Shown: positions 1 to 33,539, counted from the first letter of the stretch. The stretch: 33,539 nucleotides of DNA from Bacteroidota bacterium (GCA_016124735.1 WGMZ01000043.1:1-33539), one strand, 5' to 3'. Numbers and translations: made by a program. The notes: generated by a model not told the origin, from the letters alone.

Positions 1-1
1 A

Positions 2-127
2 AAAAGAGAAAACCTTGCAAGATATCTGGCGGAATACTGCTATAAAGTTAACAGGAGATATTTTGGCCTTAATATCTTTGAAAGGCTAGTAAACATAAGT
101 GTTTTGCCTAGTTTAGTGGTAAGTTAA
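2..127 (+). CDS. C-terminal fragment of an IS1595/ISXO2-like transposase (5' end outside window)
   Basis: One frame is open from the window edge to a TAA at 125-127 and encodes 41 residues. The segment contains NLARYLAEYCYKVNRRYFG followed by a FERLVN-like stretch. This resembles the C-terminal end of ISXO2-type DDE transposases of the IS1595 family, which finish with a YLdEfxxRfNRR motif and a short helical tail. The catalytic core would lie to the left of the window. The fragment is short, so family assignment rests on this one motif. The next gene, on the other strand, ends only 7 bases after this stop, so the element's right terminus must lie at or inside the 3' end of that gene. Confidence 0.55.
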   Translation, partial: KRENLARYLAEYCYKVNRRYFGLNIFERLVNISVLPSLVVS

Positions 128-134
128 AGGACAG

Positions 135-1364
135 TCATGAAAAATTATATTCATCCGCTCCAATGCATCGGATATAATCAAAATCATCAATATGGAATTT
201 TCGAAGCAGCTTTCCACTATGCGCGTTATAGACTGAAATTATATAAACCTCGCCACCAAATAATGAATCGTATTGTTTACGCAGGGCATATAAATAGTTG
301 GAATTCGCTGCGGCATAGTTCACATTATAAAAGTCTTCATCTGTGGTCCACGGATGAACCTGATGCATGGAATCAATTCTCACAATTCCATGTGCTCGCT
401 GTCCTCCGTAGTACTCAAATTCCCCCACGACGTAATAGTCCTTTGTTTTAGATGCTACACAGAGCAATTTCTCTTCTAATACAGGAGAGACACCCACTGT
501 GTCTGGAGATGAATTCAACCCTGAATAATAGAGGTGACTTACAGGTTTCGTATTTTTCAGTTCCGAATTCCCATGGAAGATGAGATGCTGATCCGTTTGA
601 CCTATTAGAGATTGTTGATTTCTTACCAGTAAATTTTCATACTCACCATTAGAGTTTCCTGCTGAATCGATATGAACAAAACCATTGTTGCGACTACCGG
701 CATAAGATTGAAAATCCCCAGCAATATAATACCCACCAAAATCATCCGGTAGTGCCTTTTTGGGATATCCGAATTCCAATTGAAAGGGATAAAATAGTGT
801 GGTATCGATTTCTTCTCGAACAAATAAATCGTGCTTTTCTTTACCCCTTTGAAGAAATGAATTACCAAAGATGAAAAGTGTATCTCCAAAGCGTTTTACC
901 TTCACGGGATAAATTCCCTGAGCCCGGTTATCGAATTCAAGTCCTGAAAACAGAGAAGTAACCTTTCCATTTGAATCGATTTGAGCGAGAAAATTTCTAA
1001 CACTATCCCCTATCCGATTAAAATCTCCTGAGAGTATCCATCCTCCCTGTCCGTCATCAATAATCGATGCTGTTTTCGCAGCCTGAACCGGCCCCTTCTC
1101 ACTCCAAAACTGGAGATTGAGGGAACGCATTTGTTGCAGTGCCGTGTCAGAAATGTACAAATGGCTAATTGTGCTGTCCCGATGTCGGATTCCATTAAAA
1201 CTTCCGGCAATGAACATAGTGTCGCCCACTTGCTCCATGTCGAAGATTTCTCCATCAATCTCTGGAATTCTAGCGTTATCCTTTACTTGAGCGTAAGTTG
1301 AGAAGCCATACAAAAACAGACCAATAATGAAAGATAATCGGGATAGAAACATTTTTTGAATCAT
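135..1364 (-). CDS. secreted delta-60-repeat-like protein, possibly truncated at the C-terminus
   Basis: The protein is 409 residues. It starts with a signal peptide (hydrophobic residues about 9-25, likely cleavage after TYAQ); a second Met at codon 5 is an equally usable start. The mature part carries several copies of a repeat such as GDFNRIGDSVRNFLAQID, GDFQSYAGSRNNGFVHID and GEFEYYGGQRAHGIVRID. This looks like the delta-60 repeat (beta-propeller-like) of large secreted proteins. The biological role is unknown. It ends abruptly after DEYNFS with no T9SS C-terminal domain, which secreted Bacteroidota proteins of this kind often carry. Its TGA stop lies 7 bases from the stop of the facing transposase fragment, so the C-terminus may have been lost to an insertion. 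It lies 35 bases downstream of the carbinolamine dehydratase gene and may be co-transcribed with it. Confidence 0.7.
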   Translation of the reverse strand: MIQKMFLSRLSFIIGLFLYGFSTYAQVKDNARIPEIDGEIFDMEQVGDTMFIAGSFNGIRHRDSTISHLYISDTALQQMRSLNLQFWSEKGPVQAAKTASIIDDGQGGWILSGDFNRIGDSVRNFLAQIDSNGKVTSLFSGLEFDNRAQGIYPVKVKRFGDTLFIFGNSFLQRGKEKHDLFVREEIDTTLFYPFQLEFGYPKKALPDDFGGYYIAGDFQSYAGSRNNGFVHIDSAGNSNGEYENLLVRNQQSLIGQTDQHLIFHGNSELKNTKPVSHLYYSGLNSSPDTVGVSPVLEEKLLCVASKTKDYYVVGEFEYYGGQRAHGIVRIDSMHQVHPWTTDEDFYNVNYAAANSNYLYALRKQYDSLFGGEVYIISVYNAHSGKLLRKFHIDDFDYIRCIGADEYNFS

Positions 1365-1376
1365 GTTTCAAACATG
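1362..1376. promoter_or_regulatory. 15-base palindrome covering a start codon
   Basis: CATGTTT and AAACATG flank a single central C, giving a perfect 7-bp inverted repeat. It includes the ATG of the delta-60-like gene. It also contains CATGTTTG on the minus strand, one mismatch from the TAnnTTTG promoter element. It could be an operator or an mRNA hairpin that hides the start codon. Function is not shown by the sequence. Confidence 0.35.
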
Positions 1377-1399
1377 CCATTAAATTTAAAAAGTGCCTA

Positions 1400-1648
1400 T
1401 CATTTTTTCATTATTTCTTCGTAAACACTATCAAGCAAGCTAGCCAATGCTCTATCCTTCTCAGTAACAATATTTCCCGCATCATGCGTCTGCAGCTTAA
1501 CCTGCACCCTGTTGTAGACATTGGTCCACTCCGGGTGATGATTCATCTGCTCTATATGCATGGCCGCATTCACCATAAAAGCGATTGCCGCTACAAAGGT
1601 CTTGAATTCGTATTCTTTGATCAGGGCGTTGTTTTCTTCTTTCCACAT
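1400..1648 (-). CDS. 4a-hydroxytetrahydrobiopterin dehydratase (pterin-4a-carbinolamine dehydratase)
   Basis: From the ATG at 1648 the protein is 82 residues and begins MWKEENNALIKEYEF. It contains the family signature HHPEW.NVYNRVQVKL followed by THDAGNIVTEKD and an LA helix, which carry the active-site histidines. The enzyme dehydrates 4a-hydroxytetrahydrobiopterin after aromatic amino-acid hydroxylation, regenerating the pterin cofactor in the cytoplasm. A longer frame reaches 1732, but the extra 28 residues are Cys/Trp-rich and unlike the family. A perfect TAnnTTTG element sits 4 bases upstream of 1648, so 1648 is preferred. No aromatic amino-acid hydroxylase gene is in the window. Confidence 0.9.
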   Translation of the reverse strand: MWKEENNALIKEYEFKTFVAAIAFMVNAAMHIEQMNHHPEWTNVYNRVQVKLQTHDAGNIVTEKDRALASLLDSVYEEIMKK

Positions 1649-1652
1649 GGCA

Positions 1653-1660
1653 CAAAAATA
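1653..1660 (-). promoter_or_regulatory. -7 promoter element TATTTTTG for the carbinolamine dehydratase gene
   Basis: It is a perfect match to the Bacteroidota consensus TAnnTTTG, 4 bases upstream of the ATG at 1648. No TTG is present at the usual -33 distance, so the call rests on the -7 element alone. It implies a very short or absent 5' leader. Confidence 0.45.
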
Positions 1661-1750
1661 AGGTTCCCGTCCTTTTTGACAGAACCACGACATAGTCGGA
1701 AAAATTGCCGATGCAATGCATATAACTTGCACTTACTAAATTCTACAATT

Positions 1751-2605
1751 ATGAAAACTAGACTCAAGATCCAATTACTTCTTATTGTATTTAGCATTGG
1801 TTTAACTACTTCATCAAGCGCACAACAGAATGATAAGGATTCAAGCCAAAACTATAATTCCTTCTCCACCCGCTACTTCCAAAATTCAAATGCCCTGGCC
1901 ATGAAAAAGGGCGATTATTATGTAATGACACATATAGCCGGTCCCGAGATTCAATATGCCGCTACAAAAAATCTGTCTGTGGGACTCATTAGCAGCTGGC
2001 TCGCAAGCCCGATGATTGCAACCATTCGATATACCATCCCGACAAAAAATAAGAAGGTCAACTTTGGTATTGGAACCATGTTTGGAACAACTGGCTACCT
2101 CAACAATTTCCGGGGTTTTGGCGGTTACCATTATGGAATGATGACCATTGGCGATTATTCTAAAAACCTGACCGTTTCAGCTGGTTACGTTTATTGTGCC
2201 CCGGGTAACACATATAGCCGTAAGGTTCCGGGCACCTATACAGGTATTAAAGTTCCTTTGAACCCAACCAGAGATTTTTTCAGTGGAATAACGACAAGCA
2301 TTTCCGGAATGATGAAAATCGGCGAAAAAACAAGTATTGTTCTTGATGCTACTTTATTGTCGGGAAGATACCAGGAAAACCACACCGATGCCAATTACAC
2401 ATACAGTTCGGACAATACAGAAACGATTGAGGTAAAAGAAATACCTTCTCAAACCACTTTTCTGTATCTGATGCCAGGAATAAGATTTCAAAAATCCGAG
2501 AATAAAGCCTTTCAACTGGCCCTGGCCGGACTTTCAGTCTTTCCTAAAAGCCGAAGCACCTATACCATTCCAGTGCCGGTCTGCTCTTGGTTTGTGAAGT
2601 TTTAA
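1751..2605 (+). CDS. secreted protein, probable outer-membrane beta-barrel, unknown function
   Basis: Starting at the ATG at 1751 the product is 284 residues, with a signal peptide (hydrophobic core about residues 7-20, cleavage probably after SSAQ). An upstream extension of the open frame is antisense to the dehydratase gene and lacks a signal, so it was dropped. The mature chain is rich in Gly, Tyr, Thr and Ser and alternates polar and apolar residues in segments such as NFGIGTMFGTTGYL and LTVSAGYVYCAPG. It ends in the aromatic sequence CSWFVKF; a terminal Phe is typical of outer-membrane barrels. I do not recognise the family. It is divergent from the dehydratase gene (102-base gap) and probably monocistronic. 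Confidence 0.7.
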   Translation: MKTRLKIQLLLIVFSIGLTTSSSAQQNDKDSSQNYNSFSTRYFQNSNALAMKKGDYYVMTHIAGPEIQYAATKNLSVGLISSWLASPMIATIRYTIPTKNKKVNFGIGTMFGTTGYLNNFRGFGGYHYGMMTIGDYSKNLTVSAGYVYCAPGNTYSRKVPGTYTGIKVPLNPTRDFFSGITTSISGMMKIGEKTSIVLDATLLSGRYQENHTDANYTYSSDNTETIEVKEIPSQTTFLYLMPGIRFQKSENKAFQLALAGLSVFPKSRSTYTIPVPVCSWFVKF

Positions 2606-2619
2606 TGGGAAGATAAATT

Positions 2620-2637
2620 CCATACAAACGAGTATGG
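2620..2637. promoter_or_regulatory. inverted repeat between the -33 and -7 positions of the thioredoxin-like gene
   Basis: CCATAC and GTATGG form a perfect 6-bp inverted repeat with a 6-base spacer. It ends 11 bases before the -7 element at 2649, where a repressor would block RNA polymerase. There is no T-run after it, so it is not an obvious terminator for the preceding gene. Confidence 0.3.
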
Positions 2638-2648
2638 CAACAAGACTG

Positions 2649-2656
2649 TACTTTTG
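2649..2656 (+). promoter_or_regulatory. -7 promoter element TACTTTTG for the thioredoxin-like gene
   Basis: It is a perfect TAnnTTTG match ending 5 bases before the ATG at 2662. No TTG lies at the -33 position. If active, the transcript would be leaderless or nearly so. Confidence 0.45.
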
Positions 2657-2661
2657 CAGCC

Positions 2662-3258
2662 ATGCTCAATCTGAAGGAATACGTAAACAATGCTTTTACC
2701 TATGAAGAATACAGACAGCTGGGAAAGGACCTGGTTGAACAAGGTAAAACGACAGGATATGAACAAAGCGAATCCCGTATCCATTTTACGCGGTTGAATG
2801 ATAAAAGGATGGATCGGCTTGATAAAACCATTCAATTGGATGCTGCTCAACTAGCCCAATTGAAAGAGTACAAGTCCGACTCCATCTTTTTTGTTATTAC
2901 TGAAATGTGGTGCGGAGACTCTGCTGCCATTATTCCTCTGCTTCACAAAATCACACAAGCCCATCGCAGGATCAGGCTTCTTATCATTTTGAGAGATGAG
3001 AATCCGGAATTGATGGATGAATATGGAACAAATGGAACGAGTTCCATTCCGAAGTTGATCTTATTAAATCGCCAATTCGAAAAGCTTGGAATATGGGGAC
3101 CTCGTCCGGCACATGCACAGGAAATGATGCTTAACTGGAAAGCTCAACCCGTTGGACCCAAAAGCGAAGTGGATGAAGCCATTCAACGCTGGTACATTGA
3201 AGACAAAGGACAATCCATTATCAAAGAAATTTTGGACCTGTTAACGAATCAAAGTTAG
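2662..3258 (+). CDS. thioredoxin-family protein with a single-cysteine WCGDS active site
   Basis: The protein is 198 residues with no signal peptide, so cytoplasmic. A helical N-terminal part (1-70) precedes a thioredoxin-fold core with strand FFVITE, the active-site-like motif MWCGDSA, and the cis-Pro segment SSIPKLILL. The second cysteine of the classical CxxC is Ser, as in the Bacteroidota group annotated as thioredoxin family protein (Pfam Thioredoxin_9, from memory). Such a site could do monothiol or thiol-transfer chemistry but not ordinary dithiol disulfide reduction; the substrate is unknown. The last 18 bases overlap antisense with the 3' end of the giant PKD gene. Confidence 0.85.
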   Translation: MLNLKEYVNNAFTYEEYRQLGKDLVEQGKTTGYEQSESRIHFTRLNDKRMDRLDKTIQLDAAQLAQLKEYKSDSIFFVITEMWCGDSAAIIPLLHKITQAHRRIRLLIILRDENPELMDEYGTNGTSSIPKLILLNRQFEKLGIWGPRPAHAQEMMLNWKAQPVGPKSEVDEAIQRWYIEDKGQSIIKEILDLLTNQS

Positions 3259-6200
3259 GTTACCGGATAAGCTCTCAAAGTCTTTGTCCACACCTTTGTA
3301 TTCGATATAGTAAATATATACGCCTTGAGGAGCAGGTTCTCCACCCACCGTGCCATCCCATCCCTCGTCCATGTTATGGGTTTCAAATAGCATTTGACCC
3401 CAGCGATCGTAAATGGCCATGTAGAAATCAGATATGTACATGCCCTTCGGATAAAAATGGCTGTTCTCCTTCAGTCCGCCTACTGGCCGGAATGCATTGG
3501 GCACGTAGATTCTGCTGTGCACCGGCGCACAGGCAATGCTAGAATGAGATGTCTTACCTCCATCCAAAGTTGATCTGGCGGTTATGCGGTAACAATAATC
3601 CGCCCGTTGGTTGACATCCGTAATCATGTCGGTATAGGAAGTGGTAAATCCGTCGGTAGTGGCCAGATAAACAAACTGACCCTTGTCGTAAATTTCAATA
3701 TCATAGAAATCTACTCCCTCTTCCCAATATTCGTATTGGTCCCAGGTGAGCTTGGGCCTATCATTCGTATCAATTTCTGCTTTCAGAATCATAGTCCGTC
3801 CATAATTCGAAGGTTCAGATTGGTAACCACAAGAATCCTGAACAATTGTTCTATAATAATAATTTCGCAGTGATGCGCTATCTACTCTGTCGTAGCCATT
3901 GTTGGAATATTCATCAAAGCGTTTCGTTTCATGGTAATTGATTCCATCTTTCGACCGCTCCAGAATATAGTAGGCCACTTTTTCCTTACCCCCCTTTGAA
4001 TAGCTCCACTGAATCAGGTTTTTATTGTTTCCTTCAATGGAGGCCGCATACAATTCATTCGGAGCGACATAAGGAATGTAATGAGGAATGGTACCGCTGG
4101 AATCTGAAAAGCTTTCCTGGTATTTTCCCGAGCCTGTTGCCTTGATTTTGTAATAATATCCCTGGTTACATGTGATTGCCGAGTCAAAAGCATAGAGTTG
4201 ATTTCCCGAAACTTCCATCAATTTTTCAAAGCCTATTCCCGGCTTTAAGCGCCAGATTTCGTAACCATCGGGTTGCCAACCCTCGTATGCGTTCCAGGTC
4301 AAATGACTTGAATTATTAGCAGGTGCGGCCGTGAGCTCAATGGTTCTGTGCGGCGTAAGGGCAGAAGTATCGGTATAATATCCACAGAAATTCTTTGTCA
4401 AAACACGGTACCGGTAACTTTGATGCAAGGTTGGAACAGCATCCAGGAAAATAGTATCCTGGCTGTTTGTGATTTCCGCAATGGAGTTAAAGCGACCCGA
4501 AGCACCCATTCTCTGTACAATATACTTTTCAAAATCCACGCTGTTGTTTGACTGGAACCACGTGGAGGTTCTGTTATCGTCATCTACCGAAGTCCGGAAT
4601 ATTTCAGAAACCACCGGAGCAAAATTATCTCCAACCACCAAACTGTCTCCCGGCAATACGTACCCTTTGCATCCGTATTGATTTACAAAATTCAAATGCG
4701 GTTGATAAACCCCCTTGTTTAAATAGACATGCTTAATTACACTGTCTGAAACAGACAGGGAATTTCCATCATCAAAATCCCAATTCACCTGGGTAACCTG
4801 TCCAACGCCCAGATTCACCAATTCAATCTGAATACTATCCATTGCACAGCTTCGGGGTGAAGCCAGTTTGACTTTACCCGTTGGATCTGAGACGATCGCA
4901 ATATCACTCACCGAATCCATGCAACCCTTCACTGAAGTTGCAAAAAGTAATACCGGATAATCTCCTTCATTTGGATACTTATAGTGGGGAGCGCGCTCCT
5001 TCACAGAATCCTGCTTTGTAAAATACCAGGTGTAATTGACTGTATCTCCATATTCTTCCGTCAGGTTGAGTGTTTTACTCGAATCACCTTTGCAGCCCGG
5101 AATAACCGAAAATGCGGCCACAGGCCTTGGAAAAACTTTGATCGTATCCTTGCTCGCTACAATATACTGACAGCCCGATTGGTCTTTTACAAATGCAGAT
5201 GGAACATAAGAACCGTGTGTTTTATAAACATAGGTAAAATCGGTCGAGTCTTTGATATTGCTGCCATCCCGCATATTCCAATTGATTTCCGCATTTCCCA
5301 GTGCCAGCGAATTGATCTTCAAGGTCAGAGGTTCGCAGCCTGATAATACATCGATGGAATAGGTGATTTTAGTTCCCTGAATATGGATATACGCCGGCTT
5401 AATGATCGAGTCAACACATCCAAGGCTGTCGGTTATTTTCAAAGAAATATCATACTTGCCAGGTTCCAAATAAGCTTTGACCGGTTGGCGCGCATTTCCT
5501 TTTGCTCCATCTCCAAGCGACCATTCCCAGTCTATGATGCCATTATAAGATGACTTGGAACTATCGTAAAAACTTACCACCATAGGTGGGCAAAGCTTGA
5601 AGGTGTCGGATGCCCTGAAATCTGCCTTCAGATTTCTTACATCAATATTCAGATCATTCCTTAGCGTGTCTGCACAGCCTATCGAATCGATAATTATTAA
5701 TTTCATCGCATAGATGGAATCGTGCATATAGCTGTGGAAGACACTATTGGAATCGTAAGTTTCAACAGTACCATCTCCGAATTCCCATCGGAACTGAAGT
5801 GGTTTCGGGGAAGTAGTGTCAAGGATACTCGCTTCAAAATACTGTTTGTCTCCGAGACAGGTTGCTCTTCGTTCATGTATAAACTCTCCTTTTGGCCTGT
5901 AGACCAACATCCTGTCTTCTGCATAATTACTGCATCCCGCGGTATCAATGGCAGAATACCTGAAAAAGTATCCACTATCCTGTGGATAGGAAGCTTCTGA
6001 GAAATAGTATGGAATGGTATCCGAAGTTATTTTTATGGACTCAATGAAACTTAAGTTTTTGTATACGCTAACACTGGCATTTTTAATCGGCCTCTCCCCG
6101 CCTACATGGGTAACCATGTTTACCAGTTTCGGCGCACAAATAGGGTCGTCCGGCGTAAGAAAATCAAAGCCGGGTCCATAAACATGGAGGTAGTTCTTTT

Positions 6201-8520
6201 TGACATTCGTGTAACGACAACCCTTATATATCGCTGAATATATTACATCGTACCACCCTGGTTTTGGCGGGTAGTATTGACAATTTCTGGTCGTACATGC
6301 CAACACCTCTCCAATCGTCCAATACCAACCCTCAGATCCAGGGGTTTGATCAAAAAACCAGGTTGTTTGACGGGTACAAACTGCCGTATCCGATCGCCAT
6401 TTGAGAATATCAGAGCTGGCTACAACGAAACTGTAACTCGAGGTATCCCAGCAGCCCGTCAAGGTATCGTTGGTAATCAGATTTGCGGTAAAATCACCCG
6501 GAGCATATACATGACTTACATTATCCCTTAAGTCGGTTTTAATCGTATCTCCATCTCCAAATATCCACTGAAAATATTGTCCTCCGATCGACCTGTTTTC
6601 AAAGAAAAGTGAGTCACCATTGCACCCCCCCGAAATTGCAGTTAAATGTGAGGTGGGATCCAGAACATTAATTAAATTCTTTTTGACCATGCTATCCGGA
6701 CAACCATGATGATAGGCCACCAACAACACATCGTAATAGGCTGAATTCGAAGTGTAAGTAAAGTCGGCTTCTTCCTTACCTTTGATTCGCAAACCCGTGC
6801 CAGGAAACCATTCAAAATAGTCAGCTTTCACATTTCCCTGGTTTGTGAGACTTTTAAAGTGAACCTTCAACTGATTTCTGCAACCCGTTGTATGGTCGAC
6901 AGTAAAGTTTGCCGCCGGTTGCATTCCCACCCCGATGGTATCATAAAATGCAGAATCTACGCACCCGTCGTCGGTCTTCACCCGGATATAGGGAAGAAAA
7001 AGCCCCGTATCATTGTAGGTGTGATTTGGGAATGATTGATTTGAATAAGTCCCATCTCCAAATCGGTAAGAAACAGAAGCCAATGGAGCATAGGAGATAG
7101 TATTATTAGAGAAACCTACGGTCAATGGAGCACAGCCCGAAAGAACGGAAGGTGTAAAATCTGCCCGGGGAGGACCGATTTTTATCATATCGCTGGCACG
7201 AACCGTATCGATGCACCCATTTGATCCGGTAACTTTCAACCTTACGGTAAATTTTCCCGTGTCAGGGTAATGTTTCTGAGGATTTCTAGCGGTGGAAGTT
7301 GTTCCATCTCCAAATTGCCATTCCCAACTGGAACCCACCGTAGTGGTTGAGGTAAATTTGACATCATGTGGTGCAGAACAGGCGGTTGAATCATCTGCAT
7401 AAAAAGCCGCACTGGGACCTGGGGATACTTGAACCAGATTCGTTTTAGTGATTGAATCTTTGCAGCCATTCGGTGTGGTAACCACTAATTTTACCGAATA
7501 ATTGCCTGAATTGCGAAATAATACACCTGTATCTTTTGCGGAGCTCCGGGCTATGGAGCCAAAGGACCATTCGTATTGATTCCCCACCAAGTTTGGAAGG
7601 GAGGAATTTCCAAAATTTACGAAGAGCGGCGGACAGCCAACATTGGGATTACTGGAAAAATTTGCTTTGGCAATTTCAACATTGATAAAGCTTTTCTTCG
7701 TAATCGTATCGCGGCAGCCGTTGGAGTTAACCACAATGAGTCTGACATCGAAGCCTCCGGCCGATTGATACACGTGACTGGGAGTTTTAGTTGTGGATGT
7801 GCCACCATCTCCAAAATCCCATTCATACGATACCGCACCCGTGGCCTTTGGATCTGTCGTATTGACAAAACTCACCGAGTGAGGATAGGAGCACCCTACC
7901 TGACTGCCCGATGCAAAGTCTGCGACCGGAATGGGTATAACCGTTATGAGTGCTTTCTTTTCCTTGATGGATTGACAGCCATTGGAATCCGTCACAATTA
8001 ATTTGACACTGAAGGTTCCAGGAGTCTGATAAACGTAAGAGGTGTTTCTGTTTGTATCAGAAAAGGTATTTCCAAAATCCCAAAAATAATCAGTAATGGG
8101 GCCACTCCCCAGCGTGGTTTTATTTGTGAAGCTGACAGGCCAAGGCTGACATCCCGTGGCCGTCGAGTTGATAAAATCTGCACTGGGCTTGTCAAAAATG
8201 GAAATGTAGGCGGTTTTGGTGGTTTTTACCACCTGATTGTTGGGAAAAGTCGCCTCAAGAGTGACTGTATAAACACCCGATTTGAAATAAACATTGCTCG
8301 GGTCTTTTTGAGTCGATGTGTTTCCATCACCAAAATCCCATTTATAACTGACAGGAGCCGGACTCGACTGGTCCGAAAAATTGATTGTATAGGGTGCGCA
8401 GCCCTTCAGCGCATTGGCAACAAAATCGCATGTTTGAGCCCACACGCCTCCCACGGAACATAGCGTTCCCACTAAGCAAAGGATACTAATCCTCCGTACG
8501 GATGTCAAGAGCTCTGGCAA
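3241..8520 (-). CDS. giant PKD-array surface protein with T9SS type-B C-terminal domain
   Basis: The product is 1759 residues. A signal peptide (cleavage probably after VWAQ, about residue 29) is followed by roughly 14-15 PKD or PKD-like domains to about residue 1293, many with the WDFGDG-type core. Three or four fibronectin-III-like modules follow (about 1295-1660), then a C-terminal domain of about 90 residues with YVPNAF, IYDRWGQ.LFET and WDGTVGGEPAPQGVYIY. That is the gliding-motility-associated / T9SS type-B sorting domain. The protein should be exported by Sec, moved across the outer membrane by T9SS and displayed as an adhesin or gliding-type filament. The start is TTG: a TAG lies two codons upstream, no ATG precedes the signal peptide, and codon 5 is also TTG. 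It is probably monocistronic. PKD domains commonly pair a GC at the start with a late NGC.D, which suggests disulfides. Confidence 0.93.
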   Translation of the reverse strand: MPELLTSVRRISILCLVGTLCSVGGVWAQTCDFVANALKGCAPYTINFSDQSSPAPVSYKWDFGDGNTSTQKDPSNVYFKSGVYTVTLEATFPNNQVVKTTKTAYISIFDKPSADFINSTATGCQPWPVSFTNKTTLGSGPITDYFWDFGNTFSDTNRNTSYVYQTPGTFSVKLIVTDSNGCQSIKEKKALITVIPIPVADFASGSQVGCSYPHSVSFVNTTDPKATGAVSYEWDFGDGGTSTTKTPSHVYQSAGGFDVRLIVVNSNGCRDTITKKSFINVEIAKANFSSNPNVGCPPLFVNFGNSSLPNLVGNQYEWSFGSIARSSAKDTGVLFRNSGNYSVKLVVTTPNGCKDSITKTNLVQVSPGPSAAFYADDSTACSAPHDVKFTSTTTVGSSWEWQFGDGTTSTARNPQKHYPDTGKFTVRLKVTGSNGCIDTVRASDMIKIGPPRADFTPSVLSGCAPLTVGFSNNTISYAPLASVSYRFGDGTYSNQSFPNHTYNDTGLFLPYIRVKTDDGCVDSAFYDTIGVGMQPAANFTVDHTTGCRNQLKVHFKSLTNQGNVKADYFEWFPGTGLRIKGKEEADFTYTSNSAYYDVLLVAYHHGCPDSMVKKNLINVLDPTSHLTAISGGCNGDSLFFENRSIGGQYFQWIFGDGDTIKTDLRDNVSHVYAPGDFTANLITNDTLTGCWDTSSYSFVVASSDILKWRSDTAVCTRQTTWFFDQTPGSEGWYWTIGEVLACTTRNCQYYPPKPGWYDVIYSAIYKGCRYTNVKKNYLHVYGPGFDFLTPDDPICAPKLVNMVTHVGGERPIKNASVSVYKNLSFIESIKITSDTIPYYFSEASYPQDSGYFFRYSAIDTAGCSNYAEDRMLVYRPKGEFIHERRATCLGDKQYFEASILDTTSPKPLQFRWEFGDGTVETYDSNSVFHSYMHDSIYAMKLIIIDSIGCADTLRNDLNIDVRNLKADFRASDTFKLCPPMVVSFYDSSKSSYNGIIDWEWSLGDGAKGNARQPVKAYLEPGKYDISLKITDSLGCVDSIIKPAYIHIQGTKITYSIDVLSGCEPLTLKINSLALGNAEINWNMRDGSNIKDSTDFTYVYKTHGSYVPSAFVKDQSGCQYIVASKDTIKVFPRPVAAFSVIPGCKGDSSKTLNLTEEYGDTVNYTWYFTKQDSVKERAPHYKYPNEGDYPVLLFATSVKGCMDSVSDIAIVSDPTGKVKLASPRSCAMDSIQIELVNLGVGQVTQVNWDFDDGNSLSVSDSVIKHVYLNKGVYQPHLNFVNQYGCKGYVLPGDSLVVGDNFAPVVSEIFRTSVDDDNRTSTWFQSNNSVDFEKYIVQRMGASGRFNSIAEITNSQDTIFLDAVPTLHQSYRYRVLTKNFCGYYTDTSALTPHRTIELTAAPANNSSHLTWNAYEGWQPDGYEIWRLKPGIGFEKLMEVSGNQLYAFDSAITCNQGYYYKIKATGSGKYQESFSDSSGTIPHYIPYVAPNELYAASIEGNNKNLIQWSYSKGGKEKVAYYILERSKDGINYHETKRFDEYSNNGYDRVDSASLRNYYYRTIVQDSCGYQSEPSNYGRTMILKAEIDTNDRPKLTWDQYEYWEEGVDFYDIEIYDKGQFVYLATTDGFTTSYTDMITDVNQRADYCYRITARSTLDGGKTSHSSIACAPVHSRIYVPNAFRPVGGLKENSHFYPKGMYISDFYMAIYDRWGQMLFETHNMDEGWDGTVGGEPAPQGVYIYYIEYKGVDKDFESLSGNLTLIR

Positions 8521-8527
8521 AACCTAT

Positions 8528-8554
8528 CAAAGTTACAAAATAAATCCCCGTCAA
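8528..8554 (-). promoter_or_regulatory. promoter of the giant PKD gene (TTG-N16-TAACTTTG)
   Basis: TAACTTTG (8528-8535, minus) is a perfect -7 element 7 bases before the TTG start codon. A TTG at 8552-8554 lies 16 bases further up, slightly short of the usual spacing. The -33 TTG sits in the loop of the terminator hairpin of the upstream operon, so termination and initiation elements share the same 40 bases. Confidence 0.55.
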
Positions 8555-8576
8555 ACCTAATGTCAGACGGGGATTT
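8536..8576 (-). terminator. Rho-independent terminator of the TPR/DUF4286/M48 operon
   Basis: AAATCCCCGTC (8542-8552) and GACGGGGATTT (8566-8576) form a perfect 11-bp stem with a 13-base loop. On the minus strand the stem is followed by ATTTTG. It lies 22 bases after the stop codon of the M48 peptidase gene, in the right orientation to end that transcript. Confidence 0.7.
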
Positions 8577-8598
8577 GTCGATACTTTTTAAATGAATC

Positions 8599-9411
8599 TT
8601 ACGGAATTTTGTTCGCCTTGAAATTTGCATATTCTGTATCGTAGGTAGCAGATCCAGAACAATTTAAGCTATTCAACTCATCTTCTATGGCTTTTACCCG
8701 ATTATCCGGACTTGGATGGGTGCTAAACCACTCCAGGGTTCCTCCCCCCTGTCCGTTATCGATTAATTTTTGGAAAAATGCCGCTGCTCCATCGGCTTTA
8801 TAATCGGTCGGGCACAGGTATTCTACTGAATACTTATCTGCCTCGGCCTCGTTATTTCTGCTGAATTTCAGCTTTGCCAGGTTGGAGGCAATAGTGGCCA
8901 ACTGACTGGGGTTATTTCCCAAGGCTACGCTCAATAGAACAGAGATTCCGTAATCTCTGGTCATGGCATCGGTGGAATGCCGCCGGTCGGCATGCGCTAT
9001 CTCATGTCCCATTACACCTGCTAATTGGTTCTCTGCATCCAGGTATTTAATTAAACCGGTGTAAACGAAAATGTATCCTCCCGGAGTGCAAAATGCATTC
9101 AAAACATTATCATCCTGAATGATATATGTCTCCCAGGCAAACTCATCTTTGTAATACACCTTTCCTCCATCCAGTATTTTTTGAACAATGGCCCTAACGT
9201 AAGCATATGCCTGAGAATACTGAACAGAATCAAGAATCGGATACTCGGTAGCGTTATTGAAAATTTCATTTTTCACCTGAAGTCCGAGATTTTTATCGTC
9301 CTGTAACGTGAAAATATTGATGGACTTGTCATCCGGGTTTTTTTTACACCCTTCCATCAAAAATGGAAGTACGGGCAAAAACAGTACGAGGAAAATTTTA
9401 ATCTTTTTCAT
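8599..9411 (-). CDS. M48-family zinc metallopeptidase, periplasmic lipoprotein
   Basis: The protein is 270 residues. The N-terminus is a lipoprotein signal with the probable lipidated Cys at residue 22 (FLMEGCKKN). The peptidase motif HEIAH is at residues 136-140, and a downstream EAEAD supplies the third zinc ligand, as in M48 enzymes. The sequence NAFCTPGGYIFVYTGL before it is also typical of the BepA/LoiP-like M48 branch, which degrades or quality-controls outer-membrane proteins. A role in envelope proteostasis is inferred from this. The gene is last in a three-gene operon; its start overlaps the preceding DUF4286 gene by 14 bases, and a terminator follows. Confidence 0.92.
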   Translation of the reverse strand: MKKIKIFLVLFLPVLPFLMEGCKKNPDDKSINIFTLQDDKNLGLQVKNEIFNNATEYPILDSVQYSQAYAYVRAIVQKILDGGKVYYKDEFAWETYIIQDDNVLNAFCTPGGYIFVYTGLIKYLDAENQLAGVMGHEIAHADRRHSTDAMTRDYGISVLLSVALGNNPSQLATIASNLAKLKFSRNNEAEADKYSVEYLCPTDYKADGAAAFFQKLIDNGQGGGTLEWFSTHPSPDNRVKAIEDELNSLNCSGSATYDTEYANFKANKIP

Positions 9412-9721
9412 TGGAATGGGCCTCCTCCAAAAGGGTACGAAAAGCTACAAATTTTCCATCAAAATGTTTGCGTGTTTCAGCTTGCAATGCCGGAGCATGA
9501 TTCTGTTGGTAATCCAGGTAATCATCCATTGATTCCGCAAAATACTGAATCGCATAAGTCATCCCGGTTTCGTCTTCCTGACGATCCAAAATCCGAAACA
9601 TGGCGTATCGGTCAAATTTACCGGTAGCCATCACCATTGGCAGATGCTCTTCTTTCATCCACTTAAACCACCGATCGTGAACATCGTCTTCCACATTAAT
9701 TGTTACGTTGTATACTATCAT
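9398..9721 (-). CDS. DUF4286 family protein
   Basis: From the ATG at 9721 the product is 107 residues and begins MIVYNVTINVEDDVHDRW. The body has W.KWMKEEHLP, DRQEDETGMTYAIQYFA and an H.PAL...T.KHFDGKFVAFRTLL tail, the pattern of the DUF4286 family (ferredoxin-like fold, dimeric alpha-beta barrel type). Function is unknown. The frame extends to a TTG at 9730 whose TTGA would overlap the upstream stop by 4 bases, but the ATG fits the family start. It is the middle gene of the TPR/DUF4286/M48 operon: the TPR gene stops 5 bases before the ATG, and its own end overlaps the M48 start. Confidence 0.85.
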   Translation of the reverse strand: MIVYNVTINVEDDVHDRWFKWMKEEHLPMVMATGKFDRYAMFRILDRQEDETGMTYAIQYFAESMDDYLDYQQNHAPALQAETRKHFDGKFVAFRTLLEEAHSNEKD

Positions 9722-9726
9722 GATAA

Positions 9727-11568
9727 TCAATTCATAAATCTATCAAACATAATCTGATTGTTTTCCTGTTCATCGGGTTTATCACCCCGCAATAAGCGGT
9801 ACCTTTTCCGGGCCTCGACCACAAATAAACTGGAAGGATATTTCGTCAAAATCAACTCATAATACTCCATGGCTTTTGTCGTATCATTCTTCTGCTTATC
9901 ATAGATTTGAGCCATCATAAAGAGTGCATTGTCTGCAAGAATATCTTCTGGGTACGTTTTTGCCAATTGCTCCAGAAACACCAGCGCACTGTCTGACAGA
10001 TTCATTCGGATCATGGCCTTTGCCTTCGCCATCAATATTTCATCTTGTAAACTGTGACCCGGAAAGCTTGTCTCTATTACGTTCAGGATTTTCAAGCCTT
10101 CCTGCACCTTGTTTCGGTAAATGAGTAACTCGGCTTTGGCATACATGCGCATCGCATCTTCCGTAGTATCCAGTCCGGTATTATCAAGTATGAGAAGACT
10201 GAGGTCGATGGCATTATTACTAATTAATTGAGTGGTTGCTGTTTTCAATACTTCGAGGTAAGCATTTGCCCGCTCGAATTCTCCTTTGAAATAAAATAGC
10301 CTGGCCATTCGAAACTTTGCTTCCTGTCCCAGAATATCCTCTTTGAAATCTTTATCCACCTGGCTATAAGTCAATTCAGCATCCCACACTTCGCCCATCA
10401 TCAGATATGCATCTCCCAATTCCAATTTGACCTCGCCCCGAAACGCAGGTTTGACCCTCGGGTTGCCCGCCACATGCTGTAAAATCTGAATTGCCGTATC
10501 GGGTTTATCAAGGTAAAAAATATAGAGATGTGCCAGTTTTCGTTCAGCAAATTCTGTTTCGAAATAGGCACCAAAGTCTTGAATAAAAGCAGTGAACTCT
10601 CGTTCAGCATCGAGCAAATCTTGATGATTATACCGGTTATAGACAACAATTCGGTTGTAGCGTACCTCCAGTAATCCGTATTTTGCCTGAAAATAAAAGG
10701 GGCCTCTCTGGCCCAGACTAACCACATAATCATACGATTTCACCGCATTATCGAAATCGCCATTGGCCAAAGCAATTCCTGCCAATTCCATCATACGGCG
10801 ACCACCAAGATTATTCCTTTTATCAATGGCACGAAACTGAATGAATGCGGAGTCGAAGTCACGTTTTTGAACCAAGGCCCACATTAGCAGCTCATTGCCC
10901 ACTGGGTCTTCCGGCGATTTTTGAAGTCTTTGTCTTAATTGCTTAATCAGTATATTCCAATCCTCACCCTGAAGATTATCCTGAAACAAATTTTGGACAG
11001 CCGACAAATAATTAGGATTGGACTGCAGATGATTCAGGCCCTCCCGAACCATATCGTCTTTTCTTCCCATGGTGGCGTAAAGTCCCGCTAAATCGCCAGA
11101 AAAAAGATATGTGTCGCCCGATTCAGCTCTACCTTTCAAAAAAGCCGTTTCTGCTGCCAGATAAAATTTGTTCTGAATCAAAGCCAGAGCCAGACCTAAA
11201 GCATCGTCTTCATCCCTGACCCGTTTTGCCAGCTCGACCGACGCACTCTTCGCTTTTTCCCCTTCGCCTGCTTGCTGCATCAGCCAAAGTTCATCAACCA
11301 GAAAACCCATTTCCCTGGGAAATTTTTTCTGTTGCGCTTTAATTACCGAAGCAGCCTCCTTGTACTTTTTAAGTGCAACCAGTGTATTTAAATAATTTCT
11401 ATACAGGTAGGTAGATTCCGGCGACTTGCTCCATAATTTTTCATAGATGACGGCAGCTTTATCGAACTCCCCATTGAAATAATATTGAGCAGCAAGCTCT
11501 TCATCCCGGCTCTGTCCGAAAAGGAATACCGGAATACAGAATAACAATAAGAGTAAAATCCTTGGCAT
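9727..11568 (-). CDS. secreted tetratricopeptide-repeat protein
   Basis: The ATG at 11568 gives 613 residues with a signal peptide (PRILLLLLFCIPVFLFGQS, cleavage near the Gln-Ser). The open frame extends 22 codons further up, but that part precedes the signal peptide and would lie upstream of the promoter. The mature protein is a helical solenoid with TPR hallmarks, for example AAQYYFNGEFDKAAVIYEKLW at its start and AMEYYELILTKYPSSLFVVEAR near the end. It is likely a periplasmic scaffold or assembly factor. It is the first gene of the operon with the DUF4286 protein and M48 lipoprotein peptidase, which suggests an envelope-protein assembly or turnover job; that is inference. Confidence 0.85.
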   Translation of the reverse strand: MPRILLLLLFCIPVFLFGQSRDEELAAQYYFNGEFDKAAVIYEKLWSKSPESTYLYRNYLNTLVALKKYKEAASVIKAQQKKFPREMGFLVDELWLMQQAGEGEKAKSASVELAKRVRDEDDALGLALALIQNKFYLAAETAFLKGRAESGDTYLFSGDLAGLYATMGRKDDMVREGLNHLQSNPNYLSAVQNLFQDNLQGEDWNILIKQLRQRLQKSPEDPVGNELLMWALVQKRDFDSAFIQFRAIDKRNNLGGRRMMELAGIALANGDFDNAVKSYDYVVSLGQRGPFYFQAKYGLLEVRYNRIVVYNRYNHQDLLDAEREFTAFIQDFGAYFETEFAERKLAHLYIFYLDKPDTAIQILQHVAGNPRVKPAFRGEVKLELGDAYLMMGEVWDAELTYSQVDKDFKEDILGQEAKFRMARLFYFKGEFERANAYLEVLKTATTQLISNNAIDLSLLILDNTGLDTTEDAMRMYAKAELLIYRNKVQEGLKILNVIETSFPGHSLQDEILMAKAKAMIRMNLSDSALVFLEQLAKTYPEDILADNALFMMAQIYDKQKNDTTKAMEYYELILTKYPSSLFVVEARKRYRLLRGDKPDEQENNQIMFDRFMN

Positions 11569-11574
11569 GATTAT

Positions 11575-11605
11575 CAAAGGTACGCTGCGAGCTGATTCTC
11601 TGCAA
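11575..11605 (-). promoter_or_regulatory. promoter of the TPR operon (TTG-N20-TACCTTTG)
   Basis: The -7 element TACCTTTG (11575-11582) and a -33 TTG (11603-11605) are separated by 20 bases, which fits the Bacteroidota consensus well. The -7 element ends 6 bases before the ATG at 11568, so the leader is very short. Confidence 0.65.
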
Positions 11606-11633
11606 AAAGAATGCAAAAGGCTCACTAAACGCA

Positions 11634-11641
11634 TTACTTTG
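11634..11641 (+). promoter_or_regulatory. probable -7 element TTACTTTG of the flippase operon
   Basis: It has one mismatch to TAnnTTTG and ends 8 bases before the ATG at 11650. It is divergent to the TPR promoter with about 50 bases between the two elements. No -33 TTG is seen. Confidence 0.35.
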
Positions 11642-11649
11642 CAAAAGAA

Positions 11650-13143
11650 ATGAGCTCCTTAAAGAAACTGGCATCAGAGACCGTAATCTATGGCATGTCT
11701 ACCATGCTCATGCGGATGCTCAATTATTTGCTTGTTCCATTGTACACCCGTCTCTTTCATCCGGAGGCTTATGGAGTGGTTACGATTCTTTATGCTGTCA
11801 TGGCGTTCATGAACATATTTCTGACCTATGGCATGGAGACTACTTATTTCCGTTATGCCAGCGACAAGGGAGAGAAAGTCTATTCCACCGCGTTAAATTC
11901 TATCATTCTGAGTTCCTTAATATTTTTGGGTATTGCATGGCCACAAACCCATTCCATTGCAGGACTTCTGCGATTGGAAGGAAATGAAAAGCTGATCGAA
12001 TACAGCTTATTTATTCTGATTCTGGATGCCATTTCTGCCCTCCCTTTTGCCCGACTGAGAAAAGAAGGAAAAGCAAAGCGATTTGCCATTCTGCGCTCAC
12101 TCAATATTTTGCTCAACGTTCTCTTCAATCTGCTTTTTATCCTCTGGATACCGGAATGGGTGCAGGGAGGCTGGAACCCTTTAGGCCTGTTTTCTGCCGA
12201 ACCACAAATTGCATATATTTTTGTCTCCAACCTTCTGGCATCGGCATTAACCTGTATATTTCTGATTCCCGAGATACGAGGTCTGGAAGCCGGTTTTGAT
12301 TTTTCCTTGTGGCAAACCATGATGCGTTATGCCTTACCGTTGGTTCTGGTTGGTTTTGCAGGAATGATTAATGAAACCTTTGACCGCGTCATCCTCCAAT
12401 ATTTATTACCGGAAGACATTGCCAAAGAACAGATCGGAATTTATGGCGCCTGCTATAAGTTAAGTATTCTCATTACCTTGTTTATACAGGCCTACCGTTT
12501 TGCAGCAGAACCCTTCTTTTTTGCCCAAAAGGATCGGGGAGACCGAAGTATTTATGCACGTGCCACCCATTATTTCACGCTATTTTGCTTTGTCATCTTC
12601 CTGATGGTGACGCTCTATCTCGATTTATTCAAGCTACTTATTGGCGAGGAATTTTGGGCCGGCATACAGGTGGTTCCAATCTTACTTTTAGCCAACCTGT
12701 TTCTTGGGGTGTATTACAATTTGAGTACCTGGTACAAATTGGCAGACAAGACCATGATAGGAGCTTACATCTCCGTAGGTGGAGCCATGCTGACCATTGG
12801 CCTGCTCCTGACTTTAATTCCTCTCATGGGCTATCTTGGAGCCGCATGGGCCACCCTTGCTGTATATGCATCCATGATGGTGGCCGGATACATTACCGGT
12901 CAAAAGTATTATCCTATTCCTTACAAGGTCAGAAGCTTTCTTTTTTACCTCATCTTCACATTGTTTTTATTCATTGTTAGTGAGATGATGAATGAAATTC
13001 AAAGTCCTGCACTTCGGTATACCTGGAAGTCGATTTTATTCCTTTCGTTTCTGGTAGTAGTGGCCTTATCTGAAAAGCGAGGGAAAATTTTAACTTCGCA
13101 GCAAAACCCGAGAGATTTTGATCCAAATAAAAGTCATAAATAA
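11650..13143 (+). CDS. polysaccharide flippase (Wzx/MVF-type lipopolysaccharide biosynthesis protein)
   Basis: The product is 497 residues with about 12-14 predicted membrane helices. The N-terminal pattern [37 protein letters not shown] is the polysaccharide-biosynthesis / oligosaccharide-flippase signature of the MATE-like MVF superfamily. It would move lipid-linked sugar units across the inner membrane for LPS, capsule or exopolysaccharide. It is the first gene of a seven-gene operon continuing with dut and a sugar nucleotidyltransferase. Its 3' end overlaps dut by 26 bases. The hydrophilic C-terminal tail after about residue 475 is short. Confidence 0.88.
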
Positions 13144-13555
13144 ATCAGGACATGCATTGCCGGAGCATCAAACTTCTGCATCTGCAGGTGTTGATCTTCG
13201 GGCTCATCTGGAAAACAGCATCAATCTTCATCCCGGACAGCGTCAACTGGTACCTACCGGACTTTTCATTGAATTACCCTTAGGATACGAAGCCCAAATT
13301 CGACCCAGAAGTGGTTTAGCATTCAAACATGGTATCACTGTTCTGAATACTCCCGGGACCATCGACGCCGACTACCGGGGTGAAATAAAAATATTACTCA
13401 TCAACCTGGGGCAGGAAACTTTCCGTATTGAAAACGGCGAAAGAATTGCTCAGATGGTCGTTGCCACACACGAACAAATTAACTGGACTCTCAGCGAAAG
13501 CCTGCAGGAATCTGATCGCAGTGCCGGGGGGTTCGGTAGCACTGGAAAACAATAA
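13118..13555 (+). CDS. dut: dUTP diphosphatase (dUTPase)
   Basis: The product is 145 residues with all five trimeric-dUTPase motifs in order: [34 protein letters not shown] and [10 protein letters not shown]. It hydrolyses dUTP to dUMP and pyrophosphate, keeping uracil out of DNA and supplying dTMP synthesis. The start is TTG, giving [17 protein letters not shown], which matches the usual family N-terminus; there is no ATG in frame before the first motif. Initiation lies inside the 3' end of the flippase gene (26-base overlap), so translational coupling is likely. Motif 5 has an extra Gly (SAGGFGSTG), within normal family variation. Confidence 0.96.
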
Positions 13556-13572
13556 CCTAAAAGAAGAATCAA

Positions 13573-14577
13573 ATGAACATTATCGTACCGATGGCAGGAA
13601 TGGGGAAACGCATGCGTCCTCATACACTTACAGTTCCCAAACCATTAATTCCGGTAGCAGGAAAGCCCATCGTGCAGCATCTGGTGGAAGACATTGCCGC
13701 AATGTGCCAGGATAAAATAGATGAAGTTGCCTTCGTAATTGGCGATTTTGGAAAAGAAACCGAAGATAAGCTTTTGGATATTGCCAAAGGGATTGGAGCC
13801 AAAGGTCGCATTTTCTATCAGGATGAAGCCCTGGGAACAGCCCATGCAGTGTATTGTGCAAAAGAATGCCTGCATGGCAATGTAATCGTAGCATTTGCCG
13901 ACACTATTTTCAGAGCCGACTTTACCCTGGATGCTTCCAAGGATGGAGTCATTTGGGTGAACAAGGTGGAAAATCCGGAACAGTTCGGGGTCGTGAAGGT
14001 GGATGCAAATAACCATATCAATGAATTCATTGAGAAGCCCTCTTCCTTTATTTCCGATTTAGCCATTATTGGAATCTATTTCTTTAAAGATGGCGGGAAC
14101 CTGCGTAAAGAGATTGAATACCTGCTCGAGAATGACATCAAGGACAAAGGTGAATTCCAGTTAACCAATGCCCTGGAAAACATGAAAAACAAGGGATTGC
14201 AGTTTGAACCTGGCAAAGTTGATGAATGGCTGGACTGCGGTAATAAAAACGCGACGATTCATACCAACCAACGCGTATTGGAAATCAAAGCCTCCGCTGC
14301 GCATACTGATTCAAGTGCCCAGCTCGTTAATTCTGTTGTGATTCCTCCCGTTTTCATCGGAAAAAATGTTCAAATTATCGATTCGGTTGTAGGCCCGCAT
14401 GTTTCTTTGGGCGACGGGACGCGCGTGGAACGCTCTTTGATTGCAAACACTATTGTTCAGCAAAATGCTACAATTCAGGCAGCACAAATAAGCAACAGCA
14501 TGGTGGGCAACTACAGCGTTGTACAGGGAAGCGCTTCTGAACTGAGCATCAGCGATTATTCAACCCTGAATACATGA
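13573..14577 (+). CDS. sugar-phosphate nucleotidyltransferase with C-terminal left-handed beta-helix
   Basis: The product is 334 residues. The N-terminal nucleotidyltransferase domain has PMAGMGKRMRPHTLTVPKPL near residues 6-25 (nucleotide-binding loop plus the KP lysine), DEALGTAHAV, a FADTIF metal-binding Asp region and NKVENPEQFGVV. From about residue 245 hexapeptide-like repeats follow (IPPVFIGKNVQIIDSVVGPHVSLGD). The architecture matches glucose-1-phosphate nucleotidyltransferases that make NDP-sugars for envelope polysaccharide. The exact sugar and nucleotide cannot be told from sequence alone. It sits between dut and the TPR lipoprotein gene, overlapping the latter by 4 bases (ATGA). 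Confidence 0.9.
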   Translation: MNIIVPMAGMGKRMRPHTLTVPKPLIPVAGKPIVQHLVEDIAAMCQDKIDEVAFVIGDFGKETEDKLLDIAKGIGAKGRIFYQDEALGTAHAVYCAKECLHGNVIVAFADTIFRADFTLDASKDGVIWVNKVENPEQFGVVKVDANNHINEFIEKPSSFISDLAIIGIYFFKDGGNLRKEIEYLLENDIKDKGEFQLTNALENMKNKGLQFEPGKVDEWLDCGNKNATIHTNQRVLEIKASAAHTDSSAQLVNSVVIPPVFIGKNVQIIDSVVGPHVSLGDGTRVERSLIANTIVQQNATIQAAQISNSMVGNYSVVQGSASELSISDYSTLNT

Positions 14578-16313
14578 AAATAAGCCACCGCATTTTTCTC
14601 TTTTCTCTACTGCTAATTCTTGCTTCCTGTGGAGGAGGTAAATCCTTAACCCAGGAGAAATCATCCGATAAAAAGGGTCAGCTGATCACCAACGAAAAAA
14701 TCAGACTTCAGTTTGACAATGCTTATCTCGCCGCAGAAAAAGAAAAAGCGCTGGGTCGAAACGACAAGGCTATCCGTCTGTATCAAGAGGCGATTGAAAT
14801 ATTTCCTGGGAGCGCCGCTGCCCACTACAATCTTGCCGAGTTATATATGAACGAAGGCCGACCGGATGTTGCTTTGAACGAAATTAATCTGGCATTGATG
14901 CTGGACAAATCCAATGTGTTCTACTTCGAACTTAAGTCTTCCATTTGCCATGCATTATCCAAACATATGGAGGCGGCGAAGGCTTTGGAAGATGCCATCC
15001 ACCTGATACCGGGAAATCCCAATCCTTATTTCGACGCTGCCAATGAATACATCTATGCCAAGGATTTTAAGTCGGCTTTGGCGGTTTACGATAAGATGGA
15101 AACACGTTTTGGTGTAGGAGAAGATGTGGCCAGACAAAAAGAACAATTGTATCTGCGCCTTGGAAAACCCGACAAAGCCGTTCAGGAGATGAAAAAACTT
15201 CTGAGCGCTGCTCCCGGAGATGCCCGGTACGAAGGAATGCTCGCAGAGCTGTATTGGAATATTGGGAAAAAGAAAGAAGCCGTCGACCTGTATAAAATCA
15301 TTTTAGAGAAAGAACCTTCCAATGGATACGCTCATTTTGGGATGGCAGAATATTATAGAAGTGAAAATGAAAAGGATGCCATGCTGAAGGAGCTGAACGA
15401 AGCTTTCAAAGATGGACGTATCTCTTCCGAGACAAAAATGAACATCGTCTACACGCTACTGCCGCTGATAGACAAAGACACTTCTTTAAAAACACCGGTA
15501 TTTCAGTTGGCACTTACAATTGTTGAAACACACCCGGAAGTTGCCGCCCCGCATGCGCTGCTGGGAGATTTGTACATGACAGACGGCAAAGCCGACAAAG
15601 CAATCACACAGTATGAAAGTGCGGTGGATATTGATCCTGCCAGCCTGGAAGTTTGGAAACAATACTGCACCCTTTTATTAGAGGCAGATAGTATGGTACG
15701 TCTGAATGAGTGTGCAGACAAAGCGTTGGAATATTTTCCGGAACAAGCCATTCTGTATTACTATAAAGCAAGTGCTGAAAGGCAATTGAAAAACCCAGCC
15801 AACGTGGTCTCTGCTTGCAATACCGGTCTTGGTTTGTTTGCTCCGGATGAAGCCATCAATCTCCAGTTGTATATCATGCTGGCAGACGCACAAAATGAAC
15901 TGAAGCATTACGAGGAATCGGATAAAGCATTTGACAAAGCGCTACAGATTGACCACGAAAATGTGTATGTGCTGAACAATTATGCCTACTATCTAAGCCT
16001 GAGAAAAAGCAGGTTGGAGAAAGCAAAAACAATGTCGTCTAAAACATTGGATCTTCAGCCCGATGATGCTTCATTTCTGGACACTTATGGATGGATTCTT
16101 TTTCAAATGAATCGTCCGGAAGAGGCAGGAAAGTATATTGCCAGAGCACTGGAGCAAACCCCGGACAGCCCGGATGTATTGGAGCATATGGGAGATGTGC
16201 TGCATGCGCAAAAAAGAAATGAAGAAGCCTTAAAATACTGGAAAAAGGCTTTAGAAAAAAACCCCGAATCAACTACCCTGAAACAAAAAATTGATGGTAC
16301 CTATCCATTCTAA
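14574..16313 (+). CDS. tetratricopeptide-repeat lipoprotein
   Basis: The product is 579 residues. The signal ends in the lipobox LASC, with the lipidated Cys at about residue 19 followed by GGGKS. The rest is a series of TPR units, for example NDKAIRLYQEAIEIFPGSAAAHYNLAELYM and EESDKAFDKALQIDHENVYVLNNYAYYL, with the canonical NYAYYL and TYGWIL features near the end. A periplasm-facing scaffold for an envelope machine is likely, but the partner is unknown. It is co-translated with the nucleotidyltransferase (ATGA overlap), and its end overlaps the DUF4292 gene by 20 bases. Confidence 0.88.
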   Translation: MKISHRIFLFSLLLILASCGGGKSLTQEKSSDKKGQLITNEKIRLQFDNAYLAAEKEKALGRNDKAIRLYQEAIEIFPGSAAAHYNLAELYMNEGRPDVALNEINLALMLDKSNVFYFELKSSICHALSKHMEAAKALEDAIHLIPGNPNPYFDAANEYIYAKDFKSALAVYDKMETRFGVGEDVARQKEQLYLRLGKPDKAVQEMKKLLSAAPGDARYEGMLAELYWNIGKKKEAVDLYKIILEKEPSNGYAHFGMAEYYRSENEKDAMLKELNEAFKDGRISSETKMNIVYTLLPLIDKDTSLKTPVFQLALTIVETHPEVAAPHALLGDLYMTDGKADKAITQYESAVDIDPASLEVWKQYCTLLLEADSMVRLNECADKALEYFPEQAILYYYKASAERQLKNPANVVSACNTGLGLFAPDEAINLQLYIMLADAQNELKHYEESDKAFDKALQIDHENVYVLNNYAYYLSLRKSRLEKAKTMSSKTLDLQPDDASFLDTYGWILFQMNRPEEAGKYIARALEQTPDSPDVLEHMGDVLHAQKRNEEALKYWKKALEKNPESTTLKQKIDGTYPF

Positions 16314-17061
16314 AAAGGTTCTTCTTTTGGCCATTGTTGTTCTCATTGGCCTGCCAGGTTGCTTTTTAAAAAAGGCAACAGTCAAAGAATCAAGCACAAC
16401 GCTAAGCACCAATGTGCGGGAGCTGGAAAAGATAGTGCTTGCCAATGCATTTGAGTTTGAATATCTCTCGATGCGTGGAAACGGTCATTTTGAAGGGGGA
16501 GGCATTTCGCAGAACCTCTCATTGAACATGCGGATGAAACGCCATGAGCTTGTTTGGATTTCCGCGCAGGCAATGCTGGGAATTGAAGTTGCCAGAGCAC
16601 TGATCACCAAAGACAGCGTATACATCATCCAAAATTTCCCGTCGCGCTCCTATATGGAATATAGCCTGGATTCATTGAGTCAAATTCTATCCGTTCCCCT
16701 CACTGTAACCCAGTTGCAGGATCTGTTTGTCGGAAATCCTTTGTTACCCTACGAGCCGGCTCAGGCAAGCATGCAAAACGATACTCTGGTAGTCGAAAAA
16801 ATGACACGGGATTTCATACTCCACGAATTATTTGTGAATAATCATCCTAAAATTGCGCGAAATCAATTGAATAGCAAAACAGGGGAAGGAAGTGCACAAG
16901 TGGATTATTTAAGCTTCGGGATGGAACACAATAAAGAATTGCCTCTTAAAGTTAATATATTCGTGCAGCGACCAGATTTAACAGCCCGACTTGATCTTCA
17001 ATACACGAACATATCGCTCGATCCTATTTCGTCTTTCCCCTTCTCGAAGCCGAAGCAATAA
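16294..17061 (+). CDS. DUF4292 lipoprotein
   Basis: From the ATG at 16294 the protein is 255 residues. A TTG one codon earlier is possible but not needed. A lipoprotein signal ends in LIGLPGC with Cys at about residue 23. The mature part matches the DUF4292 pattern: a YLSMRGNGHFEGGG strand, then MRMKRHELVWISAQAMLGIEVARALITKDSVYIIQ. This resembles the LolA/LolB-like half-barrel that binds lipoprotein acyl chains or lipids; that link is from family memory and is not proven here. It lies between the TPR lipoprotein (20-base overlap) and the EnvC-like gene (71-base overlap), so an outer-membrane or peptidoglycan role is likely. Confidence 0.85.
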   Translation: MVPIHSKKVLLLAIVVLIGLPGCFLKKATVKESSTTLSTNVRELEKIVLANAFEFEYLSMRGNGHFEGGGISQNLSLNMRMKRHELVWISAQAMLGIEVARALITKDSVYIIQNFPSRSYMEYSLDSLSQILSVPLTVTQLQDLFVGNPLLPYEPAQASMQNDTLVVEKMTRDFILHELFVNNHPKIARNQLNSKTGEGSAQVDYLSFGMEHNKELPLKVNIFVQRPDLTARLDLQYTNISLDPISSFPFSKPKQ

Positions 17062-18310
17062 ACTTATTGTTATTCTTGGCCTGCTGCTTCTTATCCTTGC
17101 AGGCGACTCCTTCGCGCAACGCAAAACTACCAGCACGGAAAACCGAAAAAAAGAGCTGGAGCAAAAGCGTAAAAAGAAAGAAGCCGAGATTGCTCTTACC
17201 AAACGCCTGTTAAGTCAGACTCAAAACGAAAAAAATAAGTCGATTAATCAATTGCGTCTGCTTAATAAGCAGATTGATATCCGGATGACTCTCATCCAAA
17301 CCGTGAATCAGGAGATTGAAGGGTTGGACCTTCAAATCTTTGAAATGAAGGATGAAATAGAGAAGATTCAATTGGAGTTAGAGCAGAGAAAGAAAGAATA
17401 TGCAGACATGCTTTATCTGGCATACAAACAAAAACTCAGCTTAGATCCTCTCACTTTTGTCATCAGTGCCCGCAACTTCAATCAAGCGACACGAAGAATT
17501 AAATTTCTTAAAAACCTGAGTGAGTCGAGAACGCTTCAGATGGAGCTCATACGAAAAAACCAGGAACAACTTAGCCAGGAACTGGCAGATCTTGAAAGTG
17601 CCCGGATGGAAAAGTCCAATCTTCTCAGCAAGCAGGAATCAGAAAAGAATGAGTTGGAGGCGGACAAGCACGAAGAGAACAACCTGGTGAGCAATTTAAA
17701 GAAAAAGGAAAGCAGTCTCCGGAAAGACTTACGCGCAAAACAAAAGGCCGCTAAAAAGCTCGATGACGAAATAAAAAGAATTATCCGCGAAGAGATTGAA
17801 AGAGCCCGCCGCGAAGAAGAAGCCAGAAGGAAAAAAGAAGGTACCGGAAGCAAAAAAGGCGGCGAACTGAAACTCACGCCCGAAGCTGCTGCCCTTTCAG
17901 CAAATTTCAACTCAAACAAAGGAAAATTGCCCTGGCCAGTAGAGAAAGGCTTTGTGATTAAAAGCTTTGGAGAACATCGCCATCCCACATTGCCAAATGT
18001 TAAAACCGTGAACAATGGAATAGACATTGTCACTTCCGACGGCGCAAATGCACGTGCCGTTTTCGATGGTGAAGTAAGGGCAGTATTCAATGTTCCCGGG
18101 ATGCAAAATGCGGTAATGATCAATCACGGCGAATTCTACACGGTGTATACACACCTTGAATCCGTCTATGTAAAAAAAGGCGACAAGGTAAACACCAAGC
18201 AAGCCCTGGGTAAGGTCTATAAGGATCCGGATGATGGAAAAAGCATCGTCCATTTCGAACTCTGGAAAGGCAATGCGAAACAAGACCCCGAAGCCTGGAT
18301 ATCCAATTGA
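16991..18310 (+). CDS. EnvC-like murein hydrolase activator (coiled coil plus degenerate LytM/M23 domain)
   Basis: The product is 439 residues. A signal or anchor segment (about 24-43) is followed by a long Lys/Glu-rich coiled coil (about 45-280) and a C-terminal LytM domain (about 305-437). In the LytM domain the first zinc ligand is replaced (NNGIDI where HxGiDi is expected), and the usual HLHFE motif reads IVHFE. The active site is therefore probably dead. That is the hallmark of EnvC-type activators, which switch on cell-wall amidases at division sites. The only usable start is TTG at 16991: a TAA lies three codons upstream and no ATG or GTG precedes the signal. It overlaps the DUF4292 gene by 71 bases in another frame. 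Confidence 0.88.
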   Translation: MIFNTRTYRSILFRLSPSRSRSNKLIVILGLLLLILAGDSFAQRKTTSTENRKKELEQKRKKKEAEIALTKRLLSQTQNEKNKSINQLRLLNKQIDIRMTLIQTVNQEIEGLDLQIFEMKDEIEKIQLELEQRKKEYADMLYLAYKQKLSLDPLTFVISARNFNQATRRIKFLKNLSESRTLQMELIRKNQEQLSQELADLESARMEKSNLLSKQESEKNELEADKHEENNLVSNLKKKESSLRKDLRAKQKAAKKLDDEIKRIIREEIERARREEEARRKKEGTGSKKGGELKLTPEAAALSANFNSNKGKLPWPVEKGFVIKSFGEHRHPTLPNVKTVNNGIDIVTSDGANARAVFDGEVRAVFNVPGMQNAVMINHGEFYTVYTHLESVYVKKGDKVNTKQALGKVYKDPDDGKSIVHFELWKGNAKQDPEAWISN

Positions 18311-18315
18311 CGCAT

Positions 18316-19239
18316 ATGATAAAGGCCGTCATTGACCTCGGGACCAATACCTTCCACCTGCTTATTGCGGACGTATCAGGAGGATTTATTTCACCTATTT
18401 TAAAAGAACAAATTGCAGTCAAATTAGGCGAAGGTGGAATCCATCAAAATCAAATTGGACCGGAGGCCTTCGAACGGGGTCAGATAGCCCTCGAAAAATT
18501 CAGACATTTGTTGAATCAGCATCAGATTGAAAGCGTCCAGGTTGTCGCTACCTCTGCCATTCGCGGTGCCAGTAATGGCCATCACTTTATTGAAGAAGCA
18601 AAAAGACGCAGCCAATTCTCCATACAATGCATAAGCGGTCTGGAAGAGGCTATGCTGATTGCCAGAGGAGTTCTTCATGAACTTCCTGATTTGGAGCATC
18701 CGTTCCTGATCATGGATATCGGAGGTGGAAGTGTGGAGTTTATTCTTTGTCAGGATAATGAAGTCATCCACAAAGAAAGCATTGATATAGGAGCTGCCCG
18801 GCTCCTCGCGATGTTTAATCCGGCAGACCCGATCGATCCAATGGAAGTACATCGAATTACAAGCTTTCTTCAGGAAAAACTATCCGGTTTAATCCATCGT
18901 TGCCATCATCACCATGTTCAGTCTCTGATCGGTTCTGCGGGTTCTTTCGAAAGCATTCTTGATTTGATCGAGGATCAACTAAGTCTGACCAATGACAGGT
19001 TGTCGGAACATTGCTATCAGATTAAACCCGAACATTTTCAACGAATTCATCGGCTCCTTTTAAGCTCTACCCTGGAAGAAAGAAAAGGAATGGCCGGGAT
19101 GGCTGATTTCAGAGTAGAGATGATGGTTTTGGCTTCCATCCTTATACATGTAGTTCTGGAAATGGGAAGATTTGATTCCCTTTATTGTTCCCTCAATTCG
19201 CTGAAGGAAGGATTAATTCTCGGAGAAGAATACCTTTAA
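18316..19239 (+). CDS. Ppx/GppA-family phosphatase (exopolyphosphatase)
   Basis: The ATG at 18316 gives 307 residues starting MIKAVIDLGTNTFHLLIA. A TTG at 18307 is also possible. Both phosphate-binding loops of the sugar-kinase/HSP70 fold are visible: DLGTNTFHLL and DIGGGSVEF. ATSAIRGASNG and GLEEAMLIARG also lie between the loops. The length corresponds to the single-module form without the C-terminal HD domain. It would cleave terminal phosphates from polyphosphate or act on pppGpp. There is an unusual HRCHHHHVQS stretch near residue 195. It is the last gene of the flippase operon and its 3' end overlaps antisense with maf by 27 bases. Confidence 0.92.
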   Translation: MIKAVIDLGTNTFHLLIADVSGGFISPILKEQIAVKLGEGGIHQNQIGPEAFERGQIALEKFRHLLNQHQIESVQVVATSAIRGASNGHHFIEEAKRRSQFSIQCISGLEEAMLIARGVLHELPDLEHPFLIMDIGGGSVEFILCQDNEVIHKESIDIGAARLLAMFNPADPIDPMEVHRITSFLQEKLSGLIHRCHHHHVQSLIGSAGSFESILDLIEDQLSLTNDRLSEHCYQIKPEHFQRIHRLLLSSTLEERKGMAGMADFRVEMMVLASILIHVVLEMGRFDSLYCSLNSLKEGLILGEEYL

Positions 19240-19791
19240 TTCCCGGACCAATCGCGGAAGTGGAAATCCCACCACATTGAGGTAACAGCCCTCAATACGT
19301 TCCACCGCAGTATGACCGATCCATTCCTGTATTCCATAAGCTCCTGCTTTATCAAATGGTTGGTAATTTTGAATGTAATAATAAATTTCCTCCTCACTGA
19401 GTTCGCGAAAGAAAACCCGGGTACTTTCAACGAACAGCTTCTTTTTTTCCATTTGCCGGAGACATACGCCGGTATGCACCCAATGGCTTCGGCCGGAAAG
19501 TCGACTGAGCATGGAAAAGGCTTCTTCCTCATCTCCAGGTTTGTTAAGAATTGAATTGTCGACCTCGACTACGGTATCTGCTGTAATCAGGCATTCTTCG
19601 TCTTTGATGGGAATATGGGCAGCCTTCATGTCGGCCAAAAATACCGGAACCTCACGGCCGGAAAGATCCTTTGGGAAAGATTCGTCGGCATCAGCGCTGC
19701 GTAATTCGAATTCAATGCCCAGCTCACTTAAAAGGGCCTGTCTTCTCGGAGATTTTGAACCCAATACAAAGGGAATATCAGGAAAATACAT
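19213..19791 (-). CDS. maf: Maf-family nucleotide pyrophosphatase
   Basis: The product is 192 residues. The N-terminal PFVLGSKSPRRQALLSELG is the Maf signature. ITADTVVEVDN, SGRSHWVHTGVCL and DKAGAYGIQEWIG are the further conserved blocks. The enzyme hydrolyses non-canonical or modified nucleoside triphosphates to monophosphates and has been linked to septum control. It is the last gene of the fdx-iscX-ubiA-maf operon; its start overlaps the prenyltransferase gene by 14 bases and its 3' end overlaps the phosphatase gene. Confidence 0.95.
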   Translation of the reverse strand: MYFPDIPFVLGSKSPRRQALLSELGIEFELRSADADESFPKDLSGREVPVFLADMKAAHIPIKDEECLITADTVVEVDNSILNKPGDEEEAFSMLSRLSGRSHWVHTGVCLRQMEKKKLFVESTRVFFRELSEEEIYYYIQNYQPFDKAGAYGIQEWIGHTAVERIEGCYLNVVGFPLPRLVRELKVFFSEN

Positions 19792-20668
19792 GGCTCGAAA
19801 ATAGGGCGATTCCCCAATATAGCATCCCCAATACCAGCAGGAATTTCAATTCATTTTGTAAGCGGAGCAAAGCATGTTTGCCAATTCTCGATCGATATGC
19901 TGCCCAGGTAAGATAGGATACTGGCAATACCACAAGGCCCAACATCAGGCATACGGCGATTATCATTTCCTGGTTTCCCGATTGCAAATCGGGCCAGAAT
20001 ATGTTTACGAAATAGACAAAACCACCGATAAAAAGCAGAGCGGGTAACAAAATTAATACCCATAAAATACTGAGTGATACATTGGCGCCGAACAGGACCG
20101 GAATGCTGTATCGTTTTTGTATGGTATCACCTTTAACCGAGCGAATATCGCTCACAAGCTCAATCAAAAAGAGAATATAAAAACCAATATACGCCGCGGG
20201 CCACGGGTATTCATGAAGCGGTGCATCGAAGATTTCCGGTACTATGAGAATAGCGTAGACAATGACGGCCGAACTTAAAATATTTTCAAGTATGGGAAAT
20301 TTCTTCAGGACCACGGCATTTACGAATTGCAACAACAAGACAAGCGTGAAGAGAAAGTAAGCTTCCACAGAGATTTGCAGTGCCAAAAAGGCTGAAACGA
20401 AAAACAAGGTCCAGTACAGATAGCGGGCATTTTCAATCGGCATGACCTTTCCAATCCAGAGATTGCCGGGTTCGTTAATCAGATCGCTTTCATAATCTTT
20501 GATGTCCTGGATAATGTGTCCGGCCGTAACGGCAAAGGCAGATGCAATAAAAAACCAAATGAGCTGCCCTTGCTTAGGATAAATGCTCAGGTTTTGTACG
20601 GTAAGGGCCTGTGCAGCAAGAATACCTGCAAGGTGCCAGGGACGAATCAACCTGACCATAACTTTCAT
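19778..20668 (-). CDS. UbiA-family prenyltransferase-like membrane protein
   Basis: From the ATG at 20668 the protein is 296 residues with about 8-9 membrane helices. A GTG at 20689 would add seven residues. The UbiA pattern is present: the first aspartate motif reads HIIQDIKDYESD (usual form NDxxDxxxD, here Gln for Asn) and the second reads SDIRSVKGD. Such enzymes join isoprenoid chains to an acceptor (quinone head, heme, glycerol phosphate). The acceptor here cannot be decided; Bacteroidota often have a geranylgeranylglycerol-phosphate synthase-like copy near maf. It lies between iscX and maf and overlaps maf by 14 bases. Confidence 0.85.
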   Translation of the reverse strand: MKVMVRLIRPWHLAGILAAQALTVQNLSIYPKQGQLIWFFIASAFAVTAGHIIQDIKDYESDLINEPGNLWIGKVMPIENARYLYWTLFFVSAFLALQISVEAYFLFTLVLLLQFVNAVVLKKFPILENILSSAVIVYAILIVPEIFDAPLHEYPWPAAYIGFYILFLIELVSDIRSVKGDTIQKRYSIPVLFGANVSLSILWVLILLPALLFIGGFVYFVNIFWPDLQSGNQEMIIAVCLMLGLVVLPVSYLTWAAYRSRIGKHALLRLQNELKFLLVLGMLYWGIALFSSHVFS

Positions 20669-20702
20669 ATATGGGATGAATTTGCTCACCCTTTCCGGGT
20701 CA

Positions 20703-20942
20703 TTATTGGTTATCGCGCCATTCGTACACCCAGCTCGACTGAATCATCTCCAGATGACCTTCGTTGCACTCTTCGCGCGTGCCTTTAAAATTAGGTATTT
20801 CCAATACCCATTCCAACAGATCAGTGAATCGAATTCGATAAATTTTTCCTTCACCAAATTCATCTCCAAAACGCTCGTATAGCGCTATGGCGATATCCTC
20901 ATAATCGTTCCAGTGTATTGGAAGTGCAAATTCGTTGTTCAT
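20703..20942 (-). CDS. iscX: Fe-S cluster assembly protein IscX
   Basis: The product is 79 residues, slightly longer than enterobacterial IscX (66). The conserved run is visible: HWNDYEDIAIALYERF, then YRIRFTDLLEWV, NFKG...ECNEGHLEMIQSSWVYE. IscX is a small acidic adaptor that binds the cysteine desulfurase IscS and iron and tunes Fe-S cluster assembly. It lies 9 bases downstream of the ferredoxin gene, the same pairing as in the proteobacterial isc operon, although the rest of isc is absent from the window. Confidence 0.92.
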   Translation of the reverse strand: MNNEFALPIHWNDYEDIAIALYERFGDEFGEGKIYRIRFTDLLEWVLEIPNFKGTREECNEGHLEMIQSSWVYEWRDNQ

Positions 20943-20951
20943 TCTAATGTC

Positions 20952-21284
20952 TTAATGATGACCAATAATGTCTGTCTGATCCGGAATAGTAACAACCAGT
21001 GTTCCGTCTTCTTCCATCACACACTGACATGCCAGACGCGAGTTTAGTTTTGGGTTTCTCGCCCGGTCCACAAAATCTTCTTCTTTGTCGCTGATTTCCT
21101 GAATCAGGTCCTCTCCCTCTTCCACGTAAATGTGGCAGGTTGAGCATGCACAAACCCCACCGCAATTGTGGTTCAGTTCCACATCATTGTCTTCGGCAAT
21201 ATCCAATACTGAATCGCCTTCTTCCATCTCAAATTCAAGAGATTTCTTGTCCTTCTGTTCGAAGTGAAAAATGACTTTACCCAT
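20952..21284 (-). CDS. fdx: adrenodoxin-type 2Fe-2S ferredoxin (Isc ferredoxin)
   Basis: The ATG at 21284 gives 110 residues starting MGKVIFHFEQ; the frame reaches four codons further up but lies within the promoter. Cluster ligands are C41-x5-C47-x2-C50 and C86, in NCGGVCACSTCHIYV and LACQC, as in vertebrate-type and Isc ferredoxins. Extra cysteines at 45 and 88 are normal in this group. It transfers electrons for Fe-S cluster assembly, and the neighbouring iscX supports that role. It is the first gene of the four-gene minus-strand operon. Confidence 0.95.
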   Translation of the reverse strand: MGKVIFHFEQKDKKSLEFEMEEGDSVLDIAEDNDVELNHNCGGVCACSTCHIYVEEGEDLIQEISDKEEDFVDRARNPKLNSRLACQCVMEEDGTLVVTIPDQTDIIGHH

Positions 21285-21293
21285 AATCCACCG

Positions 21294-21301
21294 CAAAATT
21301 A
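21294..21301 (-). promoter_or_regulatory. -7 promoter element TAATTTTG of the fdx operon
   Basis: It is a perfect TAnnTTTG match 9 bases before the fdx ATG at 21284, in the 34-base gap between fdx and the 3' end of lnt. No -33 TTG is seen. Confidence 0.45.
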
Positions 21302-21318
21302 CGCTTTATTCATGGGGA

Positions 21319-22914
21319 TTAATACCCGCGCGCTGTTTTCCTCCTCACAAAACTTCCGACCAGGATTAGAATTGAGAAGAATGCCGCAATTTTTCCTATA
21401 TAATCACCGCTTTGCGAATAAAATGTTTCCCCGGGTTCAGCCGGCAATGGATAGCGCAACGCATCCTGCGTCCACCAATCGGATTGCATCAGCACATCGC
21501 CCATGGGAGAAATAAATCCAGACACCCCGGTATTTGCCGATCTGGCCACATACATTCTGTTCTCAATGGCACGGAGTCGAGCATATAAAAAGTGCTGTTT
21601 GTATCCAGGCGTATCTTTCCACCAGCCATCGTTGGTTATAATTACCAAGAGGTTCGCACCGTTCCGAACGTATTCGCCAACATATTCTCCAAAAACCGAT
21701 TCATAGCAGATGATGGGTGCAATTTTTAAATGGGTGTCCATCACCGAAAATATTGCCGCCGAATCACTGCTGCCAAGAGAACCACTGGTGCCTCCCAAAT
21801 CAATGGTCAGCTTTTCCAGAAAACCAAAAATGGCCGGGTAGGGCATCTTCTCCACGCCGGGCACCAATTTAGATTTGTGGTAAATTCCAACCTTGCCATC
21901 ATCGAAAAAGAGGGCTGTATTGAAAACATCGTAATAGAGGTCTTCCGCTGCCGGATGCCGCCTGGCGGTTTCGGAATGCCTTTCCCCAGTTTGGTAGTAT
22001 TTCACTGTGTTTGCCCCTGCAAGTAGTGAAGTTTTGGGGTAGTTCTTCAGCCATTCCTGAATTTTCAGAATGACCGCATCCATCTGAAGATCCGATTCTT
22101 CAAGGTAATCGGTTATTGAGGTTTCCGGCCATACCAGCAAACGGGTGTTTTCTGTCAGCATTGAATCACTCAACCGCATCAAAACAACCAATTGCTCTTC
22201 CGGGCTCATGCCTCCGAACTTGTCTGAATAAGGGTCAATATTTGGTTGTACCACTACTGTTTCATACCGTATCTGTTTCAGAGGCATCTTGTATTTACCC
22301 CGGTACAGAAAGAATCCCGAAACCATCAGAGGCACCACAATGAGCACGGTTGGCTTAAGCCAGGCTCTGTTTTGTCCTGAATTTATCAGGAATTTGAATA
22401 CCGATATGTTCACCAGGTATATCCATAAGCTGCCTCCCAGAACGCCCGTAATTTCATACCACTGAACGGACCAAACCGCCTTTGCAAACACATTTCCCAA
22501 ATTGAGCCAGGGCCAGGCTAAATCCCAGTTGAGATGGAGGTATTCTATGCTCAGTGAAAAGGCAATCAATGCCGGAAAGGCCAATTTCGGCTGCATGGTT
22601 TTGCGAACCCGATGATAAAAAAGCCAGGGCAAGGTTTGGAGTTGAGCATTGAGCAAGATGGCTGCTGCGGCTCCCGCCGGAGAAGCAAACCAGGTCCAGT
22701 ACGTTGTTACCGCATTCCAGACAGTGAAACTCAGGCTGATTTGCAAATAGTACTGCAAGGGTTTGTCGGCGACCTGATAGTGATGATCTTCTATCATCAA
22801 AAGAGGAACAAGGGCCAGGAATACAAAAAAAGGAACAGGCATTGGCGGCCAGGCTACTGACAAAAGAGCTGCCGTCAATAAACTCAGCGCCCAGGGGTTC
22901 TTCAATCTAGACAT
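21319..22914 (-). CDS. lnt: apolipoprotein N-acyltransferase
   Basis: The ATG at 22914 gives 531 residues. The frame extends 61 codons further but into the divergent TetR gene. An N-terminal membrane domain of about six helices is followed by a carbon-nitrogen hydrolase domain with the catalytic triad Glu in VWPETSITDYL, Lys in HKSKLVPGVEKMPY and Cys in IICYESVFGEYV. A final membrane helix is near the C-terminus. It adds the third acyl chain to lipoproteins in the inner membrane; several lipoprotein substrates are encoded in the same window (M48, TPR, DUF4292). It is divergent from the TetR gene with 39 bases between. Confidence 0.95.
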   Translation of the reverse strand: MSRLKNPWALSLLTAALLSVAWPPMPVPFFVFLALVPLLMIEDHHYQVADKPLQYYLQISLSFTVWNAVTTYWTWFASPAGAAAAILLNAQLQTLPWLFYHRVRKTMQPKLAFPALIAFSLSIEYLHLNWDLAWPWLNLGNVFAKAVWSVQWYEITGVLGGSLWIYLVNISVFKFLINSGQNRAWLKPTVLIVVPLMVSGFFLYRGKYKMPLKQIRYETVVVQPNIDPYSDKFGGMSPEEQLVVLMRLSDSMLTENTRLLVWPETSITDYLEESDLQMDAVILKIQEWLKNYPKTSLLAGANTVKYYQTGERHSETARRHPAAEDLYYDVFNTALFFDDGKVGIYHKSKLVPGVEKMPYPAIFGFLEKLTIDLGGTSGSLGSSDSAAIFSVMDTHLKIAPIICYESVFGEYVGEYVRNGANLLVIITNDGWWKDTPGYKQHFLYARLRAIENRMYVARSANTGVSGFISPMGDVLMQSDWWTQDALRYPLPAEPGETFYSQSGDYIGKIAAFFSILILVGSFVRRKTARGY

Positions 22915-22920
22915 TCTATT

Positions 22921-22928
22921 CAAAAGTA
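22921..22928 (-). promoter_or_regulatory. -7 promoter element TACTTTTG for lnt
   Basis: It is a perfect TAnnTTTG match 6 bases before the lnt ATG, inside the 39-base gap shared with the divergent TetR gene. The TetR protein could therefore act on lnt as well as on itself. No -33 TTG is seen. Confidence 0.45.
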
Positions 22929-22953
22929 TTACTTTCGGGGAAGCTTTTACTGC

Positions 22954-23496
22954 ATGACCCGCTTCAGAAAAGAGATATCCGCACAGAAAATTCGCGACAC
23001 GGCCCTTAGCCTGTTTGGAAGTGAAGGGTATTACAATACTTCCATCCGTCAAATTGCCAGCAAAGCCAATGTAGCACTTGGTCTTCTTTATAGTCACTAT
23101 GCGGGAAAAGAGGCCTTGTTGCGTGATTTATTTCAAACAGGAATAAATTCCATCCAAAATGAGTTTAATCAGAGAAGCAAAGAGCTTAGCCTGTCGGAAC
23201 AGTGCCTGTTAACCTTTCAAATTTTGACTGAACATGCTCCCTATTGGCGATTGCTTCATGGGATAAGAATGCAAAAATCTCTGTCCGATTATCTGTATCA
23301 GGAGATAGAAGACATCCAGCTCTATTTCATAGAGCACTTTCGGAATGAATTAAAAAAGCGCAAGGTGAAGAATCCTCGGACCGAAGCGCGCATCATCTGG
23401 ACCTGCATTGACGGTATTTTTGCCGAAAAGCAAACCCGGGATGAGTTCCCTGCAGAGAAAACGCTGTTGGCCCTGGCAGCGCGTTATGAGCCTTGA
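22954..23496 (+). CDS. TetR-family transcriptional regulator
   Basis: The product is 180 residues. The N-terminal helix-turn-helix has the TetR pattern: IRDTALSLFGSEGYYNTSIRQIASKANVALGLLYSHYAGKEALL. The C-terminal two thirds are helical and would form the ligand-binding and dimer part; the ligand is unknown. It is divergent from lnt, with starts 39 bases apart, so local control of lnt or autoregulation is plausible but not shown. No clear palindromic operator is visible in the gap. Its 3' end overlaps rsmI antisense by 13 bases. Confidence 0.93.
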   Translation: MTRFRKEISAQKIRDTALSLFGSEGYYNTSIRQIASKANVALGLLYSHYAGKEALLRDLFQTGINSIQNEFNQRSKELSLSEQCLLTFQILTEHAPYWRLLHGIRMQKSLSDYLYQEIEDIQLYFIEHFRNELKKRKVKNPRTEARIIWTCIDGIFAEKQTRDEFPAEKTLLALAARYEP

Positions 23497-24194
23497 TATG
23501 ATTTTCCGGCAATAACCAGGGCCAATTCTCCTTTAGGCGGGTTTTCCTGCACAGATTGAAGCAGTTCTGATAAAGTCCCCCGGCGTTTTTCCTCGAATTT
23601 TTTACTGATTTCTCTGACCAGACAAACCGCTCTACCTTCCCCGAAAAAAGGCATCATCTGTTCCAGACATTTCAAGATACGATGCGGCGATTCGTAGAGC
23701 ACCACCGTTCTTTCCTCTTCCGCCAACTCCATCAATCTCGTTTGGCGCCCTTTTTTAAGCGGAAGGAAGCCTTCGTACACGAATCGCTCGCACGGGAAAC
23801 CTGAAACGACAAGAGCCGGAACAAAGGCTGTAGCACCCGGCAGGCAGGTTACTTCTATTCCCTCACGCACCGCTTCCCGCACCAACAAAAAGCCGGGATC
23901 GGAAATGGCAGGAGTACCGGCATCGCTTATGAGCGCCAGAGTCAGGCCCTCTTTGAGTTTGGCGATATAGCCACTCAGTACCTTATGTTCATTGTGCAGA
24001 TGAAAAGCAGACAAGCGTGCGTTGATTTCAAAATGCTTTAAGAGAACCCCGCTAGTACGCGTGTCTTCTGCCAGAACCAGATCCGCCTCCTTCAGTACCT
24101 GAATGGCGCGGAAACTCATGTCATCCAAATGACCAATTGGCGTCGGTACAATAAAGAGCTGACCAGATGAATTTGTCGCGTTTTTATCGCTCAT
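23484..24194 (-). CDS. rsmI: 16S rRNA (cytidine(1402)-2'-O)-methyltransferase
   Basis: The ATG at 24194 gives 236 residues. Conserved RsmI blocks are VPTPIGHLDDMSFRA, LAEDTRTSGVLL, ISDAGTPAISDPG and LPGATAFVPALV, followed by YESPHRI and VREISKKFEE. It methylates the ribose of C1402 in the ribosomal P-site. The frame reaches 24254, but that extension would overlap the promoter element at 24256-24263, so it would not be on the transcript. Its 3' end overlaps the TetR gene. It is divergent from the phosphoesterase gene. Confidence 0.95.
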   Translation of the reverse strand: MSDKNATNSSGQLFIVPTPIGHLDDMSFRAIQVLKEADLVLAEDTRTSGVLLKHFEINARLSAFHLHNEHKVLSGYIAKLKEGLTLALISDAGTPAISDPGFLLVREAVREGIEVTCLPGATAFVPALVVSGFPCERFVYEGFLPLKKGRQTRLMELAEEERTVVLYESPHRILKCLEQMMPFFGEGRAVCLVREISKKFEEKRRGTLSELLQSVQENPPKGELALVIAGKSYQGS

Positions 24195-24255
24195 TTTTAG
24201 GTTTTTATATTGTATCCGAAAACACAGGTAGCAGAAATATGTTCTCCCGGACACA

Positions 24256-24263
24256 CAAAGTTA
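24256..24263 (-). promoter_or_regulatory. -7 promoter element TAACTTTG for rsmI
   Basis: It is a perfect TAnnTTTG match with a TTG 15 bases further upstream (24279-24281), a short spacing. The leader to the ATG at 24194 would be about 55 bases, longer than for the other promoters in the window. Confidence 0.4.
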
Positions 24264-24295
24264 ACAGCCTATTAAAAGCAAGGTAACAGGCTCTC

Positions 24296-25165
24296 ATGAA
24301 ATTTGTGACAAATATGGGAAAGAAAAAACTGGACATTGCAGTGATTTCTGATGTTCATCTTGGCACCTATGGTTGTCATGCCAAGGAACTCAATCAATAT
24401 CTGAAGTCCATCGACCCAAAAATCCTCATCTTAAATGGGGACATCATCGACATCTGGCAATTCAGCAAACGCTTTTGGCCGGATAGCCATATGAAAGTGA
24501 TTCAGCGAATTGTGAAAATGCTGAGTCAGGGTACAACAGTCTATTATCTCACCGGCAACCATGACGAAATGCTGCGACGATTTTCTGATTTTGAATTGGG
24601 GAATTTTCATGTATTGGACAAGCTCATTTTGGAACAGGACGGCAAGCGCATGTGGTTTTTTCACGGCGATGTGTTCGACATTACCATGCGCCACAGTAAA
24701 TGGCTGGCCAAGCTTGGCGGATGGGGATACGACCTGTTGATTCTTTTGAATCGACTGGTGAATTTCATCTCCGTCAAAATCCTGAGGAAAGGAAAACTTT
24801 CCCTCTCCAAAAAAATCAAGAACGGCGTAAAATCGGCCATCAAGTTTATTGACGATTTTGAGGAAACGGCTATAGACCTTGCCATTTCTAATGCGTACGA
24901 CTATGTGTTGTGCGGGCATATCCACCAGCCCTGTATTCGAGAAATCACAAAAGAAAACGGTTCGGTAACCTATTTGAATTCCGGTGATTGGATAGAAAAC
25001 CTGACCTCCCTCGAATATGTCGAAGGAGCCTGGAGCCTGTACAAATTTGCCGATCATGCCAGCGAATTGGCAAGTGAAGAAGAAGATTTCAAAAGCACCC
25101 CAGCAATTCAGCACCTTTATGAAGATCTTGTACGGGATTCAGGGAACCGGCAATGGGCATATTAG
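24296..25165 (+). CDS. LpxH-like metallophosphoesterase (UDP-2,3-diacylglucosamine diphosphatase family)
   Basis: The product is 289 residues from the ATG at 24296; a second ATG at 24314 (MGKKKLDI) is equally likely. Calcineurin-like metal motifs are in order: ISDVHLG (D19, H21), LNGDIIDIW, LTGNHDEM, FFHGDVFD and LCGHIHQP. This matches the Bacteroidota LpxH-like group that removes UMP from UDP-diacylglucosamine in lipid A synthesis. Substrate assignment rests on family resemblance. The 3' end overlaps the glycosyltransferase gene by 47 bases, and the pair is likely co-transcribed. Confidence 0.85.
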   Translation: MKFVTNMGKKKLDIAVISDVHLGTYGCHAKELNQYLKSIDPKILILNGDIIDIWQFSKRFWPDSHMKVIQRIVKMLSQGTTVYYLTGNHDEMLRRFSDFELGNFHVLDKLILEQDGKRMWFFHGDVFDITMRHSKWLAKLGGWGYDLLILLNRLVNFISVKILRKGKLSLSKKIKNGVKSAIKFIDDFEETAIDLAISNAYDYVLCGHIHQPCIREITKENGSVTYLNSGDWIENLTSLEYVEGAWSLYKFADHASELASEEEDFKSTPAIQHLYEDLVRDSGNRQWAY

Positions 25166-26153
25166 CCGGGCGAAGGAAATAATTCCCCACCTGAGGAAAT
25201 ACAACCAGGTGGATATCCTGATAAGCGGCACCCAGGCAGAAGTGCAATTGCATTGGGAAATAAAATACCGATACCATGGCTTTGGTTTTGTTTTTGGCAA
25301 AAATGGAGGTGTGGACATTTGGAGTACCTGGAAAAATCTCCGAACCTTCGAATTGATAAAGGATATTGTGCAACTCAACCTGGATGAATATGATCTGATA
25401 ATAAGCGACTTCGAACCCATCAGTGCATGGTCTGCCAAACTCCACGGGAAACCCTGTTTAGGACTCAGCCATCAGGCATCATTACTCAACCCACATGTGC
25501 CCATTGCAACGCATAAACCATTTTGGATGGATTTCTTCCTCCGCAATTATGCCCCGTCTACAGATCAAATTGGGTTTCATTTCAATTCGTATGATCGCGG
25601 TATATTCCCACCCGTTATCCGAAAGGAAATTAGGGAGGCAACTCCAATCAATGAAGGACATATTACGGTTTACCTTCCCGCCTACCATGACGAAGTGCTC
25701 CTGCCCCTATTCCTCAATATTCCCGATGTCGAATGGCAGGTCTTTTGTAAAAGCCGCAGGCATATTGAGACGCATCGCAATGTGCAGCTGAGGCCTGTTG
25801 ATGGAGATGATTTCACGAAAAGCCTGGTAAGCTGCGGTGGAATTCTGTGCGGGGCCGGTTTTGAAACTCCTGCAGAGGCTATGTACCTGGGGAAAAAAGT
25901 ATTTGTGGTCCCGATGTTCAATCAATATGAACAAAGGTGCAACGCCGTAGCGGCTCACGCCATCGGGTGCTCGCTGGCTTCACAGATTGAAAGCAGCTTC
26001 ACTTATAAACTGAGAAGCTGGATTGAATACGGCAAACCCGTAGTGAATAAGCAGGAAGATCCTATACCTGCATTAATGAAGTTGATTGACAAGTATGGGC
26101 ATAAACCGGAGGAAAACAGTCAAGGCAACTGGATTGCCGAATTAACGCTGTAA
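25119..26153 (+). CDS. MurG-like GT-B glycosyltransferase
   Basis: The ATG at 25119 gives 344 residues starting MKILYGIQGTGNGHISRAKEI, a typical GT-B N-terminal glycine loop. The C-terminal domain has CGGILCGAGFETPAEAMYLGKKVFVVPMFNQYEQRCNA, the donor-binding region of MurG and glucuronosyltransferase-type enzymes. It resembles the small family once named after an archaeal hypothetical protein (TIGR00661). The acceptor is unknown; pairing with an LpxH-like gene suggests glycolipid or lipid A-linked work. Upstream open codons are antisense-free but lie inside the phosphoesterase gene and lack homology. Confidence 0.83.
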   Translation: MKILYGIQGTGNGHISRAKEIIPHLRKYNQVDILISGTQAEVQLHWEIKYRYHGFGFVFGKNGGVDIWSTWKNLRTFELIKDIVQLNLDEYDLIISDFEPISAWSAKLHGKPCLGLSHQASLLNPHVPIATHKPFWMDFFLRNYAPSTDQIGFHFNSYDRGIFPPVIRKEIREATPINEGHITVYLPAYHDEVLLPLFLNIPDVEWQVFCKSRRHIETHRNVQLRPVDGDDFTKSLVSCGGILCGAGFETPAEAMYLGKKVFVVPMFNQYEQRCNAVAAHAIGCSLASQIESSFTYKLRSWIEYGKPVVNKQEDPIPALMKLIDKYGHKPEENSQGNWIAELTL

Positions 26154-26185
26154 GGTATTACAGAACAGAATATTTTCATAAAGTG

Positions 26186-26215
26186 TTGGATAAAGGAAAC
26201 AACCCAATATATTTG
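26186..26215 (+). promoter_or_regulatory. promoter of the LytTR regulator gene (TTG-N19-TATATTTG)
   Basis: A -33 TTG at 26186-26188 and a perfect -7 element at 26208-26215 are separated by 19 bases, the best promoter in the window together with the TPR operon promoter. Transcription should start near 26220, inside or next to the palindrome at 26215-26224. Confidence 0.7.
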
Positions 26216-26224
26216 CGTTAACGC
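26215..26224. promoter_or_regulatory. perfect 10-bp palindrome GCGTTAACGC at the predicted transcription start
   Basis: The palindrome shares its first G with the last base of the -7 element and covers the predicted +1. A protein bound here would block initiation, so it is a candidate operator for control of the LytTR gene. A 10-bp palindrome can also arise by chance. Confidence 0.35.
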
Positions 26225-26241
26225 GTAAAACCTTTTTAGTA

Positions 26242-26976
26242 TTGGCTTTTAGTACCATTATCGTAGAAGACTCGGACATTTATCGGAAGGTTCTGGAGGA
26301 AATTGTTCGTAGCAATAAAGATCTGGATCTTATTGCCAGCACAGGTGATTTTGAGGAAGCCAAAGTTATCCTTGAAACCATGATTCCGGATTTGATATTG
26401 CTCGATATTGAAATTGGATCCATGACTTCTTTCGATCTGATACCCTTTATCAATCCACAATGCAGGATTGTATTCGTTACTTCCCACCCGGATTATGCAG
26501 TAAAGGCTTTTGAAATCAGTGCGGTTGACTATTTGGTCAAACCTGTTACCATGGAACGGCTGAATCAGGCCATTAACCGATTTAAAATCACCTTAGAAGG
26601 AGGGAATAAGGACGCTGGCGTTTCTGAGGAAAAATTCAGCATGGACCAGCGCGTGATGGTAGCAGATGATGACCGGTATACTTTAATAGAGGTTGCCCGG
26701 ATTATGTATATAGAAGCTTTAGGCAATTACGTTCAATTATTCACCGGTCCCGAGACACGCCTCGTAACTTATGGTTCCATCAAAAACTGGGTAAACCGTT
26801 TGCCGGCCAAACATTTTTTTCAGATACACCGGTCGACCATCATCAATCTTGAATTTTTGGAGCGCATAGAAAAATACACCAACGATACCGGACGTGCTTA
26901 TTTAAAAGGCAAAACAGAGCCACTTGAGATCAGCCGGAATTACTTCAGTTTGATGAAAAAAACGTTTAAGGTATAG
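26242..26976 (+). CDS. LytTR-family response regulator
   Basis: The product is 244 residues. The receiver domain (1-120) has the acidic pair E9-D10, the phosphoacceptor D55 in LILLDIEIG, T80 and K100 in VDYLVKPV. The LytTR DNA-binding domain (about 145-244) has IMYIEALGNYVQLFT and FFQIHRSTIINLEFLERI. The start is TTG, the only usable start in this frame before the first strand; a TAA lies 51 bases upstream. No histidine kinase is adjacent, so the partner is elsewhere. It sits directly upstream of three large surface-protein genes, and a match to the LytTR site consensus lies just after its stop codon. Confidence 0.93.
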   Translation: MAFSTIIVEDSDIYRKVLEEIVRSNKDLDLIASTGDFEEAKVILETMIPDLILLDIEIGSMTSFDLIPFINPQCRIVFVTSHPDYAVKAFEISAVDYLVKPVTMERLNQAINRFKITLEGGNKDAGVSEEKFSMDQRVMVADDDRYTLIEVARIMYIEALGNYVQLFTGPETRLVTYGSIKNWVNRLPAKHFFQIHRSTIINLEFLERIEKYTNDTGRAYLKGKTEPLEISRNYFSLMKKTFKV

Positions 26977-26993
26977 CGCTTCAAAATATTCCC

Positions 26994-27023
26994 ACCGTCA
27001 ATCTGGCGTTTTCCACCGTTTAT
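26994..27023 (+). promoter_or_regulatory. probable LytTR binding site: 9-bp direct repeat at 21-bp spacing
   Basis: ACCGTCAAT (26994-27002) and ACCGTTTAT (27015-27023) start exactly 21 bp apart, two DNA turns. Both lie in longer copies beginning CCACCGT. Against the LytTR consensus [TA][AC][CA]GTTN[AG][TG], the second half-site matches at 9 of 9 positions and the first at 8 of 9. The pair sits 75-104 bases upstream of the ATG of the first surface gene. A third, weaker copy (AACGTTTAA, 26961-26969) lies in the end of the regulator gene. Confidence 0.55.
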
Positions 27024-27097
27024 ATAATGGAACCGCTGCCTAAATAATTCTCACGAGAACTACGCACCAACAAAAGTAATTTCGACCATCCTTAAAA

Positions 27098-30000
27098 ATG
27101 GACGAAATGAAAAGAATACTTCATGCATTCGTAATTTTCACTGGCACCTTGATGTCGTTTATGAACTCAGCCCAGGCTCAGAGTTTTCAGCTCGACGTAA
27201 GACATCAGGAGTACAGTGGCGACACCATGTTTTTCGACATATATATGAGTCGGGTGGGTGGTAGTTCTGATTACCACCTGGGAAATGCCGATTTTGTGCT
27301 TTCTTTTAACAGTACAAATTTCAGCAGTCCAAGCACGGATTTTGTCGCAAGCTCAGATTCTCTTTTTGCCAGCAACGGTTCCACTTCTGCTTACAGTTCT
27401 AATATAGTATCGTCCATTTCCAGTGGCAATATTATCATCAACCTGCAACAACCCACCTTCAGCAATCAAACTGATTTCAACAATAATATTGCAGTGATAA
27501 GCACTAGCGCCACCAAATTAGGAACCTTTTGGGTAAATGGATTAACAGACGCGACTCAATCACCAACGTTGACTTGGGTTACCAACGGAAATCCCAAGAC
27601 CCTGGTTTATACATTGAATGCCAGCTCTCCCTGGAAATCGAACAAGATTCCGAATGGAAGCATGATATTCAACGACCCTACGCCAACCACAGCGCCCGGC
27701 ACACAGCTTACCGCACTTAATGTGAGCAGTAAAACCGATACCAGCATGACCCTTGCCTGGACCAGCGGTTCGGGCGACTACACCCTGATTCTTGCCAAAC
27801 AAGGCTCAGCAGTGAGCACGGACTTGCCGGCAGATGGAATTCAATACAGTGCTGGAGATTTTGCAAGCGGATCTGAAATCAAAAGCACCGGAGTTTATGT
27901 GGTGTACAACGGACCATCATCTACCGCTTCTACTACGATCCAGGGACTTACTGCCAATACAGTATATTACTTCTCCGCATTAACCTATTCCGGATCGGAA
28001 GGTTACAGCGAAAATTACAGAGTCGACAGCGTGGCAACGGTAAGCGATACCACCAATGCCACCGAACCTAATACTTCTGCAACCGCCCTGCAATTCACCG
28101 CGTTTAGCACGACAAGCCTCAGTCTGAGTTGGACCAATGGCGACGGCGCCAACCGCATTGTAGTGGCAAAAGAGGGAAGTGCCGTAGACGTTGATCCGAG
28201 CGATGCCAATGCCTATACCGCCAATGCAGATTTCACTGCGGGAGCGAATCTGGGTTCTGGAAATATCGTGGTGTACGACGGCTCAGGCAGCTCCTTAACC
28301 GTGACCAACCTGAATCCCGACAGCAACTATTACTTCGCTGTTTATGAATACAATGGTTCCTATGGAACCAGAAACTACAGAGTGGATACTCCGGCTACCG
28401 GCCACAGATACACACTTGCCAGCGAACCAACGGCCATTGCGAGCAACGCCAGTTTCTCAAATGTCACCACTACATCCATGACCTTCAGTTTTAATGGAGG
28501 AAATGGTGCGAAGCGACTCATCCTGATCAAATCAGCGTCAGCCGTAGACAGCATTCCGAGAGATGGAGAAGAATTTACTGCGAACACCGTTTATGGCAGC
28601 GGGGACGTATTCCAAACAGGCAACTATGTGATATACGCATCCGACTCGAATAATGTGACGGTAACAGGATTGAGCTCCGGCACGGTGTATCACTATAGTG
28701 TTATTGAATACAACGGAACCGGTGAGGCAGCAAATTACCTGACCTCAACGACCCTTACCGCTTCTCAGACCACCTTGTCTGATGAGCCAACAGCCGCGTC
28801 GACCAACTTTGCCTTTACGGCATGGGATACCACCGAACTTTCCTTCAACTGGATCTCATCCGGAGCAGGTACCGGTTCAAACCGCATCGTGGTGGCACGT
28901 GAGGCTTCTGCAGTCGACTTTGTTCCAACGGATCAAAATTCATACACTGCAAATTCAACTTTTGGTTCCGGCACCGGACTAGGTACCAGCAGCGATAACT
29001 ACGTGATTTATAACGGAACGGATACGACTGCCTCTGTGAGCGGACTGAGCATCGGTACTCTGTATTATTTCGCTGTATACGAATACAATGGATCAAGCGG
29101 ATCTGAAAATTACTATTCTACTCCGTTGACGGGCAACAGATATACAGATACGGCTTCACCAAGCTCTCCTGCTGCATCAGCCAGCTTCTCTAATATTACG
29201 ACAAGCTCCATGCAGTTCGATTTCACTTCCGGAAATGGTGGACGTAGATTGATTCTTGTTAGACCTGGCAGCGCGGTGAATGGAAGCCCATCCGATGGTT
29301 ACGCCTACAACGCAAGTTCAACTCTTGCATCCGGAGACACGATCGGAACCGATAACTATGTAGTTTACGATGGTACAGGAACCAGTGTAACCGTAAGTGG
29401 ACTGACAGCCAATACAACCTATTACTTCGAAGTATTTGAATACAACCAGGCCAATTCGAACAGTGAATCGAACAACTACCTGCCTACACCAAGCCTCACT
29501 GCAAGCCATATCACCTTGCAATCAGCTCCGGTCAATCAGGTTAGCGGACTTACTGTTACCTCGCGCACTACCAGCACCATCGATCTGAGCTGGACCAGCG
29601 CAGGTAGTGACTCGGTATTGATTGTGGCAACCAGTGTAGACTCTGTTGCCAACAGCGAACTACCGGTGAGTGGTACCATATACCAATACGACTCCAATTA
29701 TGCTGCGGGCTTTGCCGCCTTGGGCAATGGATATGTGGTGTACAAAGGAACCGGCACAACGGCTACCGTGAGAAACCTCGGACAGGATACCATGTGGCAT
29801 TTTGCTGCCTTTGCTTATGCCGGTGGAAACGGATCTCAGGCCTATAATACCAGCTTCGAAGACAATACGGATTCGGCCAATACGAAGTTCCAACTGGATA
29901 TAACGGTAATGCTCGAAGGACCGATGATCTATCAAACCATGGATACATCACTGAACGTGAGTGGCTATGTACCGACGTCGCAACCTTATGCCATGGCACC

Positions 30001-30553
30001 CTATTATTATGGTGGTACTGAAACTGCCACTTTGAATGACAGCGTTGTGGATTGGGTACTGGTAGAAGTAAGAAAATCGGCCACCGTTGGCGCAGCCGAC
30101 AGCAGCACCCGGGTTACTCGCATGGCGGCATTGCTCCTGTTTAATGGATCGGTGGTTGCAACAGATGGACATTCTCCATTGACCATTGACATTGATTCTG
30201 CATTGTATGGTAATACCTTCGTGGTGGTATATCACCGAAACCACATACCGGTATTGACCGCAACCCAGGCAACACTTGCTGCCGGCGGCTATAGTTTCGA
30301 CTTCACAAGCGGCACTTCGCAAGCCAATGGAACCAGTGCCATGACCACCGTGAATGGAGTGGCGGCTATGTGGGGCGGTAATGCACATCCAAGTTCCAAT
30401 TCAATTGGAGCCAACGATCGCAATGCCGGTTGGGATGATCGGAATAGCAGCGGATACAAAAGCAGCGACGTGAACCTGGATGGATATGTTGATGCTGCCG
30501 ACCGTTCGTTGATCTACAACAACACCGGTCAGGACAGACAGATTAACAACTAA
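27098..30553 (+). CDS. large secreted protein: cohesin-like module, six FnIII repeats, C-terminal module with dockerin-like loop
   Basis: The product is 1151 residues. A signal peptide ends near SAQAQS; an ATG three codons in is an alternative start. Residues about 30-190 form a cohesin-like module (FDIYMSR...LGNADFVLSFN, ending LGTFWVNG). Six fibronectin-III-like repeats of 118-124 residues span about 202-929. A module of about 190 residues follows (VMLEGPM, MDTSLN, VDWVLVEVR, VVYHRNHIPV, YSFDFTSGT). The end is a calcium-loop-like DVNLDGYVDAAD (D1124, N1126, D1128, D1132, D1135); the paired first loop looks degenerate. There is no T9SS C-terminal domain. A surface adhesin or structural role is likely. 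It is the first of three tandem related genes behind a LytTR regulator and is followed by a strong terminator. TAATTTCG at 27077-27084 is a one-mismatch -7 element. Confidence 0.85.
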   Translation: MDEMKRILHAFVIFTGTLMSFMNSAQAQSFQLDVRHQEYSGDTMFFDIYMSRVGGSSDYHLGNADFVLSFNSTNFSSPSTDFVASSDSLFASNGSTSAYSSNIVSSISSGNIIINLQQPTFSNQTDFNNNIAVISTSATKLGTFWVNGLTDATQSPTLTWVTNGNPKTLVYTLNASSPWKSNKIPNGSMIFNDPTPTTAPGTQLTALNVSSKTDTSMTLAWTSGSGDYTLILAKQGSAVSTDLPADGIQYSAGDFASGSEIKSTGVYVVYNGPSSTASTTIQGLTANTVYYFSALTYSGSEGYSENYRVDSVATVSDTTNATEPNTSATALQFTAFSTTSLSLSWTNGDGANRIVVAKEGSAVDVDPSDANAYTANADFTAGANLGSGNIVVYDGSGSSLTVTNLNPDSNYYFAVYEYNGSYGTRNYRVDTPATGHRYTLASEPTAIASNASFSNVTTTSMTFSFNGGNGAKRLILIKSASAVDSIPRDGEEFTANTVYGSGDVFQTGNYVIYASDSNNVTVTGLSSGTVYHYSVIEYNGTGEAANYLTSTTLTASQTTLSDEPTAASTNFAFTAWDTTELSFNWISSGAGTGSNRIVVAREASAVDFVPTDQNSYTANSTFGSGTGLGTSSDNYVIYNGTDTTASVSGLSIGTLYYFAVYEYNGSSGSENYYSTPLTGNRYTDTASPSSPAASASFSNITTSSMQFDFTSGNGGRRLILVRPGSAVNGSPSDGYAYNASSTLASGDTIGTDNYVVYDGTGTSVTVSGLTANTTYYFEVFEYNQANSNSESNNYLPTPSLTASHITLQSAPVNQVSGLTVTSRTTSTIDLSWTSAGSDSVLIVATSVDSVANSELPVSGTIYQYDSNYAAGFAALGNGYVVYKGTGTTATVRNLGQDTMWHFAAFAYAGGNGSQAYNTSFEDNTDSANTKFQLDITVMLEGPMIYQTMDTSLNVSGYVPTSQPYAMAPYYYGGTETATLNDSVVDWVLVEVRKSATVGAADSSTRVTRMAALLLFNGSVVATDGHSPLTIDIDSALYGNTFVVVYHRNHIPVLTATQATLAAGGYSFDFTSGTSQANGTSAMTTVNGVAAMWGGNAHPSSNSIGANDRNAGWDDRNSSGYKSSDVNLDGYVDAADRSLIYNNTGQDRQINN
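27701..29884 (+). repeat. six tandem FnIII-like domain repeats inside the surface protein gene
   Basis: Repeat starts are at 27701, 28070, 28430, 28790, 29162 and 29531. Repeats 2 and 4 share NRIVVA..(G/A)SAVD and the ending TG.RYT, while repeats 3 and 5 share ASFSN.TT.SM.F.F..GNG..RLIL and an NYL.T..LTAS ending. This alternation shows that a two-domain unit (2+3) was duplicated to give 4+5. Repeats 1 and 6 are more divergent. Confidence 0.8.
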
Positions 30554-30576
30554 GTATTTTCTTCAAAAAAAGAGAA

Positions 30577-30607
30577 AGAGGCACTTTTGTAAGTGCCTCT
30601 TTTTTTT
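30577..30607 (+). terminator. strong Rho-independent terminator after the first surface gene
   Basis: AGAGGCACTT (30577-30586) and AAGTGCCTCT (30591-30600) form a perfect 10-bp stem with a TTGT loop, followed by seven T residues and preceded by A residues that could extend the stem. It starts 23 bases after the stop codon, so the next gene is probably transcribed from its own promoter. The remaining bases to 30725 show no further recognisable element. Confidence 0.9.
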
Positions 30608-30725
30608 GAGCATAAGCTGAATTATCCCCACCAGCCACACGTCCTAACTGCCATTAAAATAATAGGACTACCTCTGGAATAATACCCCTTCAATAGCTAC
30701 AATCTTTATAAGAATTTTGAGATTG

Positions 30726-32351
30726 ATGTATCAGCGATACGCGAGTTTTGGTGTTTGGTTTATGTTTCTTCTGCAGGCAGTTTTTGCAGTGGATGCAGAT
30801 GTACTTGTGCGCAATCAGCATATAAGTAATGACACCTTCTTTTTTGATATTTACCTTCAGGCACAAGGGAGCACCAATATTTTCCTAGGTAATTCTGACT
30901 TCGCCCTCGATTACAACGAATCGATTTTTACGAATCAAGGCTTTTATTACCAGGCCGGCAGCACCATCCTGGAGAACAGCTCCGGCGCCGCCACTGCATT
31001 TTACGACACGAATATTTCTACCAAGTTGGAAAGCACCGGCATCAATGCAAACAAACTGATGATTATTGTTCAGATGCCGGTTTATTCGAATTCGAGCAAT
31101 TTTCAGGCACGCATTGCACGCATTGATTCCCGACCATTGACCCATAAACTGGGTACTTTCTTTATAACAGGAATAACCACGGCCAATACGAATCCATCCC
31201 TAAGTTGGATTATCAGCGGAAAAGGTCTCGTTACCCTGGTTACCGGCCGCGACAGTGCTGCCATGACTGCCTATGACGTGAATAGCAATTCCGTAAATCC
31301 GGCAGTCGGAGCACAGCCCACCGTGCAGGCAAGTGCATTACAGGTGAGTTCCGCTACGAGCAGTAGTTTGACACTCAGCTGGACCCGTGGAAACGGGGAT
31401 TCCTGTATTCTTCTGATGCGTCAGGGAGTTGCCGTGAGCGCCTTCCCCGAAAACGGACTTTTCTACACAGCCGACACCGTTTTTGGTAATGGATCGGCCA
31501 TTGGAGCCACCAGCAATTATGTGGTGTACAATGGAAGCGGCAACCAGGTGACTATATCCGGACTCAGCAACAGTACTTCCTACCAGTTTGCCTTGATGGA
31601 ATACTCAGGAGGTAATGGTTGGAATGAAAATTATCTGAGCACCAACCCGGATACGGTAACGGGAACGACGGGCGGTGCATATATCACGGTCAATGTAACT
31701 GTATTTCTAGCAGGTCCTTATAAAACAGCATTCGGTACAATGGATACAAGCCTGAATGCAAACGGATACCTTCCTTTGTCGCAACCATATTCGGGAAATA
31801 TGACTGGTTGGAAATATAATGGACAAGAATCCGTGTCAAGTATTCCAAATGCCAATATTGTAGATTGGGTTATCGTAGAATTAAGAACAGGCACCTCTGC
31901 AGCTGATACACTTTCATCCAACTCAAAAAGAGCCGGGTTTTTACTTAAAGATGGCAGTATAGTAGATACAAACGGAATTGATCCATTAAGATTTTACAAC
32001 GTATCCGCTGGATATTATTATGTCGTGATTCGCCATAGAAATCATTTAGCCATCATGTCATCATCTCCAATATCTATAAGTCAAAATACAAGCAATTATA
32101 ATTTCAGTTCGGGAACGAGCACTGCATACGGAAACAATTCTTTGACTTCAAAAAATGGAGTATACTGTATGATATCCTGCGATTTTGATGGAAACGGAGG
32201 AATAAACGCTCTCGACTATAATTACTGGAAATCACAAAACGGAAATACTAATTACAATTCTGCCGACGCAGATATGAATGGCGGTATAAACGCCAATGAC
32301 TACAACGCCTGGAAGGCAAATAACGGAGGTTCTACAAATGTACCAAACTAA
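30726..32351 (+). CDS. secreted protein: cohesin-like module, one FnIII repeat, C-terminal module with two dockerin-like loops
   Basis: From the ATG at 30726 the product is 541 residues; a TTG three codons earlier is less likely. A signal peptide ends near VFAVDA. A cohesin-like module (about 25-195) is followed by one FnIII domain (about 200-318) close to repeat 1 of the upstream protein. A C-terminal module from about residue 319 (VFLAGPY, MDTSLNANGYLP, VDWVIVELR, VVIRHRNHLAI) comes next. The end has two calcium-loop-like motifs 28 residues apart, DFDGNGGINALD (486-497) and DADMNGGINAND (514-525), the layout of a dockerin. There is no T9SS C-terminal domain. The gene is a short paralogue of its upstream neighbour. 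From 31680 on, GC content drops sharply, unlike the matching module upstream. Confidence 0.83.
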   Translation: MYQRYASFGVWFMFLLQAVFAVDADVLVRNQHISNDTFFFDIYLQAQGSTNIFLGNSDFALDYNESIFTNQGFYYQAGSTILENSSGAATAFYDTNISTKLESTGINANKLMIIVQMPVYSNSSNFQARIARIDSRPLTHKLGTFFITGITTANTNPSLSWIISGKGLVTLVTGRDSAAMTAYDVNSNSVNPAVGAQPTVQASALQVSSATSSSLTLSWTRGNGDSCILLMRQGVAVSAFPENGLFYTADTVFGNGSAIGATSNYVVYNGSGNQVTISGLSNSTSYQFALMEYSGGNGWNENYLSTNPDTVTGTTGGAYITVNVTVFLAGPYKTAFGTMDTSLNANGYLPLSQPYSGNMTGWKYNGQESVSSIPNANIVDWVIVELRTGTSAADTLSSNSKRAGFLLKDGSIVDTNGIDPLRFYNVSAGYYYVVIRHRNHLAIMSSSPISISQNTSNYNFSSGTSTAYGNNSLTSKNGVYCMISCDFDGNGGINALDYNYWKSQNGNTNYNSADADMNGGINANDYNAWKANNGGSTNVPN

Positions 32352-33200
32352 TGCCCCTATGAAAGCGAAACTACTTACAAGTGTAATTTTAATACTATCA
32401 GTTCTTTCAAGCAGCGCTACGGATTTAAATCTGCGGCTGACCAAAATTCGGGATGACGGAACTACGTATTTATGCCGTCTCGAAATCAATGCTTCCTCTG
32501 CCGCGAACCTGGGAGTTTCCAATTTCGTAGTCACTTTTGACAATACTGCATTGTCATTTCCAACGCCCTTGGATACTGCCTACTACGACACCTATAACTA
32601 TTACAACCCCCCATACTATGACAACTCCAATCCAATTAATGTAAGTAATGCAGCAAGTGGAGTATTAGTCATCAATATTGTTTCCTCATTCAATGGGCTT
32701 ACTACTGCAATAGGCACTGGTTCAACTTGGACCCCCGTTTTGGATCTTGAATTTGACTACGTGAACACCAATGTTAATCCAAATCTTGGATTTAATCCAA
32801 ATCACGTAAATTGGGTATTGCAAGAAGATAATGGCTCAAGTTATGTTTCTATGGGAACCGGCACTACAACCGGAATTACGGACCCTTTGAATGTTAACTG
32901 GGTAGGGACAACTTCCGATTGGTCAACCGCTAGCAATTGGACGCCTAGCACAAATGTTCCTGGTGCCAACTCAAATATTACAATTCCTAGTTCTCCAACA
33001 GGAGGAAACTTTCCTTCATTATCCACTTCTACCAGTATAGGAGATATCACTCTTTCAAGCAGTTCAACATTAAGCCTAAATGGTCAAACGGCAACATTTT
33101 CAGGAAGCATTTCAGGCACAGGTGTCATTATTGGCTCAACTACTTCCTCTATAATAATGAATGGTTCTGATGCAAACACCCTATCTCTGGACCAAACAAC
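31680..33200. other. low-GC block starting at a protein domain boundary
   Basis: Hand counts give 52% GC for 31321-31680 and 38% for 31681-32040, with lines as low as 28% (32041-32100) and 37-38% at 32641-32700 and 33121-33180. GC is 52-55% again at 33241-33360. The left edge falls at the junction between the FnIII domain and the C-terminal module of the second surface protein; the right edge lies inside the third gene and is approximate. Confidence 0.6.
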
Positions 33201-33539
33201 GGCTGGAGCTACTAACAGCCTCAACGACTTAACCTTAAACAACAGCTCTGGACTTACTCTGGGTAATGCCCTGCAATTGAACGGAGTCCTCACCCTCACA
33301 TCCGGAACCCTGACTTCCTCAGGCAACCTGACACTCAAAGCCAGCTCTACCAGCTCTTACGGACAAATTGCGAACAGTGGCTCAGGCAGCTTCAGCGGCA
33401 ATGTGGTGATGGAAAAATACCTCAGCGACACTACTGCCAAATGGAGGCAATTCAGCCTTCCACTGGTCGGCGACCTGACCGGCTTTGGAAATATTGACCT
33501 CTTGTATTCCAGCCATTCTACGGCCAATGAAAGAAACGT
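32359..33539 (+). CDS. large secreted protein with N-terminal cohesin-like module (3' end outside window)
   Basis: The ATG at 32359 opens a frame that stays open to the window edge (393 codons plus two bases). It starts MKAKLLTSVILILSVLSSSA, a signal peptide. Residues about 21-180 form another cohesin-like module (NLGVSNFVVTFDNTALSF, a Tyr/Asn/Pro-rich insertion, then VLDLEFDY). After NVNWVGTTSDWSTASNW comes a Ser/Thr/Gly-rich beta-repeat region (ITLSSSSTLSLNGQT, LTLTSGTLTSSGNLTLK) and then VVMEKYLSD...WRQFSLPLVG. This layout is common in T9SS-exported Bacteroidota adhesins, so a sorting domain may lie beyond the window. It begins 7 bases after the stop of the second surface gene and is probably co-transcribed with it. 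Confidence 0.8.
   Translation, partial: MKAKLLTSVILILSVLSSSATDLNLRLTKIRDDGTTYLCRLEINASSAANLGVSNFVVTFDNTALSFPTPLDTAYYDTYNYYNPPYYDNSNPINVSNAASGVLVINIVSSFNGLTTAIGTGSTWTPVLDLEFDYVNTNVNPNLGFNPNHVNWVLQEDNGSSYVSMGTGTTTGITDPLNVNWVGTTSDWSTASNWTPSTNVPGANSNITIPSSPTGGNFPSLSTSTSIGDITLSSSSTLSLNGQTATFSGSISGTGVIIGSTTSSIIMNGSDANTLSLDQTTAGATNSLNDLTLNNSSGLTLGNALQLNGVLTLTSGTLTSSGNLTLKASSTSSYGQIANSGSGSFSGNVVMEKYLSDTTAKWRQFSLPLVGDLTGFGNIDLLYSSHSTANERN

Follow-up and report, generated by a model that had tools for sequence, protein, structure and literature searches.

The window, a stretch of 33,539 nucleotides from a Bacteroidota bacterium, is the whole of contig C53 in a genome of 3.1 Mb that is 98.6% complete. 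As the sequence-only reading of this DNA had it, a LytTR regulator gene is followed here by three genes for secreted proteins (P1, P2 and P3). The locus nevertheless holds at least four genes where three had been claimed, since P4 follows P3 on a second contig, C35. In the list below, profile A4 stands for the P1/P2-type cohesin-like modules, A3 for the P3-type modules and A5 for the C-terminal X-module+dockerin unit (XDoc).

26242..26976, + strand: LytTR response regulator gene; receiver and LytTR DNA-binding domain, TTG start
26994..27023, + strand: candidate LytTR box upstream of P1; direct repeats ACCGTCAAT-N12-ACCGTTTAT
27098..30553, + strand: P1, 1151 aa; signal peptide, cohesin-like module, six FN3-like repeats, X-module+dockerin-like C-terminus
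27182..27658, + strand: P1 cohesin-like N-terminal module (A4 profile E=8e-53; itself an A4 seed)
29885..30550, + strand: P1 X-module+dockerin-like dyad (A5 profile E=1e-67; itself an A5 seed)
30575..30602, unstranded: 12-bp hairpin in the gap from P1 to P2, with A and T runs on its flanks
30726..32351, + strand: P2, 541 aa; signal peptide, cohesin-like module, one FN3-like repeat, X-module+dockerin
30795..31277, + strand: P2 cohesin-like N-terminal module; modelled structure, PDB fold match
31671..32348, + strand: P2 X-module+dockerin dyad; modelled structure, PDB fold matches
32181..32348, + strand: P2 dockerin part, with two canonical calcium loops
32338..33539, + strand: P3, 5' portion, with its start at either 32338 or 32362, continuing on C35:1-1357
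32422..32874, + strand: P3 cohesin-like N-terminal module (A3 profile E=1e-38; it seeded A3)
C35:1181-1351: P3 T9SS type-A tail (TIGR04183 E=7e-6, above cut-off)
C35:1356-4463: P4, the fourth gene, 3' of P3, with an XDoc C-terminus

The 5' part of P3 encodes a signal peptide, the cohesin-like module, a 'WVGTTSDW' linker and beta-rich repeats. The final 141 bases of C53 are identical to the start of C35, and the portion of P3 on C35 is 46% identical over 408 aa to P3 of another genome of the same genus (G001), in which P1, P2 and P3 are likewise consecutive on a single contig. P3 thus continues from C53 onto C35, as judged from overlap and synteny rather than from reads, and comes to about 800 aa when read across the join. 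The sequence-only reading had proposed looking beyond position 33539 for a sorting domain and had cast the third protein as a possible anchor; the type-A tail on C35 is such a domain, and it backs that role for P3. As had also been read, neither P1 nor P2 has a T9SS tail by profile search, nor do P1-P3 have a glycoside hydrolase domain. The source genome has 106 matches to TIGR04183 and four XDocs, three of them in the cluster (P1, P2 and P4) and the fourth in a protein of 2891 residues on contig C20, which, like P4, has an X-dockerin without a cohesin-like module. Matches to A3 or A4 in this genome are confined to P1, P2 and P3, and to A3 to P3 only.

The regulator belongs to the receiver+LytTR class (PF00072, E=3e-16; PF04397, E=4e-21). 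Conservation of the gene trio in relatives, a check that had been suggested, is seen in G001, where the C-terminus of a LytTR gene also lies directly upstream of P1, and LytTR and P1 are again neighbours in genome G004, which keeps the order metallophosphatase, glycosyltransferase, LytTR, P1. From this linkage, control by the regulator is probable for P1 at least. The candidate LytTR box has one mismatch in total against the LytTR consensus, and a search of both strands of the window turns up only 2 such repeat pairs; because the regions upstream of P1 in G001 and G004 yielded no box, it was graded weak and set aside as evidence of control. The hairpin between P1 and P2 was reported on the - strand, but its T-run follows on the + strand too, and it is likely a bidirectional transcription terminator. 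A single LytTR-controlled transcription unit can therefore not be taken as given; the hairpin suggests separate transcription of P1 and an operon made up of P2, P3 and P4.

That P1-P3 each start with a cohesin-like module holds up at two levels. The A3 and A4 profiles align with each other (hhalign E=8e-7, probability 91.5), and the P1 and P2 modules are 38% identical over the start of P2; by these comparisons the three N-terminal modules are homologous. The P2 module, modelled with a pLDDT of 87.9 and a pTM of 0.82, has a Ruminococcus cohesin (5lxv_C) as its top PDB match (E=9.8e-4, probability 1.00), with several other cohesins in the top 20. The predicted fold is thus a cohesin beta-sandwich, with the qualification that TM-scores to cohesin folds are modest, mostly 0.35-0.53, and that the related CBM3 fold is also among the top matches. 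Profile searches gave a divided answer: Cohesin PF00963 finds nothing up to E=1 in P1, P2 or P3, and nothing in the source genome, but it does match 4 of 21 P3-type modules of relatives weakly (best 3e-4). PDB searches by sequence only, whether from P2 by itself or from profiles of the N-terminal modules, returned no cohesin, and a fold search was needed. We say "cohesin-like" because the locus's own copies miss the Pfam cut-off and the TM-scores are modest. Tandem modules also occur, three in locus L092 and three in one 851-aa ORF of genome G294.

The C-termini of P1 and P2 had been described as calcium-loop motifs. Rather than an isolated pair, the loops are the end of a larger unit of ~225 residues, an X-module+dockerin, present in P1, P2 and P4. 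The P2 unit was modelled with a pLDDT of 95.7 and a pTM of 0.92, and its ten best PDB matches are all C. thermocellum cellulosome XDoc chains (best E=6e-5, probability 1.00; TM 0.52-0.62 to these chains of ~156 residues), and next comes a dockerin from B. cellulosolvens, matched at 1.2 A across 54 residues. In the model, then, the C-terminal modules are X-dockerin-like in fold. The P1 and P2 copies are 36% identical by direct search. P2 has the two canonical loops of a dockerin, DFDGNGGINALD and DADMNGGINAND; in P1 the claim stands only for one intact loop, DVNLDGYVDAAD (30467-30502), the other being degenerate. P4 and the C20 protein have one canonical loop each, and several homologues have none. 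Searching with dockerin models, as had been advised, likewise succeeded in part: P2 scores 16.3 bits against Dockerin_1 (PF00404), below the cut-off of 22.9, while Pfam matches across 102 XDocs comprise Dockerin_1 in 12 (E<=0.01, best 3e-6) and Y_Y_Y in 1. Neither Pfam nor NCBIfam has a model that covers the X-module.

How are the two modules distributed? Among the carriers of XDocs are Bacteroidota, Ignavibacteriota, Calditrichota and Rhodothermaceae. A cohesin-like gene lies 3' of the XDoc gene, on the same strand and within 400 bp, in 32 of 120 cases with a known next gene, an adjacency figure that is biased in these first loci because most A3 seeds were chosen for adjoining XDocs. The order is strongly directional, with a cohesin-like gene preceding the XDoc gene in only 3 of 96 cases (asymmetry p=8e-7). 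Among 25 downstream proteins, mostly adjacent, 24 match TIGR04183, and the 25th is P3, truncated at the contig end. Within the same loci, 25 of 32 T9SS-tailed genes that directly follow an XDoc gene have cohesin-like modules, as against 8 of 61 other T9SS-tailed genes (p=6e-10).

Less biased is a second set, freshly drawn, of 247 Bacteroidota genomes that include the source genome. The cohesin-like family was found in 15 genomes and XDoc in 34, and all 15 of the former are XDoc-positive (p=5e-15, or 4e-14 without the source genome); the genomes span many families, and the test removes descent only in part. Here, leaving aside the source genome's own matches, 19 of 24 cohesin-like matches have an XDoc no more than 1 kb upstream of them. 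A recognisable A3 cohesin is missing from 19 of the 34 XDoc genomes, and genus g11 has neither an A3 nor an A4 match. Pfam Cohesin occurs in 24 of 43 XDoc genomes and 2 of 33 others, a difference confounded by class. On gene order and co-occurrence, the XDoc and cohesin-like families are genomic partners across phyla. Distances among XDocs and among the neighbouring cohesins are correlated (Mantel r=0.63, 0 of 5000 permutations), but the correlation tracks species descent, and for that reason co-evolution is not claimed. One locus, L054, has two pairs, and each has its closest counterpart in a matching pair of other loci (L055/L056 and L106).

Could the N-terminal modules be carbohydrate-binding domains (CBM2/CBM3-like), and the proteins independent adhesins? 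CBM3 structures are indeed among the best fold matches, and adhesins often have FN3-like and beta-rich repeats. We regard this as quite unlikely, however, since the top fold match is a cohesin, the P3-type relatives match Pfam Cohesin and not a CBM, and every cohesin-like-positive genome of the fresh draw has XDoc as well.

The XDoc-like unit might, on the other hand, take the place of the type-A tail as a T9SS sorting signal that has gone unrecognised, its cohesin-like neighbours being unrelated cargo. Its position would suit such a signal: in 117 of 127 related proteins (79 loci) the unit lies no more than 40 residues from the C-terminus, none has a type-A tail as well, and 66 of 115 end in [QS][VI]P. 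Against this stands a Thermoplasmatota archaeon (L077, L115) whose genome has no match to TIGR04183. It nevertheless encodes XDoc proteins, one of them a gingipain-like C25 peptidase, and has a cohesin-like gene directly downstream of one XDoc gene; contig L115 carries XDoc genes together with a gene for an archaeal type-IV pilin (Pilin_N). Because the pair exists in an archaeon without T9SS tails, XDoc probably serves for docking rather than as a T9SS signal. A sorting signal would also leave the frequent pairing with cohesin-like genes unexplained, and the fold of the unit is that of an XDoc; we consider the sorting-signal explanation improbable. That these are ordinary T9SS-era surface proteins whose modules are neighbours by coincidence is highly implausible: T9SS-tailed neighbours are common, with about 100 such proteins in each Bacteroidota genome, but the linkage of cohesin-like modules to XDoc genes and its asymmetry contradict chance.

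Frequent cargo domains in 49 XDoc proteins are Cohesin, fn3, Ig and peptidases of families C25, S8, M4, C10, M14 and M28. Pfam cohesins lie inside 5 of the 49 (best 8e-23), and a Pfam cohesin in the XDoc protein at L116:877-2016 scores 24.9 bits against a cut-off of 24.1.

We put the probability at roughly three in four that the locus encodes a cohesin-dockerin system which is anchored at the surface through the T9SS and operates as a cellulosome's anchoring layer does, but includes no glycoside hydrolases, with docking predicted from the modules present. With its cohesin-like module and type-A tail, P3 would be exported and fixed to the outer surface. P1 and P2, each having both a cohesin-like module and an X-dockerin, could serve as adaptors, docking onto P3 as well as onto one another. 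The terminal clients would be P4 and the 2891-residue protein, which have an X-dockerin but no cohesin-like module. As in clostridia, folding of the dockerin would depend on calcium.

By what route, then, do tail-less XDoc proteins such as P1, P2 and P4 cross the outer membrane? Conceivably, though in our estimation unlikely, the T9SS-tailed cohesin protein is a carrier that captures them while they are periplasmic and brings them out via the T9SS pore, with the sorting signal supplied in trans. Such a role would account for the lack of a T9SS tail in XDoc proteins and for the position of the carrier's gene directly 3' of the client's. Returning to the anchored surface system, if the predicted binding is true, many unannotated surface proteases and adhesins would gain an anchor partner that can be read from gene order, and a new, non-clostridial cohesin-XDoc family would become available for protein engineering.

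How does this system compare with those already known? P1-P3, with a single cohesin-like module each and no glycoside hydrolase domain, do not make up a cellulosome, in which dockerin-bearing glycoside hydrolases assemble on a multi-cohesin scaffoldin. Cohesin and dockerin modules outside cellulosomes, archaea included, are reportedly the subject of a 2009 paper. One genome paper found no cohesins or dockerins, consistent with other Bacteroidetes genomes (PMC5831590). Our data point instead to a wide occurrence of cohesin-dockerin pairs across Bacteroidota and related phyla, where Pfam largely misses them, and suggest that this socket-and-plug pairing may be a widespread, unannotated means of holding proteins on the cell surface. 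In the open-access literature we found no earlier account of the XDoc-cohesin-T9SS gene pair in these phyla, though others may exist.

The anchoring layer of clostridial cellulosomes (C. thermocellum CipA/SdbA/OlpB, type II cohesin) likewise has an X-module directly before a C-terminal dockerin, a cohesin partner on a surface-anchored protein, and adaptors with both cohesin and dockerin. It differs in being anchored by SLH rather than by a T9SS type-A tail, while the X-module here is larger (about 165 residues), there is mostly one cohesin-like module per protein, and the 25 most frequent of 76 cargo families include neither a glycoside hydrolase nor a CBM family. The closest precedent found is the putative cellulosome-like complex of Candidatus Stygibacter (Cloacimonadota), which shares a cohesin scaffoldin with a T9SS-type C-terminal domain and dockerin-bearing C25 and S8 peptidases (PMC8542988). 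That complex, however, has one 3755-aa multi-cohesin/CBM scaffoldin, database-visible domains and some glycoside hydrolases (PMC8542988), whereas the anchors described here are mostly single-module proteins, each encoded next to its own XDoc gene and largely invisible to Pfam.

Upstream of the LytTR response regulator gene, the window also carries the following genes:
3241-8520, minus strand, PKD-array protein of 1759 aa with a CHU_C (T9SS type-B) tail
21319-26153, genes for Lnt (apolipoprotein N-acyltransferase), a metallophosphatase and a glycosyltransferase
By gene-order comparison, the order metallophosphatase-glycosyltransferase-LytTR-P1 is kept in the related genome G004.

In three genomes of genus g11 (G012, G056 and G092; loci L135, L136 and L141), X-module proteins number at least 14 to 24 per genome. 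Their calcium loops are of the insertion type (VKYTGSxNDRDPIL), and the profiles of the P3-type (A3) and P1+P2-type (A4) cohesin-like modules found no match in these genomes. Some of these proteins are followed by small, divergent T9SS-tailed proteins, which may be further cohesins. G148 has 13 Pfam Cohesin matches, four of them within a single 1721-aa ORF, and yet no match to XDoc, the X-module plus dockerin-like unit; a different type of dockerin is possibly present there.

XDoc proteins, among them a C25 gingipain-like peptidase, are also present in the archaeal loci L077 and L115, where one X-module protein (L115:9860-10948) has a hydrophobic, basic C-terminal tail that resembles a membrane anchor.

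Two scaffoldin-like proteins have three cohesin-like modules in tandem:
L092:5169-6605
G294:C23:280529-282022
In L092, an XDoc gene lies directly upstream of the triple-cohesin-like gene.
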